Positions 1-64,000 of a stretch of 64,000 bases of DNA are shown here, in pieces. The stretch comes from a virus. Within the stretch, counting starts at the first letter, position 1, and every line of letters begins with the position of its first letter. Made by a program: the position numbers and the translations under genes. The notes under the pieces were generated by a model. It made no database searches. It was not told the DNA's origin and saw only the letters and a program-made list of their open reading frames with translations. The DNA is taken from positions 1 through 64,000 of IMG/VR virus record IMGVR_UViG_3300032309_002624, one strand, 5' to 3'.

Positions 1-1362
1 AAAGACCTTTACGATAGATTCTACGAAGGTAACGAACCAGCATTAGACCCACCAGGTTTATTTGACTATTCTAAAGGACAATATTCTGCAATCTCTGCTA
101 ACGTAACAACTGTGGCATGGTTAGCTGATAACTTAGTACCTTCAGCGTACACATTAGATAACTACAGAAAGGTTCTTATTGTATTATCAGGTTTCGCTAG
201 TGACGGTGCTGGCAAATTAATTGGTCCTGACGGTCAACCAATGGATAACGAAGCTTTCTTATCTGACTTGACAATCAAAGGTGCGGCTGGTAACGCTTAC
301 ACTTCAGGAAACACTAACAACCCTTATTTATTCAGAGTTGTAACTCAAAGATATGGTAAAGGTATTGTTGAGTATGGTAACAACAACTCTACGTTGATAT
401 TCCCTAACAGTAAAACTGACGGTGGTCAATATGACAACTTATGTGATGCTGAAGGTAAAATCTACTTAGAGGTTGATTTACAAGTACCAGTATGTATCAC
501 TTGTGGTGGTTCATTAGATGGTTATACAGGTTCAACATTTGCGTCAACAATTGCAACTAATTCTCAAGCGTTTACAGGTTCTTATAGAATCTATAAAAAC
601 TTAGAATTCGAAGATAGAATTGGTGAGGTTTCATTTGACCTTATGTCAGTAACAGTTTCTGTAACTGAAAGAAAATTAAGAGCACAATGGTCTCCAGAAA
701 TGGCACAAGACGTTGCGGCTTTCCACAACATCGATGCTGAAGCTGAATTAACAGCTTTATTATCTGAGCAAGTTGCGGCTGAAATCGATAGAGAAATCTT
801 GAGAGACCTTAGAAAAGGTGCGGCTTGGAACTTAAGATGGGATTACAACGGTTGGAAGAGATTAGGTTCTTCTGCTGTTCCTTACACTCAGAAAGACTGG
901 AACCAAACGCTTATCACAGCTATCAACCAAATTTCAGCTCAAATCCACAAATCTACCTTAAGAGGTGGAGCAAACTGGATTGTTGTATCTTCTGAAATCA
1001 GTGCTATTTTTGATGACTTGGAATATTTCCACGTTTCAAACGCAGCTCCTGAGCAAGACCAATACAACATGGGTATTGAAAGAGTTGGTACTTTAGCAGG
1101 TCGTTACCAAGTGTATAGAGACCCTTACTTCCCACCAAACCAAGTGTTAATGGGTCACAAAGGTACATCTTTACTTGATACAGGTTACATCTACGCACCG
1201 TACGTACCTCTACAATTAACTCCTACTATGTACAATCCGTTCAACTTCACTCCAATCAAAGGTATCATGACTAGATACGCTAAGAAGATGGTGAATAACA
1301 GATTCTACGGTAGAATCACAGTTGATGGTGTTAGAACTTTCGACTTAAGAGAATTGAGATAA
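1..1362 (+). CDS. 23: Major capsid protein gp23, 3' part
   Basis: The T4-like major head protein, which forms the hexamers of the icosahedral and prolate shell after prohead cleavage. Frame 1 is open from the first base of the window, and the residues before the first possible internal start (GTG at 112) read as normal coding sequence (KDLYDRFYEG...), so the gene starts upstream and is only cut by the window edge. About 453 residues are visible against roughly 520 for T4 gp23. Recognisable late-gp23 features are the RKLRAQWSPEMAQD segment, AEAELTALLSEQ, EIDREILRDLRK and the C-terminal RFYGRI tail. Codon use is strongly biased, as expected for the most abundant virion protein. A strong terminator follows directly. 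Confidence 0.93.
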   Translation, partial: KDLYDRFYEGNEPALDPPGLFDYSKGQYSAISANVTTVAWLADNLVPSAYTLDNYRKVLIVLSGFASDGAGKLIGPDGQPMDNEAFLSDLTIKGAAGNAYTSGNTNNPYLFRVVTQRYGKGIVEYGNNNSTLIFPNSKTDGGQYDNLCDAEGKIYLEVDLQVPVCITCGGSLDGYTGSTFASTIATNSQAFTGSYRIYKNLEFEDRIGEVSFDLMSVTVSVTERKLRAQWSPEMAQDVAAFHNIDAEAELTALLSEQVAAEIDREILRDLRKGAAWNLRWDYNGWKRLGSSAVPYTQKDWNQTLITAINQISAQIHKSTLRGGANWIVVSSEISAIFDDLEYFHVSNAAPEQDQYNMGIERVGTLAGRYQVYRDPYFPPNQVLMGHKGTSLLDTGYIYAPYVPLQLTPTMYNPFNFTPIKGIMTRYAKKMVNNRFYGRITVDGVRTFDLRELR

Positions 1363-1380
1363 TCAATTATCTAACCATAC

Positions 1381-1410
1381 AAAAGGGTCCTCACAAGGGA
1401 CCCTTTTTTT
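1381..1410 (+). terminator. Rho-independent terminator after gp23
   Basis: A 10-bp perfect stem (AAAAGGGTCC / GGACCCTTTT) with a 7-base loop TCACAAG, followed by a T tract, 18 bases after the gp23 stop codon. It insulates the capsid gene from the gene at 1445, which has its own promoter-like motif. Confidence 0.93.
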
Positions 1411-1420
1411 GTTATACGTA

Positions 1421-1429
1421 TATTTATAA
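1421..1429 (+). promoter_or_regulatory. Late-promoter-like motif TATTTATAA
   Basis: TATTTATAA lies 15 bases before the start at 1445 and directly after the gp23 terminator. It is one of a family of strand-consistent TATTTAT motifs in this window. Here it continues into TATAAATA (1425-1432), which is also the T4 late promoter core. Confidence 0.55.
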
Positions 1430-1444
1430 ATAAAGTTTTACAAC

Positions 1445-2638
1445 ATGATTAAACAGACATGGAATATCAACGCGGATGAAAGGGTTAGAATCTTAAAACT
1501 TCATGAAAACGCCACAAAGAATTTATATTTAGTATCAGAACAAAATCCAGTGCAAGGACCTAATCCAAACGTTGTTCTTAATCAAGATGAAAATTATATA
1601 TATTTTTTATCACAACCAAATTTTGCGGTTACCGCCGACTACGTAGATTGGAAAAAGGATTATTTTGTATATGCATCAGATGGTGAAAACTCATATCAAA
1701 CAACTATTACATCTAAAGATGAAAAAGGTAGACCAACAAAAGTTGAAGTTTTAAAAGACAAGATTCTTCCCGATATGAGAAAGAACGAGTTTGTATTCAA
1801 TATGGTTAAATTACCAAAGAAAGAGGGTAATTATAATTACACATATGGTAACGAAATAACAAAGAGTGCATTTCTTTATCAAGCTCAGGAAGCAAGTGGT
1901 TTGAAAATGAATGTAAGATATTTTGCGGTTACTTGGTACAACGGAAAACCAATAACGGTTGCAATATCAGTAGAAGGTGGTCTATATGGAAAAGAAAACA
2001 GGATTGACTACGATGATTTAGAACTTTATTCTGAAACTCCATTCAATCCTTATACTGATGTATTTGTTAGTAAAAAACTTGGAGCTTTCTCCTTGATAAT
2101 GCCCACGTTGGTTTCATCATATCCTGTATCTATAGGGACTTCTCAACCACAAAAACCTAACGAAACCCCAGGAAAGAAACCCACCCCGCCACCACAACCT
2201 GTACCTTTAGGTGATAAATTTATGGATAATGTATCTATGCCAACTGCAGATGCTATCCTAAAAGACCCCAAGTTTATTGAGTTTAAAAAGTTTGTCGAGG
2301 GTAATGATATGTCTAAATTTGTATTCGACATTCAGTCATCTGCATCAAAATGTAGCGCAGGTTTTAAAGAATCAAATAAAGCAAACGGAAAGTGGAGTGA
2401 AGACAAATCCACTTATCCTGACGTTACTGTTGACTCACAAGCAGATAAAAATGATTTGGGTAATTTGAATTTAACCAAGGCAAGAGCACAAAATCTTAAG
2501 AACTTTTTGATTGCAAATGTACCAAAACTTAAAGACGCTAAATTTAGAGTTATTGCTCAAGGTTCTAAGGGTAAATGTGGGACTGAGGAAGAAAATAAGG
2601 AGTTTAGAAGAGTTGACCTTACGGTAACCGCCCTTTAA
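1445..2638 (+). CDS. Tagged protein with C-terminal OmpA-like domain
   Basis: A 397-residue protein of unknown function. Residues 1-32 form a helical tag ending LYLVSE, followed by Q33. This resembles the tags of the genes at 5494 and 5963 and could be a head-targeting signal removed by a prohead protease after V-S-E. Residues about 35-230 are an unrecognised beta-rich region. Residues about 232-255 are a Pro/Lys linker (KKPTPPPQPVP). The C-terminal third looks like an OmpA/MotB peptidoglycan-binding domain (LTKARAQNLKNFL, then EFRRVDLTV at the end). It lies downstream of a late-type motif and the gp23 terminator, so late expression is likely. The OmpA-like domain suggests contact with peptidoglycan, for example during DNA entry or lysis. 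That role is inference. Confidence 0.6.
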   Translation: MIKQTWNINADERVRILKLHENATKNLYLVSEQNPVQGPNPNVVLNQDENYIYFLSQPNFAVTADYVDWKKDYFVYASDGENSYQTTITSKDEKGRPTKVEVLKDKILPDMRKNEFVFNMVKLPKKEGNYNYTYGNEITKSAFLYQAQEASGLKMNVRYFAVTWYNGKPITVAISVEGGLYGKENRIDYDDLELYSETPFNPYTDVFVSKKLGAFSLIMPTLVSSYPVSIGTSQPQKPNETPGKKPTPPPQPVPLGDKFMDNVSMPTADAILKDPKFIEFKKFVEGNDMSKFVFDIQSSASKCSAGFKESNKANGKWSEDKSTYPDVTVDSQADKNDLGNLNLTKARAQNLKNFLIANVPKLKDAKFRVIAQGSKGKCGTEEENKEFRRVDLTVTAL

Positions 2639-3101
2639 TCTTCTCAGCAATAAGTACTTCCATTTCATAACGGTCAGAATATTCTTTCACATAGGGTGTA
2701 AAATATAAATCTGAATTTACATGAAATATTTCAAAGTATTTACAACCACCCCACTTCACGTCGGAATTCTTGTATTGTACATAACAAACACTTTGAACTC
2801 TCATTTTTGTCTTATCTAACTTACTAAACTGATAAGTGTCCAAAAACTTTAATGAATTAATCTGTCTATAGTAAGTAAGAATGTAATTCTTGTAATCTTC
2901 CAATAACTTATTGATAGGTGTAAATTTTTCAACGTCTATAAGTTTATATTCGAATTCAACATTCAATCCATACTTTTTCATTTGTTCGATATCTTCAGAG
3001 GCTTTCACTTCATTCAGATAATACACGTATCCTTTATTCTGAGAATGAGACACTAAAGATACAAATACAAGTAGTAGGGTTAGGATATATTTCATATTCA
3101 T
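2619..3101 (-). CDS. Small secreted protein of unknown function
   Basis: 160 residues from the start chosen here. The open frame extends to 3263, but the first 54 residues look non-coding and the internal start at 3101 gives a clean signal peptide (MNMKYILTLLLVFVSLVSHSQ) typical of Bacteroidota exported proteins, with cleavage near S-Q. A close match to the Bacteroidota housekeeping promoter sits directly upstream at 3110-3140. The rest is charged, with many Tyr and Lys residues and no family I recognise. It converges on the OmpA-domain gene and overlaps its 3' end by 20 bases. A phage-encoded periplasmic protein under a host-type promoter could be an early host-takeover or superinfection-exclusion factor, but nothing in the sequence proves this. 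Confidence 0.6.
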   Translation of the reverse strand: MNMKYILTLLLVFVSLVSHSQNKGYVYYLNEVKASEDIEQMKKYGLNVEFEYKLIDVEKFTPINKLLEDYKNYILTYYRQINSLKFLDTYQFSKLDKTKMRVQSVCYVQYKNSDVKWGGCKYFEIFHVNSDLYFTPYVKEYSDRYEMEVLIAEKIKGRLP

Positions 3102-3109
3102 AGTTTTTA

Positions 3110-3140
3110 CAAAGATAATAAAATAATTGTTTTCAACAAA
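3110..3140 (-). promoter_or_regulatory. Bacteroidota housekeeping promoter (TTTG-N19-TAnnTTTG)
   Basis: On the minus strand TTTG (3140-3137) is followed by exactly 19 bases and then TATCTTTG (3117-3110). This matches the -33/-7 consensus of the Bacteroidota primary sigma factor. The start codon of the secreted-protein gene is 8 bases further on, so the leader is very short. It is the clearest host-type promoter seen in the window and supports the host assignment. Confidence 0.7.
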
Positions 3141-3264
3141 AAAATTTATTGTATAATTATATATAGATTTTAGTTTATCAGTCCCCAGTCTCAATGGCTG
3201 TAGAGTATTCACGGATACAAAGGTATTGGTAACGTAGTCATAAGCTAATATAAAATTAAACAAA

Positions 3265-4074
3265 ATGAATTACGCAACACAAGTGGGCAAGCCGACTGCG
3301 CACATCACAAAGAAAAAGTCACGTCTTAAGGTTTATAACGGCCACATTGTCTTCTTAAATGATAAAGACAATTTTGAATTCGAAATTCACAATCCTAAAC
3401 AAAAATCGGTTCTCTGTAAGATTAAATTGAATGGTGAATACATTTCTACAAGTGGTATTGTATTAAGACCAGGTCAGAGGGTCTTTTTAGAACGTTTCCT
3501 TGACTCTAATAACAAGTTTGAGTTCAGTACCTATAAAGTGAAAGACACGTCTGAAAACAGGTCTGCAATCGATTTAAATGGGGACGTATTAGTTGAGTTC
3601 TACGATGAACAAGAACCTATCAGAAATAACTTCTATTTAGGAGGCACCGTAACTCTCTCTAATCCTTTGTACTATGGTACAACAATTAACACTACAGGAG
3701 GTGTCGGATATGGAACAACAACTTCAACATATAATACATCGAATGTTAGTTATACGAGTTCTGTTATTCCGAATACTTTCAGAAGTAAATTTGACGTATC
3801 AAATACGTTGTTGAGTGGCAAACCTAATTCACTAAAGAAGAAAAGTAAGTCAATCGAAACAGGTAGGATTGAAAAAGGAGAACAATCTAATCAGAACTTT
3901 ACCAATTCATATGAACAATTTAATTATTACACATCTCACACAATTAAATTTAAGATTCAACCAACAAGTACAAAAAATATTAACGTTGAAGAAATTAGAC
4001 AATATTGTACTGAGTGTGGGGTCAAGGTGAAAAAGAACTTTAAGTTCTGTCCATCTTGTGGAAACAAATTATAA
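3265..4074 (+). CDS. Protein with C-terminal zinc ribbon, function unknown
   Basis: 269 residues. Residues about 10-120 look like a compact beta domain (RLKVYNGHIVFLNDKDNFEFEI, LRPGQRVFLERFLD, DVLVEFYDEQE). A low-complexity Gly/Thr/Ser/Tyr stretch follows at about 125-175. The last 25 residues form a zinc ribbon with the pattern YCTECG - 12 residues - FCPSCGNKL, so all four Cys ligands are present. Such ribbons usually serve protein or nucleic-acid contacts. The gene stands alone between a divergent secreted-protein gene and a bidirectional terminator. No late-type motif is visible upstream. Confidence 0.6.
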   Translation: MNYATQVGKPTAHITKKKSRLKVYNGHIVFLNDKDNFEFEIHNPKQKSVLCKIKLNGEYISTSGIVLRPGQRVFLERFLDSNNKFEFSTYKVKDTSENRSAIDLNGDVLVEFYDEQEPIRNNFYLGGTVTLSNPLYYGTTINTTGGVGYGTTTSTYNTSNVSYTSSVIPNTFRSKFDVSNTLLSGKPNSLKKKSKSIETGRIEKGEQSNQNFTNSYEQFNYYTSHTIKFKIQPTSTKNINVEEIRQYCTECGVKVKKNFKFCPSCGNKL

Positions 4075-4076
4075 AT

Positions 4077-4104
4077 AAAAAAGGACCCCGTGAGGTCCTT
4101 TTTT
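4077..4104. terminator. Bidirectional terminator between convergent genes
   Basis: AAAAAAGGACC (4077-4087), loop CCGTGA, then GGTCCTTTTTT (4094-4104). The A tract on one side and T tract on the other let it end transcription in both directions. It serves the zinc-ribbon gene on the plus strand and the 77-residue gene on the minus strand, whose stop codon touches it. Confidence 0.88.
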
Positions 4105-4337
4105 TATTCTTCAGTTTGGTCTTCCGTAAAGTGTTTATTCATTATTCTTAGTGATTTTGAAACTATTTCTGACTCCTGTAAAGTGAATAATCTAGATTTA
4201 TGAGCGAACTCTAACGCTTGAATCATCATGTAATATGCTTGTTCAAAATTCATATCATCACATAAAGTGTTTATATCGTTTGGAGTGTAATAAGCAACAC
4301 TGTCAAAAAGTAATCCTAAAGGTTGTTTCTCTGTCAT
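4104..4337 (-). CDS. Hypothetical 77-residue protein
   Basis: A small acidic protein (MTEKQPLGLLFDSVAYY...), probably helical through residues 25-70. No family recognised. It is a stand-alone gene that ends on the bidirectional terminator and is divergent from the gene at 4376, with 38 bases between the two starts. The intergenic region holds a TATTTATTA motif directed at the plus-strand gene. Confidence 0.5.
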   Translation of the reverse strand: MTEKQPLGLLFDSVAYYTPNDINTLCDDMNFEQAYYMMIQALEFAHKSRLFTLQESEIVSKSLRIMNKHFTEDQTEE

Positions 4338-4355
4338 AATTCTAATCTATTTGTA

Positions 4356-4364
4356 TATTTATTA
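4356..4364 (+). promoter_or_regulatory. Late-promoter-like motif TATTTATTA
   Basis: TATTTATTA, 11 bases before the start codon at 4376, in the orientation of that gene. It belongs to the recurrent TATTTAT family. Confidence 0.5.
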
Positions 4365-4375
4365 TAGTAAATAAT

Positions 4376-5053
4376 ATGAAAAAAAATACACTTAAGGAAG
4401 CGACAGGTTCGGGTAGTTCAGGAAAATTTAAGGTACCAATTGTACTTGCACCACAACCATGGGAAGAAAATCAGTTAGCACCGTTCACCGACCGACTATA
4501 TTCGTATACAAATGCTGAATTAGCGTATGAGGAGGCTGATGGAGATTTTAAAGAATCACCAGAAAAAAGAGCCCAAATTGAAAAAAGAACTAAAGGTTTA
4601 TCTAAAGCAACAGAATACTTGAAAAAGTTTTATACAGGACAAAATGATGAAGAGGGTTCCGCTGTGAATCCAACTATGAGTGGACTTCCATTGAAAGAAG
4701 AATTTTTAAAAGAGGATTTGGCGGTTTGGTTCGGAACAAAGAAAAAACCAAAAGGTAGTAAACAACCTAAAGGTCCTTGGGTTAATATTTGTAGGAAAAA
4801 AAAGGGAGGAGGTCATCCTCCTTGTGGTAGACCTGAGGCTAGTGACAAAGGTTATCCTAAATGTAGAGCCGCTGGAGTTGCAAGTAAAATGAGTGACTCC
4901 CAAAAACGTTCAGCGTGTCAACAGAAAAGAAAGGCCGAGAAAACAAATCCAAAATCCGGTACGGGCAACAAACCAAAAATGGTTTCATACAAACCCAAAA
5001 ACGAAACAATTAAAGAAACAATCAAAAGAGTTCTGAAAGAACATTTTAATTAA
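4376..5053 (+). CDS. Basic DUF5872-like protein with Cys/His motif
   Basis: 225 residues, very rich in Lys. Residues about 130-185 (WVNICRKKKGGGHPPCGR, then GYPKCRAAGVASKMS and RSACQQKRKAEK) look like DUF5872, a small Cys-containing basic domain known mainly from large viruses. The N terminus reads MKKNTLKEATG, with an L-K-E/A site that fits T4 prohead-protease specificity. The last 16 residues (KETIKRVLKEHFN) resemble the tags of the genes at 5494 and 5963. The charge and the late-type motif upstream suggest a DNA-associated internal virion protein. That is inference, and the family has no known biochemical role that I can cite. Confidence 0.55.
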   Translation: MKKNTLKEATGSGSSGKFKVPIVLAPQPWEENQLAPFTDRLYSYTNAELAYEEADGDFKESPEKRAQIEKRTKGLSKATEYLKKFYTGQNDEEGSAVNPTMSGLPLKEEFLKEDLAVWFGTKKKPKGSKQPKGPWVNICRKKKGGGHPPCGRPEASDKGYPKCRAAGVASKMSDSQKRSACQQKRKAEKTNPKSGTGNKPKMVSYKPKNETIKETIKRVLKEHFN

Positions 5054-5465
5054 GATTGTTCAAGATACTCTGTAATGAGTGTTTAATATTACGTCTAATT
5101 TCGTCTTGAATATTTTGTCTTTCTTCTTCTAAAATTGAGTCAAATTTCTTTATCAATTTAGTGTACGAGGAGTGTTCTTGTACGTATACTGTGTAAGAGT
5201 AAACATGATTTGTGATGTTAATTGTATGATTGTTAATCACAACGAACATTTGTTTATCTTCGTTTACTATGAATCTACTTTCTGATACAGGTGCGAAAGT
5301 TAATTTTGACGAAAGATTTTCCAAAAGTTTCATGCATATTTGAAGAGAATACTTCTCCTCGTCCGTAATTTTTGGAGATTGGTCAAATCTATCTTTCAGT
5401 TTGAGATAAAATCTGAATAATAATTTTGTGAAATATCCCACTGTTCTTTTGTCTTCTTTTTCCAT
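5046..5465 (-). CDS. Hypothetical 139-residue protein
   Basis: A Lys/Glu-rich N-terminal helix (MEKEDKRTVGYFTKLLFRFYLK), a predicted beta region in the middle (MFVVINNHTINITNHVYSYTVYV) and a C-terminal coiled-coil-like helix. No family recognised. It converges on the DUF5872-like gene and overlaps its end by 8 bases. A TAnnTTTG element lies 4 bases before the start codon, so it may be transcribed by the host enzyme. Confidence 0.5.
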   Translation of the reverse strand: MEKEDKRTVGYFTKLLFRFYLKLKDRFDQSPKITDEEKYSLQICMKLLENLSSKLTFAPVSESRFIVNEDKQMFVVINNHTINITNHVYSYTVYVQEHSSYTKLIKKFDSILEEERQNIQDEIRRNIKHSLQSILNNLN

Positions 5466-5469
5466 ACGA

Positions 5470-5500
5470 CAAATATAGGGGAAAAAAAATTAATTAACAA
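5470..5500 (-). promoter_or_regulatory. Possible host-type promoter (TTG-N20-TATATTTG)
   Basis: On the minus strand TTG (5500-5498) is followed by 20 bases and then TATATTTG (5477-5470), close to the Bacteroidota consensus. It would give an almost leaderless message for the gene starting at 5465. The -33 box overlaps the 3' end of the upstream gene. Confidence 0.4.
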
Positions 5501-5961
5501 TATGCGCCTGAACAATGTTTTTTTCCATCTAATCCTGGCATTTTACCTTTACACACTTGAACTGCATATCCATTAGCATATGCTGATGGGTAAACTTTAA
5601 ATTTAGATTTTGCTGCGGATTTCCCTCTGGCACAAAGTTTAGTTCCTGTTTTTTTTCTTCCCTCGTTGATGTCTTCGTAATCAACGTACTCTTCTCTTTT
5701 ATTTTTTTCATTCATTATGAAGTCAAAAACTTGGTCCATATTTGTTTTGGCTTCCGTTACATGGTCATCGGCCCAATCGTGACCGTCTTTGATAATCTCG
5801 TCAATCATCATAGGGTCCATATCCAATAACATTTGACATTGTCTTGCCATTTGTTTTAGATTACTGAAAAACATATAATTTTCAGGTTCTTGCTGTTCTC
5901 TAAGAACTTTTTGTACCAAATGGTTCAAATCTTTTTCTGTTAATTTTACTATTTTATTCAT
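5494..5961 (-). CDS. Tagged basic Cys-rich protein
   Basis: 155 residues. Residues 1-22 are the tag MNKIVKLTEKDL...KVLRE, almost identical to that of the next gene upstream, with an L20-R-E22/Q23 site for a T4-type prohead protease. The middle is acidic and helical. Residues about 103-155 form a basic domain with KLCARGKSAAKSKFKVYPSAYANGYAVQVC and four Cys in all (ending CSGAYC), a motif I associate with viral proteins that also carry DUF5872-like domains. It is last in the minus-strand operon headed by the motif at 7882. A likely role is an internal head or DNA-binding protein, by inference. Confidence 0.55.
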   Translation of the reverse strand: MNKIVKLTEKDLNHLVQKVLREQQEPENYMFFSNLKQMARQCQMLLDMDPMMIDEIIKDGHDWADDHVTEAKTNMDQVFDFIMNEKNKREEYVDYEDINEGRKKTGTKLCARGKSAAKSKFKVYPSAYANGYAVQVCKGKMPGLDGKKHCSGAYC

Positions 5962-5962
5962 A

Positions 5963-6364
5963 TTATTTCCAGCTGTCTAAGTTTAATGTTTTTATTTGAT
6001 TTAAAATTCGTTCATTTATATCAGAATATTTTCTAAAATGATAAAGTGAATTATCAATTAGGTTAACAATTGCATCTTTTCTTTGTTGTGGCATGTTTAA
6101 TGAAGAAACTTTTGTTCTTAGTTGTTTTAACTCCAACATAACCTTTTCGTTTGGAACATCTAAATTTTTTAATTTTCTAACAAGGTTTTCTAGTTTACTC
6201 ATATTTTGAAAATAATCTGCTCCGTAACCTCTTTTAACTCCTTTAACCCCTCTATATAAATCTTTAACACCATCAAAGATTCCTTCTTCAACCTCCTGTT
6301 CGGAGATTACTTTTTTTACCAATCTATTTAAATCTGATTCAGTTAATTTTACTATTTTACTCAT
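5963..6364 (-). CDS. Tagged small helical protein
   Basis: 133 residues. The tag MSKIVKLTESDLNRLVKKVISE (residues 1-22) matches the following gene at 16 of 22 positions or better, and the putative I-S-E/Q cleavage site falls at exactly the same residue. The remainder after a short Gly-rich segment (GIFDGVKDLYRGVKGVKRGYG) is helical, with regularly spaced Leu (ENLVRKLKNL, MLELKQLRTKV). It sits 1 base from its downstream neighbour and overlaps the upstream structural gene by 4 bases, so all three are co-transcribed and probably late. Confidence 0.6.
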   Translation of the reverse strand: MSKIVKLTESDLNRLVKKVISEQEVEEGIFDGVKDLYRGVKGVKRGYGADYFQNMSKLENLVRKLKNLDVPNEKVMLELKQLRTKVSSLNMPQQRKDAIVNLIDNSLYHFRKYSDINERILNQIKTLNLDSWK

Positions 6365-7869
6365 GATTGTTTTGTGTTTACGATATTGAACGTTAATTGT
6401 CTTTTATAAGTATCTTTCTCTCCTGAAGTGTTCACCTGAATATCAACATAATATTGATTTGGGATTTTATCTCTCATATCAAAAATGAAATAATACTCAT
6501 TTGGAGTTCGGTTTACTGGTGTCCAATCTTGAACCAAAACTTCAGTAGTTCCTTCCATTACATAAACACGATAGAAAGACGACACATCTAATAACACTTG
6601 TTGTCCTGTGTAAGCCTTCTTTATTGTTACACCTACCTTACGAATGTCTGAGTTTAAAATCTTTTCGTTTTGTAATATACCATAGAAATTAAAACCATAC
6701 ACTTCAGGGTCTTTTGATACCGCCCCTATTTGTATTCCTGATGTATAAGGAAGTAATGTAAATTGATTTGTGACATTAGGTATAGATTGTCCATTAATGG
6801 TTAATCCTGACCAAACATCATAAAATAAACATGGCGTTGGATAGTTTGAAAATCCATTAGGTACCACAACTTCATAAACACCTTTAGTTCTCAAACATGT
6901 AGATATGGAAGCCATACCACTTATTGCATCACCATTTCTGTCTTCAATTCTGACATAAGGAGTTGAATCCAAATTAACTAAATCACCATTTTGATAAACA
7001 TATAAGAATAATTTGTTTTCTTGATTTTTAAGAAACTGTAATCTGTCGTCTTGAATTAAGTCGTTGTAGTTTGTTAATAGATATGGTTGATAAAATGTTT
7101 GTGTGTGTCTTGAGAAAAACGCAACACTATAACTGTCGGTAAGACCTGTTATGTTTTCTATTTGAGGAAGATATGCCAGACCCCAACCTGTAACACCAGT
7201 AATAGACCCGTTCAATACGCCATTTATTTCATTGGTCATATCCATATCAAGGTCCTCGTTTCCGAGTTCGAAGTGTTGTCTTGCAACAATAGTAAGACCC
7301 GAGTAGTTTACCGTACCTTCGTTTTTGTTATTGTATATACCGTTTTGAGACCAACCAGATATTGTTGTAGTTTGATACCAGTTAGATGGTCTCGTTGAGT
7401 ATGCTCTACTATCAACATATGTTAATGGAGAGATACCACCATTGGCACTGTTTTGAGCAATATTAAAATCATTGTAATCATATCCAACACCTTCGTCCCA
7501 TAATTGTGGACCACCAGTGTTTCCTGAAATTTGTGGAATTCTAAATAAGATTAAATCGAATGATGTTGCTCTTCTTCTTTCGTTAGACATAAATGAATTT
7601 AATAATTCATTATCAAACGAAGATGTATTTGTCATTTTTAATGTGTGAGTCATAGCTGAGGTACAACCTGTAGAAATGACACCTGAAGAAATGTTTTCTT
7701 CTAATAAAGATAAATCTAAATCAAAGATAAATCTTGTGTAACCAAAGTTCGGAACAATCAAATCCGAAGCACCAAAATTTAACTCAATAACAGGGTTTCT
7801 TCCTGTATTAACATATGAGTTAGAAATAATGGTATTATTTTTATTTATGTAAGACCTAAGAATCGACAT
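6361..7869 (-). CDS. Large beta-rich virion protein, probably baseplate or fibre
   Basis: 502 residues, rich in Asn, Thr, Ser, Gly and aromatic residues and almost free of long helices, as in tail or baseplate proteins. The N terminus (ELNFGASDLIVPNFGYTRFIFDLD) suggests a beta-sandwich. The C-terminal 130 residues read as one or two Ig-like repeats (VGVTIKKAYTGQQVLLDVSSFYRVYV... YYVDIQVNT). I do not recognise a named T4 counterpart. It lies directly downstream of the hub gp5-like gene, but behind its own TATTTATAA motif, so it is likely expressed late and strongly. Confidence 0.5.
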   Translation of the reverse strand: MSILRSYINKNNTIISNSYVNTGRNPVIELNFGASDLIVPNFGYTRFIFDLDLSLLEENISSGVISTGCTSAMTHTLKMTNTSSFDNELLNSFMSNERRRATSFDLILFRIPQISGNTGGPQLWDEGVGYDYNDFNIAQNSANGGISPLTYVDSRAYSTRPSNWYQTTTISGWSQNGIYNNKNEGTVNYSGLTIVARQHFELGNEDLDMDMTNEINGVLNGSITGVTGWGLAYLPQIENITGLTDSYSVAFFSRHTQTFYQPYLLTNYNDLIQDDRLQFLKNQENKLFLYVYQNGDLVNLDSTPYVRIEDRNGDAISGMASISTCLRTKGVYEVVVPNGFSNYPTPCLFYDVWSGLTINGQSIPNVTNQFTLLPYTSGIQIGAVSKDPEVYGFNFYGILQNEKILNSDIRKVGVTIKKAYTGQQVLLDVSSFYRVYVMEGTTEVLVQDWTPVNRTPNEYYFIFDMRDKIPNQYYVDIQVNTSGEKDTYKRQLTFNIVNTKQS

Positions 7870-7881
7870 TTATCTTTTATC

Positions 7882-7890
7882 TTATAAATA
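7882..7890 (-). promoter_or_regulatory. Late-promoter-like motif TATTTATAA (minus strand)
   Basis: TTATAAATA on the plus strand, i.e. TATTTATAA in gene orientation, 12 bases before the start codon at 7869, in the 21-base gap after the hub gene. Confidence 0.55.
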
Positions 7891-9426
7891 TCAATTAAGT
7901 CGAATATTTCCGTTGAGTATCTTATTAGCGGCGTTTTGTAATTCAGTCAATATTGATTGAGCTTGGGTTCCGTCTTGTGTAACTTGTACTGGAGGTAACC
8001 CTGGATAGGCGTGAGTGTGAGTAATTAAAAATCTAACAATCAATCCAACTAACTCCAAAAGTTCTTCCCCTCTTACCATACTTGATGTCTTTGGTAAAAA
8101 TTCGTTGGTAAATTTTTCAGGAGTAATACCATATAGGGTATCGTCGAAATTAATTTTTCCTTTACCTGGTATTTGTGAATTGTGTGAAATTAAAAACAAT
8201 ATATCACTACCTAATGCACCATATGAAGATTCTTGATTGACATATCTTTGTTGTGGTGAAATTTTTTTCTTAGGGGTTCTCGGAATACCAACTTTACCTT
8301 TTGAGTAAATTAAACCTGACCCGCCAACCAAGGAAGGGTACAACTTTATCTTCCTGTCTATTGAACTAATATTTCTAACTTCTGCCGATGTTGCAGACGA
8401 ACCAGAAGGACTCGAAGGTTTCAATTTTGAATACATCAATGAATTTGGTCTATAAAAAATTGGGAACTTTGTTGATGAATTATTATCCTCAAAAAGTTTT
8501 ACTCCACTTGTTGTTACATTTTTGTCGTTACAAGTTTTGATGAAATTATTTATAAATCTTATAGTTTCTGTCATTGACAACATAGAAAAATTTTCAACGG
8601 CAACCAAAGTTTTTAAATTGTCTGAGATAACACTATCTCCCGAAATATTTTTAGAATTTACTGATGCATCAGGTTTTAGTTGATATAGATACACATCTCC
8701 TGTAAATTTATCTTGAGTGTTTTCAGGGTTAAGAATAACCCATTCTATAAGATATTTTGTCATGATAACATCTTCTTGTAACTCGTAATAAACTTTTGGT
8801 TCTAAGTTTTGTAAAATACTTTGGAATTTAGAAAGTTGTAAAAACCCTCTTTGTTGATTTGCAACAGGTATTACGTTCGGCTGAAGTTGAGCTCCTTTAA
8901 ATTTTCCCGCTCTAATCAAAACTTCATCTTGTTTGACTATAACATCCGCACTTCCTCTACCCATAATAGCATTATCACCTGGTTGTGGAAAAACTCCCTT
9001 ATGCACTGATTGGTCTGTAAAAGTACCATCTTGGTTTTTAAGCGGCTTAGGGTTTTTGATTTGCATACCCGTACCTGTAAATTTATTACCTCCGTAATAA
9101 AATTCCTTAAAGGTTGCTGTTGGGCTCGAAAAAGTGTTTTGTACGTAATATTGGTTTTGATATTGAAAATCTTTATTAACGAATATTACTTGTACTAATT
9201 CATCAACTTTTGGTACTGAATATACAAAATAAGGTAGAAGCGAGTTAAATACAAATGGGTCTCTTGATGTCCAAATATCTTTTTCCTCATTCCATGGCGG
9301 GTCACTAATACTCTTCAGAATATCATCATAATTGTCAATTAACCTAACTCCCCTGATTCTACCAAGCATCATTGGGTCTTCAATATTCAACACTCTACAC
9401 TGAAAAAATATTGTGTTATTTTCCAT
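7891..9426 (-). CDS. 5: Baseplate hub protein with gp5/VgrG-type OB fold
   Basis: 511 residues. The first 110 residues resemble the OB-fold of T4 gp5 and VgrG: an N-terminal strand with DPMMLGRIRGVRL, then WTSRDPFVFNSLLPYF, then VPKVDELVQVIFVN. In T4 this domain links the hub trimer to the spike. Further on, residues near 135-160 (GVFPQPGDNAIMGRGSADVIVK) match another hub-type segment, and HTHAYPGLPPV near the C terminus is common in phage baseplate spike proteins. No lysozyme domain and no long needle repeat can be seen, so the lytic function must be elsewhere. It overlaps the small gene upstream by 11 bases. Confidence 0.6.
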   Translation of the reverse strand: MENNTIFFQCRVLNIEDPMMLGRIRGVRLIDNYDDILKSISDPPWNEEKDIWTSRDPFVFNSLLPYFVYSVPKVDELVQVIFVNKDFQYQNQYYVQNTFSSPTATFKEFYYGGNKFTGTGMQIKNPKPLKNQDGTFTDQSVHKGVFPQPGDNAIMGRGSADVIVKQDEVLIRAGKFKGAQLQPNVIPVANQQRGFLQLSKFQSILQNLEPKVYYELQEDVIMTKYLIEWVILNPENTQDKFTGDVYLYQLKPDASVNSKNISGDSVISDNLKTLVAVENFSMLSMTETIRFINNFIKTCNDKNVTTSGVKLFEDNNSSTKFPIFYRPNSLMYSKLKPSSPSGSSATSAEVRNISSIDRKIKLYPSLVGGSGLIYSKGKVGIPRTPKKKISPQQRYVNQESSYGALGSDILFLISHNSQIPGKGKINFDDTLYGITPEKFTNEFLPKTSSMVRGEELLELVGLIVRFLITHTHAYPGLPPVQVTQDGTQAQSILTELQNAANKILNGNIRLN

Positions 9427-9628
9427 TATTTCTTTCTTGATACGTTTTTAATACTCTATTGTAGAGTTCTTCCACCTTATCTAAATAAAGTGTACTCTTA
9501 ATTATCGAATCCTTTGTAAATTCGAAATCTGAAGACAGAAGGTCTAAGTATTCAACTAATTTAGTATTAGGTAAATCTTTTAGATTTGTTATCTCATTTA
9601 TAATTTCTTCAAATTTTTCGTCTTTCAT
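9416..9628 (-). CDS. Hypothetical 70-residue protein in baseplate operon
   Basis: An acidic helical protein (MKDEKFEEIINEITNLKDL...). It sits 1 base after the large structural gene upstream and overlaps the hub gene start by 11 bases. The context suggests a small assembly factor or chaperone for the baseplate. No family recognised. Confidence 0.5.
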   Translation of the reverse strand: MKDEKFEEIINEITNLKDLPNTKLVEYLDLLSSDFEFTKDSIIKSTLYLDKVEELYNRVLKTYQERNNGK

Positions 9629-9629
9629 C

Positions 9630-11729
9630 TTATAATTTTTTTCCGAAACCTGGTCCTGAAAGTGTCATAACTTCAACTTTACCGTTTTCCGATTCTTCTT
9701 TATCTAATGCTTTATTAGTAACAAGGTTATATAACAGCATCAAATTTGGTGAACCGTCAGGTAATGTTCCTGTCGGAATACCTAAACCCTGTAATCCTTC
9801 AATTGCGTTTGTTGTTGCTCTTTCTGGTGATGTACCTGGTAACAAACTGGCTAGTGTTAGTAATGGTAATGGTATTTCATTACCTGGTCTTCTTATTATC
9901 TGACCAACTAAATTCAATAGAAGTAAAATATTATCTAAAAGGCTTTTACATTTCCTATAATCATTAATCAATTGTGATACTATTAGTGTTAGTTGTACTA
10001 ACCTTAGAATTATCGTGTATTTCTTAAGAACTTTTGACTTAGCAGCATCTGCAATAATTATGGAAACTAGATTGACTATGTCTTTCTTTAAAATTTCGTA
10101 CAAAACTTTAAGAAACTCTGAATTAACTTTTGATATTACTTGTATTGAAAAAGTTCTATATTTTTTTAGAAAATCCGCACCACTATTGACGATATTACTA
10201 CCTTGTTTTCCAATATCCGCACCTGCATTTCCTATATTAGTTGTTACAGTGTTTGCTGATGCAATAAAAGTGTTAACGCTTGATACCGCTTGGTTATATG
10301 TATAAGTTGCCCCTGACTGAACCACAGATAGTAGTGTGTATAATGGCAGTAAATTTTTTGGAGTAAGAACTCCCGCAGCAACGGCTAATGGTATTTTTTT
10401 AATTACGTTCTTGTCAATCGACGCTTTTACATTTAAGTTTGCAGGACCTGTCAAACTCCAAGCAGGGTTGTTTGATATTGAGTCGATAATAGTTTCTAGT
10501 ACCGCAACCTGTTCTTCTACTGTTGTCCCGCTTTCGGTGTCTCTGAATTCAATTAACTCATCTACTAAAACCTCATAGTCAACAGGTAATTTTATATTAT
10601 CACAATCCACAAACTCCATAATACCGTTTTGGATATTTGATATCTCAACCTCAATATTACGTAAATCAATTTCATTAAATTCAAAAAATGAATCATCGAC
10701 ACCATCCAGTTCCGCAACTTTTGCCACACCACTTACGTCTATTTCTCTTCTATCGTCAAAACATAAACCTAAAACTCTTGCCACAATTAAACTAAACTTA
10801 CTTTGATTATCCAATGCTCCATACCCAACTTGAGCTTGAATATTCATAGCCCCTGAAAGTAAGTTAACAATCTGAGCCCCAACATCTACAGTATCAATTA
10901 ATTTGATTGTACTATAATAATCTGAAATAAATTCACCAACATTATTTGTTAAATTTCCTTGACCGTCTTCTCTATCGACGAGAATGATTCTGTAATAATC
11001 GCCAGTAACACCAAAACTATTTGTTTTTGTGTATTGAATGTCAAAAAGATTTTGTCCTGATTTACCTAAGTAGTTTTTACCATTTATTTGACTAAATGAC
11101 CTATCTTGATTGTCCGATGTCATAAGGTTATATAGTTGTTTGTTCATTGGGAATGGAACTTCACCACCATAAGGCTTAAATTTCGTATCGGCAGATGGGT
11201 CGGGTTTTTCATAATAAACTTTACCGAATTGTGTTTCAGGAGATTGTTTTAGGTTAGAAAAAAAATCTAACGAGTTTACTGGAATATAAATTCCTTCTTG
11301 TTGTGGTCTAAGGGGTAATGGTTGTAGTGATAGGTTTTGCGCAGACACACCATTATAGGTTTGTTCAATTGAACATCCTAACGCCTTAATGGTTTCCTCT
11401 TTCATGATGTTAACCATTTTCGGCTCAATTGTTGCCGCCGCTTCTAAAATTTTTTTTCGTAAATAATTTAAGGTTGCTGAACCGTTACCTTGAGTTTGTC
11501 CTAAGAAACCAAGTAATTGGTCCATAGAATTTGGAGGGTCTTTTTGAAACCTTTTCTGTAAATCCCTTACTTTATCAAGTTGACCTGAAATCTTTGATGT
11601 TGCCTCGGATGACGAATTTGCCAATTTCCCCAAAAAAGATTTTTCAGAAGTTGAAACATCGGCATAGGTCTTGAATGCATCTAATTTACTTGAAATAGAT
11701 TGTTGGGTTGAGTTTAAATCTAACGGCAT
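9630..11729 (-). CDS. Large structural protein, probably baseplate-associated
   Basis: 699 residues. The N-terminal 120 residues are helical (LANSSSEATSKISGQLDKVRDLQ). The middle has beta-type segments with a FGVTGDYYRIILVDRED strand. Residues 440-640 hold hydrophobic helices (KIPLAVAAGVLTPKNLLPLYTLLSVVQ and NILLLLNLVGQII), which could interact with a membrane or pack as a tape-like bundle. I do not recognise a T4 homologue. Its place between the 122-residue gene and the hub gene suggests a baseplate component or a protein that crosses the envelope with the tail tip. Confidence 0.5.
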   Translation of the reverse strand: MPLDLNSTQQSISSKLDAFKTYADVSTSEKSFLGKLANSSSEATSKISGQLDKVRDLQKRFQKDPPNSMDQLLGFLGQTQGNGSATLNYLRKKILEAAATIEPKMVNIMKEETIKALGCSIEQTYNGVSAQNLSLQPLPLRPQQEGIYIPVNSLDFFSNLKQSPETQFGKVYYEKPDPSADTKFKPYGGEVPFPMNKQLYNLMTSDNQDRSFSQINGKNYLGKSGQNLFDIQYTKTNSFGVTGDYYRIILVDREDGQGNLTNNVGEFISDYYSTIKLIDTVDVGAQIVNLLSGAMNIQAQVGYGALDNQSKFSLIVARVLGLCFDDRREIDVSGVAKVAELDGVDDSFFEFNEIDLRNIEVEISNIQNGIMEFVDCDNIKLPVDYEVLVDELIEFRDTESGTTVEEQVAVLETIIDSISNNPAWSLTGPANLNVKASIDKNVIKKIPLAVAAGVLTPKNLLPLYTLLSVVQSGATYTYNQAVSSVNTFIASANTVTTNIGNAGADIGKQGSNIVNSGADFLKKYRTFSIQVISKVNSEFLKVLYEILKKDIVNLVSIIIADAAKSKVLKKYTIILRLVQLTLIVSQLINDYRKCKSLLDNILLLLNLVGQIIRRPGNEIPLPLLTLASLLPGTSPERATTNAIEGLQGLGIPTGTLPDGSPNLMLLYNLVTNKALDKEESENGKVEVMTLSGPGFGKKL

Positions 11730-11731
11730 AC

Positions 11732-12100
11732 TTATTTCATTTTATATGATTCCTCGTCATTGGAAACATCTCTTTCAATAAGGTTCTGTATTAAATCGTC
11801 GTCTAAATCTGCAAGTGAAAATGACTCTTCTTTGTTGTTGTTTGATTTTTCCCAAATACCTGATTGAAGTTTAGATAAACTAATCTTCTTCTCAACGCAA
11901 TCATTTACAATCTTTTGTTGTTTTTCAATAACAGGACCTATAGTTGTCATATCCTCAGGGTCCTTCAGCATTGATAACATCTTATTTTGAATTCTGATTG
12001 CAGTCTGTCTTTGCTCAACAAGTTCATTATAGATTTCTTGCATGAGAGATAATATTGAATCTTTTGTGAAATTAATTTCTTTTCTCTGTGGTCTCGGCAT
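11732..12100 (-). CDS. Hypothetical coiled-coil protein heading the baseplate operon
   Basis: 122 residues, charged and almost entirely helical, with heptad-like spacing (SLMQEIYNELVEQRQTAIRIQNKML). It is the first gene after the TATTTATAG motif at 12103-12111, which ends 2 bases before the start codon. Two bases separate it from the 699-residue structural gene. Likely a small structural or assembly protein. No family recognised. Confidence 0.5.
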   Translation of the reverse strand: MPRPQRKEINFTKDSILSLMQEIYNELVEQRQTAIRIQNKMLSMLKDPEDMTTIGPVIEKQQKIVNDCVEKKISLSKLQSGIWEKSNNNKEESFSLADLDDDLIQNLIERDVSNDEESYKMK

Positions 12101-12102
12101 AT

Positions 12103-12111
12103 CTATAAATA
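12103..12111 (-). promoter_or_regulatory. Late-promoter-like motif TATTTATAG (minus strand)
   Basis: CTATAAATA on the plus strand. In gene orientation TATTTATAG ends 2 bases before the ATG at 12100. It separates the sigma-factor gene from the baseplate genes, marking a likely switch to late transcription. Confidence 0.55.
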
Positions 12112-12119
12112 CTTTTTTG

Positions 12120-12866
12120 TTAGTTTTTCATTCTTACTTGAATAACTCCATACAATTTTTTGAATCTTTTGATAGAACTACGTATTTCTTTGGTACTTAA
12201 GTTTGTCATTTCTCTTAATGAAAGAAGAATAACATTTTTGTTAAATTTATTATTATCTGCACCAGAAAATATTTTTTCGTAGTTATCAAATAAATCAATT
12301 AAGGCATACCCAAGCTTTGTTTCGTTTTCGTTCAATTGTTCAGAATCGATAAAATCTTTGAGTTCTTTTAAATACTCATTGATTATTGCATCTGTTTCGA
12401 CAATATCGTCATCGATTCTATATGACATATCAGCCCTTTCTTCTAAGCTAGAAGATATATCTTCGTATGATATTTTTCTATTGGTTTCTTTTTGGTCTTT
12501 GATGATTTGACCCATCAAATAGTTTTTACAAATAGTACCAAAGTAAGAATAAGCCTTTTTGTTCTTGTCTGGTTTGAACTTATCGACTTTTGTCATTAAA
12601 AAGGAATGAGTATCTGTATGAATTTCTTCAAAATCCATATCCTTTCTATATAATTTATATCGCCTAATGATAGATGAAATCATCTTATCAAGAGGAGCCT
12701 TTAAAAATTCGTTATAAATCTTATTTTTTTCGTATGATGTTTCGGCAATAAGAAAATTTCTAACAGCCTCCTCTTCTCTTACATCAAAATAATTTAAATT
12801 GACCGCCTTTCTTCCTCTTTTTTTAGATAAAACATCTTCTGTTGTGGCAGAGAGTGTTTCTTGCAT
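12120..12866 (-). CDS. 55: gp55-like late-transcription sigma factor
   Basis: 248 residues, longer than T4 gp55 (about 185). The central part fits sigma region 2: residues 79-117 hold FEEIHTDTHSFLMTKVDKFKPD and then KAYSYFGTICKNYLMGQII, the pattern of gp55 and ECF factors (open-promoter and -10 recognition). The C-terminal 60 residues could be a short region-4-like helix bundle ending in basic residues. T4 gp55 directs host polymerase to late promoters with the sliding clamp as co-activator. It is translationally coupled (no gap) to the upstream glycosyltransferase and lies immediately before the first late-type operon. Confidence 0.72.
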   Translation of the reverse strand: MQETLSATTEDVLSKKRGRKAVNLNYFDVREEEAVRNFLIAETSYEKNKIYNEFLKAPLDKMISSIIRRYKLYRKDMDFEEIHTDTHSFLMTKVDKFKPDKNKKAYSYFGTICKNYLMGQIIKDQKETNRKISYEDISSSLEERADMSYRIDDDIVETDAIINEYLKELKDFIDSEQLNENETKLGYALIDLFDNYEKIFSGADNNKFNKNVILLSLREMTNLSTKEIRSSIKRFKKLYGVIQVRMKN

Positions 12867-13673
12867 TTATGCATTTTCAGATTGATATTTTATGACTCTA
12901 TCGTCTGTGAAGAAATATTCTCTTTTCGCTGTTTGAATCCAAAATTTAACCTCGTCTTCAACCATTTTACTTTCTCCGAACTTATAATTCCAGAAAATAG
13001 AACCTTCTCTTAAGTTAACGTGCTTGTAGCCAAGTCGAGGAATTGTCATGATTGATACTGAATTGTATGATAATCTTAGTAAAAATTCATAAATAAATGT
13101 TAGTTTGATTGACGGTTTGAATCCACCAAAATCTTCGATTATTGATTTTTTAAATACGGAACCAGCAGTTTGAAAATTTTGATATTCTTGTAAAGTTTCA
13201 TTTGTTAACATTCCCATTTCTTGTGAGAAATTTGCTGCGAATGTTGCCTCATTTGTGAATCCTGCGAACATACCTTTTTCATCTGTTTCTACCACAACAG
13301 GTAAGAACATTTGTACTTCAGGATATGATTCAACATACTTCTGAACATTTTTAAACCAAATTGATGAGTATTCATCGTCGAATTCGAAAAGGGAAACCCA
13401 CGTACCTTTTGCATTTTTAATACCGTAATTTACTTGGTCGGCGTAATTAGGGTCTTTATCCCATAACAATTTTGTAACATTTAAATCTCCAAAATCGTAA
13501 GATTCTAAATGTTCAATCAAAGATTGTTCTTTAGTATGGACGATTACCAATTCCTCAAATTTGATTTGTTGGTTTTTTAAAGACATAATTGCCTTTTCAA
13601 AGTATTCGTTAAAATCTTTTGCCTTAGATGATTTAACTGGTAGTATTACTGATAATGATAATGTATTGCTCAT
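12867..13673 (-). CDS. Family 2-type glycosyltransferase
   Basis: 268 residues with a GT-A fold. The N terminus (LSVILPVKSSKAKDFNEYFEKAI) and LKNQ...ELVIVH match the nucleotide-binding start of GT2 enzymes, and FEFDDEYSS is the metal-binding DxD-like site. The acceptor half has QTAGSVFKKSIIEDFGGF. Donor and acceptor cannot be told. It is co-directional with the GT-B enzyme at 13675 (1-base gap) and lies directly before the sigma-factor gene. Confidence 0.72.
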   Translation of the reverse strand: MSNTLSLSVILPVKSSKAKDFNEYFEKAIMSLKNQQIKFEELVIVHTKEQSLIEHLESYDFGDLNVTKLLWDKDPNYADQVNYGIKNAKGTWVSLFEFDDEYSSIWFKNVQKYVESYPEVQMFLPVVVETDEKGMFAGFTNEATFAANFSQEMGMLTNETLQEYQNFQTAGSVFKKSIIEDFGGFKPSIKLTFIYEFLLRLSYNSVSIMTIPRLGYKHVNLREGSIFWNYKFGESKMVEDEVKFWIQTAKREYFFTDDRVIKYQSENA

Positions 13674-13674
13674 A

Positions 13675-14727
13675 TTATTCTTCTGTTTTAGAAATTTGAT
13701 TTTCGAATGAGTCCGCTCTATTTTTCAAATACCCTTCGAATAATGAAACGATTGATAACTCAAATTTTTGTTTATCCGAATATCGGTCAACTGTGGTTTT
13801 CATTTTATCGAAAATAACAGGGTCGATATTGTCTTCCAACCAATTTTGTACGTAATCCGCAACAACATCGGCAAGTAATGTTTCGTCTGTAATCCATATA
13901 CCATTATCCTCTGTCATCCAATCAGGTGAGAGATTAGGTACTTTACCGATTACAGGAACATTTGACTTCATCGACTCTAATGGGAATGTACCGAATGCAC
14001 TGTCATCATCAATCCAAACACTTATAAAACAATCTCTAAGTGAATTAGCGAATTCTTTTTCTGAAAGACCTCTCAGGTCTCTGAATGTGAACCACCTATA
14101 TTGTGGAAATTTTAAATAGAAAGTTTTGATTAAGTTAACGGTATCACTCTGTTCTTTTGAGTGGACTCCAATAATTGGCATAGGAGGGGTTGATTTAGGT
14201 GTGAACTCTTCACTAATCAAAGGTTCAACAATATCATATGATATTTGCCTCATAACTCTCTCAATATACTCTTTTTGTTTGTTAGATGTTGTTATACACT
14301 TCAAAAATCCGAATTGATTCCATGTCTGACCTGGTTGTAATGTCTCTAACATATGAGCATATTGTTGGGTCAAAACTATTTTAGCACAAGGTAGTTGTTT
14401 TACTTGGTCCATCACGAATCCAAAAATTTCAGGGACAACTAAAAAATCTTCTGGTGAAATTTCCAAGTTTTGACCTTCAATTGCTTTATGAGGTAATGAC
14501 ATATACTCCTCATCTAACCACGCAATTACACCAGCATAATCCGCTTTTTCGTGTAAGATGATTGGATTAAATCCGTTGTCCTTTAATGTTTTTGCCATTT
14601 GATATATGAGCCTAACAGAAGCCTTGGCGTTACCCTTAGTATCTTGAACTAAAAAATATATTCTGGCTTGTTTGTCCCTCAATATATTGATGGATTGTTT
14701 TACTTTTTCCTGTAATTGATTTTCCAT
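13675..14727 (-). CDS. GT-B fold glycosyltransferase
   Basis: 350 residues. The N-terminal half has the acceptor-domain start ARIYFLVQDTKGNAKASVRLIYQMA. The C-terminal half carries the donor site FGTFPLESMKSNVPVIG, the usual GT4-type E-x7-E region, followed by a C-terminal helix crossing back. Likely a retaining enzyme. Substrates are unknown. It is part of the minus-strand sugar operon. Confidence 0.68.
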   Translation of the reverse strand: MENQLQEKVKQSINILRDKQARIYFLVQDTKGNAKASVRLIYQMAKTLKDNGFNPIILHEKADYAGVIAWLDEEYMSLPHKAIEGQNLEISPEDFLVVPEIFGFVMDQVKQLPCAKIVLTQQYAHMLETLQPGQTWNQFGFLKCITTSNKQKEYIERVMRQISYDIVEPLISEEFTPKSTPPMPIIGVHSKEQSDTVNLIKTFYLKFPQYRWFTFRDLRGLSEKEFANSLRDCFISVWIDDDSAFGTFPLESMKSNVPVIGKVPNLSPDWMTEDNGIWITDETLLADVVADYVQNWLEDNIDPVIFDKMKTTVDRYSDKQKFELSIVSLFEGYLKNRADSFENQISKTEE

Positions 14728-14728
14728 A

Positions 14729-15013
14729 TTAATAATGATTGATTAATTTTTTATTTAATAAACTATTAAATGCAATTCTAAACGGAATACTTGTATTGGA
14801 ATTTGACTTCATTCCAAGTTTTTCGTCCATAATTTCTTGTTCGGTCAAAATAGTTTCTAATAACATTTTAACCATTTCAAATTTAATAATGTTGATTCTC
14901 GTTTCTGTTGTACCTGTAGATGATTCGGTTGAATTTTCGTCTTGACCCATATCAAGATAATCTTCAATTTTATCCAAATCAATGAAATAATTCTCTCCTA
15001 AAACTGGTATCAT
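14729..15013 (-). CDS. Hypothetical 94-residue protein
   Basis: A short protein starting MIPVLGENYFIDLDKIEDYLDMG, with a Ser/Thr-rich loop and a helical second half (IKFEMVKMLLETIL). It overlaps the start of its neighbour at 15010 by 4 bases, so they are translationally coupled. No family recognised. Confidence 0.5.
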   Translation of the reverse strand: MIPVLGENYFIDLDKIEDYLDMGQDENSTESSTGTTETRINIIKFEMVKMLLETILTEQEIMDEKLGMKSNSNTSIPFRIAFNSLLNKKLINHY

Positions 15014-15603
15014 AGTATCTCTTGTATTTTTGTTTTGAGTTCTTTCAAACTCGATATGTTGTGTTCAGTATCAATATTTCCGTTATATGTGGTATTGAAT
15101 TTAATCACAATTTTATTTTTTGGATGGTTTAATAATAGGTTAGGATTTGCAGTAAGTAAAACGTCTACAGATTCCCACAGAGAATTTATTGTACTTTCAC
15201 TATAAAACTTTACCGCCTCAACTAAACAACCAAATTTTGATATGAAGAATAGGGACGCTGGTTTTGATTTGCCTATTTCATCGGAAACTATAAGAATATC
15301 GTGTTCGTCTCTCATATCCAAGTAGAATTCATTGAAATCCAATAATCCCGAAGGTTCTACAGAACCCGCGTGACCGAATATTTCCATAGTATGTTCTTTA
15401 TATAAAAAATCATACAACTCATCCTCATTTTTAAATTTCAAATGTTTTGCAATATCTAATGAATTTAAATCCGATAACACCTCGTATTTAAAGTCATCAT
15501 CCCCTTCGTCAAAAGGATTGTTGATGTACCACTTTTCATACTCCTGTTGTATTTTTTTTAGAGTGTCTCTGAGTACTCCATTTATTTCTATTGCTATTTT
15601 CAT
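15010..15603 (-). CDS. HAD-like protein with degenerate active site
   Basis: 197 residues. The layout follows small HAD phosphatases: an N-terminal motif I position, ILIVSDEIGKSKPASLFFISK for motif II and the lysine, and DVLLTANPNLL for motif III. The catalytic DxDG is replaced by E6-I-N8-G9, so ordinary phosphatase activity is unlikely. It may be a binding or regulatory protein. It overlaps PhoH by 4 bases upstream and the 94-residue gene by 4 bases downstream. Confidence 0.55.
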   Translation of the reverse strand: MKIAIEINGVLRDTLKKIQQEYEKWYINNPFDEGDDDFKYEVLSDLNSLDIAKHLKFKNEDELYDFLYKEHTMEIFGHAGSVEPSGLLDFNEFYLDMRDEHDILIVSDEIGKSKPASLFFISKFGCLVEAVKFYSESTINSLWESVDVLLTANPNLLLNHPKNKIVIKFNTTYNGNIDTEHNISSLKELKTKIQEIL

Positions 15604-16334
15604 TCTTCGTATCTTTCTAATATGTCTGATATTAATGGATTTCTTACAATATCTGTTGGTTTAAATTCAAATACCCCAATGTCATTCATATTTTGAAACT
15701 TTTTCAATGCATCCCAAAGACCTGTTTGAGTTTTGTCTTTGTGTCTGTCAAATTGTTCCAAGTCACCTGAAATAAAAAATTTGGAATTAAAACCAATTCT
15801 CGTTAGTAATAATTTCATTTGACTTGGTGTAGAATTCTGTGCCTCTTCGAATATTAGAATTGAATTATCAATATTCATTCCTCTCATATATGCCAAAGCA
15901 AATACCTCAATCGCCTCAATTTCTTTTAATTTTTCACGGGACTCTTTTCCTATTATTTTATTTAAAAGATAGTAAGATGGAAAGATATATGGGTCTAATT
16001 TTTCTTCGACACCACCAGGTAAACTACCTAATTTTTCTTCCGCTTCTACTGCTGGTCTGACAATTATTATTTTTTCGTATGGTGTGGTTGGGTCTGATAA
16101 TAAATCGACAGCACATTTCATTGCTATATAACTTTTACCAACACCCGCAGGTCCAGAACATATTGTTATTTGGTTTGTAGATAATTTATCGTAATATTCT
16201 TTTTGACTATCTGATAAAAATTTTTCTTTAGTTTTTCTTTTTATGATTGAACAGATTTGTTGTTTCTTATTTCTCATAGGAACCTCATCGTTCGATAAAG
16301 TTGCTGTAGGTCTCGGTTTTGTTAATTTACCCAT
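15600..16334 (-). CDS. phoH: PhoH-like ATPase
   Basis: 244 residues, the usual size for phage PhoH. Walker A is GPAGVGKS at residues 61-68 and Walker B is ILIFEEAQ at 159-166. The segment FISGDLEQFD near 187-195 is the characteristic PhoH sensor region. PhoH proteins are P-loop ATPases related to RNA helicases and are common in marine and freshwater T4-like phages. Their role in infection is unsettled. It lies 6 bases downstream of the epimerase gene and overlaps the HAD-like gene by 4 bases. Confidence 0.9.
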   Translation of the reverse strand: MGKLTKPRPTATLSNDEVPMRNKKQQICSIIKRKTKEKFLSDSQKEYYDKLSTNQITICSGPAGVGKSYIAMKCAVDLLSDPTTPYEKIIIVRPAVEAEEKLGSLPGGVEEKLDPYIFPSYYLLNKIIGKESREKLKEIEAIEVFALAYMRGMNIDNSILIFEEAQNSTPSQMKLLLTRIGFNSKFFISGDLEQFDRHKDKTQTGLWDALKKFQNMNDIGVFEFKPTDIVRNPLISDILERYEE

Positions 16335-16340
16335 TTTTAG

Positions 16341-17432
16341 TTATTTAATTTTATGTCTTTCAACACTACCAATTTCTCTTTTGAAAATTGTTTCTCCATC
16401 AGGACTTTCATAAATCCATTTGGTTTCCAATTCTTTTTTGTCAACCTGTGCCTTAATCCATTGGTATGTTTTTTTAAGTCCGATTGAAAGTGGTTGACTA
16501 ACTTCCCATCCGATTTTTTCTCTATATAATTTGTTATCTGAATTTCTACCTTGAACGCCTAAAGGACATTTGAATCCGTACTTCTGAACAAATTCTTCCC
16601 CATCAATATTTTTGATGTTAATATCTTTTTCTGATATTGCAATTGCCATTGAAGCAAGTTGATTAATGGTTACCATCTCCTCACTACCAATGTTAACAGG
16701 TCCTGTAAATTCTGACTCCATTAATCTCAATACAGCTTCAACACATTCATCCACATATAAGAAAGAACGAGTTTGCATTCCTGTACCCCAAACTTCGATT
16801 TCACCTCCGTTTGATGTTTCTGCTGCTTTTCTACACATCGCAGCTGGTGATTTTTCTCTACCACCAATCCATGTACCTTGTGGGCCAAAAATGTTGTGGA
16901 ATCTTGCTACTCTAACATTTAAACCATAATTTCTGTGGAATGCCAAGAATAATCTTTCTGAAAATAGTTTTTCCCATCCGTATTCAGAATCAGGATTTGC
17001 GGGATATGCTGACGATTCTTCACAGTTTGGATTTTCAGGGTCCAACTGATTGTGTTCAGGATACATACAAGCAGATGATGAGTAGAATACCTTACCAACT
17101 TTTTTCTTAACACACTCTCTTGCGACGTTAAGGTTGATTGTTGCTGAGTTGTACATAACATCCGCATCGTGTTCTCCAGTAAAGATGTACAATGCACCAC
17201 CCATGTCGGCAGCTAATTGATATACTTCATCAACACCTTCTTCAATAACAAGCTCAACAACCTTTGGGTCTGTCAAATCCCCCAAGATAAATTCATGACA
17301 AATTTCATCTTGGAAAAAGTATTCGTGTTTTTTTATATCACAAACTCTAACGTGATTTCCTTCTTCTTTTAATCTTTTGGCAAGGTGTCCACCTATGAAT
17401 CCTCCTCCGCCCAATACTACTATTTTTTTCAT
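16341..17432 (-). CDS. GDP-mannose 3,5-epimerase-like SDR enzyme
   Basis: 363 residues of the extended short-chain dehydrogenase family. The NAD site is GGGGFIGG (8-15). The active-site features are SSSACMYP (118-125) and Y151-x3-K155. Motifs typical of plant GDP-mannose 3,5-epimerase are present: RFHNIFGPQGTW, GGREKSPAAMCRKA, QTRSFLYVDECVEAVLRL, PVNIGSEEMVT and GRNSDNKL. The family converts GDP-D-mannose to GDP-L-galactose (and GDP-L-gulose). In this operon it could supply an L-sugar donor for the fucosyltransferase-like enzymes at 26584 and 27390. A related GDP- or UDP-sugar epimerase remains possible. Confidence 0.78.
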   Translation of the reverse strand: MKKIVVLGGGGFIGGHLAKRLKEEGNHVRVCDIKKHEYFFQDEICHEFILGDLTDPKVVELVIEEGVDEVYQLAADMGGALYIFTGEHDADVMYNSATINLNVARECVKKKVGKVFYSSSACMYPEHNQLDPENPNCEESSAYPANPDSEYGWEKLFSERLFLAFHRNYGLNVRVARFHNIFGPQGTWIGGREKSPAAMCRKAAETSNGGEIEVWGTGMQTRSFLYVDECVEAVLRLMESEFTGPVNIGSEEMVTINQLASMAIAISEKDINIKNIDGEEFVQKYGFKCPLGVQGRNSDNKLYREKIGWEVSQPLSIGLKKTYQWIKAQVDKKELETKWIYESPDGETIFKREIGSVERHKIK

Positions 17433-17436
17433 TTTT

Positions 17437-18063
17437 TTATTTTTTGAAATAAATCATTCCCCATTTTTCTTTTCTTTCGGGGTTTAGCTCCTCGAGTAGG
17501 TTGAAGTCCTGATATGATGTCCAATCTATATCCTCATCTAATTTGATTGCGTCGGCTTCAGTGTAACTGAATTGATTATACCCTAAATTTGTCAAATGGT
17601 TTATTATTAAGTTAATTTTATTTTTTTGTTCTTCGGCCCATTCAAAGGCAAATACGGTGTTTGGAAGTAATTTCGAAAATGAAGTTAAAACTTCGTACTC
17701 ATATCCCTCAATATCTAATTTGATATAATCAGGAATCCCATATTCATCTATTATATCATCTATTGTTATTGTTTCTACCTCTACTTCTCTCTTCCATTCA
17801 TATAAATCCGTGAATCTTGAGTTGTTAATCCAATCTTCCGAAAATGTTGAAATAGTGTTAGTGTTAGAAATTTTAAAGATTTGTTTTCCTCTATGGTTAG
17901 ATACTCCTCTACCGTCAACAACAACAGGTCTTTTAAAAAATCTATTCTTCAAGTGACTTACTAATGCAGGGTTTGGTTCGAAACAAATTACTTGTTCTGA
18001 ATTATTCAGAAATTCTTCTACTGTATTTCCAACATTTGCACCTATATCTATTACTAGCTTCAT
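17437..18063 (-). CDS. FkbM-family methyltransferase
   Basis: 208 residues. The SAM site is IDIGANVGNT (5-14), with CFEPNP for the second strand. The FkbM hallmark is ETITIDDIIDEYG followed by YIKLDIEGYEYEVL. FkbM enzymes O-methylate sugars or polyketides, and in polysaccharide clusters they usually modify a hydroxyl of the glycan. A second FkbM protein lies at 24176. Confidence 0.8.
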   Translation of the reverse strand: MKLVIDIGANVGNTVEEFLNNSEQVICFEPNPALVSHLKNRFFKRPVVVDGRGVSNHRGKQIFKISNTNTISTFSEDWINNSRFTDLYEWKREVEVETITIDDIIDEYGIPDYIKLDIEGYEYEVLTSFSKLLPNTVFAFEWAEEQKNKINLIINHLTNLGYNQFSYTEADAIKLDEDIDWTSYQDFNLLEELNPERKEKWGMIYFKK

Positions 18064-18088
18064 AAATTACTTTTCTTATTGTGAACTT

Positions 18089-19018
18089 TTAGTTCATTAT
18101 ATGTTCTAAATATAAATCATTTCCTTCGATTGATACCATTTTTTTATATTCGGCTTTGTCATCACAAACGGTAAAAAAATTGTAATGTGGAGGTATTTTT
18201 ATTTTTTTACTATAGAAAACATAGTTCGCAATTTCACCAAATAAAGAATCATTTCTATCATAAATTTTAATTACTATATCTAAATCATCATTTGTTACGT
18301 TTTTGTATACAACTTTATTTTCAGTGATTTCCAAGAACTCAATTTTTTTCACATTCTCATCGTTGTATCTTACGTAGTTATATCTGATGTCGGACCTTGT
18401 AATGTTTATGTTATTCAAATCTAGCCACAGTTTTAAGTTAGTTTCATTGTGGGTTGAAGTGTTTTCATCTTTTTCAGAAATCCAAAAATCAAACCTGTTC
18501 ATGTATTTTGACATAAGTTCTTTCGGTCCCGCAGCAAACCTATCGTTATATCCATTCCAATCAGACCCTCTAAGTATTGTAATTAAATCATCTTTTAAAT
18601 CCCATTCAAAATCAGATTCGTAAGATATGTCAGGTCTAACTCTCATGACATAATCAAAAGTTATATCATGTTCTTTTTCATATTCTAACATTAATGAATA
18701 GGATTCCTTTATTTGAAGTAGTTGATAATACGAACTTATTGCACCTGACTCTCGATTTAAAATGTAATCTGAGGATTCGAATTTATTAATTTGATAAGAC
18801 AAGTCAGGTAGTTTTGCATCTTCTTCTATCTTTATTTTACCACAATAGTTGTAGATTTCTTTTGGGATTGAAATGTATTTCCCATTCTCTTTTGAGAAAA
18901 TAATGAACAGTTTAACATTAACGTTCGGATTAGAAGTAATAAAAGTTTTGATGATTGACTTGTGGCAATCATCGAAACTTCTATATTGACCTGAAATGCA
19001 AATGGCAAGTTTCTTCAT
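18089..19018 (-). CDS. Glycosyltransferase-like protein (DUF7796-type)
   Basis: 309 residues. The start MKKLAICISGQYRSFDDCHKSI, the segment FDYVMRVRPDISY (a probable nucleotide/metal site) and the segment NDRFAAGPKELMSKYMNRF are the pattern of a family often annotated as glycosyltransferase-like in polysaccharide clusters. The last 70 residues are beta-rich and variable. The enzyme activity is inferred from the family and the neighbours. Confidence 0.55.
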   Translation of the reverse strand: MKKLAICISGQYRSFDDCHKSIIKTFITSNPNVNVKLFIIFSKENGKYISIPKEIYNYCGKIKIEEDAKLPDLSYQINKFESSDYILNRESGAISSYYQLLQIKESYSLMLEYEKEHDITFDYVMRVRPDISYESDFEWDLKDDLITILRGSDWNGYNDRFAAGPKELMSKYMNRFDFWISEKDENTSTHNETNLKLWLDLNNINITRSDIRYNYVRYNDENVKKIEFLEITENKVVYKNVTNDDLDIVIKIYDRNDSLFGEIANYVFYSKKIKIPPHYNFFTVCDDKAEYKKMVSIEGNDLYLEHIMN

Positions 19019-19953
19019 TAATCAAAATATTTTTGATATATCTTAAAGTATTCTACAGTTTTCTCTGGAAGCAAAGTCCAATAATCTTTAAGGTTATCCA
19101 ATAAATTCAATGTATTTCTATATCCGATAACCTCGTTTTCTAAATTCCTAACAAGGTCTTGAGGATTTCTTGCTTGATATACTGACGCTTTTGCAAAAAT
19201 GACAGAGTTTGGAAAATGATGTTGCATTACGTATGCTCCCCAAATGTCATCCATTCTTCCTGTATAAGGGAATACTGAATAATGTTTTAAAACACTTCTG
19301 TGTAAGAATGTATTTTGTGAGTTAAATGGTGTTAGTTGTTTTGTTGTGAACGGTTCAAACGAGTTGAATTTAACAATCGGTTTTTTACTTAATCTACAAA
19401 TTGCATCTATATCAGGGTCACCGTCCCAAAATTCTGCCTGAACCAAAGGTGTCATTTTGACTTTCCCCTTATATTCAATATTATTTTTTACCTGTAAGTA
19501 TTCTATTGGAAATCCTCTATGCCACAGGTCGTTGTGTTCTGTTGTGGATATCGAGTCGAAATATGAACATGATGTGTTTTCATAATTATCAACTTCAATT
19601 TCTTGACCCAGTAATATGTTATCACCCCAGGATTCATATGGAATGTTATCATCATCTACAGTTGCAACAATGTCCGCACCGTTTTGATATGCATAAACAA
19701 ATCCGATATTTCGTCTTTGAATTGTTCTCCATCCGATGGATTCTGATAGTTCAGGATATAATTCATTTTGTTTATCAGGACTTAGATATTCAAAATTTTT
19801 AAATTGTTTTTCTAAATCTTCGTACAAATTGTGTGGAGTTTTTGTATCTCCAATTACGACAAATGTAAAATCTTTTTTGTCGGCAATCGCTGCGAACTTG
19901 AGTGTTGCTTCAGTTGGCGGATTGATTGTTGTTGTGATAATATATTTTTTCAT
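19018..19953 (-). CDS. STELLO-like glycosyltransferase
   Basis: 311 residues from the ATG at 19953. An ATG four codons upstream would overlap the previous gene. Family marks are FVVIGDTKTP near the N terminus and RTIQRRNIGFVYAYQNGAD followed by VATVDDDNIP, which contains the acidic metal site. These match the DUF288/STELLO group. A late segment NTFLHRSVLKHYSVFPYTGRMDDIWG fits the acceptor side. It overlaps the next gene by 1 base. Confidence 0.65.
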   Translation of the reverse strand: MKKYIITTTINPPTEATLKFAAIADKKDFTFVVIGDTKTPHNLYEDLEKQFKNFEYLSPDKQNELYPELSESIGWRTIQRRNIGFVYAYQNGADIVATVDDDNIPYESWGDNILLGQEIEVDNYENTSCSYFDSISTTEHNDLWHRGFPIEYLQVKNNIEYKGKVKMTPLVQAEFWDGDPDIDAICRLSKKPIVKFNSFEPFTTKQLTPFNSQNTFLHRSVLKHYSVFPYTGRMDDIWGAYVMQHHFPNSVIFAKASVYQARNPQDLVRNLENEVIGYRNTLNLLDNLKDYWTLLPEKTVEYFKIYQKYFD

Positions 19954-19954
19954 A

Positions 19955-20563
19955 TTAATATACAAGGTAGATATGATTACCTTCTTTAGTGTTTATGATA
20001 TTATAGTTTGGGTTGATATCTCTTAGTAAAGATTCAAACTCAGCTAGTGTTGGGAAATTACCTTGACCCAAATCTCTACAGTCGTCAATCAACATTACGT
20101 GGTCATTACGATTACTTGCTGATTTGATTGCTTTTAATTCTTCAGTTAACGGACCGTCTAACATATTATGAGCGTCCAATAAGATAAAAAATCTTTCGTC
20201 AGGTAGTTCTTCTAATACTGATTTTAATGTGTCTTCAGAAGTCCCAAAAAGGAAGGTTAAATTTTCATATTTTTGTCCAACCTCCTGATAATGTTCACGG
20301 TAACTTTTACCGTCATATGGATTCCTGTCAGGATATAACTCAACAGTAAATGCAACATCGAAATGTTCGGCAAGGAAAATTGAAGTTCTTGCGTCGTGAG
20401 TTCCAGTTTCAATTGCGAAATTGACCTCACTCAAATTTGGTATTTTATCTTGGTATTGATACAATAGGGAAACAAATAGATTCGGAATAGGTAAACTTGT
20501 TTTATGTATGTCCGACATCTGTTCCCATCTTGGGTCACCAGCATAATCTAAATTAATTTTCAT
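19955..20563 (-). CDS. Class I methyltransferase-like protein
   Basis: 202 residues. FAIETGTHDARTSIFLAEHF forms the SAM-loop region, FTVELYPD the second strand, FFILLDAHN and VMLIDDCRDLG the later acidic strands. This is the layout of Methyltransf_24-like enzymes in surface-polysaccharide clusters. Methylation of a sugar or of a nucleotide-sugar intermediate is likely, but the substrate is unknown. Confidence 0.6.
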   Translation of the reverse strand: MKINLDYAGDPRWEQMSDIHKTSLPIPNLFVSLLYQYQDKIPNLSEVNFAIETGTHDARTSIFLAEHFDVAFTVELYPDRNPYDGKSYREHYQEVGQKYENLTFLFGTSEDTLKSVLEELPDERFFILLDAHNMLDGPLTEELKAIKSASNRNDHVMLIDDCRDLGQGNFPTLAEFESLLRDINPNYNIINTKEGNHIYLVY

Positions 20564-20564
20564 A

Positions 20565-21599
20565 TTAGTTATTTTTTATAATACATTTTAATATCTCATC
20601 CTTATAATCTGCAACAGTATCAAAGGCTTTCTGTATGTTTTCAAAATCAAACTCATGAGATACTATTTTTTCGATTTCTTCATCTCCTGTATAATTTACC
20701 ACACAATCATCTAATGTTTGGTTAGACCTACGAACATTTTTGATTGTTAATTCTTTTGTTCTCATTCTGTGCGGGTTGTAGGAAACAAAATCAGATTCAG
20801 GAATACCAATCAACGCAACTCTACCATTAACGGCTGCCACGTTGATACATCCATCAATAGATTCTGTGGTACCACCAGTGTCGATTGTTAAAGTCGAACC
20901 CATTCCGTGAGTTAACTCTTTAATTTTTTTACTGTAGTCGTCAGCTAACAAGAATGTTTCTTTCGCTCCAAATTTTTTGGCAAAATCAACTCTGTAAGGA
21001 AGTTTGTCAATCATGAATATATCTTTGAGTCCCATCTTTTTCAAAATAGAAAACATACATAATCCAATCGGACCCGCTCCAAATATTGTTGCTGATTCGG
21101 TAAACTTAGGTTCTATTAAGTTTGCGGTGTGAAGACATACTCCAAGGGGTTCTAACAAACTCGCCAAATTAAATGACATGGAGTCGGGTATCTTAACTAA
21201 TTGTAGTTCCTCGACAATAACATAATCGGCAAATGCTCCTTGTGAATTTGCACCCATAAAGGTACCTTTGTCACATAGATTATGTTTACCTTTTAAAGAC
21301 CAATAGGATGTTATGCAAGGCATTCCAGGTTCTACTGCAACTCTGTCACCGTCTTTGAATTTAGTTGACCCATTTGAATCAACTACGACACCAGATGGTT
21401 CGTGTCCCATATACATGGGTAAGGGGTTTTTGAAGGAACCGAGTCCTCCTTCTTTAAAATAATGCATATCGGAACCACAAATCCCGACAGATTTCATTGA
21501 GACAAGTAATTGACCCTCTTTTAATTTTGGGATTTCTTCTTCAAAAATTTCAATTTTTCTTATCTGAATTAGTTTTGCTACTCTGTTCTTCATAATCAA
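20565..21599 (-). CDS. Zinc-type medium-chain dehydrogenase (sorbitol/threonine dehydrogenase-like)
   Basis: 344 residues. The catalytic zinc ligands are visible: C41 in GICGSDMHYF and H66-E67 in GHEPSG. The NAD fold has ATIFGAGPIGLCMFSIL. The structural-zinc loop is reduced: only C95 and C109 of the usual four Cys remain, so this zinc site is probably lost. It probably oxidises a secondary alcohol of a sugar or polyol before transamination. The start overlaps the end of the aminotransferase gene by about 50 bases, an unusually long overlap. A start two codons later is equally possible. Confidence 0.75.
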   Translation of the reverse strand: MIMKNRVAKLIQIRKIEIFEEEIPKLKEGQLLVSMKSVGICGSDMHYFKEGGLGSFKNPLPMYMGHEPSGVVVDSNGSTKFKDGDRVAVEPGMPCITSYWSLKGKHNLCDKGTFMGANSQGAFADYVIVEELQLVKIPDSMSFNLASLLEPLGVCLHTANLIEPKFTESATIFGAGPIGLCMFSILKKMGLKDIFMIDKLPYRVDFAKKFGAKETFLLADDYSKKIKELTHGMGSTLTIDTGGTTESIDGCINVAAVNGRVALIGIPESDFVSYNPHRMRTKELTIKNVRRSNQTLDDCVVNYTGDEEIEKIVSHEFDFENIQKAFDTVADYKDEILKCIIKNN

Positions 21600-22713
21600 T
21601 TAAAGCTTGTTTTAAAACATCACAAATGTAATCTACCTCAGATAAACTCAATTCAGGATAAAGAGGTGGGCATATGTGGTGTTTACAATAATAGTCAGTA
21701 TTTGGTAAATTTACAGAGGAAAATTGTTCTTTGTATAAAGGTTGTTGATGAACTGGTATTTTATATACCTCTCCAGTCAATGTAATATTTCTGTCTTTAC
21801 AATATTTTTTCAACCATTCTCCATCAATAGGTGTGATAACGATTGCTTTGTAGTTGGCACAAATCCCTTTTCCTTTTTGTGTTAAAACTTTGTATTTTGT
21901 TTTTTCTAAATTCTTTTTGTATCTCTGAAGTAGATATTCCCTATCTAAAATTCTTTTGTTAACTCTATCAAGTTCAATACATCCTAACAAAGATGTGAAC
22001 TCGTTAATCTTAAAATTATTTCCTTCAGGGTTTACGATTATTCCACCGTCATTAAGAGCTCTTCCGAAATTCTTTAATGACTTCATTTTTTCGTAATATG
22101 TTTTGTTATTTGTTGTAATCATACCTCCCTCACCTGTTGTCATCACTTTTGTTGGGAAAAACGAAAATGTTCCAATGTCCCCAATAGAACCTGCTCTGTG
22201 TGTCCCTTTTAATGAAAAGTGTGCGTGTGCTGCGTCTTCAACTAACGGAACTTTATGTTTATTACAGATGTTTAATATTTTTGTAATATTGTGGCTAATA
22301 ATACCACCTATGTGTACTATGATTACAGCACCAACTTCTGAACTGATTTTATTTTCTAAATCTTTATAATCGATTGAAAATGAGTCTGGTTCCATATCTA
22401 AAAGTTCTATGATACCACCAGCGTTTGTTACTGCAACACTTGTTGCAAAGAATGTGTTTGATGGCATCAAAACTTTTTTTCCTTTAACGTCAATTGCCTT
22501 CAGAGCCAATTCTATTGCGGTTGTACCGTTTGAACATGCGAGTGCGTGTTTCGAATCGCTCATCTGAGCAAATCTTTCCTCGAATTCTTTAGTATATTTT
22601 GATTCTCCTAATGGTCTGTCTGATGATAAAATATCCCAAGAACCTTTCAAAAATTTTATTTTTGATTTAAAATCAAATTTTAATCTGAAAATTGGAATGT
22701 TCATTTTTTTCAT
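21550..22713 (-). CDS. DegT/DnrJ/EryC1-type sugar aminotransferase
   Basis: 387 residues, normal size. PLP site: LACSNGTTAIELAL near the N terminus, LVEDAAHAHF with D160, and FSFFPTKVMTTGEGG with the Schiff-base lysine K189. The family transaminates keto-sugars bound to UDP, GDP or dTDP. The gene directly downstream is the medium-chain dehydrogenase, which may form the keto substrate, and the gene directly upstream is a NeuD-like acetyltransferase that may acylate the new amino group. Together they suggest an N-acylated amino sugar. A start three codons later (MNIP) is possible. Confidence 0.85.
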   Translation of the reverse strand: MKKMNIPIFRLKFDFKSKIKFLKGSWDILSSDRPLGESKYTKEFEERFAQMSDSKHALACSNGTTAIELALKAIDVKGKKVLMPSNTFFATSVAVTNAGGIIELLDMEPDSFSIDYKDLENKISSEVGAVIIVHIGGIISHNITKILNICNKHKVPLVEDAAHAHFSLKGTHRAGSIGDIGTFSFFPTKVMTTGEGGMITTNNKTYYEKMKSLKNFGRALNDGGIIVNPEGNNFKINEFTSLLGCIELDRVNKRILDREYLLQRYKKNLEKTKYKVLTQKGKGICANYKAIVITPIDGEWLKKYCKDRNITLTGEVYKIPVHQQPLYKEQFSSVNLPNTDYYCKHHICPPLYPELSLSEVDYICDVLKQALIDYEEQSSKTNSDKKN

Positions 22714-23348
22714 AATTTATAAACTTTTTTTACTTTTGATGGTACCCCTGCCACCATAACATTTGGAGGTACGTTTTCAATAACTACAGAACCTGCAGCA
22801 ACTATTGAATTGGCGCCGATTTGTATTTTAGGTATAATAGTACTACCCGCACTTATAAAACAATTTTCACCGATTTCTACATAACCACATAGAGTACTGT
22901 TTGGTGAAATTTGACTATAATCTCCGATGTAACAGTCGTGTTCAACAACTGAATTTGTGTTTATTATGGTACAATTACCAATTATTGAATCTATATGAAC
23001 CACCGCATTCGGACATATTAAATTACCATGTCCTATTCTCCTTGTTTCAACAACTGAGGATGGGTGGATACAGTTGAGAGGTTCTTTTTTTGTGTGATTT
23101 TTTATTAATTCGTAATGTTTTTTTCTCATTTCATTATCACCTGTTGCAATGAAATAATCCACATTAGTATTTTTGATATGGTCTAATGACTTTTCAACCG
23201 TTGAATATAACCTGTTAATTATTATTTCTTCTGCGAAACATTCCACATAATACAAATTGTAGTGTGGGTGTGTTAATTTAAAAATATTAGTCGCAATTTT
23301 GGCTCCAGCTGAGCCTCCGACTATTAGTATTGATTTTGGTTCACTCAT
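22710..23348 (-). CDS. NeuD/PglD-like sugar O/N-acetyltransferase
   Basis: 212 residues. The N-terminal 80 residues are a Rossmann-like nucleotide-sugar binding domain (SILIVGGSAGAKIA). The C-terminal part is a left-handed beta helix of hexapeptide repeats (IGHGNLICPNAVVHIDS, IGNCTIINTNSVVEHDCYIGDY) with the catalytic His in VEHDCYIG. The ending VMVAGVPSKVKK is typical. The enzyme class transfers acetyl from acetyl-CoA to an amino or hydroxyl group of a sugar. It overlaps the aminotransferase by 4 bases, in line with sequential steps. Confidence 0.85.
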   Translation of the reverse strand: MSEPKSILIVGGSAGAKIATNIFKLTHPHYNLYYVECFAEEIIINRLYSTVEKSLDHIKNTNVDYFIATGDNEMRKKHYELIKNHTKKEPLNCIHPSSVVETRRIGHGNLICPNAVVHIDSIIGNCTIINTNSVVEHDCYIGDYSQISPNSTLCGYVEIGENCFISAGSTIIPKIQIGANSIVAAGSVVIENVPPNVMVAGVPSKVKKVYKL

Positions 23349-24175
23349 ATAATTTGAATAGGTAAATCTTCGTTATACATTCCCCAGTTTTCTGAGTTTG
23401 TGGTTTCTGTAAAATCTTTTATAATTGAATTTTGGTCTGACATTGGAGGTACTGACTCATCTTCATCCCTATCACCATTTTTACCGTGATTGAGGTGGAA
23501 AATATAATGGTCTAAAACTTGTATTGTCGAATAATAAGAGGCTTTCTTCATAACGTTTGTATCAATACCGCATCCGAACAATATAGATTCTTCAAAACCT
23601 TTCATTTGATTCCAAACATTCCTGTGTCCAATTTGATAATCACCACAACAATTAATCAAAGACCATTTGTCTTCTTCTGTCCCAAACCTTTCCTTAGTCC
23701 CGTATCCGTCACGATTATCCCAAAGTGATTTGTATAAACTTTCGTATTCATTGAATGATAAATGAAAAGATTCATCCACGTCTCTTCTAGGGACAGTATA
23801 AAATATGTTTTCGTTTAAAACAGTGTTATCAATTGGAGTTGATACTATATCAATATTTGTTGAAATTATGTATTCGTGAGAAGCGCGTCTTATTGCGATA
23901 TTTCTACCAATCGATTCAATTATTGTATAGTTGGATATATCAGGATATTTTTCTGACAAGAGTTCCTTTGATACTTGAACCCATTTCAATTTTCCTGTGT
24001 GAGGTAAATTCTGTTTTATATTTGAAATAACCCCCTCCCCGTTTTTGGTTTTCCAATCCACAAATATAACTTCGTCATGGTGTTCAATTAGTGAAGTTAA
24101 ACCCATGGTTGTTCGTTTGTGCAAATTACCTCCGTAGTTATCGTTTCTTGAAGTTAGAACTACTGTTTTTTTCAT
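23345..24175 (-). CDS. GT-A type glycosyltransferase-like protein
   Basis: 276 residues. The start (TVVLTSRNDNYGGNLHKRTTMGLTS), the segment IGRNIAIRRASHEYIISTNIDIV with its DxD-like acidic site, and a C-terminal DQNS/WGMY segment match family 2-like enzymes found in polysaccharide clusters. Substrates are unknown. It overlaps the acetyltransferase by 4 bases. Confidence 0.6.
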   Translation of the reverse strand: MKKTVVLTSRNDNYGGNLHKRTTMGLTSLIEHHDEVIFVDWKTKNGEGVISNIKQNLPHTGKLKWVQVSKELLSEKYPDISNYTIIESIGRNIAIRRASHEYIISTNIDIVSTPIDNTVLNENIFYTVPRRDVDESFHLSFNEYESLYKSLWDNRDGYGTKERFGTEEDKWSLINCCGDYQIGHRNVWNQMKGFEESILFGCGIDTNVMKKASYYSTIQVLDHYIFHLNHGKNGDRDEDESVPPMSDQNSIIKDFTETTNSENWGMYNEDLPIQII

Positions 24176-24829
24176 TTAAATTCTTTTATATAGTTTGTCA
24201 CAAAACGATTTACCATTCACTGAACTTATATGATGTTCACTATCTCTAACATGAGTAAATCCTTCAGATATAATCTTATTATTTACTGCAAAATCAAAGT
24301 CTGAACCTAAGTCACTAACTTCTATTATGATGTATGTAAATTTATCGAGGTTGTCTCCAATTCCTTCTAATACCTGTAGTTCCGCACCTTCAGTATCGAT
24401 GTTCAGTAAATCATAATCAGAAAAACTTAATCCCTCCCTTTCAAATAAGGTTTTAATTGTGATTGTTTTTGTTTTAATAATATCTCCTTGTTGTTGAATT
24501 AAAGAACTTGAATCTTGGTTGTTAGGTGGACAATACAAGTTTAGTTCCAAATCATCATAGTTCCAAGCCGCCAAATTATAAATTTTCTGACCGAATTGTT
24601 CAATCTCATTTTTAAACATTTCGTATGAATTTGGATTTGCCTCTAAAAAAATTGTATTATTTCCACAATAGTGTGCGTATTGTTTCGCCTCCCAAGCGTC
24701 CCAAGCACCAATATGTAGGACTCCTTTAGGATACCAATCCAAATTATAAAACAATCCTTTATTGTTACCGAATTGATTTTCACCGACAGGGTTCGGGTCT
24801 TTATCCCAAAATGCTCCAAATAAACTCAT
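24176..24829 (-). CDS. FkbM-family methyltransferase
   Basis: 217 residues. GVLHIGAWDAWEAKQYA is the SAM loop and TIFLEANPNSY the second strand. The FkbM signature TIKTLFEREGLSFSDYDLLNIDTEGAELQVLEG is complete. This is the second FkbM enzyme of the operon and is only weakly similar to the one at 17437, so two different methylated positions are likely. Confidence 0.82.
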   Translation of the reverse strand: MSLFGAFWDKDPNPVGENQFGNNKGLFYNLDWYPKGVLHIGAWDAWEAKQYAHYCGNNTIFLEANPNSYEMFKNEIEQFGQKIYNLAAWNYDDLELNLYCPPNNQDSSSLIQQQGDIIKTKTITIKTLFEREGLSFSDYDLLNIDTEGAELQVLEGIGDNLDKFTYIIIEVSDLGSDFDFAVNNKIISEGFTHVRDSEHHISSVNGKSFCDKLYKRI

Positions 24830-24830
24830 T

Positions 24831-25505
24831 TTATTTTCTTTTTAATATTATTTCTTCGGTGTAATGCCCAACATTGTTTATTGAGATTAATTCCCATTCG
24901 ACCAAATTGTCTAATAACCATTCTTTACTAAAAAAGGTGACTTTAATAATACTTTTTGGGTTCCAATTATCAAAATCGGTATCAATATAGTTGTCGTGAT
25001 TAATATCATTTACACTTTGGTTTATCATCCCATCGTACATTGTAAAAATACATCCGCTATTTGCGACTTGTGCTAAATTTGAAAATACTGCTGATTTAAA
25101 TTGCGCGGGAATATGCGGTAATACTGCGTTAGTAAACATGTAATCAAATTTGATTGGAAACTTATCTTCAAAGCTTTCAGTTAAATCTGACTGAACAAAT
25201 TTTAAATTGTCTGTCTCGTATTGTTTTGCGTAATTAATTCTATTGTCGGATAAATCAATTCCGTATGTATTCTTAAATTCATCACTTAATGTACGAGTAA
25301 AATACCCAAATGCACATCCAACATCCAAACAATTTTTTTCATTTAAATTAGTAATGTTATTTTTAATTCTTGGTATTAAATTTTCCTTCATCCAATTAAC
25401 ATCTCTTTCAGGATAACCAGTTTCATGACCAGGAGTCCCTTCGGGATTAATTGAACTTTCGTTTTCAAAGTATTCTTTCAAATGACCTTTAATATTTTCT
25501 ATCAT
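24831..25505 (-). CDS. SAM-dependent methyltransferase (class I)
   Basis: 224 residues. SAM motif I is NCLDVGCAFGYFT, motif II YGIDLSDNRI, and later FVQSDLTE and FDYMFTNAVLPHIP match the Methyltransf_11/25 pattern. Probably O-methylates a sugar residue. It lies 1 base from each neighbouring gene. Confidence 0.82.
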   Translation of the reverse strand: MIENIKGHLKEYFENESSINPEGTPGHETGYPERDVNWMKENLIPRIKNNITNLNEKNCLDVGCAFGYFTRTLSDEFKNTYGIDLSDNRINYAKQYETDNLKFVQSDLTESFEDKFPIKFDYMFTNAVLPHIPAQFKSAVFSNLAQVANSGCIFTMYDGMINQSVNDINHDNYIDTDFDNWNPKSIIKVTFFSKEWLLDNLVEWELISINNVGHYTEEIILKRK

Positions 25506-25506
25506 C

Positions 25507-25890
25507 TTAATTGTATTTTACATATTCTTTTACTTCTCTTATTTCGGAGTCGGTAATAAGGTTTATTTCGTTTTTCAATCTAAATCTTTCATCGTTTGTG
25601 AAATACACTTTTCTTGCTAAATCGACAAACTCTCCCTCAAATCTTTTTTCAGTTTCTAAAACTCTTAACTTGTCTTCAACATCCCAAAGTTTTTCATTTA
25701 TATCACATAACTGATGGTATAAGGATTCAATTTCTGACGAATCCAAATGAACCGATGATAGATTATAAAGTAGTTCGAATTCTTTATTAACCAAAGTTAA
25801 TTTTTCTTCGTTACTTATTTTAATTTTTTTCACTTGCAGGATTGATAATTTATCTATCAATTCTCCGACACTAACTGGTACGTAAATCAT
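25507..25890 (-). CDS. DUF6165-like protein
   Basis: 127 residues, helical. The start MIYVPVSVGELIDKLSILQVKKIKI and ELLYNLSSV, with a later helix LWDVEDKLRVLETEKRF, fit DUF6165, a small family found in polysaccharide and glycosyltransferase clusters. No activity is known. Its position between a methyltransferase and a glycosyltransferase, with overlap to the latter, suggests a partner or regulator of those enzymes. Confidence 0.65.
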   Translation of the reverse strand: MIYVPVSVGELIDKLSILQVKKIKISNEEKLTLVNKEFELLYNLSSVHLDSSEIESLYHQLCDINEKLWDVEDKLRVLETEKRFEGEFVDLARKVYFTNDERFRLKNEINLITDSEIREVKEYVKYN

Positions 25891-26591
25891 TTTATATATG
25901 TTAAATCTTTATCAAACATGTGTTCTACCTGATGAAAACTCGGAGGATTGTGTCTTGAATATACTGTAACATTTTTTAAACCTAATTTATTAATTATGTA
26001 CAATATTGAGGTTTCAACCGTGTATATATGTTTGGCTTTTATTAATAATCCAATCCAATCGAAAAGGTTATCCCATCCGAGATAAGTCATTTCAATTGAA
26101 TTCTCATAATGTCCCATGTGTGGGCATGGCTTAGAATCTGGCGGTGAGCCAAACATTCTATTAACTAAAACAAATTCTTTATCTCCAACACCGAAATGGT
26201 CAATTAATTTTTGTTCTCTTTCAAGATTTCTTTCAAATGTGAAATGGTCAACCCAATCGCTAAAATCCATATTGAGTAATTTGTATTTTGCATGCATGAT
26301 AGGTCCATCGTAATGTCTATCGAAATGTTGAATAGGTAGATAAACATCATTCACATTAATAACCATAGGTTTGGAATACCCTTCGTTGTAAATGTTTCTA
26401 TGTGGAAAATCGGCATTTTCATTTACAAAGATTAAGTTATCAATTTTGATATAATCTTTAATGAATTCGAATTGAGAAATTACAGGCCATATAACAGTAT
26501 ACCCTTTTGAGATATAATCTTTGGCAATTTTTTGAGTAAAAAAAATATCACCAATTCCTGCGGGTTGTCTTATTAAACAAATTTTAGACAT
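25887..26591 (-). CDS. GT-B (GT9-like) glycosyltransferase
   Basis: 234 residues. The start ICLIRQPAGIGDIFFTQKIA is the acceptor-side nucleotide loop seen in heptosyltransferase-like enzymes, and WIGLLIKAKHIYTVETSILY is the donor-side helix with the Glu. It is shorter than classical GT9 enzymes. Overlaps its downstream neighbour by 4 bases. Confidence 0.62.
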   Translation of the reverse strand: MSKICLIRQPAGIGDIFFTQKIAKDYISKGYTVIWPVISQFEFIKDYIKIDNLIFVNENADFPHRNIYNEGYSKPMVINVNDVYLPIQHFDRHYDGPIMHAKYKLLNMDFSDWVDHFTFERNLEREQKLIDHFGVGDKEFVLVNRMFGSPPDSKPCPHMGHYENSIEMTYLGWDNLFDWIGLLIKAKHIYTVETSILYIINKLGLKNVTVYSRHNPPSFHQVEHMFDKDLTYIK

Positions 26592-27402
26592 ATTCTTTTA
26601 AATAGTTTTCAAAAATCCAATCGTCCAAAACACTGTATTTTTGAACTCTGTCGTAATTGTCTTTTATTGCCTCCATTTTTGATTGGTATAATTCTTCAGT
26701 TAATTGGGATAGGTCAAACATACCTTCAAAAAAGATTATACCATCAGGGTTAAAATATTCTACAACTTTTTTTGTTCCCATGTAAATCGGGATAGTTCCT
26801 GTTGCAAAACAATCTAATATTTTTTCAGTGAAGTAGGTATCATATGTATCATTTTCAACCGCAAATGAAAACATATAATCTTTTAGTCCAACTTCCTTGT
26901 TTGGTATTTCGTTAATACCTCTACCAAATACATCAATCTTATCAATATTATTCATTGCAAAATCATGTCTGATTTCGTGTTGACGAGTCCATCTTTTATT
27001 CGATGTAATCATAGAAGCCATCTTAGTTTTTGGATGGATTCCAAATTCTTTAATATAACTACCATAAGCTGGTGTCCACTTGAACTTTGGGTGTAATGAG
27101 AGTAATTCATCATTATGAGTCCAAATCTGTTCAAAAGTGTTAAGAACCTCATCTAAGTTTGATTTGATATTATCAATTGCTCCCCCATCAAATTTTCTTG
27201 ACTCAATAACCCAAAGGAATTTTTTCTTATTCCCATTATCTATTTTATGGTCTTCAATGGCCTTGAATAAGTCATTATCTAAATAAACTGAAATTGGGTT
27301 GTCGTAACTGTTAAAACACCATTCAATTAGTTGAGGAGCTTTATTTGCGGTAGAACCTTTATCATGTGAAAAGTTCCTTGATAACATGTTTAATTTAACC
27401 AT
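26584..27402 (-). CDS. Family 10 fucosyltransferase-like enzyme
   Basis: 272 residues. The C-terminal donor-binding signature of alpha-1,3/4-fucosyltransferases is clear: FSFAVENDTYDTYFTEKILDCFATGTIPIYMGTKKV, including the ExN, the TEK and the GT(I/V)PIYxG elements. The family uses GDP-L-fucose. No GDP-fucose pathway gene is present in the window, but a GDP-mannose 3,5-epimerase-like gene is, so a GDP-L-galactose donor is a realistic alternative. Start at M1 overlaps the GT11 gene by 13 bases. M6 at 27387 would avoid the overlap. Confidence 0.78.
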   Translation of the reverse strand: MVKLNMLSRNFSHDKGSTANKAPQLIEWCFNSYDNPISVYLDNDLFKAIEDHKIDNGNKKKFLWVIESRKFDGGAIDNIKSNLDEVLNTFEQIWTHNDELLSLHPKFKWTPAYGSYIKEFGIHPKTKMASMITSNKRWTRQHEIRHDFAMNNIDKIDVFGRGINEIPNKEVGLKDYMFSFAVENDTYDTYFTEKILDCFATGTIPIYMGTKKVVEYFNPDGIIFFEGMFDLSQLTEELYQSKMEAIKDNYDRVQKYSVLDDWIFENYLKEYV

Positions 27403-28199
27403 CCGTCTTCGTATTTTACTTCAAGTACTGTCCAATATGGTTCATAAATGTCTTTATAATTTCTTGGTCCTCTAGGTCCAAACCAAATTGAAGGTGCTAC
27501 TATTTTTTTATTATGGTTTTTGTTTAAGAAACTTGCCCACCATGAGAAGGTTGAATTAACTATGATGTTGTTTTTACATAATGACATTAACCACATTTCC
27601 CTGTAATCTTCGTCTTCTACGTAAGTTACGTTTTCAAATTTTAGGTTTTCCTTTACCCACTCTTTGTCATCACTGAAAACAAATACGTGAGAGTATTCAC
27701 CAATTTCTTTAACCGCTCTCTCGATGTATTTCTCAGTCGCAATTGGGTGAATATCTGGATTCATAAAACAATCACCTCTTCTGATGTGAACAGACAATGT
27801 GTTTTCTTGTTTTAGTTCAGGGTATCTTTCCACCATCTCACTGACGAATTCTTCCGTAGGTGAGAATATGTTTCTAATTCTATCATCATGACCTAAAAAG
27901 TTTTTTGAACTTTGAAAGTATCCGTCGAATACGGTATTACCTTCTTTCACGAATACATCAATGTATTCCCACGGACCTTCACTAACTTTTTCAAACCCAT
28001 CAATATTGTCAACAAACTTCATGTTTCTGAAAATATTATTTAGGTAGTTTTCTGTTTGTCTGCCTTGCATTGGTGTCCAAGACCTTGGAACGAAAACTAC
28101 ATCCCTGTTGTGGGTAATTCCCTGTGCAATAGCGTGGGCCGCTTGAAAAATTTGATTACCTAACCCACCCATTAAATTACACGATATTAAATTGCTCAT
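27390..28199 (-). CDS. Family 11 alpha-1,2-fucosyltransferase-like enzyme
   Basis: 269 residues. Family marks: MGGLGNQIFQ near residue 10, HIRRGD at 138-143 (binding of the GDP-sugar phosphate), VFSDD and VNSTFSWWASFLN. Typical enzymes add L-fucose in alpha-1,2 linkage to galactose. The neighbouring GT10-like gene suggests a glycan with two fucose-type residues. Confidence 0.85.
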   Translation of the reverse strand: MSNLISCNLMGGLGNQIFQAAHAIAQGITHNRDVVFVPRSWTPMQGRQTENYLNNIFRNMKFVDNIDGFEKVSEGPWEYIDVFVKEGNTVFDGYFQSSKNFLGHDDRIRNIFSPTEEFVSEMVERYPELKQENTLSVHIRRGDCFMNPDIHPIATEKYIERAVKEIGEYSHVFVFSDDKEWVKENLKFENVTYVEDEDYREMWLMSLCKNNIIVNSTFSWWASFLNKNHNKKIVAPSIWFGPRGPRNYKDIYEPYWTVLEVKYEDGWLN

Positions 28200-28924
28200 C
28201 TAACTAATTTTTTTAATTTTGTTTTATTTCTTATTATGTTTGCACATCTCTCTTGTTCTTGATGACCTCCACCTGTTGCACTACCTGGTTTGTGGTCATT
28301 GTATGGTGATTCTGCATTATAAACATAATACAAATTAGATAAGAATCTATAATTTTCCTCTCCCGCTAATTCTAAAAGTGAAAAGGTGTATGCAACATCT
28401 GCCGCAGATTTGAAGTATTCACCGTCGTCATCTCTAAGATAATCTTTAGGGATTGCTTTCCATAGAAAAGTTTTCCATGTTCTTAGATGAGAAAACCTGA
28501 AAGCGTCTTTACGAACCGTATTTGGATTACATTCCATAGAAAATCCGCTTTCACCACTTGAGTACATGAATGAGCCATTAGTTAACCAAATGTTTCCGTC
28601 AGAATACGTTTTACGAATATCCCCAACAACATCAGAATTTAATAAAAAATCATCACCGTCTAACTCAATCACAATATCTTCATCATCAAATGTTAATATA
28701 AGTTCATCCAAATTTTTTAATTTGAACTTTTTTTCGGTATTAACAATTAGTTTGAATCTTGGGTCCTCGGATATTAAGGATTTGCACACCCCAACAGAAT
28801 TGTCGGTAGACATGTCGTCAATAATGTAAACTTCGAAATCACTATCCTTTTGGGACTTCAAAGTTCTAATACAGTTTTTAATGTATTTTTCTGCGTTCCA
28901 AACGCATACTACAAATTTTATCAT
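28196..28924 (-). CDS. Family 2 glycosyltransferase
   Basis: 242 residues. The start FVVCVWNAEKYIKNCIRTLKSQ, VYIIDDMSTDNS and DIVIELDGDDFL are the classic GT2 nucleotide-binding and DxD motifs. The C-terminal segment SAADVAYTFSLLELAG fits the acceptor part. Start and end overlap both neighbours by 4 bases. Confidence 0.85.
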   Translation of the reverse strand: MIKFVVCVWNAEKYIKNCIRTLKSQKDSDFEVYIIDDMSTDNSVGVCKSLISEDPRFKLIVNTEKKFKLKNLDELILTFDDEDIVIELDGDDFLLNSDVVGDIRKTYSDGNIWLTNGSFMYSSGESGFSMECNPNTVRKDAFRFSHLRTWKTFLWKAIPKDYLRDDDGEYFKSAADVAYTFSLLELAGEENYRFLSNLYYVYNAESPYNDHKPGSATGGGHQEQERCANIIRNKTKLKKLVR

Positions 28925-30081
28925 TGTAAATTAATTACGAATCCTTCAGGGGTCGTTCCTGGTTTATAAAATTTCAATCTACCGTTGTGTTCCTCACTCA
29001 AATCTGACAGTTGTTTACTGACAGCATCTATTTCAATAACGTTTAGATAATAACCTTCATTCAGTAAATCCAAACACAGTTTGAATTGTTGTGATTCTTC
29101 TAAGATATCGGTTCCTCTTTTGTAGGTTATGTAGTTCATAACGAAAGGAATTGTTTTATCTGGATTCTGTTTAATGAATAAATCCTTTAAAAAGGAAGCG
29201 TGTTCTTTGTTGAATTCATCTACAGTAAATGGTAGATTAAGTTCCATTCCGAGTTCTTTGGCGTAGTGACCTAAAGCCCTGTTATCCCTTGGTAAACAAG
29301 GTCCACCGAATCCAAAACCATATTTCATATATTTGTTACCAACTCTGGTGTCACCACCAATCGCCTTTAACACTGAGTCAATCTCATTACTTAAGTTTGA
29401 CTTAGTAAGAATATCCCCCATCATATTGGCGTAACTAATTTTAGTTGTTAAAAAACAGTTGATACCTATTTTTGTTATTTCCGCTGCTTTACATGACATT
29501 ACATGTGCGTTGACAGGTGTTGTTTGGATTTTAGTATAAATTGAAATTAATTCATTTGCCAATTCTTGATACTCGGTACCTATCAAAACAATGTCGGACT
29601 CTTCAAGACCTTTTACAATTTCACCTTGAGCAATGAACTCAGGATTATATGCAACTTGAATACTAAACATTGATAATCTTTTCTGAACTTGTTCTACGTC
29701 ACCAGGGTTAGTTGTACATCCCACAATAAATTTTTTATTGAAAACGGGAATATCTTGTTTAGACGATTCGAAAAAATCATTTGCAACTTCAAATACTGCT
29801 GAAGTATCGTAACTACCATCGGTAGTGGACGGGGTCGCAACAAAGGTGAATATGATGTCACAATTTTTTATAATTTCAATATTACTGGTTGTTGCACTAA
29901 AATTCGTAACCTCAAATAACATTTTTTGTATTAAAGGTTCGTTTGTTATACAAATGTTATTGTTAAGATTAAAAACATAATCTTCACGCTTATCGGATAC
30001 AATCACTTCGTATCCTGCTTTTTCACAAAGAAGTGCGAATGTGAGACCTAATCTACCAGCCCCGATTATTCCTATCTTCAT
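28921..30081 (-). CDS. UDP-glucose/GDP-mannose dehydrogenase-like enzyme
   Basis: 386 residues. NAD site GIIGAGRLG (4-12), VATPST (81-86), YNPEFIAQGE, the central lysine in AAEITKIGINCFLTTKISYANMM, and the catalytic cysteine C262 in FGGPCLPRD. Family members oxidise UDP-glucose to UDP-glucuronate, or the GDP-Man, UDP-GlcNAc or UDP-ManNAc equivalents, using two NAD+. The adjacent NAD synthase gene is consistent with a high NAD+ demand. The C-terminal domain is shorter than in many homologues. Confidence 0.85.
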   Translation of the reverse strand: MKIGIIGAGRLGLTFALLCEKAGYEVIVSDKREDYVFNLNNNICITNEPLIQKMLFEVTNFSATTSNIEIIKNCDIIFTFVATPSTTDGSYDTSAVFEVANDFFESSKQDIPVFNKKFIVGCTTNPGDVEQVQKRLSMFSIQVAYNPEFIAQGEIVKGLEESDIVLIGTEYQELANELISIYTKIQTTPVNAHVMSCKAAEITKIGINCFLTTKISYANMMGDILTKSNLSNEIDSVLKAIGGDTRVGNKYMKYGFGFGGPCLPRDNRALGHYAKELGMELNLPFTVDEFNKEHASFLKDLFIKQNPDKTIPFVMNYITYKRGTDILEESQQFKLCLDLLNEGYYLNVIEIDAVSKQLSDLSEEHNGRLKFYKPGTTPEGFVINLQ

Positions 30082-30872
30082 ATAATTTCGTTTTCTTTTA
30101 AATCAAATATTGGTATTGAAACCATTTTGTGTTTATTCTTTTTATTAAAACCCAAATAGGTCTCAACAATTTTATATTCTTTACTACTATAACATAATTT
30201 GTTTATTCCATATTCCATCGCCCATTCTAACTCTTCATAAGTCGCCCCGATTTGGGTTTCATCAACTCTGTTATCATCCCATAATCCATCGGTAGGTTCA
30301 GCTTCAACAATTTCTTGACAAACACCTAAGTGAATACCGAGGTTTCTAACCTCAGTTTTATATAGGTCTGCAATTGGAGAAATATCTACTCCACCGTCAC
30401 CATATTTGGTATAAAACCCAACACCAAAATCCTCAACTTTATTTCCAGTACCAACTACAATACCATTCTTTGACGCCGCAATTTGATACAAGGTTATCAT
30501 TCTCAATCTTGATTTCGTGTTTGCGAATCCTAATTCAGAATTATAATCTTTTCTAAAAACTGGATGAGATTTAAACTCTTCAAATGTTTTACTCAAATCA
30601 ACATTTAAACCAATCACATTATCTTTATATTTGCTTGATAAATAACTGATGTGTTTTTCGGATAGTTCGGTGTTCTTTAATGTGGAGTTTAATGGCATAC
30701 CAACAACAATGGTTGGAATTCCTGTTTCCGCACACAAGGTTGAAACAACCGCAGAATCAATTCCTCCTGAAACACCAATCACTAAGGTTTCTATGTTGTT
30801 TTCTTCAACATAGTTCTTTATCCATTCTTTAATTTGATTTGATAGATTTTCGTAATCAATAATTCGATTCAT
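30078..30872 (-). CDS. nadE: Ammonia-dependent NAD+ synthase
   Basis: 264 residues. ATP-pyrophosphatase loop SGGIDS (35-40). Further motifs are VGTGNKVEDFGVGFYTKYGDGGVDI and the dinucleotide site PIADLYKTEVRNLG. It lacks the glutaminase domain, so ammonia would be the nitrogen donor. It ends the NAD pathway (NaAD + NH3 + ATP to NAD+). It overlaps the UGDH-like gene by 4 bases. No other NAD-pathway gene is seen in the window. Confidence 0.88.
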   Translation of the reverse strand: MNRIIDYENLSNQIKEWIKNYVEENNIETLVIGVSGGIDSAVVSTLCAETGIPTIVVGMPLNSTLKNTELSEKHISYLSSKYKDNVIGLNVDLSKTFEEFKSHPVFRKDYNSELGFANTKSRLRMITLYQIAASKNGIVVGTGNKVEDFGVGFYTKYGDGGVDISPIADLYKTEVRNLGIHLGVCQEIVEAEPTDGLWDDNRVDETQIGATYEELEWAMEYGINKLCYSSKEYKIVETYLGFNKKNKHKMVSIPIFDLKENEII

Positions 30873-32497
30873 TATAATAGTTTTTTGTATTCTTCTTTTA
30901 TTTGTGTTGCAACGTTGGATGCAAAGTATTTTTCTACATCTGTAGGTGGTTCAAATCTTTCTTTTGATAAGATGAATCCACCTGAATCAACTTTATAAAT
31001 CCAACTTGGTTTTCCACACATCCATCCTTCAATGGTTGTTCTTCCCAATTGTATTCCCGCTGTCTCAGAACACTTTTGAACATATGGCTCAACGTTCCAT
31101 GTTGGAGGAAAATGTTTTACGTGTGCGTTTGACAATATTGCAGGTAGATAATTTGATTTGTCTTCTCCAACCAACCAAAGTTCTTTTCCGTTGTCGGATG
31201 CATAATCAATCAAATCCATAATAGTTTCTCTCCTTAGGTAATCGATAGTACCGACAAACAAAATAAAGTTTTCTTCTTTAACCGACTTTGGCTTAAACTT
31301 TTCGTTATCTATTGGGTTATAGATAACTTCAATCATTTCTTCAGGTATTTCAAATTTATCTATAATGTGTTCCTTAATTTCAGGTCTGATTGCAATATAT
31401 TTTTTTATTGATTCGTGTTTGATTGGGTCTTCTAATTCTATAACTTCAGAATGAATTGAATATACCTTATCAATTTCAGGATAAAATTGAATCATTCTTT
31501 CGGCAACAGGTTTGTGTTGCATATGTATGATATCGTAGTTAACGTCAGATACTCGGTACATTACATTTGGTTGTGAAGGTTGAAACCCTTTATCGGTTGT
31601 AATTCCCCACTGACCATCACCAAGTTTGAATCCAGGTGACTGCTCAAATGATAAACACTTGATACCTTGTCTTTTTGCCATATCTGTAAGTGGACCACCT
31701 ATTTGTGACAATACTGTAACATCACAGTTTTGCTTAATTAAATTTTTGGCGAGTTCATAAACGTATAACTCAGAACCAGTAAAGGTTCTGAAAAACAAAC
31801 AACTTATTAATACCTTTATTTTTTTCTGAGAATCAAAAGGTAGTTTGATTGGGAGATTCGATTTATACTTTTCTTCAAATATTTTTCTATTTGATTCCCA
31901 CTGTTCATTTGTTTGACCTATTGATTTGTGAGTAATTCTTATGTTGGTTATAACTCCAACCCTAACTCCTTCTAAATGGTTTTCAAAACAAAAAGGGATG
32001 TCATAAAAATGAAACCCTTTAAACTCTTCGTTGAAGTTTTTCTTAATTCTTTTTTTATGTACGGCGATAAATAAACCATCAACAATAACCGTTTCAATTA
32101 TAGAGTTACCAACCGAGTCTGCATATCTTGATTCCCATTTTTTACCTCCGTTCTCGTGGTTTACAATACCAACCATTTTTTTTCTATCTTGCCACCACAT
32201 ACCACTCGAAGGCATTGAGGTTGTTCCTGCCATTCCAATAATTCCGAAATCGGTTTTTTCAAAATGTTTAATCAGTTTGCTATACCAAGAATTGGTATCA
32301 AAATAAATGTCGTCATGACAAAGAACAACTATGTCAGTTTTTGCCTCAGACAATATTTCGTTATAAACTTCAGATAACGACCTACCATTGTTATTAACCT
32401 TTTCAATAACTTCTATTTTTTTAAAACCAGAACTTTTCTTAAGGTATTCAATAAACTCAGGTTTGCTTTCTCTAGTTGAGTATCCTACTGTAATCAT
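30872..32497 (-). CDS. Two-domain glycosyltransferase (GT-A plus GT4)
   Basis: 541 residues. Residues 1-220 are GT-A like: VGYSTRESKPEFIEYL, VVLCHDDIYFD with the acidic site, GIIGMAGTT and FHFYDIPFCFE. Residues about 225-541 are GT-B/GT4 like: KVLISCLFFRTFTGSELYVYELAKNL, IIHMQHKP, IYNPIDNEKFKP, FILFVGTIDYLRRETIM and ELWLVGEDKS. Such fusions add two consecutive sugars or work on both sides of a repeat unit. It overlaps nadE by 1 base. Confidence 0.78.
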   Translation of the reverse strand: MITVGYSTRESKPEFIEYLKKSSGFKKIEVIEKVNNNGRSLSEVYNEILSEAKTDIVVLCHDDIYFDTNSWYSKLIKHFEKTDFGIIGMAGTTSMPSSGMWWQDRKKMVGIVNHENGGKKWESRYADSVGNSIIETVIVDGLFIAVHKKRIKKNFNEEFKGFHFYDIPFCFENHLEGVRVGVITNIRITHKSIGQTNEQWESNRKIFEEKYKSNLPIKLPFDSQKKIKVLISCLFFRTFTGSELYVYELAKNLIKQNCDVTVLSQIGGPLTDMAKRQGIKCLSFEQSPGFKLGDGQWGITTDKGFQPSQPNVMYRVSDVNYDIIHMQHKPVAERMIQFYPEIDKVYSIHSEVIELEDPIKHESIKKYIAIRPEIKEHIIDKFEIPEEMIEVIYNPIDNEKFKPKSVKEENFILFVGTIDYLRRETIMDLIDYASDNGKELWLVGEDKSNYLPAILSNAHVKHFPPTWNVEPYVQKCSETAGIQLGRTTIEGWMCGKPSWIYKVDSGGFILSKERFEPPTDVEKYFASNVATQIKEEYKKLL

Positions 32498-32502
32498 GTT
32501 AA

Positions 32503-33123
32503 TTATTTAATTCCTGTACTTCCGAATCCATTATCACCTCTGTCTTTGTCTTCAACTTTTTCTACTAAACTTAAAGAAACGTACCTACCGTTTACCACAG
32601 GACACAAAACCGCCTGAGCGACTTTCATACCTTTTGATATGGTAACAGTTTCATTACTAGTATTGAACATAATGACTTTTATTTCACCAACATATCCCGA
32701 ATCAACAGTTCCTGGTGTATTAAGAACCGTAAGTCCTTGGTTTAATGCTAAACCACTCTTTGGTCTAACTTGAATTTCATACTCATCGGGGATAGATAAT
32801 TTTAATCCTGTTGGGATTAATGCTCTACCAAATGGTGGTATGTTTATTTCTATTGTTGAATATAAATCAAATCCTGAATCCGAAGGGTAAGCGTAGGAAG
32901 GAAACTTCGCATTGTCATGTACCAACTCAACACCTAAGGTTTTTGTCTTCATCATTTCCATATGACTCTTGTCCATTTCATCTACCGACATACCTAATAG
33001 TTCTTCAAGTTCTTTCATGTAATCTTCTTCAGGTTCAATACCTGTATCTTGTTTTATCTTATTGAATGTCTCTTGTATTTCTGCCCAAATCTTTGGGTCA
33101 AGGTCTTCGTTCATTTGTTGCAT
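32503..33123 (-). CDS. dut: dUTPase with N-terminal extension
   Basis: 206 residues against about 140-150 for the trimeric enzyme. All five motifs are present: PSDSGFDL (80-87), PTGL (104), RPKSGLA (120-126), GTVDSGYVGEI (138-148) and RGDNGFGSTG (195-204). It hydrolyses dUTP to dUMP, keeping uracil out of phage DNA and feeding dTMP synthesis. Residues 1-62 are an acidic helical extension (EEDYMKELEELLGMSVDEM) with no known match. A later start (M4 or M36) cannot be excluded. The gene is placed with the exonuclease at 33123 inside the sugar operon. Confidence 0.9.
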   Translation of the reverse strand: MQQMNEDLDPKIWAEIQETFNKIKQDTGIEPEEDYMKELEELLGMSVDEMDKSHMEMMKTKTLGVELVHDNAKFPSYAYPSDSGFDLYSTIEINIPPFGRALIPTGLKLSIPDEYEIQVRPKSGLALNQGLTVLNTPGTVDSGYVGEIKVIMFNTSNETVTISKGMKVAQAVLCPVVNGRYVSLSLVEKVEDKDRGDNGFGSTGIK

Positions 33124-33824
33124 TATTCTAAAGTTGTTATTTTTTTTATTACATCGATTAATACCAATACATCTTTTTCACAGTACTCCACAATACCTTT
33201 GATATCTTTTTTCGTCCAATAAGCATCGTGTACTTTGTTTCCTGTTACTTCCATATTCTTGGATGATTCAACTCCCATACAAACACACATTAGTTCTAGT
33301 GAAGCGATTGAACCATATCCACCGTATTGCCAAAGTTCTTTTGTATCTAGAGCTTTAATTTCCCATGGTTTTGTATCATGACCTGGTAAAATTTTTGGTG
33401 GCAATAGACCATTCATAATCATTCTTTTTGCCAACATTGGAATATCAAATCCCTTTACATTATGACCACACAAGAAGAATCCTAACTCACCAATTCTACG
33501 TAAAAGTTTTTGAACATCTTGTAACAAATCTTTCTCATTTTCGTTACTGAATGATTGTATCTTTGTTTCACCCTTGTCTGTCACGAACGCAACACTCACA
33601 CACGCAATTTTTGCAAACTCAGGAACTAATGCTGCTCGGTTTACAAACATTTGTTCTACACCTTTATCAGCATCTTCAGGAAATCTTTTTTGAAACCAAT
33701 CAAAATAATTTTTGAATTGAAATGCAAGTTCAGGTCTATTAGATTCTAAAGAATCCCATTCAGGTTGGATACCAACGGTTTCAATATCTAAAAACAAAAG
33801 TTTTGTAAGGGGTATGTTTATCAT
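33123..33824 (-). CDS. DEDD 3'-5' exonuclease (PolB-associated type)
   Basis: 233 residues. ExoI is LFLDIETVG near residues 10-18, ExoII CGHNVKGFDIPML, ExoIII EYCEKDVLVL. The layout matches the stand-alone 3'-5' exonucleases related to the PolB proofreading domain. It could proofread, trim or degrade DNA or RNA. In this operon it pairs with dUTPase as a nucleic-acid enzyme among sugar genes. It overlaps the gene upstream by 4 bases. Confidence 0.82.
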   Translation of the reverse strand: MINIPLTKLLFLDIETVGIQPEWDSLESNRPELAFQFKNYFDWFQKRFPEDADKGVEQMFVNRAALVPEFAKIACVSVAFVTDKGETKIQSFSNENEKDLLQDVQKLLRRIGELGFFLCGHNVKGFDIPMLAKRMIMNGLLPPKILPGHDTKPWEIKALDTKELWQYGGYGSIASLELMCVCMGVESSKNMEVTGNKVHDAYWTKKDIKGIVEYCEKDVLVLIDVIKKITTLE

Positions 33825-35032
33825 AATAATGATTTATAAAATTGTGCTCTATTTTTCGTTACCACGTTTAAATCGTACTTGTCTTTCACGGTCTCATATA
33901 ATCTTTCTCCCATGTCTTCAACCATATTTGGATTCTTGATTAGTTTTTCAATACACTTCGACCAATCACTATGATTTCGAACCTCTTTAATCAACATTGC
34001 ATTTCCGTCTACGAAGTTACCATTTTCTAAACAATGTTTCAAATCTATTGTGTATGGACCAATTTCAGAAGCAATTAATGCTTTTTTATAAAATCCTGCC
34101 TCAATAACTTTGAGTTGAGATTTCATTCTGTTAAACATAGTGTTTTTGATTGGTGCCAAAGATACATCAAATTTTGAATAATTCTTAGCATAAGATGTAA
34201 CAGGTTTTGTCCAAACTCTTAGATATGATTCATTCATCTCATTTTCATAAGAATCCTGATTATACTTCAATAAATGTTTTTTATAGTCCTCAGAAATAAT
34301 TGAGAAATTTTGTGTGAATATTTTCTCATATTGAGCCCATACAGTTTCTGCTGGTAATATATTTCTTTTGGTGTGTTCGCCAGTTTGAGCGTTGATTTCT
34401 GTAACGGTACCTCTTGTATCAAAACCACAAAGAACATATTGAACTTTATCTTTATGACTCGTTAGCTTTGAGAATCCGTCATTCAATAACTGAATATCGT
34501 GTAAGTGAGATGAGCCTCCTAACCAACCAATTCTAAGTTTATCAGACTTTTGGGTAGGTTCTTTAAATTGAGGTTCATTAGGGTTTATTGCGTTTGGAAA
34601 TACAACTACGTTCTTATTAAACTTTCTTATTTCGTCTGCAAATAACTCTGTGGTTGTAGTAACATATTTGGATACTTTTAGATTTGCAACAATTTTTTCG
34701 TTAATCTTGTTAACTTTAATGATATCGTGAATCGGATGTTCTTTTCCTGGCATCCAATAGTCGTCAATATCACACACAGTGATAACTCCTAAAGAGTTTA
34801 ACATTTGTATTAATCTATTTGCCTTTTCGAAATCGGGACCGATACTTCTATGGTAAGCAACTATTTCATATTGGGTCCAAAAATTAACATCATCATATGG
34901 TGGTTCGTACACAATATCGACGTGAAAATCTTCAGGATTTTGATTTTGTAAAAAAATGTGAGGGTCGACAGACCTAAATTTACCAACTCCCGACCTGTCG
35001 GATGGTACGACTAAAACTTTGATTTTTGACAT
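33821..35032 (-). CDS. GT4-type glycosyltransferase
   Basis: 403 residues with two Rossmann halves. The first has KVLVVPSDRSGVGKFRSVDP and VCDIDDYW, then VSKYVTTTTELFADEIRKF. The second has RIGWLGGSSHLHDIQLL, VLCGFDTRG and the donor-binding segment RMKSQLKVIEAGFYKKALIASEIG. It is the first gene of the sugar operon proper. A 54-base gap without a clear promoter separates it from the small genes upstream. Confidence 0.75.
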   Translation of the reverse strand: MSKIKVLVVPSDRSGVGKFRSVDPHIFLQNQNPEDFHVDIVYEPPYDDVNFWTQYEIVAYHRSIGPDFEKANRLIQMLNSLGVITVCDIDDYWMPGKEHPIHDIIKVNKINEKIVANLKVSKYVTTTTELFADEIRKFNKNVVVFPNAINPNEPQFKEPTQKSDKLRIGWLGGSSHLHDIQLLNDGFSKLTSHKDKVQYVLCGFDTRGTVTEINAQTGEHTKRNILPAETVWAQYEKIFTQNFSIISEDYKKHLLKYNQDSYENEMNESYLRVWTKPVTSYAKNYSKFDVSLAPIKNTMFNRMKSQLKVIEAGFYKKALIASEIGPYTIDLKHCLENGNFVDGNAMLIKEVRNHSDWSKCIEKLIKNPNMVEDMGERLYETVKDKYDLNVVTKNRAQFYKSLL

Positions 35033-35086
35033 AAATTATAATATATACCTCAAAATATAAGGTTTTATGTCAAATAAGAAAAGGGG

Positions 35087-35713
35087 TTAAGATAACTTTT
35101 TAATTTTGGTAACTTTACCTTCAAATATGTGTTTTCCTACTTTGAAACTGAATACTTCACTAGCCTTTTCTGATGATTCAATTAATAATCCGTTTTCTTT
35201 CAAAGCATTATTAACCGCTTCGTTAATCATTTTTTGTAGGACTTTATAATCAAAATTACCAGTTGGTTGCGATTGTGTTTGTTGTTTTGGTTTTGCGGAT
35301 TCAGGTGTATATCCTCCTTGATTTTCTTTCATTAATCTAGATGCTCTTTCAATCAAATCATTCGAAAGAGTTGGAGATTGTTGTTGAGGTTGTGCAATCG
35401 GGTGTTCCATCATAAGTTTTTTAATCTCATCAGGAAGTTTTGAATTTTTGATTGCGTCAACAGTAGGAACACCTACCGGCTTTGTATTAACTTTTGGAAG
35501 TTCTGATAAATACGGTTGGCTCATTTGAGCTTGTTGTGGAGATTCTTGCAAGAATTCTTGTGGAATATTGTACTTAGCTTGTGGCATATCAAATTCCTGT
35601 AAGGACGTTAGTGGTAATCCTTGATTGGTTGAACTTGCACTTTTATTAAACTTAGGGCTATCCATAATCGCTTTAGACGCCACTAATCTACTCATTAAAT
35701 CGTTTTCATTCAT
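35087..35713 (-). CDS. Gln/Pro-rich protein of unknown function
   Basis: 208 residues. Residues 1-140 are rich in Gln, Pro and Ser (QEFLQESPQQAQMSQPYL). The last 65 residues look folded: a helix YKVLQKMINEAVNNAL and a beta hairpin VFSFKVGKHIFEGKVTKI. No family recognised. It lies with other small genes in an operon behind the late-type motif at 37699, so a virion or assembly role is likely. Confidence 0.5.
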   Translation of the reverse strand: MNENDLMSRLVASKAIMDSPKFNKSASSTNQGLPLTSLQEFDMPQAKYNIPQEFLQESPQQAQMSQPYLSELPKVNTKPVGVPTVDAIKNSKLPDEIKKLMMEHPIAQPQQQSPTLSNDLIERASRLMKENQGGYTPESAKPKQQTQSQPTGNFDYKVLQKMINEAVNNALKENGLLIESSEKASEVFSFKVGKHIFEGKVTKIKKLS

Positions 35714-35717
35714 AATA

Positions 35718-36098
35718 TTAGAATTTTGCTATAATAATAATCGAAGTCATGCTTTTGTCACCATTTGGATTAAAATTTGGTTTCATTTCTGTAAAATTTT
35801 CTCCAGAAGGTTTTAGTGATAATATTTTATCTAACCTAAAAAGCCTCCAACCTGGTAAAGGTTGTTCCCCCTTGTATGCCGTATGAGACGCTCCTTCATT
35901 GTCCCAAGCCCTCAAAACTTTATTACCCGCTCTACTAGTACCCAAACACACAGGTTCAATTTCTCTGATACCTCTACCACCTGGCTCATCACCATCATAA
36001 TAGACAATCACCTTCTGTTTATTTTTAATAGCGTTAACAACACTATCAACAGAAGCGATTTCACAAATTAAACCTTTTAATGCGTTTTGTAATTTCAT
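35718..36098 (-). CDS. WYL-domain-like protein
   Basis: 126 residues. Residues 15-110 read like a WYL domain: VVNAIKNKQKVIVYYDG, REIEPVCLGTSRAGNKVLRAWD, then GWRLFRLDKILSLKPSG. WYL domains bind nucleic acid or nucleotide ligands and control transcription regulators, CRISPR systems and helicases. Here the domain stands alone, without a helix-turn-helix. It is four bases upstream of the Gln/Pro-rich gene. The role is unknown, perhaps as a regulator or as an inhibitor of host defence. Confidence 0.55.
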   Translation of the reverse strand: MKLQNALKGLICEIASVDSVVNAIKNKQKVIVYYDGDEPGGRGIREIEPVCLGTSRAGNKVLRAWDNEGASHTAYKGEQPLPGWRLFRLDKILSLKPSGENFTEMKPNFNPNGDKSMTSIIIIAKF

Positions 36099-36391
36099 TA
36101 AAAATTAGGATAAGTTTTTGATGAATTATACTTGTTAATTTTTACTTCATTTTTTCTTTCTACAACGTCATCTATTGTACCAGCATTTACGTTGTATACA
36201 TCTAAGAATGAACCAGTTCCTCTTCCCATAGAATCACCATCAGCAACTGCGTCTCTGTTAACTACAGAATATTCATTACCTACGGCGTTAAAGTCGTTCT
36301 TCGGAATTAGTTTTGCTCTTTCCATATCAGCAATTGCTGTTAGAGCGTTTGGTACGTTTTGTGATAAATCAATTGCAAGTTCGTTTGCCAT
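36098..36391 (-). CDS. Hypothetical 97-residue protein
   Basis: Starts MANELAIDLSQNVPNALTAIADMERAK. The second half is polar with short strands (GSFLDVYNVNAGTIDDVVERKNEVKI). It overlaps the WYL-like gene by 1 base and is 2 bases from its upstream neighbour. Composition is like small virion proteins. No family recognised. Confidence 0.5.
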   Translation of the reverse strand: MANELAIDLSQNVPNALTAIADMERAKLIPKNDFNAVGNEYSVVNRDAVADGDSMGRGTGSFLDVYNVNAGTIDDVVERKNEVKINKYNSSKTYPNF

Positions 36392-36393
36392 AA

Positions 36394-36870
36394 TTATAAT
36401 TTTCTCATTAGTTCGTTTATTCTTTTCAGACTTTCAGTAACTGCTACATTATACCTATCAACAGTACTTGTATGTTGTTGTGAAGGTCTTACATTATTAA
36501 AATCCTTTTTTTCGTGAGGTTTGATAAATTGGTTTTGCATACCAGCATTCATCTTATTTGTCTTGGTCATTTTGGTGTAATCCCTCATTTTCCTCAACTC
36601 ATTATTTACCCAATTTTTCATCTCTGCACCACCATTTAAAATAAATGATGATTCTTTGTGGTTACCTTTAAAGTTGTCAAAAAAGTTTTTTATCCTTTTA
36701 AGTTGTTTGTACTCAATAAAGTTTTTTCCTTGTAATTCTTGGTTACGATTAAATCCTTCAGTGTTTTCATCGGCATCCTTTACCATGTGGAAACATTTTT
36801 TCATATGGTTCCTCATAGTATCAGGAAATTCAATTTCCCCTTTCGCTGAATTATATAAATCGTTATTCAC
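36394..36870 (-). CDS. Hypothetical 158-residue protein
   Basis: A basic, helical protein with many Asn and Lys residues (KQLKRIKNFFDNFKGNHKESSF, WVNNELRKMRDYTKM). No family recognised. It overlaps the upstream gene by 8 bases. Probably virion-associated, from context only. Confidence 0.5.
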   Translation of the reverse strand: MNNDLYNSAKGEIEFPDTMRNHMKKCFHMVKDADENTEGFNRNQELQGKNFIEYKQLKRIKNFFDNFKGNHKESSFILNGGAEMKNWVNNELRKMRDYTKMTKTNKMNAGMQNQFIKPHEKKDFNNVRPSQQHTSTVDRYNVAVTESLKRINELMRKL

Positions 36871-37684
36871 CTTGAATTAATTTAATTAGTTCTTTTTTTG
36901 AAACTCCTTGTTTTTCTGCCTGTTTTAATAAAGATGTAAGATTTCTCTTAACTAACTTTGGTAATTCTTCCATAGTTTTTCCTGAATCTTTTTTTCCAAC
37001 ATCAGCAGAACCTGAATCTTTTTTCTTCGCCAACATATCTTCAACAACTTTTATTGCCTTCATTTTTTGAATTTCGGACAATGTCGCTCTTGTGATAAAA
37101 TTAGGGTCTTTATAATATTTTGACTTTTTGTCTTTTTTACCTGAAGGGTCTTTACCTTGTTGTTTTGTTCTTTCTTTTGCTTCATCAGGTTCCATACCCA
37201 TATCTTTAACCAAATACTTGAAGGTGTCTTTACCATCCATGTCTTCAGTTTCCTCATATCCAAAAGCACCTGACATATCAATTTCTTTAACTTCACTCTC
37301 ACCGTAATATGTTCTATATCCACGAGAAATAGGGTCGTTTGTAATTCTTGATGCGGCAACAGTTTGGTCCATAGTTTTCTTTGGGTGTAATCTTGGGTCC
37401 AAGATAGGTATCTTAGAGTTTGACATTGCACCATCGGCGTTAACTAATTCTTCCAAGTCAGACTTAAGAGTTTTTGTGTCTTTGACTTTTTTCTCTTTGG
37501 CAACTTTTTTTAAATGTTTTTTCACCTTTTCACCTTTCTCTTTTGGGAAATGAATAACCTCATCTTTCTTACGTGCTTCGGTTAAAGTATTCTCCACAGA
37601 GAAGTATAATGAATATTTATTTCCTTTATCTCTCATTAAGAAATAATATGGTGATGAAAAAAATTCTGTGTCTGTAGAAATCAT
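36863..37684 (-). CDS. Lys-rich protein with possible prohead-protease site
   Basis: 273 residues, about one quarter Lys, with long charged helices (KGEKVKKHLKKVAKEKKVKDTK). An N-terminal segment ending E-N-T-L34-T-E36/A37 fits the T4 prohead protease pattern (L-x-E/A). The extreme C terminus (KNLTSLLKQAEKQGVSKKELIKLIQ) is helical. It is the first gene after the TATTTATAG motif at 37699. Size, charge and site resemble T4 internal proteins packaged with DNA, but there is no sequence match that I can name. Confidence 0.5.
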   Translation of the reverse strand: MISTDTEFFSSPYYFLMRDKGNKYSLYFSVENTLTEARKKDEVIHFPKEKGEKVKKHLKKVAKEKKVKDTKTLKSDLEELVNADGAMSNSKIPILDPRLHPKKTMDQTVAASRITNDPISRGYRTYYGESEVKEIDMSGAFGYEETEDMDGKDTFKYLVKDMGMEPDEAKERTKQQGKDPSGKKDKKSKYYKDPNFITRATLSEIQKMKAIKVVEDMLAKKKDSGSADVGKKDSGKTMEELPKLVKRNLTSLLKQAEKQGVSKKELIKLIQGE

Positions 37685-37698
37685 CGCTTCTTTTTAAT

Positions 37699-37707
37699 CT
37701 ATAAATA
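37699..37707 (-). promoter_or_regulatory. Late-promoter-like motif TATTTATAG (minus strand)
   Basis: In gene orientation TATTTATAG lies 14 bases before the start at 37684. Divergent from the motif at 37721, so the 52-base gap between the two genes holds one such motif for each direction. Confidence 0.55.
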
Positions 37708-37720
37708 CTATGACACAAGG

Positions 37721-37729
37721 TATTTATCA
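37721..37729 (+). promoter_or_regulatory. Late-promoter-like motif TATTTATCA
   Basis: TATTTATCA, 7 bases before the ATG at 37737. Heads the operon of Thr/Pro-repeat fibre proteins. Confidence 0.55.
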
Positions 37730-37736
37730 TTAGTTT

Positions 37737-40700
37737 ATGGCATATCAAAATATTAATCAGTATAATTTTAGACGTTGGGGTATTAGACCTGTCAACGAAA
37801 TTACCGATATCTGTTTAGCTTCGGATGAGAAGGACTATGACCAAGAAGTCATTTTTTCACCATTATTAATAGGTGAAGAAGACGGTAATAGAATGCCATT
37901 CAAGTTTGATTTCAACAGTACAGGTACAACAATATGCCAATCAGGTTCTTGTACTTTTGATAACGATGTGATTGTTTCTGAAAACTATTGGAACCCTGAA
38001 AACATTGAACCTAATTTTTGTCCTAAGGTTACTGAGCTTTGTGATGTTGGTTTGACTGGTATTGACAACGGTCTTGTCAAAAAAATGTCAGGTGAAACCA
38101 TAGAAATTACAACTGGACTTTATACAAACAATTCTGACAAATATAGTAGATACAAATACGATAGGAGAATGAAACTTCATCCTATCACAGGATTTACAAC
38201 TACTGAGAATAGATTGTGGAATGACAATTCGTATAACTACAATTTAAACTACGCAACCGATGGTGGAGATGTAGGATATTTCGCAAGATTAAACGGTGGA
38301 TTCTTCCAAGGTTTCTATAAAATACCTGGATATGATTATCAAGTATTCCCACAGAGAATGCCTTTAGGTTGGACTGCTGAGTTCATGTTAAGATATAGAT
38401 GGACTGGTGATACAAGCGTCGGATTGAACGACAGATACCCTGACAATAAAGGTACGTTCTTCTACATGGGTTCAAGAGCTGAGAATAAGTTCTACCACTA
38501 TGCGGATGGTGAACCAAAACAAGATACAGGATATACAAGAGTAACATCAGGTTTGACCTGTATGGAAACTTGTGGATGTGCAAGTTCTGCAAACACAGCG
38601 TCGACTTGTCTTCAGGTTTATCAAATATCGGGGGGGACTTCAACAAACTGTAACTGTGGATGTCCTTGTAATTGTACTGTCAATGCCAAATATGCGGAGA
38701 AAGACCCATTGTATGACGGAGTATCAAACGGATTATCATTAAGGTTAAGTGGAGACACAGGTAGTCCAAGATTATGTATTAAGACATATAGAATAACTGG
38801 TGGATGTGAGACAAGTGGTACCTGTTTTACAGGTTTAACTTATGCAACAGGAACGTCAGTTACTGAGTGGTGTTCAACAAGAGGAATTTTTGATGATTGT
38901 AAAAACACACCATATATTAATGTTGAGCACTGGGTCCAAATAGATGCCGTATTCCAAAGAAATCAATGGTTGGATACATGTGACCTTTACGAAAAGGGTG
39001 GGTTAGGTTTAATTGTTGATACAATTTATACTGCCACGCCAGCAAACAATAGTGTTAGTTTAATAGAACCTCCACTAACACACGAATTGCCTTATGACCC
39101 GGCAACAACTGAGATTGTAACTTTCAATGACAACTGGACTGAAGAAATAAAATATAGATTGGGTACCCTGAAACTTTACGTTAACGGAAAGTTATTCATG
39201 GTTGCTGAAAATTTTGAAGAGATAATTCCGAGGTTATTAGATGTACAGAGAGAAAAACAAATCGGTGTCGGATATAACATATCGATAGGGGGTGGTACAC
39301 AAGGGTTAAAAGATAACTTGACGTTCTCGGGAGGATGTCCATCATCAGTTGATGATATTATATATCAACAAGACCCTGAGTGTTTAACAACACACGACTT
39401 AGACAATACAATCTATTCAGGTTTAACAACTCATATTAAGTTAGAGGAGTATTTTGGTGGAAGTATGATTGGTGACATCAGCGCATTTAGAATGTACACT
39501 GAACCACTCAACGCATCACAGATTAGACACAACTTTAGAATATTAAAAAATAGATACAATCTATTAGACCCTAACTGTATTAACTGTACAATCATTGTTC
39601 CTAATAATGACTTATATTACCTTTCACTACCTTGTAATGATTTGGGTTATACTTTATATCCATGTCCAACACCTACACCAACGGTTACATCAACAGTTAC
39701 TCCGACAGTTACTGAAACACCAACTAATACACCTACACAAACAACTACTGAAACTCCCACACCAACACCAACGTTTGTACCATTGAATTTAGAACTTTTT
39801 GCAGAGTATACCGCAGGTTCTATAATTGCGTCTTACACTTTATTATTAAACCGTCCATATGGTGAAGAAATAAATATCACTTTCGAAAATGTTCTAAATG
39901 TTTATAGCGGGTCTCCAATTACAATATTTACTGGAGTTACGGTGAGTTCAGGTGGTTTATCAGGGCAAACTATTGTTACAATAGATGAAGATTATGACAA
40001 CTATACCGGAGTACCATTTTTTAGTCAATTATCAGGAACTCCAAGCGGAAGTACTTATGAGATATTTGTAATCCCACCAACCCCTACACCTACACCTACA
40101 AATACTGAAACACCGACACCAACAGTTACACCTACAAATACTGAGACACCAACACAAACAGTTACACCTACAAATACTGAGACAACAACTCAGACAGTGA
40201 CTCCAACTAACACTGAGACACCAACACAAACACCAACTAATACTCCAACTCAAACTGCAACTCCATCCACAACGGCAACTGTTGGATTGACTCCGACTGC
40301 GACAGAGACACAAACACCAACTCCAACCGAAACTCCTACCAACACTCCTACTAACACAGAAACGCCTACAAATACACCAAGTGAAACTCCGACCGAAACT
40401 CCTACTAATACTCCAAGTGAAACTCCTACAAACACTCCTACAAACACAGAAACTCCTACAAACACACCAACTGTAACACCTACAACATTTACAGGATTTA
40501 CGGTAACCATTTCAGAAGTGGGTCCTGATGTGATTTGGAATGGGTCAGGAATTTTTAACTTAACCTCATTATCATTAATGGGAACCCAAGTCACAGGAGC
40601 CGGATATAACGCAAGTTTAGGGGTTTGGGGAATTGGACCTGGAACCACACTACAACAATATAGTGGAGAAACCTTTACGTATCCCGCAAGTTTTGGTACA

Positions 40701-41813
40701 GGTAGTGGTTCTGCAACATCATCAGCGGGTTCTACGGTTTCTGTTCTTTCTGGTGGACCAGGACGAATATTATTAGTCCCTTCAGGATATACATCAAATA
40801 CAGTTATTAGTGGAACTGCGGTTTATTCAGGACAAACAATTAGTAGTATGGGATTAAGTGGTGGGACATACACATGGTCTTGGGGTTCAGGTGGAAACGC
40901 TGGTTCATTAACTATGATTATTGAAACACCAAATCAGACTCAAACGCCAACTCCTACAAATACACCAACTCCAACTGAAACCCCTACAAATACACCAAGT
41001 GAAACTCCAACTCAAACTCCAACTAATACCGAAACTCCGACACCTACAACAACAACCACATTAACTGCGACTCCAACTAATACTGAAACTCCTACCAATA
41101 CTCCAACTCCAACTAATACTCCAACTCCAACCTCAACACCTGCAGTACCTGTAACAACTAATCTTAGATTATACTATGACCCAAGTAATTCATCAAGTTA
41201 CCCAGGTACTGGTACAACCATCAACGATTTATCGGGTAATGGATTAAGTGGAACAACGACTAACATTACATTTACATCACCTTACTTTACATATAATGGA
41301 GCTTCATCACAAATCAGAGTTGCCGACAACGCGTTATTAGAACCAGGAAGTGGAGACTGGACTATGGAAGTATGGGTTAATCAATCAGTTTTAGGTAATG
41401 ATGTTGTATTAGGAAAGTTTGATAATGGTGGAGAATCTCGAGACGTGAGTTATAGTATTAGAACAACAAATACCACTTATTACACACAAATAGGTAATGG
41501 TGTTGGAGTTGTTAACAGTACAAACTATACAGGAACAATTGGTACATGGTACCAAATAGTTTATGTATTTACCAATATTGCCGCAAATACACTTCAAACA
41601 TTTGTAAATGGTGTGAGTATAGGAAGTGTGGCCCATAGTTTAGCCAGCGTATTAAACTCAACTAACCCACTTTACATAGGTAGTTACAACGGAGGAGAGT
41701 TTCCTCAATGGTTTGCTGGAAGAATAGGTATAACACGTTTGTATAATTCGGCGCTTACCGCATCACAAGTATTACAAAACTTCAATGCAGATAAATCAAA
41801 ATACGGACTATAA
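37737..41813 (+). CDS. Giant multidomain fibre/adhesin with Thr/Pro repeats and LamG-like ends
   Basis: 1358 residues. Domain order: residues 1-640, a large N-terminal region whose last 250 residues resemble a LamG/concanavalin fold (LKLYVNGKLFMVAENF, DISAFRMYTEPLNASQIRHNF). Linker 1 at 643-680 is Thr/Pro-rich. Residues 683-780 are Ig-like. Linker 2 at 780-918 is TPTNTETPT-type repeats. Residues 919-1064 resemble a domain known from PEP-CTERM surface proteins (VIWNGSGIFNLTSLSL, LLVPSGY, GTYTWSWG). Linker 3 spans 1065-1136. Residues 1140-1358 form a clear LamG-like domain (WTMEVWVNQS, TFVNGVSIGS, GRIGITRLYNSALTASQV). It is most likely an appendage for glycan binding. The linkers are candidate O-glycosylation sites. 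Confidence 0.75.
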   Translation: MAYQNINQYNFRRWGIRPVNEITDICLASDEKDYDQEVIFSPLLIGEEDGNRMPFKFDFNSTGTTICQSGSCTFDNDVIVSENYWNPENIEPNFCPKVTELCDVGLTGIDNGLVKKMSGETIEITTGLYTNNSDKYSRYKYDRRMKLHPITGFTTTENRLWNDNSYNYNLNYATDGGDVGYFARLNGGFFQGFYKIPGYDYQVFPQRMPLGWTAEFMLRYRWTGDTSVGLNDRYPDNKGTFFYMGSRAENKFYHYADGEPKQDTGYTRVTSGLTCMETCGCASSANTASTCLQVYQISGGTSTNCNCGCPCNCTVNAKYAEKDPLYDGVSNGLSLRLSGDTGSPRLCIKTYRITGGCETSGTCFTGLTYATGTSVTEWCSTRGIFDDCKNTPYINVEHWVQIDAVFQRNQWLDTCDLYEKGGLGLIVDTIYTATPANNSVSLIEPPLTHELPYDPATTEIVTFNDNWTEEIKYRLGTLKLYVNGKLFMVAENFEEIIPRLLDVQREKQIGVGYNISIGGGTQGLKDNLTFSGGCPSSVDDIIYQQDPECLTTHDLDNTIYSGLTTHIKLEEYFGGSMIGDISAFRMYTEPLNASQIRHNFRILKNRYNLLDPNCINCTIIVPNNDLYYLSLPCNDLGYTLYPCPTPTPTVTSTVTPTVTETPTNTPTQTTTETPTPTPTFVPLNLELFAEYTAGSIIASYTLLLNRPYGEEINITFENVLNVYSGSPITIFTGVTVSSGGLSGQTIVTIDEDYDNYTGVPFFSQLSGTPSGSTYEIFVIPPTPTPTPTNTETPTPTVTPTNTETPTQTVTPTNTETTTQTVTPTNTETPTQTPTNTPTQTATPSTTATVGLTPTATETQTPTPTETPTNTPTNTETPTNTPSETPTETPTNTPSETPTNTPTNTETPTNTPTVTPTTFTGFTVTISEVGPDVIWNGSGIFNLTSLSLMGTQVTGAGYNASLGVWGIGPGTTLQQYSGETFTYPASFGTGSGSATSSAGSTVSVLSGGPGRILLVPSGYTSNTVISGTAVYSGQTISSMGLSGGTYTWSWGSGGNAGSLTMIIETPNQTQTPTPTNTPTPTETPTNTPSETPTQTPTNTETPTPTTTTTLTATPTNTETPTNTPTPTNTPTPTSTPAVPVTTNLRLYYDPSNSSSYPGTGTTINDLSGNGLSGTTTNITFTSPYFTYNGASSQIRVADNALLEPGSGDWTMEVWVNQSVLGNDVVLGKFDNGGESRDVSYSIRTTNTTYYTQIGNGVGVVNSTNYTGTIGTWYQIVYVFTNIAANTLQTFVNGVSIGSVAHSLASVLNSTNPLYIGSYNGGEFPQWFAGRIGITRLYNSALTASQVLQNFNADKSKYGL
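39664..39777 (+). repeat. Thr/Pro-coding repeat, linker 1
   Basis: Tandem degenerate repeats of about 6-12 bases (CCAACA/CCTACA/GTTACA units) coding T-P-T-x. The DNA is less uniform than the peptide, so selection seems to act on the protein. Confidence 0.85.
40075..40490 (+). repeat. Thr/Pro-coding repeat, linker 2 (longest)
   Basis: About 415 bases of degenerate units such as CCTACAAATACTGAAACACC, coding TPTNTETPT and similar. It is the longest such tract here. Nearly identical copies within it could recombine and change linker length. Confidence 0.9.
40930..41145 (+). repeat. Thr/Pro-coding repeat, linker 3
   Basis: About 215 bases of the same unit type, in front of the C-terminal LamG-like domain. 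Confidence 0.85.
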
Positions 41814-41816
41814 AAA

Positions 41817-42383
41817 ATGAGTGTTTGTAATCAATATCGAATAACAAATTATAACAGTGTAGAAGACGGTTATTATAGATTTACAGGATGTACTGGTATT
41901 ATCAGTGTTTCGTCTATATCTCCATTAGATACTCAATATGTTTGTGCTGACGACTTAATTAAAGAAAGTTATAGTGGTCCGTTGAATATTGTTAATATGG
42001 GTATATGCCCATCAAACACTCCGACACCAAGCATAACACCAACAGTTACTCCAACGGTTAGTTTATCATCGACACCAATAACCCAAACTCCAACACCAAC
42101 AAACACGACAACACCTTCGAACACTCCATCTCCAGTTTATGAAAGAAATTTGAGAACAGGTGGGTGGTATCAAAATGTTTGTGAGTCGGTTAATATGATT
42201 GCAAATCCTGCTAACGTAAAAGTGTTTACAACAAAACCTTTCAACACTTTGGAGGTTGGAGACCATGTATATGGTAATAAAGAATTAACAATATCTCCAA
42301 TCGGAGCGAACTTTACCATATCTGACGGAGCTAAGTTTGTTCAATTAAGCGGTACTTTGGTCATTAATGTTGGTGTGTGTTAA
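41817..42383 (+). CDS. Surface protein: two small domains joined by Thr/Pro linker
   Basis: 188 residues. Residues 1-63 are a small Cys-containing domain (YRITNYNSVEDGYYRFTGC). The Thr/Pro linker spans about 64-105. Residues 108-188 are a domain (YQNVCESVNM, VKVFTTKPF, TISDGAKFVQLSG) that is related to residues 173-257 of the protein at 42788. It starts 3 bases after the giant fibre gene and is surely co-transcribed. Probably a virion decoration or fibre component. Confidence 0.6.
   Translation: MSVCNQYRITNYNSVEDGYYRFTGCTGIISVSSISPLDTQYVCADDLIKESYSGPLNIVNMGICPSNTPTPSITPTVTPTVSLSSTPITQTPTPTNTTTPSNTPSPVYERNLRTGGWYQNVCESVNMIANPANVKVFTTKPFNTLEVGDHVYGNKELTISPIGANFTISDGAKFVQLSGTLVINVGVC
42005..42135 (+). 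repeat. Thr/Pro-coding repeat
   Basis: The linker of the 188-residue protein: TPTPSITPTVTPTV and TPTPTNTTTPSNTPSP type units. Confidence 0.8.
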
Positions 42384-42405
42384 AATAAGAATTAAGAATT
42401 AAAAG

Positions 42406-42414
42406 TATTTATAA
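42406..42414 (+). promoter_or_regulatory. Late-promoter-like motif TATTTATAA
   Basis: Only 2 bases before the ATG at 42417. If it is a -10 element the message would be leaderless or start inside the gene. Confidence 0.5.
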
Positions 42415-42416
42415 AC

Positions 42417-42716
42417 ATGTCGTATTGCGGAGCATCTATATTCAGTGAAAGTTTAAGTGGTTTAACCACAGAAGTTACCTTTTTGCCTTGTTCAGGAGGA
42501 ACAATAAGTTTGGGTACGCAAGTTTTTCCATTCACATATGTCAACGAATATTATTTTGGAACCTATAATTGTTATGTTCCATTGTATGATTATGTATACA
42601 CTATAGAAATACCGTGCCCTTCTCCGACCCCAACTCCTACAAGTACAACAACCCCAACCGTAACGCCAACAGTAACTCCGACTAATACACAAACCTCAAC
42701 ACCAACACCAACATAA
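42417..42716 (+). CDS. Short surface protein ending inside its Thr/Pro linker
   Basis: 99 residues. Residues 1-66 are a small Cys-containing beta domain (TEVTFLPCSGGTISLG, YDYVYTIEIPC) similar in size and place to the first domain of its neighbours. Residues 67-99 are the Thr/Pro linker, and the protein stops there (TPTPT). The domain that would follow is missing. It may be a truncated relic or a protein whose glycosylated tail is its function. It has its own late-type motif. Confidence 0.6.
   Translation: MSYCGASIFSESLSGLTTEVTFLPCSGGTISLGTQVFPFTYVNEYYFGTYNCYVPLYDYVYTIEIPCPSPTPTPTSTTTPTVTPTVTPTNTQTSTPTPT
42616..42713 (+). repeat. Thr/Pro-coding repeat at a protein end
   Basis: TPTPTSTTTPTVTPTV type units up to the stop codon. 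Confidence 0.8.
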
Positions 42717-42761
42717 CCGATAATAAATTAAAAATAAAAAAATAAATGCAATAATTCGAGG

Positions 42762-42770
42762 TATTTATTA
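42762..42770 (+). promoter_or_regulatory. Late-promoter-like motif TATTTATTA
   Basis: Seventeen bases before the ATG at 42788, in an intergenic A/T-rich stretch of 71 bases. Confidence 0.5.
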
Positions 42771-42787
42771 GTTAAAGAAGAATAATC

Positions 42788-44005
42788 ATGGCATGTAGTA
42801 AATATACACTTACGAACACAGGTACAACTGTAGTAAATTTCAGTTATAGAAGATGTGAAGATTCAATGTGGGATTACCAAGTTGAGCTTTTACCTAACCA
42901 ATTAAAAAACATTTGGGTAATTGACGGAACGTATACCGTAGCATCTAGTTTTAAAAACTCAATAGTATTAGTTAACGGAGGAGCGTTTCCTCCAACAGGT
43001 CCTACCCCAACCCCTACACCTACCCCTCCTGTAACTCCATCTAACACTCCAACTCCGAGTGTTACGGCAACACCTACGGGTACAGCGGCGGTAACTCCAA
43101 CACCTACAACGACCTCAACACCAACAGCAAGTGAAACTGCGACATTAACACCAACACCAACTGAAACACATACACCAACACCTACAGCAAGCTCAACACC
43201 AACAACAACACCAACGGTAACACCTACGCGTACATCGTCAGTAACTCCGACACCTAGCACTACATCAACGAACACACCAACACCAACAGAACCAATAAGA
43301 TACGAACATGACGGTATTTGTCATTCAGAAAATAATGAATCAACTATTTGTTCATGTCCAGGAACTGCAACCGTATGGACAGACCAACCGTTCTTGTCTT
43401 CATCATCAGTAATGTTCTCAGACCCTTCAGGTCCTAACACAGGTAACCCTGAGGGATATTATCTTGAGGGAGGTATTGTTTACCAAGTCGCAACTGATTG
43501 TGGACCTGGTTGTACAACTGGTGCGACAATTTCGGTTTATTCAACTTGTCCTACAGTGACACCGACAGCAACTCCAACGAATACTCCATCACACACACCA
43601 ACAGGAACACCAGAAGTAACACCTTCTCCAACACCTTCTAGTTTTGGAACAAGTACTTTCAAAGTTACTATGAATGCAAGTGGTAGAGCTATATTGAATT
43701 CGTTTATTTTGACAGAATCTCCTTACATTGGAAGTTCAGGAATCGGGTTTAGTGCAACTACAGGAACGTATCCATTAGCGGCAGGACCGGCAACAGTTTA
43801 CGGAACACATGATGCAATATCTGCTCAGACAGTAAGTTTTGAAATAACAAGTACAGGTTCCGCTTCAATATCAATCGGATACTTTATAAACGGTTCAATT
43901 GTATCTCAAGTGAATAGTTCAGTTGTCAGCGGGTCGAATACAGTAAACGTATTTATCGGTGGCTCTTATTTAACAACAGACACAATCGAATTCCGTGTAG
44001 GATAA
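42788..44005 (+). CDS. Three-domain surface protein with Thr/Pro linkers
   Basis: 405 residues. Residues 1-70: small domain (YTLTNTGTTVVNFSYRRC). Linker at 71-168 (TPTPTPPVTPSNTPTPS, ETHTPTPTAS). Residues 173-257: Cys-containing domain (GICHSENNESTICSCPGTATVWTDQPF, EGGIVYQVATDC) related to the C-terminal domain of the protein at 41817. A short linker follows at 258-282. Residues 283-405 are a beta-rich C-terminal domain (STFKVTMNASGRAILNSFIL). Likely a virion-surface glycoprotein or fibre. A strong terminator follows. Confidence 0.62.
   Translation: MACSKYTLTNTGTTVVNFSYRRCEDSMWDYQVELLPNQLKNIWVIDGTYTVASSFKNSIVLVNGGAFPPTGPTPTPTPTPPVTPSNTPTPSVTATPTGTAAVTPTPTTTSTPTASETATLTPTPTETHTPTPTASSTPTTTPTVTPTRTSSVTPTPSTTSTNTPTPTEPIRYEHDGICHSENNESTICSCPGTATVWTDQPFLSSSSVMFSDPSGPNTGNPEGYYLEGGIVYQVATDCGPGCTTGATISVYSTCPTVTPTATPTNTPSHTPTGTPEVTPSPTPSSFGTSTFKVTMNASGRAILNSFILTESPYIGSSGIGFSATTGTYPLAAGPATVYGTHDAISAQTVSFEITSTGSASISIGYFINGSIVSQVNSSVVSGSNTVNVFIGGSYLTTDTIEFRVG
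42999..43291 (+). repeat. Thr/Pro-coding repeat
   Basis: About 290 bases of degenerate CCTACACC/CCAACACC units coding the first linker of the 405-residue protein. Confidence 0.85.
43552..43640 (+). repeat. Thr/Pro-coding repeat
   Basis: Short second linker of the 405-residue protein (TVTPTATPTNTPSHTPTGTP). Confidence 0.75.
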
Positions 44006-44029
44006 AAAATACTAAAAAGAATATACTTT

Positions 44030-44058
44030 AAACCCTCGACATTGTCGGGGGTTTTTTT
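44030..44058 (+). terminator. Rho-independent terminator after the fibre operon
   Basis: Stem ACCCTCGAC / GTCGGGGGT with a 3-base ATT loop (one T-G pair), followed by seven T. It separates the Thr/Pro surface proteins from the glycosyltransferase genes that start at 44084. Confidence 0.85.
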
Positions 44059-44083
44059 ATTTTTAGTGTAAAATATATTTTAA

Positions 44084-45346
44084 ATGAAAATTTTTATTCA
44101 AATCGCATCTTACAGGGACCCACAATTAGTTCCAACAATTAAAGACATGATTGCAAATGCCAAGAAACCTAAAAACTTAGTATTCGCAATTGCAAGACAA
44201 TATAGCGAAACAGACGGTTTTGACAACTTAGACGAATACAGAAATGACAAAAGATTTAAAATCTTAGACATTCCTTATCAAGAAGCCAAGGGTGTTTGTT
44301 GGGCAAGAAACTTAACTCAACAACTTTATGACGGAGAAACATATACATTGCAGATTGATTCTCACATGAGATTCATAAAGGATTGGGATGATGTATTAAT
44401 TAAAATGATTAAGGGGCTCCAAAAGGATGGGCATAAGAAACCTCTACTTACGGGTTATGTCCCATCTTTTGACCCCGAAAATGACCCACAAGGAAGAGCA
44501 CAAGATGCTTGGAGAATGGCGTTTGATAGATTCATTCCTGAAGGTGCCGTATTCTTCTTACCTGAAACAATACCAGGTTGGAGAGAAATGACAAAACCTG
44601 TGACGGCAAGATTCTATTCAGCTCACTTCTGTTTTACTTTAGGAGAATTCTCAACTGAAGTTCAACACAACCCTGAATATTATTTCCACGGTGAAGAAAT
44701 TTCAATTGCTGCAAGAGCTTACACATGGGGTTATGATTTATTTCACCCTCATATCCCTGTAGTTTATCATGAATACACTCGTAAGGGTAGAACAAAACAA
44801 TGGGACGATGACAAAGGTTGGGGCGAAAGAAATAGAATTTCTCACTTAACAAATAGAAAGTTATTTGGTATGGATGGAGAAACTCAAGAAGGTCATGACG
44901 GACCATATGGATTCGGTACGGTAAGAACCTTAAGAGATTATGAAAGATATGCTGGATTATTATTTGAGAAAAGAGCTGTAGACCAACATTGTTTGGATAA
45001 GAAATATCCACCAAGTCCTGTTATTGAAGATGAACAAGAATGGTTAAATAGTTTCTCAACCATATACAAACATTGTATCGATGTAGGTTATTCAAGTGTA
45101 CCTGAAAAAGATTATAATTTTTGGGTTGTTGCCTTTCATGGTCCGAATGACGAAACTCTTTATAGACGAGATGCCGATAAAAATGAAATTGCTGGATTTA
45201 TGAGAGACCCTGACGGATACTGTAAAGTTTGGAGAGAATTTCCAACGACAGTGTTACCGTCATATTGGGTTGTTTGGCCTCACTCAGAATCTAAGGGTTG
45301 GTGTGATAGATTGACTGGTCAACTAAATCATAATCACGTTAGTTAA
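44084..45346 (+). CDS. GlcNAc-transferase family (Skp1-hydroxyproline type, GT60-like)
   Basis: 420 residues. Marks of PF11397: IFIQIASYRDPQLVPTI at the start, QEAKGVCWARNLTQQLY, the metal site IDSHMRF (D92-S-H94), GYVPSFDP, and YFHGEEISIAARAYTWGYD with the catalytic-side acid. In Dictyostelium this family adds GlcNAc to hydroxyproline of Skp1. Bacterial and viral members are uncharacterised as far as I know. The gene follows the Thr/Pro surface proteins directly, so Thr or Pro of those linkers are attractive acceptors. No late-type motif is visible upstream. Confidence 0.8.
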   Translation: MKIFIQIASYRDPQLVPTIKDMIANAKKPKNLVFAIARQYSETDGFDNLDEYRNDKRFKILDIPYQEAKGVCWARNLTQQLYDGETYTLQIDSHMRFIKDWDDVLIKMIKGLQKDGHKKPLLTGYVPSFDPENDPQGRAQDAWRMAFDRFIPEGAVFFLPETIPGWREMTKPVTARFYSAHFCFTLGEFSTEVQHNPEYYFHGEEISIAARAYTWGYDLFHPHIPVVYHEYTRKGRTKQWDDDKGWGERNRISHLTNRKLFGMDGETQEGHDGPYGFGTVRTLRDYERYAGLLFEKRAVDQHCLDKKYPPSPVIEDEQEWLNSFSTIYKHCIDVGYSSVPEKDYNFWVVAFHGPNDETLYRRDADKNEIAGFMRDPDGYCKVWREFPTTVLPSYWVVWPHSESKGWCDRLTGQLNHNHVS

Positions 45347-46092
45347 TGAAATTTTCAGAAATACCAAAGTTTGTTATAAATCTAGACAGAAGACCTGACC
45401 GATTAGAATCCATCACAAAAGAAATGGAATATATTGGTTGGGACTTTGAAAGATTTTCGGCAATTGATACAAACTCATATATGGGTATTACAAAATCTAC
45501 TTTTGAAATTATTAAAATGGCAAAAGAAAGAAAATACCCAAGAGTTATGATTATTGAGGATGATTGTGGATTTATGCCTTACTCGAAAGATTTGTTACAA
45601 CAAATTGAAACTTCATGTCCTGACTTGAAATTTGCTATGTTAAATTTAGGTCCAACACAAAATAGACCAATCAATGTTAGTGAGAATTGTGAGTTACTTT
45701 TTGATATGACAAATACACCTGAGTCATCCGAGGATGCTAGAGGTATATATGGTGCTAATATGGTAATATATGATGAGTCAATTTATGATACGATATTTGA
45801 CATCTCATTAACAGCGTTCACATCAAGTGGAGAATATTTTTTCGCTTTGGATGATTACACATATCGTTTCATTGTCCAAAAACATCAAAGCTATTGTCCT
45901 ATTTTACCTATCGCACCTCAAAAAACAAGTTACTCAAATATATCTGAGGGTATATATAATAATTGGTACATGCAAACATATAATTGGAACAGATGGTGTC
46001 CTCGTAAGATACCTAGTGAGTTTATGGACCAATATAAAGTTCAAGAAATGAAAGACAGGAACGAACATCACAAATTTTATTATGTCAGTTAA
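45346..46092 (+). CDS. Family 25-like glycosyltransferase
   Basis: 248 residues. IPKFVINLDRRPDRLESI at the N terminus and VMIIEDDCGF with E71-D72-D73 match GT25 (LPS and collagen beta-galactosyltransferases). ISLTAFTSSGEYFFALDDYTYRF gives the second acidic site. It shares one base with the upstream gene and overlaps the downstream one by 11 bases. In animals this family modifies hydroxylysine of collagen, in bacteria LPS. Confidence 0.78.
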   Translation: MKFSEIPKFVINLDRRPDRLESITKEMEYIGWDFERFSAIDTNSYMGITKSTFEIIKMAKERKYPRVMIIEDDCGFMPYSKDLLQQIETSCPDLKFAMLNLGPTQNRPINVSENCELLFDMTNTPESSEDARGIYGANMVIYDESIYDTIFDISLTAFTSSGEYFFALDDYTYRFIVQKHQSYCPILPIAPQKTSYSNISEGIYNNWYMQTYNWNRWCPRKIPSEFMDQYKVQEMKDRNEHHKFYYVS

Positions 46093-46963
46093 ATTTATTA
46101 CATCAATTTATAGTGACCTTTATGGTACTGAGTTTGGCGGTAGAGTCAATCGAGGTGGTCATTACAGATACAGTTTATTGTCATTATTAAAAATGACCGA
46201 CGCAGATTTTCTTTGTTATACATCAGATAGAGAATTATCATCATTAGAAAATTTTTTTTATCAAGACAATGGAATTTCAAATGAAAAATTAAAGTTTCAG
46301 GTTTTTGATATTTCACAAACAAAATTCAAAGATTTAATCAATCAATATAAAAATATTGACGAAACAAAAAAATCTGACAGATGTGTTGAAATACAATACT
46401 CAAAGTTTCACTGGTGGTGGAATGAAGATAAATCCTATGATTATTATTATTGGATTGATGCTGGTTTATCACATTGTGGTTTGATACCATTAAAGTATTT
46501 GACAGATGATGGATTAGTCAGAAGATATTATGAAAGTAATTTATTCAATAATGATTTTTTAAAGAACGTTATCGAAGATACTGGTGATAAATTTTTATTA
46601 TTAGGAAAAGAAAATGACAGAAATTTTTGGTCGGGAACTGTAGACAGAAAGTGGTATAAAGAATATGATAGAAGTATCCACATAATTGGTGGATTATTTG
46701 GAGGACATAGGGATAAGTGGGATGAAATGGTAAACTTGTTTGAAGATTATTTACAGAAAGTAATGGTCGACGGTCAAGGTATTCCTCACGAAGAACATAT
46801 TATGACATTAATGTTTTTCAATCACAAAGAACTTTTCGAAAGAAAACATTTTGATATTTGGTGGTGTAGAGACAATGCACCCCAAGGGGTTTCAGATGAA
46901 CTCTTCCAACAAAATAAGAGTTTCTATAAAATATTAGAAGAATTTAACAGAATATATGAGTAA
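46082..46963 (+). CDS. HtrL/YibB-like glycosyltransferase family protein
   Basis: 293 residues. KFHWWWNEDKSYDYYYWIDAGLSHCG is the acidic Y-W-I-D-A-G site of HtrL/YibB proteins, IIGGLFGGHRDKWDEM and PHEEHIMTLMFF follow as in the family. HtrL proteins are linked to LPS and are considered glycosyltransferase-like. Overlaps the next gene, a two-domain relative, by 8 bases. Confidence 0.65.
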   Translation: MSVKFITSIYSDLYGTEFGGRVNRGGHYRYSLLSLLKMTDADFLCYTSDRELSSLENFFYQDNGISNEKLKFQVFDISQTKFKDLINQYKNIDETKKSDRCVEIQYSKFHWWWNEDKSYDYYYWIDAGLSHCGLIPLKYLTDDGLVRRYYESNLFNNDFLKNVIEDTGDKFLLLGKENDRNFWSGTVDRKWYKEYDRSIHIIGGLFGGHRDKWDEMVNLFEDYLQKVMVDGQGIPHEEHIMTLMFFNHKELFERKHFDIWWCRDNAPQGVSDELFQQNKSFYKILEEFNRIYE

Positions 46964-48632
46964 CATAACTTTAGTAACAGGCATTTGGGATATCGGTAGA
47001 GGAGAATTGACTGAAGGTTGGAGTAGGTCATTCCAACATTATTTAGATAAATTTGAACAACTATTACAAGTTGAGGAAAATTTAATAATCTTTGGTGATG
47101 AGGAATTAAAAGATTTCGTATTTCAACACAGAAAACCTGAGACCACTCAGTTTATAACAAGGCCGTTGAGTTGGTTTACCAACTCAGAATTTTTTCCTAT
47201 GATACAAAAAATCAGAACCAACCCTGACTGGTACAATTTGTCTGGTTGGTTAAAGGAATCGACACAGGGTAGATTGGAAAACTACAATCCTTTAGTGATG
47301 TCTAAAATGTTTTTGTTACATGATGCCAAAATTATGGACCAGTTTAATTCGGAATACATGTTTTGGATTGATGGTGGATTAACAAATACTGTTCATCCAG
47401 GTTATTTCACCCATGATAAAGTATTGAATAAACTAACAAAATATATTTCTAAGTTTTCTTTTATCTGTTTTCCTTATGGAGCTGAAAGGGAAATACACGG
47501 ATTTGAATACAATCAACTTAATTTAATTGCGGGTGCGAAGGTAGACAAAGTGGCCCGAGGAGGTTTTTTTGGTGGTCCAAAAAGTTCTATTGCTGACATG
47601 AACGGAATATATTATGGTCTACTCAAAAGTACTTTACAAGATGGATATATGGGTACTGAGGAATCTATTTTCAGTATTATGTCATATAAACATTCAGATT
47701 TAATTAACTATTTTGAGATTGAACCAAATGGTTTAGTTGGTAAGTTTTTCGAGGATTTGAAAAATGACAACTTAAAAGTAAAAAATGAAAGTACTGTAAA
47801 GGTTGTAAACAATTTAGATACCAATAAAGTTGGTTTATACGTAATCACATTCAATAGTCCTAAACAGTTTAGGACCTTAATTGATTCAATGTTAGAGTAC
47901 GATAAAGATTATTTAAATAAAACAACTAAGTTTTTATTGGATAATTCAAGCGATTTATCGACAACCGAACAATATACAGCAATATGTGAAGAATATGGAT
48001 TCGAACATATTAAGAAAGATAATTTAGGTATTTGTGGTGGTAGACAATGGATTGCAGAACATTTTGAAAATGAAACTGATTTAGATTATTATCTTTTCTT
48101 CGAAGACGATATGTTCTTCTATCCTCATGAAGGACATGTGTGTAGAAATGGATTCAATAGATACGTTCCGAACTTATATTCTAAATCTTTGGAAATCATC
48201 AAAAAAGAAAATTTTGATTTTTTAAAGTTAAACTACAGCGAATTTTACGGTGATAACGGAACTCAGTGGTCTTGGTACAATGTACCTCAACATGTAAGAA
48301 GTGAGTTTTGGCCCGACAAACCAAGATTACCTGAAATGGGTTTAGACCCTAATGCACCAAAAACTGAATTTAGTGCGGTATTATCACATAAAGGTTTACC
48401 ATATGCTGTAGGTGAGGTTTACTATTGTAACTGGCCACAAATAGTTAGTAGAACGGGAAACAAGAAAATGTTTTTAGATACAACATGGGCTCACCCATTT
48501 GAACAAACATGGATGAGTCATATGTATCAATTGGTGAAAAAGGACGAATTGTATCCTGGATTATTACTGTTAACACCAACAGAACACGACAGATTCGAAC
48601 ATTACGATAGGGGGCTTCGTAAAGAGTCATAA
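46956..48632 (+). CDS. Two-domain glycosyltransferase: HtrL/YibB plus GT-A
   Basis: 558 residues. Residues 1-270 are an HtrL/YibB domain (TLVTGIWDIGRGEL, YMFWIDGGLTNTV, ARGGFFGGPKSSI, GTEESIFSIMSY). Residues about 288-558 are a GT-A domain (VGLYVITFNSPKQFRTLID, KDNLGICGGRQWIAEHF, YYLFFEDDMFFYPHEG with the DxD-like site). The last 60 residues (GNKKMFLDTTWAHPFEQTWMSHMY) look like an acceptor-binding part. It ends a four-gene glycosyltransferase operon that begins at 44084. Confidence 0.72.
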   Translation: MSNITLVTGIWDIGRGELTEGWSRSFQHYLDKFEQLLQVEENLIIFGDEELKDFVFQHRKPETTQFITRPLSWFTNSEFFPMIQKIRTNPDWYNLSGWLKESTQGRLENYNPLVMSKMFLLHDAKIMDQFNSEYMFWIDGGLTNTVHPGYFTHDKVLNKLTKYISKFSFICFPYGAEREIHGFEYNQLNLIAGAKVDKVARGGFFGGPKSSIADMNGIYYGLLKSTLQDGYMGTEESIFSIMSYKHSDLINYFEIEPNGLVGKFFEDLKNDNLKVKNESTVKVVNNLDTNKVGLYVITFNSPKQFRTLIDSMLEYDKDYLNKTTKFLLDNSSDLSTTEQYTAICEEYGFEHIKKDNLGICGGRQWIAEHFENETDLDYYLFFEDDMFFYPHEGHVCRNGFNRYVPNLYSKSLEIIKKENFDFLKLNYSEFYGDNGTQWSWYNVPQHVRSEFWPDKPRLPEMGLDPNAPKTEFSAVLSHKGLPYAVGEVYYCNWPQIVSRTGNKKMFLDTTWAHPFEQTWMSHMYQLVKKDELYPGLLLLTPTEHDRFEHYDRGLRKES

Positions 48633-48637
48633 CAGTA

Positions 48638-48646
48638 TATTTATTG
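48638..48646 (+). promoter_or_regulatory. Late-promoter-like motif TATTTATTG
   Basis: Two bases before the ATG at 48649, six bases after the stop of the preceding glycosyltransferase. Confidence 0.45.
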
Positions 48647-48648
48647 TT

Positions 48649-49026
48649 ATGGAATTTTATATCAAGAAGAATGCAACACTTCCTGTACTAAAAATGCAGG
48701 TTGTAAAAGATGGAAGAGCGGGGTATCAACAACTAATGGAGGACCTTGAGGTTTCTACAATATTTTTTACTATGATTGATGTAGAAAGTGGTATCCCTAA
48801 AATAGTTTCCGCTCCATGCGAAATTGTTGCCTTAATATTACCTGAAGGGGCGGCTACCGAATATTATATTTATTTCAAATTTACGGCAAGAGATACAAAT
48901 ACTCCTGGTAGATACCAAGGACAATTCTTAATCAGAAATGATGAAGGTAGTTTAATTTTACCTATTAGAGAAGAACTTTATATCAATGTACAAGATAGTT
49001 TCATTTCAGAAACTGCATGTTGTTAA
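48649..49026 (+). CDS. Small beta-rich protein, BppU-N-like
   Basis: 125 residues. The pattern YIKKNATLPVLKMQVV, FFTMIDVESGIPKI and TPGRYQGQFLIRN resembles the N-terminal Ig-like domain of baseplate upper proteins (BppU). A virion attachment or adaptor role is likely. It has its own late-type motif and lies directly before the DNA polymerase leader. Confidence 0.5.
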   Translation: MEFYIKKNATLPVLKMQVVKDGRAGYQQLMEDLEVSTIFFTMIDVESGIPKIVSAPCEIVALILPEGAATEYYIYFKFTARDTNTPGRYQGQFLIRNDEGSLILPIREELYINVQDSFISETACC

Positions 49027-49052
49027 TTTGATTACTCAGAAAAATTGTTTAA

Positions 49053-49061
49053 TATTTATAT
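49053..49061 (+). promoter_or_regulatory. Late-promoter-like motif TATTTATAT
   Basis: A TATTTAT motif 61 bases before the polymerase start. Its ending differs from the others and its distance is larger. DNA polymerase is normally an early or middle gene, so this may be a chance match. Confidence 0.35.
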
Positions 49062-49078
49062 ACGATGAGGAAGGTAAA

Positions 49079-49096
49079 TTTCACGACAGTGTGAAA
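49079..49096 (+). promoter_or_regulatory. Leader hairpin before DNA polymerase
   Basis: TTTCAC / GTGAAA with loop GACAGT, located 26 bases before the polymerase start codon. In T4 and RB69, gp43 represses its own translation by binding a hairpin operator at its ribosome binding site. This hairpin is in a similar place but a little farther upstream. Function is inference. Confidence 0.4.
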
Positions 49097-49122
49097 GCCA
49101 ATAAACCACTCGTGTATTAGAT

Positions 49123-51846
49123 ATGTTTACAGAACAAGAAATTGAATCGTTCCTACACGGAAACGACCCTGAAGAATTTATAGTCGCTATTGAGTTCGAC
49201 TACGCATCCAACTCCATTTTTAAAGTAAAAGAGATTCCTGGTAAAGGAAAAGAAATTCGTAAAGATACGTTTACTCCATTCGCGTGGGTAGGTGATTTAC
49301 GAGACATCAACTTTTATGGTGGTTCAAAGGCTGCTCAGAAAGAAGCCATGACCAAACATGGTATAATGATTGATAAACTCGAAACACACGGAAACGAAAG
49401 ATTACAAAAGGGTATGACGTATATTGTCAAATCTCTTAAGGGTTACCGTGAATTGGTTCAGTTTTTCAGAGAAGGTGGATGTGACCCTTGGGGAGAGAGA
49501 ACCAAGGATAAGGTTATGATTCTACCTCCTGTGGAACAATATCTAATATCAAAAGAAAAAAGATTATTCAAAGGATTTGAAGATTATAATCAAGTTACCA
49601 GACTTGTATTTGACTTGGAGACGACCTCTTTAGAACCTAAGGACGGTCGTATATTCATGATTGGAATTAAATCAAATAAGGGTTATCATAAAGTAATTGA
49701 ATGTATTGATGAATCTCAAGAAAGAGGTGCCATCATAGAATTCTTTGATATCATAGACCAACTTAAACCAAGTATTATTGGTGGATATAATTCAGCGAAC
49801 TTCGACTGGCATTGGATATTCGAAAGATGTTCTATCTTGAACATTGACCCGAAAAAGATTTGTAAATCCCTCCACCCACAACATTCATTCACAAGAAAGG
49901 AAAGTATGTTAAAGCTTGCAAACGAAGTGGAACCGTTTACACAAACCTCAATTTGGGGTTATAATGTTATTGATATCATCCATGCTGTACGTAGAGCTCA
50001 AGCGATTAACTCGAGCATCAAATCCGCTGGTTTGAAATACATTACACAATATATTAATGCTGAAGCTCCTGACCGAGTATACATTGACCATTTGGATATT
50101 GGACCTTTCTACACTAAGAAAGAAGAATATTGGTTGAACATACAAAACGGTAATTACAGAAAAGTAGGTTTAGACCCTAAGATTGATACAATTTGTGAAA
50201 GTCGCGAGGACGTATACCTAAAAACTACAGGAGACAATTTGGTTGAAAGATATCTTGACGATGACTTGGATGAAACCCTCAAGGTAGACCAAGAGTTTAA
50301 TCAAGGTTCATTCTTACTTGCGGCGATGATTCCAACAACCTACGAGAGAGTATCCACCATGGGTACGGCAACTCTATGGAAAATGTTGATGTTGGCTTGG
50401 TCGTACAAGAACAACTTAGCAATACCTGCCAAGGAATCGAAGACTGACTTCGTAGGAGGTCTTTCTCGACTACTTAAAGTTGGGTATAGTAAAGATGTAC
50501 TCAAGCTCGACTTCTCGTCTCTATATCCTTCTATTCAACTTGTACATGATGTTTTTCCTGATTGTGATGTTACAGGTGCAATGAAAGGAATGTTGAAGTG
50601 GTTCCGTGATACTCGTATCAAATACAAGAACTTGGCTGAGGAGTATTATACAATAGATAAGAAGAAGTCAGAATCATATGGTAATAAACAATTACCGATT
50701 AAGATTTTCATTAACTCCATGTTCGGTGCGTTGTCGGCTCCTCAGGTTTATGCATGGGGTGACATGTATATGGGAGAACAGATTACTTGTACGGGTAGAC
50801 AATATCTTCGTCAGATGATTAGGTTCTTTATGTCAAAAGGTTATGTTCCTTTGGTAATGGATACTGACGGTGTGAACTTCTCAACTCCTCAAGATGCTAA
50901 GGATAGAGTTTATGTTGGTCGTGGTTTGAATTGGAAAGTTAAATTAGGTAAAGAATATTTTGGACCTGAAGCTGATGTTGCCGAATACAATGACATATTC
51001 ATGAGAGGTGAAATGGCATTAGATACCGATGGTGTTTGGCCGTCATGTATCAATTTGGCTCGTAAGAACTATGCGGTTATGGATGCTAAGGGTAAGATTA
51101 AATTAACGGGTAACAGTATCAAATCTAAGAAGTTACCAATATATATTGAGGAATTTTTAGACAAGGGTATTAAAATGTTACTCAAGGGTGAGGGTAAGGA
51201 ATTTGTTGAATATTACTATGAGTATCTACAGAAAATATTTGATAAGCAAATACCGTTATCTAAAATTGCTCAGAGAGCTAAAGTAAAGTTATCACTTGAC
51301 GAATACAAAAAACGTTTGACAACCAAAACTAAAGCGGGTAATAGTATGTCAAGAATGGCACATATGGAGTTGGCAATAGAAAACAACTTGAATGTAAACC
51401 TAGGTGATATTATTTTGTACGTCAACAATGGAATCAAAGCATCACACGGTGATGTACAAAAAAAGGGTGATGGTGTACAACTTAACTGTTACATGTTAGA
51501 TAAAGATATTTTGGACAATGACCCAACATTGACAGGTGATTATAACGTTCCAAGAGCAATTGTTACATTCAACAAAAGAATTGAACCCCTGATGGTAGTA
51601 TTCAAGGACGACGTTAGAAATGGGTTGATTGTTGCTGACCCTGAAAAACGTGGGATATTCACCGCAGGTCAGTGTGAATTAATAAATGGACATCCGTTGT
51701 CTGATGGAGACCAAGACAGGTTACAAGAAGATGTATTAGACATCACAGAACAAGAATTGAAGTATTGGGAAAAAAGAGGACTCAGTCCTAATTATATGTA
51801 TGATTTAGCCGAAGAAGGGTGGGAAAATAAACTTATGACTGTTTAA
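49123..51846 (+). CDS. 43: Family B DNA polymerase gp43
   Basis: 907 residues (T4: 898). Exonuclease motifs: ExoI FDLETTS near 164, ExoII GGYNSANFDWHW. Polymerase motifs: A is DFSSLYPSIQ near 463, B KIFINSMFGALS near 527, C MDTDGVNF with D580-T-D582. Motif C has G583 where T4 has Ser, and motifs A and B are only about 64 residues apart, much closer than in T4, so the fingers are short. All catalytic Asp are present. It replicates the phage genome with proofreading. The 3' end converges on the gene at 51833 with a 14-base overlap. Confidence 0.95.
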   Translation: MFTEQEIESFLHGNDPEEFIVAIEFDYASNSIFKVKEIPGKGKEIRKDTFTPFAWVGDLRDINFYGGSKAAQKEAMTKHGIMIDKLETHGNERLQKGMTYIVKSLKGYRELVQFFREGGCDPWGERTKDKVMILPPVEQYLISKEKRLFKGFEDYNQVTRLVFDLETTSLEPKDGRIFMIGIKSNKGYHKVIECIDESQERGAIIEFFDIIDQLKPSIIGGYNSANFDWHWIFERCSILNIDPKKICKSLHPQHSFTRKESMLKLANEVEPFTQTSIWGYNVIDIIHAVRRAQAINSSIKSAGLKYITQYINAEAPDRVYIDHLDIGPFYTKKEEYWLNIQNGNYRKVGLDPKIDTICESREDVYLKTTGDNLVERYLDDDLDETLKVDQEFNQGSFLLAAMIPTTYERVSTMGTATLWKMLMLAWSYKNNLAIPAKESKTDFVGGLSRLLKVGYSKDVLKLDFSSLYPSIQLVHDVFPDCDVTGAMKGMLKWFRDTRIKYKNLAEEYYTIDKKKSESYGNKQLPIKIFINSMFGALSAPQVYAWGDMYMGEQITCTGRQYLRQMIRFFMSKGYVPLVMDTDGVNFSTPQDAKDRVYVGRGLNWKVKLGKEYFGPEADVAEYNDIFMRGEMALDTDGVWPSCINLARKNYAVMDAKGKIKLTGNSIKSKKLPIYIEEFLDKGIKMLLKGEGKEFVEYYYEYLQKIFDKQIPLSKIAQRAKVKLSLDEYKKRLTTKTKAGNSMSRMAHMELAIENNLNVNLGDIILYVNNGIKASHGDVQKKGDGVQLNCYMLDKDILDNDPTLTGDYNVPRAIVTFNKRIEPLMVVFKDDVRNGLIVADPEKRGIFTAGQCELINGHPLSDGDQDRLQEDVLDITEQELKYWEKRGLSPNYMYDLAEEGWENKLMTV

Positions 51847-52168
51847 GTCCATCAGATGAAAGGATATACCAATTTCCACCAACAAATCTAAATTCAATAC
51901 AAGCAAACTTATCTACAACAACCTCATCATATTCCTCGTCGATTTTTCCGACATCAGGTCTTATGGTGAGGTTTGTCATTGACTTAACAACAATATGGTC
52001 GGTAGTTGATGAATCTAATGTAACAAACGATTGTGCAACTCCTCTAATGATGATACAACTTTCTCCGTTTGTTCTATAATCTAACTCTGATACGACAGAT
52101 ATTTCTGAAGTATTAATTGCTATTCCATTAATTATTCTTCTTGACGGTATCGATTTTACTATTGCCAT
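51833..52168 (-). CDS. Hypothetical small virion-type protein
   Basis: 111 residues, beta-rich: SELDYRTNGESCIIIRG, FVTLDSSTTDHIVVKSMTNLTI, and a C-terminal FRFVGGNWYIL. This style (a capping domain with ending W-Y-I-L) is common in phage structural proteins. It follows the neck gene gp13 by 4 bases and so is in the late operon headed by the motif at 53304. Confidence 0.5.
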   Translation of the reverse strand: MAIVKSIPSRRIINGIAINTSEISVVSELDYRTNGESCIIIRGVAQSFVTLDSSTTDHIVVKSMTNLTIRPDVGKIDEEYDEVVVDKFACIEFRFVGGNWYILSSDGLKQS

Positions 52169-52172
52169 AAAA

Positions 52173-53300
52173 TTATATTACGTATATTTGTCGAGGCATT
52201 GCTCTAAATTTCATTTGTTTATTCAAATTTTCTGCAATAAGAGCTTCTCTCTCCATTACTTTTTCAGGTCTCATTCTCGTTAACCAACCTTCAGCCCCGA
52301 TGAGTTCTTCTATTAGTTTAGTTTTTTCATCTTTAGCTTCGGTCAATAAACTTTGATAGTCCATTGTAATCTCGGTGTCAGGTGTTTTAAGGTTACCACT
52401 GTACTTACCCCTAACTCTTGCTAAGGTTTCTTTACAATATGCGGTAAACCATCTTCTAACCCATTGTTGTCCTGGTACATTCAAGTCAGACCAAGTTAAC
52501 TCTTCAATCGGAACGTCAGTAGGTAATTTAATAATATCAGGATTATTTTTGAGACAATCCGCTCTACTATCAGGTTCAACATCGTAATACCAATACCAAA
52601 CCGCTTTACCAACGTATAGGTTATAGTTAGCCCAATTGAACTTACCTCCTGGTGTGTTGTACAAATGGATTAACTTTTTACCGTCAGGTAAACCTGTTAT
52701 TCTATAGGTTAAAGAACCCCCTAAAATTCTGTTTAGAATATTGGCTTCTTGCATTCTAATCAAGTAATCAAAACCTGACATCATAAAGTAAGAACCCTGA
52801 TAACCCATTTGAGCGTATCCAGCTTCAGTTGCTCCTAATCCTACACCACCCATACCAAATCCACCAATTCCTCCCAAACCAAATGCACTCCAAGCTTGGT
52901 TTGAAAACCATAAAAGTTCATTTACTTCTCTACCTGCGGGGATTTCATATGTTTGTGTGTTAGCACTTAATATGAAGTAATCTTTCTTTAAAACCCATGG
53001 ACCTTCTGTTTGAAGTCCAACAATCTTAGAATACGAGTAACTAAACTGTTGTTCAAAATCCATTGTTCTTGTAACAAGGGCTCTTGCAACAGACCTTTCG
53101 TTCATGTTCAAGTTAACAAGGTTAACCCACTGTGAATCAATCAACCATTGGAGAATATATTCTTCATAATCTCCAATTGATAATTCCATTAACGAGTCCA
53201 TCATTTCATCTTCAAGTTCAACACTTCTGAGTGGTGCACCTAATTGATGTTTAATCCTCGTATATATTCTACTTCTTTCTGGTTCTGGTAATGCTGCCAT
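52173..53300 (-). CDS. 13: Neck protein, gp13-like
   Basis: 375 residues (T4 gp13: 309). The N terminus has the gp13 pattern IKHQLGAPLRSVELEDEMMDSLMELSIGDYEEY. A Gly-rich insertion lies at 141-160. The C-terminal half has the family block WVRRWFTAYCKETLARVRGKYSG, followed by LLTEAKDEKTKLIEELIG. In T4, gp13 with gp14 closes the packaged head and joins it to the tail. It has its own late-type motif 3 bases upstream. Confidence 0.72.
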   Translation of the reverse strand: MAALPEPERSRIYTRIKHQLGAPLRSVELEDEMMDSLMELSIGDYEEYILQWLIDSQWVNLVNLNMNERSVARALVTRTMDFEQQFSYSYSKIVGLQTEGPWVLKKDYFILSANTQTYEIPAGREVNELLWFSNQAWSAFGLGGIGGFGMGGVGLGATEAGYAQMGYQGSYFMMSGFDYLIRMQEANILNRILGGSLTYRITGLPDGKKLIHLYNTPGGKFNWANYNLYVGKAVWYWYYDVEPDSRADCLKNNPDIIKLPTDVPIEELTWSDLNVPGQQWVRRWFTAYCKETLARVRGKYSGNLKTPDTEITMDYQSLLTEAKDEKTKLIEELIGAEGWLTRMRPEKVMEREALIAENLNKQMKFRAMPRQIYVI

Positions 53301-53303
53301 ATC

Positions 53304-53312
53304 AAATAAATA
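53304..53312 (-). promoter_or_regulatory. Late-promoter-like motif TATTTATTT (minus strand)
   Basis: In gene orientation TATTTATTT ends 3 bases before the ATG of gp13. Confidence 0.45.
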
Positions 53313-53318
53313 TCTTTA

Positions 53319-54857
53319 TTATTCTATTTCGTGTATTAAAGACGATTCATCAAAAATATATTGATAGTGGTCTTTAATTGGATTATTTTCGAATATTAAA
53401 ATCTCGTTATTTTTCGTGTTGATAAATACCAACCAATTTACGTTGTAGGGTTTAACGTTTCCAGTATTGAATACAGTTATTTTACCATTTTCTGTTTTGG
53501 TATTTGAAAACGGTTTAACTTGAGCGGTATATTTTTTGTCTCCTAAATTGATGATTAAATCAATACCTTTAAATGCGTCTGTTTTTTGTCCGTGACCACC
53601 AATTTTTTCTACAGAAGAATCGGGTCCAAAATACCCTTCCATTTTCTTAAGAACTTGGTCTTCAGATTTCTGACCTCTATCCCAAAGTTTTTTTAAAACT
53701 TTGATGATGTTAATAAAGTCCTCGTTGTTTCTTGTAAAAATTTCTTTTTTGAAATGGTCTAAGGCTTTGATTAATCTTACAACTTCTGATGGAGTTCTTT
53801 TCTCTTTTTGACCAAAGTCAAACTTTTTCTCTGGTTTACCTATATTATCTATTTGACGATTGACTGCTTTGGTTAATAAACAAAAAGTGTTGAAGTTTGT
53901 GTTCAAATTATTCAGAACCGACCTTCCCTCTTTTGATTCAACTCCGTAGAAACCTGACATTTCTTTAGTGTTACCTTCGACCCAAAATTGATTGAATACT
54001 TTCTTTAAAACATCGGTAACTCCATCTTGATAGATTCTTTTTATTTTAGAGTTGTTAATTAATTCACGGTAGGCATTTATTTCGTTTGAGTCACAGAACT
54101 CAGGTTCTTTAGATTCTTTCAGAAGGTTTTCCATTTGGTTAGATTCCAAAAGTTTTGTTTCTGTTTTCATTTCGTATAATTTGGATACAAAATCCCAATT
54201 CACCACTTTCCAAAAGTTTGCAATGTATTCATCTCTCTTGTTTCTGTATTTTAGATAATACGCGTGTTCCCATAGGTCTAAACCTAATAGTGGAAAACCA
54301 CCCCCTTCAATAACATTCATCAATGGATTGTCTTGATTTGGAGTCGACATAATTTTCAGTGTGTTTTTTGCGGTTAATACTAACCAAACCCAACCTGAAC
54401 CAAATCTATCTTTTGCAATTGTTTCAAATTTTTTCTTGAATGTTGGGAAACTACCGAATTCTTTTGTGATTTTTTTATAAAGTTCACCTTCGAGTTTCTT
54501 TGGTTTCGGGGTTAACATGTTCCAAAACAATGCGTGATTGAATGCTCCACCAGCATTATTTCTTATCGATTTATCAAAACGACTTATAGTTTTGATTATC
54601 TGTTCAAGTTCTAAATCCCCGTATTTTTTCTTAGATAATGCGTCGTTTAGTTTGTCTACGTACCCTTTATAGTGTTTGTTATAATGAAAGTCCATCGTTT
54701 CTGGGTCAATGAACTGTTTCAGGGCTGAGTAAGAATAGGGTAGTTTTTCTATTCCAATTTTTTTCATTTCTGTGATTAACAACTCTTTTTCTCGGTTAAC
54801 TTTTTGTTCTACTATTTGTGTCTCGAGTTGTTGAATCTTCTCTTCTATTTTATTCAT
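53319..54857 (-). CDS. Fe/Mn superoxide dismutase fused to nuclease-like domain
   Basis: 512 residues. Residues 36-235 are a complete Fe/Mn superoxide dismutase domain with all four metal ligands: H58 (FHYNKHY), H108 (FNHALFW), D194 and H198 (DLWEHAYY). A charged helix (1-35) precedes it. Residues 240-395 are helical and unrecognised. Residues 396-495 fit a PD-(D/E)XK nuclease pattern: E399 in a helix, D433 in GIDLII, Q446-V-K448 in YTAQVKP, then a strand VNWLVFIN. The gene is between gp13 and a helicase, behind a late-type motif. It might be a virion protein protecting against or using oxidative burst chemistry, with a DNA-acting second half. Function is inference. The SOD assignment is solid. 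Confidence 0.75.
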   Translation of the reverse strand: MNKIEEKIQQLETQIVEQKVNREKELLITEMKKIGIEKLPYSYSALKQFIDPETMDFHYNKHYKGYVDKLNDALSKKKYGDLELEQIIKTISRFDKSIRNNAGGAFNHALFWNMLTPKPKKLEGELYKKITKEFGSFPTFKKKFETIAKDRFGSGWVWLVLTAKNTLKIMSTPNQDNPLMNVIEGGGFPLLGLDLWEHAYYLKYRNKRDEYIANFWKVVNWDFVSKLYEMKTETKLLESNQMENLLKESKEPEFCDSNEINAYRELINNSKIKRIYQDGVTDVLKKVFNQFWVEGNTKEMSGFYGVESKEGRSVLNNLNTNFNTFCLLTKAVNRQIDNIGKPEKKFDFGQKEKRTPSEVVRLIKALDHFKKEIFTRNNEDFINIIKVLKKLWDRGQKSEDQVLKKMEGYFGPDSSVEKIGGHGQKTDAFKGIDLIINLGDKKYTAQVKPFSNTKTENGKITVFNTGNVKPYNVNWLVFINTKNNEILIFENNPIKDHYQYIFDESSLIHEIE

Positions 54858-54875
54858 GTTCGGATTATTCTTTGA

Positions 54876-54884
54876 TTATAAATA
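54876..54884 (-). promoter_or_regulatory. Late-promoter-like motif TATTTATAA (minus strand)
   Basis: In gene orientation TATTTATAA ends 18 bases before the ATG at 54857, in the 40-base gap after the helicase gene. Confidence 0.55.
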
Positions 54885-54897
54885 ATCCAGTATTTGG

Positions 54898-56652
54898 TTA
54901 TTTTCTAATTTCATTAATTCTCTTTAGAATTTCTTCCGCGGTGTCGGAGGTGTTTTGGTTATCACCCATCACTGTTGCGATTACCTGTTTCTTGTTGTTT
55001 AGTATATCATATATGATACCTTCGATTGTGTTTTCGAATATTGGATAGTAAACTAATACGTTATTTTTTTGTCCGTATCGGTATGCTCTATCTTCTGCTT
55101 GTGCGTGGTCTGATGGTAAAAATGATAGGTCATTCATTATTACGGCCTCACCAGCGGTTAATGTTAAACCAACACCCGCCGCTTTTATATTTCCTACAAA
55201 AACTTTCACCTTTTCGTTTTCTTGGAAACTATCTACGCTGTGTTGTCTTTCTGGTTTTGACATAGACCCGTCAACTTTCACGGCCGCTTTACCGAAGTGT
55301 TGGCAGATTTTATTTAGTGAATCTGTAAAATTACAAAATATTATCACTTTTTTATCTTGCTCGATAATATTTTCGGCAAGTTCAATCGTTTCATTTATTT
55401 TTTCATCCGCAATAATTTGTCTCACCTTTGTAAGTTTGGTAAATTGAACTGTTAAAGATTTGGACTCCTCAGGATTTTTATCGTACCAATCGTAGTACTC
55501 ACCCATAACTTCTTCATATGCTTTTGATTTTAATCTCAGATAGACAGGAGTAATAATTTTTTCAGGAAGGTCTAATACGTTTTCTTTTAATCTTCTTAAC
55601 ACAAGACCAACAGTCCTGTCTCTAAGTTCTTCAAGGTTTGAGGAACCTGTGACATTCCAAACTTTTCTACCTCCAACATTAAATTGATATCCACTACAAT
55701 ATCTGATAGCATATGCCATCCAGTTTTTGGCGACAGGAGATTCAATAAGATTGAGTAGATTGAAATAGTCCATAGGTCTTGAGGTCATTGGAGTACCTGT
55801 TAACAACCATAACCTATCAACTCTTTTGGCAATATCGTTAATTAATTTCGTTCTTTGTGCGGTAGGATTTTTGATATAGTGTGCTTCATCAACGACCACC
55901 AAATCAAAATTGGCATCAATAATTTGCGATTCATCTTTTTTCTTAGTGTCATGAAAGTTTTTTATAATATCGTAGTTTATAATTACAAAGTCGTGTTCTG
56001 TACTAAAACTTTTACCTTCAGATATGAATATTGACCTGTCTGAGTAATTTTCAATTTCACGTTTCCAGTTAATTTTTAATGTTGCTGGACAAATAATAAG
56101 GACTTTTTTAGCTCCTGTTTCTAATGCGGCGATGATTGTTGAGGTTGTCTTTCCAAGACCCATATCGTCGGCCAAGATAAACTTTTTATTTTCAACAAGT
56201 TTTTGAATTGCCTCTTTTTGATGTTCCAATGGAGGCCTGTGTGAATATTTGTCGTAGTTGAGTACTACGTCTTTTACAGTATTATCTTTAATGATTGCCG
56301 CTTTTGGTAACCAGAAGTCGTGTAGTTCTTCGTGGTCAAACACCTTTCCCCAAATATGGTAAGCCTTTTCTTTATCGGCTAATAGTTTTTCCACCCATAC
56401 CTTTTTTGGTATTTCAGTATACAACTTATCGTCAGCCATTTTTTGTGCAAAGTAAGAATCAAGTATCACCCACTTTTTTGCAACCTTTGGTTGTTTATCG
56501 TGAAATGAAATGATGTACTCTGATTGACTTCTTGTTGGGTAGAATTTTTTATTAATTTTAGATTTTCTTTTTAGTTCAAGCAAATAATTGTTCCCACCCT
56601 CATAGGCTTCTAATAGAGACAACGCTTTTGATTCTAAACTAATATTTTCCAT
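54898..56652 (-). CDS. SNF2-type DNA helicase/translocase
   Basis: 584 residues. Motif I DDMGLGKT, Ia LIICPATLKINW, II VVDEAHYIKN (DEAH), III LLTGTPM, IV KVIIFCNFTDSLN, V GLTLTAGEAVIMND and VI AQAEDRAYRYGQ are all present. The order and spacing are those of SNF2 ATPases of the SMARCAL1/HARP group, which anneal or remodel branched DNA. T4 uses UvsW for recombination and replication-origin control, and this protein may serve a similar role. It shares one base with the SET gene upstream. Confidence 0.88.
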   Translation of the reverse strand: MENISLESKALSLLEAYEGGNNYLLELKRKSKINKKFYPTRSQSEYIISFHDKQPKVAKKWVILDSYFAQKMADDKLYTEIPKKVWVEKLLADKEKAYHIWGKVFDHEELHDFWLPKAAIIKDNTVKDVVLNYDKYSHRPPLEHQKEAIQKLVENKKFILADDMGLGKTTSTIIAALETGAKKVLIICPATLKINWKREIENYSDRSIFISEGKSFSTEHDFVIINYDIIKNFHDTKKKDESQIIDANFDLVVVDEAHYIKNPTAQRTKLINDIAKRVDRLWLLTGTPMTSRPMDYFNLLNLIESPVAKNWMAYAIRYCSGYQFNVGGRKVWNVTGSSNLEELRDRTVGLVLRRLKENVLDLPEKIITPVYLRLKSKAYEEVMGEYYDWYDKNPEESKSLTVQFTKLTKVRQIIADEKINETIELAENIIEQDKKVIIFCNFTDSLNKICQHFGKAAVKVDGSMSKPERQHSVDSFQENEKVKVFVGNIKAAGVGLTLTAGEAVIMNDLSFLPSDHAQAEDRAYRYGQKNNVLVYYPIFENTIEGIIYDILNNKKQVIATVMGDNQNTSDTAEEILKRINEIRK

Positions 56653-57020
56653 TATTCGAAATGAACACCATTACCATAGTTTATTAATAGTTCTTCTTCT
56701 TCATCTATATCCCTTAATGCGTAGAATATAAAAGTTCTGTCTTTTTCATTGGTATACCACTCAACGCTTGGTGTTTCTGAGTGATTGTAATAAGACCCAT
56801 AACCTAAAACCAATGCGTGTTCCCTCCAATCCCGAGACCGTGGAAAACAGAACGTGTAGTTAGAGAATACCGGTATCGTTTCATTGTGGCTTTGAGGAAA
56901 AGAAAGAAAAGGGCAAACGTCTATAATATCACCCTTGGTTATCGGCTGAGAAGAAAAAACTCCTAAATTATGTAAGGAACTATTCTTAAGGTAAATTTTT
57001 GTTGGAGGTGCAATTTTCAT
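56652..57020 (-). CDS. SET-domain protein (putative lysine methyltransferase)
   Basis: 122 residues from the ATG at 57020. The open frame runs 16 codons further upstream into a region that holds the motif of the divergent gene. SET marks: HNLGVFSSQPITKGDII at the start, the catalytic-cofactor N79-H80 in YYNHSETPSVEW, and LLINYG with Y115. SET proteins methylate lysines. Small viral SET proteins exist (PBCV-1 vSET methylates histone H3K27). The presence next to a SNF2 enzyme is striking in a bacteriophage. The substrate is unknown. Confidence 0.8.
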   Translation of the reverse strand: MKIAPPTKIYLKNSSLHNLGVFSSQPITKGDIIDVCPFLSFPQSHNETIPVFSNYTFCFPRSRDWREHALVLGYGSYYNHSETPSVEWYTNEKDRTFIFYALRDIDEEEELLINYGNGVHFE

Positions 57021-57049
57021 ATTTGAGTTAAATATAGTTATATAATGAG

Positions 57050-57058
57050 TATTTATCA
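57050..57058 (+). promoter_or_regulatory. Late-promoter-like motif TATTTATCA
   Basis: Ends 4 bases before the ATG at 57063. It overlaps an in-frame ATG at 57045, which argues for the later start. Confidence 0.5.
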
Positions 57059-57062
57059 ATAT

Positions 57063-57575
57063 ATGCAAAAATTAGTTCCAATAACAAGGTTAGGTAAATT
57101 CTTCGGGGCCGAGGATTATGATTTAGATATCGGTATGGGAGAGGAGTGGTTATTAGGTGACATGAATTTTACCGTAGTTCTATATCGTATTGATAGAATA
57201 AAAACAGAAACAGACAATGTGTATGGTGAAGTTTTGGAAGATGGTATACAGTTTTTAGCTCCTGTAGAATTGAAGGGATTGGTACAGGTTATGGCACCGA
57301 CAAACAAATTACTTGGTAATTCTAAAATTGAACAACAGGAGCCGGGTAATATGAAGTTTAGTATATATCAAAAAACCCTTGATGATTTGGGGGTTGAAAT
57401 ATTCTTGGGTGATTATTTGGGGTATTATGAAACTGAGGACCGAGTTAGATATTACGTTGTTAGTGATGATGGTTATGTTAAGTCCGATAACAAGCACACA
57501 TATGGTGGATATAAACCGTTCTACAGAACTGTTATGGCAACATATGTAAGTGAAAACGAATTCAGAGGAATATAA
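57063..57575 (+). CDS. Conserved-looking protein at the head of the tail operon
   Basis: 170 residues from ATG 57063 (start chosen because the promoter-like motif covers the earlier ATG at 57045). MQKLVPITRLGKFFGAEDYDLDI, DMNFTVVLYRIDRIKTETDNVYG and a beta-rich C-terminal half (VEIFLGDYLGYYETED, GGYKPFYRTVMATYV). I recognise no T4 counterpart. Its position before the gp15-like and sheath genes suggests a neck or tail completion component. Confidence 0.5.
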   Translation: MQKLVPITRLGKFFGAEDYDLDIGMGEEWLLGDMNFTVVLYRIDRIKTETDNVYGEVLEDGIQFLAPVELKGLVQVMAPTNKLLGNSKIEQQEPGNMKFSIYQKTLDDLGVEIFLGDYLGYYETEDRVRYYVVSDDGYVKSDNKHTYGGYKPFYRTVMATYVSENEFRGI

Positions 57576-57988
57576 TGAACGTTGTGATTACAGAATCTCA
57601 ATTCGATTCCCTTTTTTTAGGTAAAAAAGTTATGGTATACTTTAATCTACATAAAAAAACATTTTCTGTGTCTTATGATAATAAGGTCATAATGCACGCG
57701 GACTATGTAAAATTGGGAGATGTTGAGTTCAGAGTTAGAACAGGTGGTAGAGATAGAGTTAGGTCTGAAAAACAAAAGAACGTACACGCGTTTGTTATTG
57801 GAAATTTGTTAGAGTATTGTGAATATCCTTGTAAAAATATTCCAAATCCTCCATCAACTAATATTATAACATATAACCCATACAAAAACGAAACCTTTGT
57901 ATATAAAGATGGTGGTCAGCCAATATACACAGCAAAGGAAGTTGATATGATTAATTCAACCAATAAATTATTTGTAGTAAAGAAATAA
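57575..57988 (+). CDS. Hypothetical 137-residue protein in tail operon
   Basis: Starts MNVVITESQFDSLFLGKK. The middle is beta-rich and basic (VEFRVRTGGRDRVRSEKQKNVHAFV), with two Cys in EYCEYPCKNIP. It overlaps the gene upstream by 1 base and is 1 base before the gp15-like gene. No family recognised. Likely a tail assembly or completion factor, from context. Confidence 0.5.
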   Translation: MNVVITESQFDSLFLGKKVMVYFNLHKKTFSVSYDNKVIMHADYVKLGDVEFRVRTGGRDRVRSEKQKNVHAFVIGNLLEYCEYPCKNIPNPPSTNIITYNPYKNETFVYKDGGQPIYTAKEVDMINSTNKLFVVKK

Positions 57989-57989
57989 G

Positions 57990-59030
57990 ATGTCATTACC
58001 AAAACAGGTTAAACCTACATTACCTTTAGTTCCAAAAAAAGAATTGTCTGCTCGTAGAGAACAATTGCTTGAATTTATCAATAAGGATGGAACGTATTTA
58101 CCCAAATCGGTTTTACATGCGGATTTGGATAGAGGAATGTTGGATTTTGTTAAAGAAGAATTAAAAGTTGTAACCGCGGGTAAAATCGTCCCGATGGTTG
58201 ATATTATTATAACGACTCAGAACTGGGCACAATATTCTGAAACCGCTCTGTTTTCAAATCTCGACTTCAATCCTGAGCCTCCGTTTATTACAGTGGTAAG
58301 ACAACCAGAGGTTAAGTTTGGAACAAACCCATCGTTACAATACACTATACCAAATAGAAAACAATTTTATTATGCCTCCGTCCCAACGTGGAATGGTAAT
58401 GAACAAGGTATGGACATTTATACAATACCTCAACCAGTTCCTGTTGATATTAATTACAGTGTGAAGATTATCTGTAATAGAATGAGAGAGTTGAATCAAC
58501 TTAATAAGATTGTTATGCAGAAGTTTTCTTCAAGACAAGCATACACCTTTATTAAAGGACAGTACGTTCCAATCATAATGAATAATATTTCTGATGAATC
58601 TCAAACAACATTAGAATCAAGAAAATATTTTATACAAAATTATGATTTTACAATGTTGGGTTATTTGATTGACGAAGAAGAGTTTCAAGTAAAGCCTGCA
58701 ATCGCAAGAGTTGCACAAATAATGGAGTTGGATACAACAGTATTGAAAGGTAGAAGAGACAAGTTTCCAAAAAATCCTGATGAATTTTTATCCAACTTTT
58801 TATATGTTGTAGGAAGAACAAGTTTGAGTGATGTTATTGATTTCACAGCAAACCTATCATTCATTGATTCAACGAATGTTGAAAGTTACGATGTTTATAT
58901 CAATGAAGATTATTATGGTAGTGATGTACAGGAAATTCAAATCACAACGAACGATGTTTTAAGAATAGACATAGTAAAAACTGACAACACAAAAGAATCT
59001 TTGATTAAGTTCGAATCTAAGTTAGTTTAA
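57990..59030 (+). CDS. 15: Tail completion / sheath-stabilising protein, gp15-like
   Basis: 346 residues (T4 gp15: 272). The central block VPVDINYSVKIICNRMRELNQLNKIVMQKFSSRQAY, followed by YVPIIMNNISDESQT and the strand YFIQNYDFTMLGYLI, has the layout of T4 gp15 (multi-strand fold, acidic DE-x motif before a long strand). In T4, gp15 caps the sheath and tube at the head-proximal end. The position directly before sheath and tube supports this. The match is to a pattern and not a full alignment. Confidence 0.5.
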   Translation: MSLPKQVKPTLPLVPKKELSARREQLLEFINKDGTYLPKSVLHADLDRGMLDFVKEELKVVTAGKIVPMVDIIITTQNWAQYSETALFSNLDFNPEPPFITVVRQPEVKFGTNPSLQYTIPNRKQFYYASVPTWNGNEQGMDIYTIPQPVPVDINYSVKIICNRMRELNQLNKIVMQKFSSRQAYTFIKGQYVPIIMNNISDESQTTLESRKYFIQNYDFTMLGYLIDEEEFQVKPAIARVAQIMELDTTVLKGRRDKFPKNPDEFLSNFLYVVGRTSLSDVIDFTANLSFIDSTNVESYDVYINEDYYGSDVQEIQITTNDVLRIDIVKTDNTKESLIKFESKLV

Positions 59031-59188
59031 TCTTCTCCGTATATATCTTTTTTTTCTTTACACTTTTCGAGGATTAGGTTTTCAAGAAATTTATAAATCT
59101 TTATTCCTCGTTTATCACAGTACTTTTTCAGTATCTCATGTACTTCAGGTGATATTTTAATGTTCTTTATTTCTTTGGTTGTTTTCAT
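59027..59188 (-). CDS. Small ribbon-helix-helix-like protein (53 residues)
   Basis: A short gene antisense between gp15-like and sheath genes. Start ATG 59188, stop TAA 59029-59027 (overlaps the gp15 stop by 4 bases). The strand IKNIKISPEVHEILKKYC and a helix GIKIYKFLENLILEKCKE are the beta-helix-helix pattern of MetJ/Arc-type DNA-binding proteins. It could regulate the sheath promoter region or a replication step. The codon pattern is coding-like throughout. Confidence 0.55.
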   Translation of the reverse strand: MKTTKEIKNIKISPEVHEILKKYCDKRGIKIYKFLENLILEKCKEKKDIYGED

Positions 59189-59267
59189 AGGTAGAAAAAA
59201 GGCAGAATTAATTCATACTCTTTACAAATAGATATTCAAAAGTCAAGTTTTTTCATTCAGACACTAA

Positions 59268-59276
59268 TATTTATCA
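59268..59276 (+). promoter_or_regulatory. Late-promoter-like motif TATTTATCA
   Basis: Ends 33 bases before the sheath ATG at 59310, which leaves a normal leader. This is the most promoter-like spacing of the set. Confidence 0.6.
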
Positions 59277-59309
59277 ATAAAATAAATCTGCAATAGAATA
59301 ATTTAAAGA

Positions 59310-62300
59310 ATGGCAACACAAGTAAATCAAAAGGTATATGTATCACCTGGAGTATACACATCTGAAACCGACTTATCATTTGTTGCTCAGAGTGTAGGTG
59401 TAACTACATTAGGATTGGTGGGGGAAACAATTAAAGGTCCCGCATTCGAACCTATATTTATAACCAACTACGATGAGTTTCAAGCATATTTTGGGGGAAC
59501 GGAACCTACCAAATTTGTAAACACACAAATCCCTAAATATGAAGCGGCGTACATCGCCAAATCCTATCTACAACAATCCAATCAACTTTTCGTTACGAGA
59601 ATTTTGGGATTGTCAGGATATGATGCGGGTCCATCTTGGAGTATCAAGGTGATAGCAAACGTAGACCCAACAACAATTGGATTGAACCCAACATCGGGAA
59701 CTTCATGGACCGCTGTGTTTTCAGGTTCATCAACAGGTAACACGGTACAATTTATTGGAGGAGCGTTACCAACGTTTGTTCAATCAAACCTAAATACACA
59801 ATATAGATTATCTGATGGAAGTACATCAACTTACCAATTAGATTTCAATACAAATTTAGATTCTGTCATGGATGACCCATCATTATCGGCAACTACTTCA
59901 GTTGTATATGGTGCAATCCCTGAGAACGATTTTTACAATTTGACTAATGTTTACTCAAATGTAATAAATGAGTTTGGTTCAGACACAGTTAACTTAGCAA
60001 CTAACGACTTGACTTCTGATTTGAATGACCCTTGGTATTATTCTAACTTTGATATTACCACAGGAAATAATTATTCTGGTTACTCATTCTACTATGCGGT
60101 GACTAACTTAACCTCTAACGGTGATAGCTTCACAGGTACTGTATCAGGTAACTCTTACATTTTCTCAGGAACAGCTTATTCAGATTATAATAACATGGTT
60201 GTTGCAACCTTACGTTCTAGAGGTATTTCTCTTTTTGCAAATAGTGCAGATAGTGACCAACATGGTCCAATATATGAAGTAAGTGGTACATCTGATGTTC
60301 AATTAGTTTGTACTGAACAATATTCAGGAGTAACACAATCACCATTCGAATCTTTCTTGATTTCAGGTGTAACTAAAGACGGAGACAATTTCTCTTTTGA
60401 AACTTCAATGTCGGCTGCTTCATCAAAATATATCACTAAGGTATTAGGTGTTGATAACTTTGGAAAATCAAGAAATGAAGTTCCTTTGTTTGTTGAAGAA
60501 ATTTATCCAGCTAGTTTAAATTATGCTTATAACCAAGGTTATATTCGTGGCTTAAATTGTAACTTGATTGCTTTAGAAGATGCTAGAAGTGAAAATTCAC
60601 AATCTATCGCTTATAAAGTAACACAATATAAATCACCAAGTACTCCTTTCTTGGTTTCTGAATTAAGAGGTAATAAAGTTTATAACCTATTCAAGTTTAT
60701 TTCAATCTCTGACGGAGACGCAGCGAATACAGAAGTAAAAGTATCTATTTCGAATTTATCTTTCAATAACATGACATTTGATGTGTTAGTTAGAAACTTC
60801 TTTGATACAGATGCAAACCCTGTTGTTATTGAAAAATTCACTAACTGTAATATGGACCCGTTATCAAACAACTTCGTTGCGAAGAAAATTGGTTCTAGTG
60901 ATGGTGAATACGCATTAATTTCAAGATACATTATGGTTGAAATGGCTGATGAGGCTCCTATAGATGCAATCCCTTGTGGATTCTACGGATACACTCAAAG
61001 AGAGTATGAATCAGTATTGAACCCATCACCTTATATTGTATACAAAACAAAATACTACTTCCCTGGTGAAGTAATTTATAACCCACCATTCGGAGCTTCG
61101 GCAAACGCAACAGAGTCGGCTGGTGATATTGTAAGAAGAACTTATTTAGGATTTTCAAATCAATTTGGAATTGATGAGGCGTTTTTACAATATAAAGGAA
61201 CACAAAACCCTGTTAATTGGGTGTCTTCAGCGGTACCTGTTGAAGGACAAGCTTGGAACTACTTAAGTAAAGGTTTCCATATGGACTCAGGTGCTACTGT
61301 AGTTACAATCTCTAACTCTTACTTAACAAGTGGAGAAACAGCGTTTGAGTGTGGAGTTGCTGATTTCACAAGAGACCCAGAAACTCAAGAAAACCCTTAT
61401 TATTTTATTTACTCAAGAAAATATACAGTATGTTTCGCGGGCGGATTTGACGGTTGGGATATCTATAGAGAATTTAGAACAAACCAAGATAGATTCCAAT
61501 TAGGTTCTTCAGGTTATTTAGCGGGAGCTTCAGCTTCAACGAGATATCCGACAGCAACAGGAGACGGTTTATTCAAGAGAATTGTTGTTCAAAACAATAC
61601 ACAAGATTTTGCTAACACTGACTACTACGCTTACTTACTTGGTATCTTAACTTTCGCTAATCCTGAATCTACTAACATCAACGTATTTGCTACGTCAAGT
61701 ATCGATTATGTTAATAACTCAAACTTAGTTGAAGAAGCTATCGACATGATACAGTTCTCAAGAGCGGATTCGGTTTACATCGCAACAACTCCTGACTACC
61801 AAATGTTTACTCCTGATGCAACTAATCCTTTAGATATCATCTACCCACAAGAGGCGGTTGATAACTTAGATAACACAGGAATTGATTCCAACTATACAGC
61901 AACTTACTATCCATGGATTTTAACAAGAGATACTGTAAACAATACACAAATCTACTTACCACCAACAGGTGAAGTTTGTAGAAACTTAGCGTTAACAGAT
62001 AACATCGCATTCCCTTGGTTCGCATCAGCGGGTTACACAAGAGGTCTTGTAAACTCAATCAAAGCGAGAGTTAAGTTGACTCAAGAAGATAGAGATACAC
62101 TTTATCAAGGTAGAATTAACCCTATCGCAACTTTCTCAGATGTAGGAACTGTAATTTGGGGTAACAAAACGTTACAAGTTGCTGACACAGCACTTAACAG
62201 ATTGAACGTAAGAAGATTATTACTTCAAGCTCGTAAGTTAATTTCAGCGGTAGCGGTAAGATTGTTGTTTGAACAAAACGACCAAATCGTTAGACAACAA

Positions 62301-62507
62301 TTCTTGGATAGTGTTAACCCTATCTTAGATTCAATTAGAAGAGACAGAGGTTTATACGATTTCCGTGTAACAGTTTCTTCAACACCTGAAGATTTAGATA
62401 GAAACACATTAACAGGTAAGATATACTTAAAACCAACGAAGGCATTAGAATTCATCGACATCGAATTCTTCATCACTCCAACAGGAGCTTCCTTCGAAAA
62501 TATCTAA
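59310..62507 (+). CDS. 18: Tail sheath protein gp18
   Basis: 1065 residues, against 659 in T4. The N terminus is typical (VYVSPGVYTSETDLSFVAQ, TTLGLVGETIKGPAF, YLQQSNQLFVTRILG). The C-terminal 200 residues hold the conserved sheath core (GRINPIATFSDVGTVIWGNKTLQ, LNRLNVRRLLLQARKLI, FLDSVNPILDSIRRDRGLYDFRV, GKIYLKPTKALEFIDIEF). The extra 400 residues are mainly between positions 110 and 480 (Ser/Thr/Gly-rich beta domains), probably protruding on the tail surface. The sheath contracts to drive the tube through the envelope. Confidence 0.95.
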   Translation: MATQVNQKVYVSPGVYTSETDLSFVAQSVGVTTLGLVGETIKGPAFEPIFITNYDEFQAYFGGTEPTKFVNTQIPKYEAAYIAKSYLQQSNQLFVTRILGLSGYDAGPSWSIKVIANVDPTTIGLNPTSGTSWTAVFSGSSTGNTVQFIGGALPTFVQSNLNTQYRLSDGSTSTYQLDFNTNLDSVMDDPSLSATTSVVYGAIPENDFYNLTNVYSNVINEFGSDTVNLATNDLTSDLNDPWYYSNFDITTGNNYSGYSFYYAVTNLTSNGDSFTGTVSGNSYIFSGTAYSDYNNMVVATLRSRGISLFANSADSDQHGPIYEVSGTSDVQLVCTEQYSGVTQSPFESFLISGVTKDGDNFSFETSMSAASSKYITKVLGVDNFGKSRNEVPLFVEEIYPASLNYAYNQGYIRGLNCNLIALEDARSENSQSIAYKVTQYKSPSTPFLVSELRGNKVYNLFKFISISDGDAANTEVKVSISNLSFNNMTFDVLVRNFFDTDANPVVIEKFTNCNMDPLSNNFVAKKIGSSDGEYALISRYIMVEMADEAPIDAIPCGFYGYTQREYESVLNPSPYIVYKTKYYFPGEVIYNPPFGASANATESAGDIVRRTYLGFSNQFGIDEAFLQYKGTQNPVNWVSSAVPVEGQAWNYLSKGFHMDSGATVVTISNSYLTSGETAFECGVADFTRDPETQENPYYFIYSRKYTVCFAGGFDGWDIYREFRTNQDRFQLGSSGYLAGASASTRYPTATGDGLFKRIVVQNNTQDFANTDYYAYLLGILTFANPESTNINVFATSSIDYVNNSNLVEEAIDMIQFSRADSVYIATTPDYQMFTPDATNPLDIIYPQEAVDNLDNTGIDSNYTATYYPWILTRDTVNNTQIYLPPTGEVCRNLALTDNIAFPWFASAGYTRGLVNSIKARVKLTQEDRDTLYQGRINPIATFSDVGTVIWGNKTLQVADTALNRLNVRRLLLQARKLISAVAVRLLFEQNDQIVRQQFLDSVNPILDSIRRDRGLYDFRVTVSSTPEDLDRNTLTGKIYLKPTKALEFIDIEFFITPTGASFENI

Positions 62508-62516
62508 TAATTAACA

Positions 62517-62539
62517 GGGGGGATTAATTCCCCCCTTTT
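62517..62539 (+). terminator. Terminator or attenuator after sheath gene
   Basis: Perfect stem GGGGGGA / TCCCCCC around TTAAT, followed by TTTT. It ends only 5 bases before the ATG of the HAD gene at 62545, so read-through decides how much of that gene is made. Confidence 0.82.
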
Positions 62540-62544
62540 GCCAA

Positions 62545-63375
62545 ATGAGAAAAGAATTTACAGAAGGATTCAAAGGTGAAGGAACCCCAGATTTAAAATA
62601 TTATGCATTCGATTGGGATGATAATATTGTTCATATGCCGACAAAAATTATTGTTAAGGATGAGGACGGTGAAGAAGTTGGGATGTCCACAGATGATTTT
62701 GCGGAACATAGACATCAGATTGGTAAAGAACCGTTTGATTATAAAGGAAGTTCAATTGTTGGATATGCTGAAAATCCATTCAGGAATTTCAGAACGGAAG
62801 GAGATAAAGATTTCTTAATCGATGCAATGAGAGCAAAAGTTGGTCCGGCGTTTGATGACTTTAGAGAATCAATTAACAACGGTTCGATTTTTTCAATAAT
62901 CACAGCGAGGGGTCACAATCCAAACACAATAAAAGAGGCGATATACAACTATATTATAAAAGGGTTCAATGGAATAGACAAAGAACAACTGATTAAAAAT
63001 CTGAAAAAATATAGGTCGTTTGTTGGTGAAGATGAAATGAGTGACGAAGAACTTATCAAATCATATTTAGAACTGAATAAATACCACCCCGTTTCTTTCG
63101 GGGACGATAAAGGGGCAAGTAATCCCGAAGAAGCCAAGGTCCGTGCAATGGAGGATTTTGTGAGTTATATTAAAGGGATGGCTGCAGTACTAAATAAAAG
63201 AGCTTACTTAAAAAATGATATAGGTAATAATTTCATTCCAGCAAAACCATCAATAGGTTTTAGTGACGATGACCCTAAAAACATAGAAGTAATGCAAAAA
63301 CACTTTAAAAATAAACCAGATAATATTGTAAAAACTTATTCTACTGCTGGAGGCACTAAAAAGGAAGTAAAATAA
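62545..63375 (+). CDS. HAD-superfamily phosphatase between sheath and tube genes
   Basis: 276 residues. Motif I D23-W-D25-D-N (YAFDWDDNIVH), motif II FSIITARGHNP, motif III GFSDDDPKNIE near 238-248, all with catalytic residues in place. Active HAD phosphatases act on sugar phosphates, nucleotides or DNA 3' ends. A long helical cap (about 140-215) lies between motifs II and III. It is preceded by a strong hairpin and followed by the tube gene's own promoter-like motif, so it is set apart from the two highly expressed tail genes. Substrate unknown. Confidence 0.7.
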   Translation: MRKEFTEGFKGEGTPDLKYYAFDWDDNIVHMPTKIIVKDEDGEEVGMSTDDFAEHRHQIGKEPFDYKGSSIVGYAENPFRNFRTEGDKDFLIDAMRAKVGPAFDDFRESINNGSIFSIITARGHNPNTIKEAIYNYIIKGFNGIDKEQLIKNLKKYRSFVGEDEMSDEELIKSYLELNKYHPVSFGDDKGASNPEEAKVRAMEDFVSYIKGMAAVLNKRAYLKNDIGNNFIPAKPSIGFSDDDPKNIEVMQKHFKNKPDNIVKTYSTAGGTKKEVK

Positions 63376-63426
63376 GAATACCGTTTTTAAAAAAATAAGT
63401 AAATAGAAATATTTTTGAAACGGATA

Positions 63427-63435
63427 TATTTATCG
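63427..63435 (+). promoter_or_regulatory. Late-promoter-like motif TATTTATCG
   Basis: Ends 30 bases before the tube gene ATG at 63466. Confidence 0.55.
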
Positions 63436-63465
63436 TTATAAACATAGAAACAAAATTTAAATAAT

Positions 63466-63954
63466 ATGGCTGATTTACTGATGAAAATGCCGATTCCTTA
63501 CGAACCGAAACGTCAAAACCGTTTTATCCTAAGGTTTCCATCAAGTTTAGGTATTAATGAGTGGTTCGTAGAATCTACGGCAAGACCACACATAACAATT
63601 ACCCCAACAGAAATACCATTCTTGAACACTTCAACATTCGTTGCAGGTAGATTCAACTGGCAAACAATTAACGTAACGTTCAGAGACCCAATTGGACCTT
63701 CTGCCGCACAGGCTCTTATGGAGTGGGTGCGTTTACACGCTGAATCAGTGACAGGTCGTATGGGATATGCTGCGGGTTACAAAAAAGATGTGGACCTCGA
63801 GATGTTGGACCCAACAGGTGTTGTTGTTGAAAAGTGGATTATGTATGGTACATTCTTAACAGATGTTAACTTTAACCAATTGGCGTACAACCAAGACGCA
63901 TTGGCAACAATTGCAGCGACTTTGAGAATGGATAGATGTGTGTTAGTGTACTAA
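63466..63954 (+). CDS. 19: Tail tube protein gp19
   Basis: 162 residues (T4: 163). Family marks: RQNRFILRFPSSLGINEWFVEST at the N terminus, STFVAGRFNWQTINVTFRDPIGPSAAQALMEWVRLH, and the end VNFNQLAYNQDALATIAATLRMD. It forms the hexameric tube through which DNA passes. The order sheath - HAD - tube differs from T4, where tube directly follows sheath. Confidence 0.95.
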   Translation: MADLLMKMPIPYEPKRQNRFILRFPSSLGINEWFVESTARPHITITPTEIPFLNTSTFVAGRFNWQTINVTFRDPIGPSAAQALMEWVRLHAESVTGRMGYAAGYKKDVDLEMLDPTGVVVEKWIMYGTFLTDVNFNQLAYNQDALATIAATLRMDRCVLVY

Positions 63955-63957
63955 TAC

Positions 63958-63966
63958 TATTTATAA
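63958..63966 (+). promoter_or_regulatory. Late-promoter-like motif TATTTATAA at the right edge
   Basis: Located 3 bases after the stop codon of the tube gene and pointing out of the window. It predicts a plus-strand late gene (portal gp20 in T4 order) starting shortly after base 64000. Confidence 0.45.
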
Positions 63967-64000
63967 AAAATTAATTACAATTATATTTAACCGTAAAGCA

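What the first reader, a model, noticed from the sequence alone, without database searches (positions are those of the whole stretch)
1445..6364. A shared N-terminal tag with a prohead-protease-type cleavage site
Seen: proteins at 5494 and 5963 begin with nearly the same 22 residues (IVKLTE.DLN.LV.KV.) and both end in (L/I)-x-E22 followed by Q23. The protein at 1445 has a comparable helix ending V-S-E32/Q33. The proteins at 4376 (L-K-E8/A) and 36863 (L-T-E36/A) have sites at similar places, and 4376 ends in a similar helix. The bodies of these proteins are unrelated. Known: T4 internal proteins carry a short N-terminal capsid-targeting sequence removed by gp21 after (L/I)-x-E. Inference: this is a capsid-targeting tag that loads diverse cargo, including an OmpA-domain protein and basic Cys-rich proteins, into the head.
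Basis: partly seen in the sequence, partly recalled or inferred. Interest (0 to 1): 0.82.

Follow-up and report, generated by a model that had tools for sequence, protein, structure and literature searches.

The report
Phage capsid address tags with cleavage site
Dozens of otherwise unrelated proteins in uncultured T4-like and giant phages of gut and freshwater Bacteroidota begin with the same short helical 'address label', which ends exactly where the phage's head protease would cut, so the label probably loads them into the virus head for delivery into the next cell.

Summary
Observation confirmed and far larger than reported. The 22-residue tag (T1) of the 5494 and 5963 proteins recurs at the initiator Met of hundreds of proteins with about 155 unrelated bodies, in freshwater T4-like and rumen jumbo phages. 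Tag HMM scores are 13-51 bits against a reversed-control best of 10. T1 has two registers exactly four residues apart. Both end in [L/I/V]-x-E (92% against 18% in control N-termini), after which conservation collapses. Codon usage shows selection on the peptide. The 1445 protein carries a second real tag (T2, ...RILxLHESATKxxYLxSEQ), and a third (T3, MKYIITESQ...) exists. The 4376 family has an invariant L/I-x-E|A at its N-terminus and a T1-like helix at its C-terminus; 36863 has a conserved L/I-x-E|A/S but no tag. Every tag-bearing record checked that carries the T4-type portal also has a gp21-type S77 protease. The window record is a fragment lacking it. MCP, scaffold and gp21 of the group have the same site type. 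In the cultured relative immuto, two cargo tags copy the scaffold's C-terminus. Best reading: capsid-targeting sequences cut by gp21, working like T4's but unrelated in sequence. Packaging and cleavage are unproven. Complication: solitary tagged genes sit, often beside IS1595-type transposases, in Prevotella chromosomes without gp21.

The parts
5963..6364 (-). Tagged cargo B, 133 aa (MSKIVKLTESDLNRLVKKVISE|QE...)
   Evidence: relatives L082-L085 keep tag and body, L086-L095 match the tag only
6299..6364 (-). T1 tag of cargo B, residues 1-22, predicted gp21 cut after E22 (I-S-E|Q)
5494..5961 (-). Tagged cargo A, 155 aa: T1 tag, compact helical domain 29-96, basic Cys-rich C-terminal domain
   Evidence: PHROG 27331 on the C-domain
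5896..5961 (-). T1 tag of cargo A, residues 1-22, predicted cut after E22 (L-R-E|Q); E22 invariant in 37 homologues, indels directly after it
   Evidence: separate helix 9-23 in the AF2 model
5662..5670 (-). Second candidate gp21 site in cargo A, [ILMV]-x-E100|G101, in the disordered linker before the Cys-rich domain; E100 invariant
1445..2638 (+). Tagged cargo with T2 tag, directly behind the major capsid gene, weak OmpA-like C-terminus
1445..1540 (+). T2 tag, residues 1-32 (MIKQTWNINADERVRILKLHENATKNLYLVSE|Q)
   Evidence: helix 10-33 is the only confident part of the AF2 model
4376..5053 (+). 225-aa basic Cys-rich protein with conserved N-terminal [IL]-x-E8|A9 and a T1-like helix at its C-terminus (NETIKETIKRVLKE)
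   Evidence: two homologues, L005 and L010, have a full T1 at the C-terminus
36863..37684 (-). 273-aa protein with conserved L/I-x-E36|A/S site but no tag
57575..57988 (+). 137-aa protein with a T3-like N-terminus (MNVVITES...)
62545..63375 (+). 276-aa protein with conserved N-terminal [FIL]-x-E7|G, a possible short propeptide
1..1362 (+). Major capsid protein gp23, 5' end cut by the record; relatives carry LINE|A at the place of T4 gp23's cleavage site

Best explanation
T1, T2 and probably T3 are capsid-targeting sequences: short amphipathic helices at the N-terminus (in the 4376 family at the C-terminus) that dock diverse cargo onto the scaffold core while the prohead assembles, and are then cut off by the gp21-type S77 protease after [L/I/V]-x-E, leaving the mature cargo inside the head to be injected with the DNA. 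Shown: the tags, their spread over unrelated bodies, the conserved terminal [L/I/V]-x-E, protein-level selection, and the occurrence of S77 protease in the phages that carry them. Inferred: binding to the core, cleavage, packaging and injection.
For: Unbiased comparison of N-termini against bodies finds T1, T2 and T3 as modules shared by unrelated proteins. About 155 T1 body clusters; [LIV]xE at +15..+21 in 92% against 17.6% of 4,455 control N-termini. Two registers exactly one helical turn (4 aa) apart, both with E at 4.32 bits, then a fall to 1.7 bits or less; P3 is L or I in 131 of 149. 45% of amino-acid-identical codon pairs between tags of different bodies use different codons. S77 in 17/20, 17/27 and 15/22 large records; in the sets also searched for the T4 portal, portal and S77 occurred together. 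Site context in the same phages: MCP LINE|A, scaffold SL[SN]E|Q invariant in complete N-termini, gp21 RILE|A. Immuto cargo tags match only each other and the scaffold's C-terminus (scores 48 and 41 against shuffled maxima 38 and 37). AF2: tag helix separate from the folded body. T4 precedent: L/I-x-E cleavage, a 10-residue CTS sufficient for packaging (PMC9026906); T4 ipII is annotated as precursor residues -10 to 90.
Against: No virion proteomics. P1' is often Q, D or E in the K-type, unlike T4's usual A, S or G (though the group's own scaffold site is E|Q). The freshwater scaffold does not match the T1 helix HMM, and no cargo copies its C-terminus, so docking by mimicry is seen only in immuto. 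About 25 R-type tagged genes sit singly in Bacteroidales genomes, 18 of 20 of which lack S77. The window's own record lacks gp20-gp22 because it is a fragment. Seven of 22 rumen records lack S77, but also the T4 portal and, except at one contig edge, gp23.
Confidence: 0.76

Rival explanations
1. The tag is a packaging or docking helix that is not cleaved: it anchors cargo to a virion or host component, and the terminal Glu is only a helix-end feature.
For: The tags are good amphipathic helices with an N-cap (T/S-E-x-D), and a conserved charged residue can end a helix. Cleavage was not observed. P1' in the K-type is unusual for gp21.
Against: Hydrophobic at P3 plus Glu at P1 is kept in two registers, while P2 and everything after P1 vary. 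Indels accumulate directly after E22. The same site type appears at the known T4 position in MCP and in the scaffold.
Confidence: 0.12
2. The tag is an address for something other than the head, for example the host membrane, RNA polymerase or another infection-stage target, used by phage and also by host copies.
For: Solitary tagged genes occur in Prevotella chromosomes without S77. Several cargos are cell-wall or lysis type: lysozyme, peptidoglycan-binding, LysM, which could act in lysis.
Against: 14 of 31 such host loci have an IS1595-type transposase within 0.7 kb, and homologues of it sit in the tagged phages, so host copies look like mobile passengers. Tagged genes lie beside gp21 or behind gp23. 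The immuto tag equals its scaffold's end.
Confidence: 0.1
3. The shared N-termini are remnants of recent duplication or a nucleotide-level 5' element (promoter or translation-initiation cassette), with no function of the peptide.
For: Neighbouring genes 5494 and 5963 share it, and T1 genes sometimes cluster (locus L147).
Against: Different codons in 45% of identical residues, mean nucleotide identity 67% within a locus. Tag and register are conserved across freshwater and rumen phages and on about 155 bodies. The 4376 family carries it at the C-terminus.
Confidence: 0.02

Closest known systems
Capsid targeting sequence (CTS) of T4 internal proteins IPI-III and Alt, cleaved by gp21
   Same: Short N-terminal helix-like peptide on otherwise unrelated proteins, ending in L/I-x-E; S77 (gp21) protease and gp22/gp23 head in the same phages; MCP cleavage site at the same place.
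   Different: Sequences not alike (T4 MKTYQEFIAE|A, 10 aa; T1 22-26 aa, T2 32 aa); several tags in one clade; about 155 cargo bodies instead of a handful; possible C-terminal form; P1' often Q in freshwater phages.
Propeptides of phiKZ/SPN3US/201phi2-1 head proteins
   Same: Cut C-terminal to Glu by a gp21-like protease; two diverged SPN3US paralogues share 15 N-terminal residues (PMC5694885).
   Different: Mostly >100 residues, motif S/A-x-E, few proteins, no shared tag over unrelated bodies.
Flavobacterium phage vB_FspM_immuto (nearest cultured genome)
   Same: T4-like head with S77-type gp21 (LLTE|S near its N-terminus); two unrelated proteins share an N-terminal tag (MKKQILSEQFKRMQ.LAGIITES).
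   Different: Its tag is unrelated to T1/T2 and resembles its own scaffold's C-terminus.

Membership tests
T4-type capsid targeting sequence | Short N-terminal peptide shared by proteins with unrelated mature bodies | tested here: met
T4-type capsid targeting sequence | Ends in the gp21 motif L/I-x-E at a fixed place | tested here: met
   92% against 17.6% control; P3 is L or I in 131 of 149
T4-type capsid targeting sequence | Phage encodes a gp21-type (S77) prohead protease | tested here: met
   not in the window's own 74-kb record, which lacks gp20-gp22
T4-type capsid targeting sequence | Sequence similarity to T4's CTS (MKTYQEFIAE|A) | tested here: not met
   by inspection of the T4 record against the tag consensus; so it is not the same sequence family, only the same kind
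T4-type capsid targeting sequence | Peptide removed in mature virions | not testable with these tools
   needs virion proteomics
T4-type capsid targeting sequence | Peptide sufficient to package a foreign protein | not testable with these tools
   needs a fusion experiment
T4-type capsid targeting sequence | Affinity for the scaffold core | tested here: inconclusive
   immuto tags match the scaffold's C-terminus; no match of T1 to the freshwater scaffold
Signal peptide or lipoprotein signal | Hydrophobic core followed by a signal peptidase site | tested here: not met
   T1/T2 are charged amphipathic helices by inspection; true signal peptides (MKKL...FSQ) formed a separate group

The most novel reading that the evidence does not exclude
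T1 and its relatives are a clade-wide, modular capsid-loading code of Bacteroidota T4-like and jumbo phages, by which any gene becomes injected cargo when it acquires the label; IS1595-type transposons carry ready-labelled genes between phages and Prevotella chromosomes, so hosts may also supply cargo to infecting phages' heads.
Probability: 0.25. Interest if true: 0.9.

Novelty: new variant of a known kind. Interest (0 to 1): 0.75.

Why it matters
If true, a 22-32 residue label lets one read directly from sequence which of the many unannotated proteins of gut and freshwater jumbo and T4-like phages travel in the particle and enter the cell with the DNA. Those are the proteins most likely to fight host defences first. 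It would turn unknown genes into a testable list of injected effectors, show that the T4 targeting logic evolved different labels in different lineages, and give a packaging tag for Bacteroidota phages.

Tried and rejected
tblastn of the bare tags in the phages collection found nothing for T1, R-type T1 or T2, so cultured phages with virion proteomics could not be used. The scaffold's '..QLVKESLSEQ' looked like T1 by eye but does not score with the T1 helix HMM, so I claim only the shared site, not homology. A search for cargo copying the freshwater scaffold's C-terminus found none above shuffles. Many N-terminal matches were artefacts of genes too short for body clustering, or signal peptides. 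AF2 of 1445 is too poor for a fold search (mean pLDDT 39.5), and I ran none. The duplication/5'-element reading was rejected by codon comparison. Per-genome tag counts are undercounts, because identical ORFs had been collapsed between overlapping loci, and are not used. Literature searches found no description of these tags, but the library holds open-licence papers only.

Full report
CHECK OF THE OBSERVATION. The window is the first 64 kb of a 74,080-base virus record, a fragment of a T4-like phage. It starts inside the major capsid gene (Pfam Gp23, E = 3e-61) and ends in tail/baseplate-type genes, so the gp20-gp21-gp22 segment is missing. All five proteins of the finding exist as described. 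The proteins at 5494 and 5963 start with nearly the same 22 residues and have unrelated bodies.

IS IT MORE THAN CHANCE? An HMM of the 24-residue T1 tag searched against 11,558 ORFs from 2.6 Mb of related loci gave about 75 hits of 18.8-50.6 bits, almost all at the initiator Met; the best hit in reversed sequences was 10.0 bits. I then compared N-termini between proteins whose bodies do not match, with no motif given. Apart from signal peptides and genes too short to have a testable body, three modules recurred on unrelated bodies. T1 is M-x-K-[IV]-[IV]-K-L-[TS]-E-x-D-L..[LI]-V.[KR]-[VI]-[LI]-x-E-Q. T2 is ..[IL]-S-E-E-E.RIL.LHESATK..YL.SEQ. T3 is MK[YI]IITES[QRK]... T2 has 38 hits (reverse control 7.3 bits) and includes the window's 1445 protein; T3 has 32 hits (reverse control 9.9), and 57575 in the window belongs to a T3-like family.

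HOW FAR THE TAG REACHES. A DNA pattern for the T1 core in IMG/VR found 118 stretches. In all loci together there are 155 T1 body clusters (blastp E <= 1e-3, single linkage, so some may be remotely related). [LIV]-x-E lies at +15..+21 of the tag core in 92% of cluster representatives against 17.6% of 4,455 control N-termini. The Glu falls at exactly +17 (56 clusters) or +21 (85), four residues apart. P3 is L (72), I (59), V (14) or M (4). Conservation drops from 4.3 bits at Glu to 1.7 bits or less at the next residue. The P1' residue is Q in 26 of 56 K-type tags and mixed (G, S, I, A) in the R-type. Between tags of different bodies on one locus, 45% of identical residues use different codons, so selection is on the peptide.

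THE OTHER PROTEINS OF THE FINDING. In 22 orthologues of 1445, mostly next to gp23, residues 1-33 are conserved (M1, R15, I16, H20, T24, Y28, E32 invariant; Q33 >=90%) while the rest shares 16-24% identity. In 37 homologues of 5494, E22 is invariant with insertions directly behind it. A second invariant Glu with a hydrophobic residue at P3 (E100|G101) lies in the linker before the basic Cys-rich domain. AlphaFold2 puts helix 9-23 apart from a confident helical domain (29-96) and leaves 94-109 disordered. The 4376 family keeps [IL]-x-E|A (sometimes |V or |S) at its N-terminus and ends in a T1-like helix; two homologues (L005, L010) have a complete T1 there. The 36863 family keeps [LI]-[TN]-E|[AS] at residue 36, and 62545 keeps [FIL]-x-E|G at residue 7. 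These are candidate sites, not tags.

PROTEASE AND HEAD CONTEXT. Peptidase S77 (gp21) was found in 17 of 20 MCP- or tag-related records, 17 of 27 T1 records >= 46 kb and 15 of 22 large R-type records. The misses are explained as follows. Three have gp23 at the contig edge. Six T1 records share most ORFs with S77-positive genomes. The R-type misses also lack the T4 portal and, except at one contig edge, gp23. I found no tagged record with the T4 portal but without S77. So the test 'tag in phages without the protease' gave no counter-example, but fragments limit it. In the same phages the MCP N-terminus carries LINE|A (25 of 27 variants INE|A) where T4 gp23 is cut, the scaffold carries an invariant SL[SN]E|Q before its acidic region, rumen scaffolds have L/I-x-E at the same place, and gp21 has RILE|A near its start.

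A CULTURED RELATIVE. Flavobacterium phage immuto, among the nearest cultured phages by MCP, has an annotated prohead protease and its own tag on two unrelated proteins, MKKQILSEQF[RK]RMQ.LAGIITES. In its whole six-frame proteome the only other match is the scaffold's C-terminus, SEQVSRWQKLAGIIK* (scores 48 and 41; 300 shuffles reach at most 38 and 37). This is the best hint that such tags work by copying a core-binding end. It is seen only there: T1 does not match the freshwater scaffold.

MECHANISM. Most likely the tag docks cargo to the scaffold core, and gp21 cuts after [L/I/V]-x-E during maturation, as for T4 internal proteins (10-residue CTS sufficient, L/I-x-E, internal proteins co-purify with gp22; PMC9026906; T4 ipII precursor -10 to 90). 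Cargo is mostly unannotated; recognised domains include phage lysozyme, peptidoglycan-binding, LysM, phosphoribosyltransferase, annexin and zinc ribbons and several endolysin-like PHROGs.

WHAT DOES NOT FIT NEATLY. R-type tagged genes also occur singly in Bacteroidales genomes, including isolates Segatella baroniae B14, Prevotella sp. MA2016 and tf2-5. Of 20 such genomes, 18 lack S77. In 14 of 31 loci an IS1595-type transposase lies within 0.7 kb, and homologues sit in tagged phage contigs. I read these as mobile passengers from phages, but a host role is not excluded.

VERDICT. It works like a T4 CTS without being the same sequence family: a new variant of a known kind, at a scale that makes cargo prediction possible.

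Noticed in passing
L484-L516, e.g. L489 1321-2765, L505 2-1548, L507 1228-3089, L510 4808-6823: R-type tagged genes lie directly beside an IS1595/ISXO2-type transposase gene in Prevotella chromosomes; 80-90% similar transposases occur in rumen jumbo-phage contigs (L394, L359 and others). Tagged genes may be IS passengers moving between phage and host.
   Followed up: partly
L475 250-2073, L476 772-1914, L477 874-2028, L478: The S77 prohead protease of four rumen jumbo phages is split by an intein-like insertion next to its conserved HP motif (GE|C...N|CNHP), with a different insertion point in L478.
   Followed up: partly
L007 4469-5281 (-): One ORF holds an N-terminal T1 tag, an annexin-like stretch, then a second T1-like segment followed by the family A body: a possible double-cargo precursor.
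   Followed up: no
window 12867-30872: A long run of glycosyltransferase, methyltransferase, epimerase, aminotransferase and NAD-synthase-like genes, unusual for a T4-like phage; perhaps glycan or DNA modification.
   Followed up: no
window 37737-44005: Large proteins with long Thr/Pro-rich (TPTPTxTxT) repeats, probably fibre or adhesin stalks.
   Followed up: no
window 35718-36098 (-): Conserved 126-aa protein with a weak WYL-domain match (E = 2e-4, just under the cut-off) and a conserved MKL..[AS]LK.L[IL].E[IV]A start.
   Followed up: no
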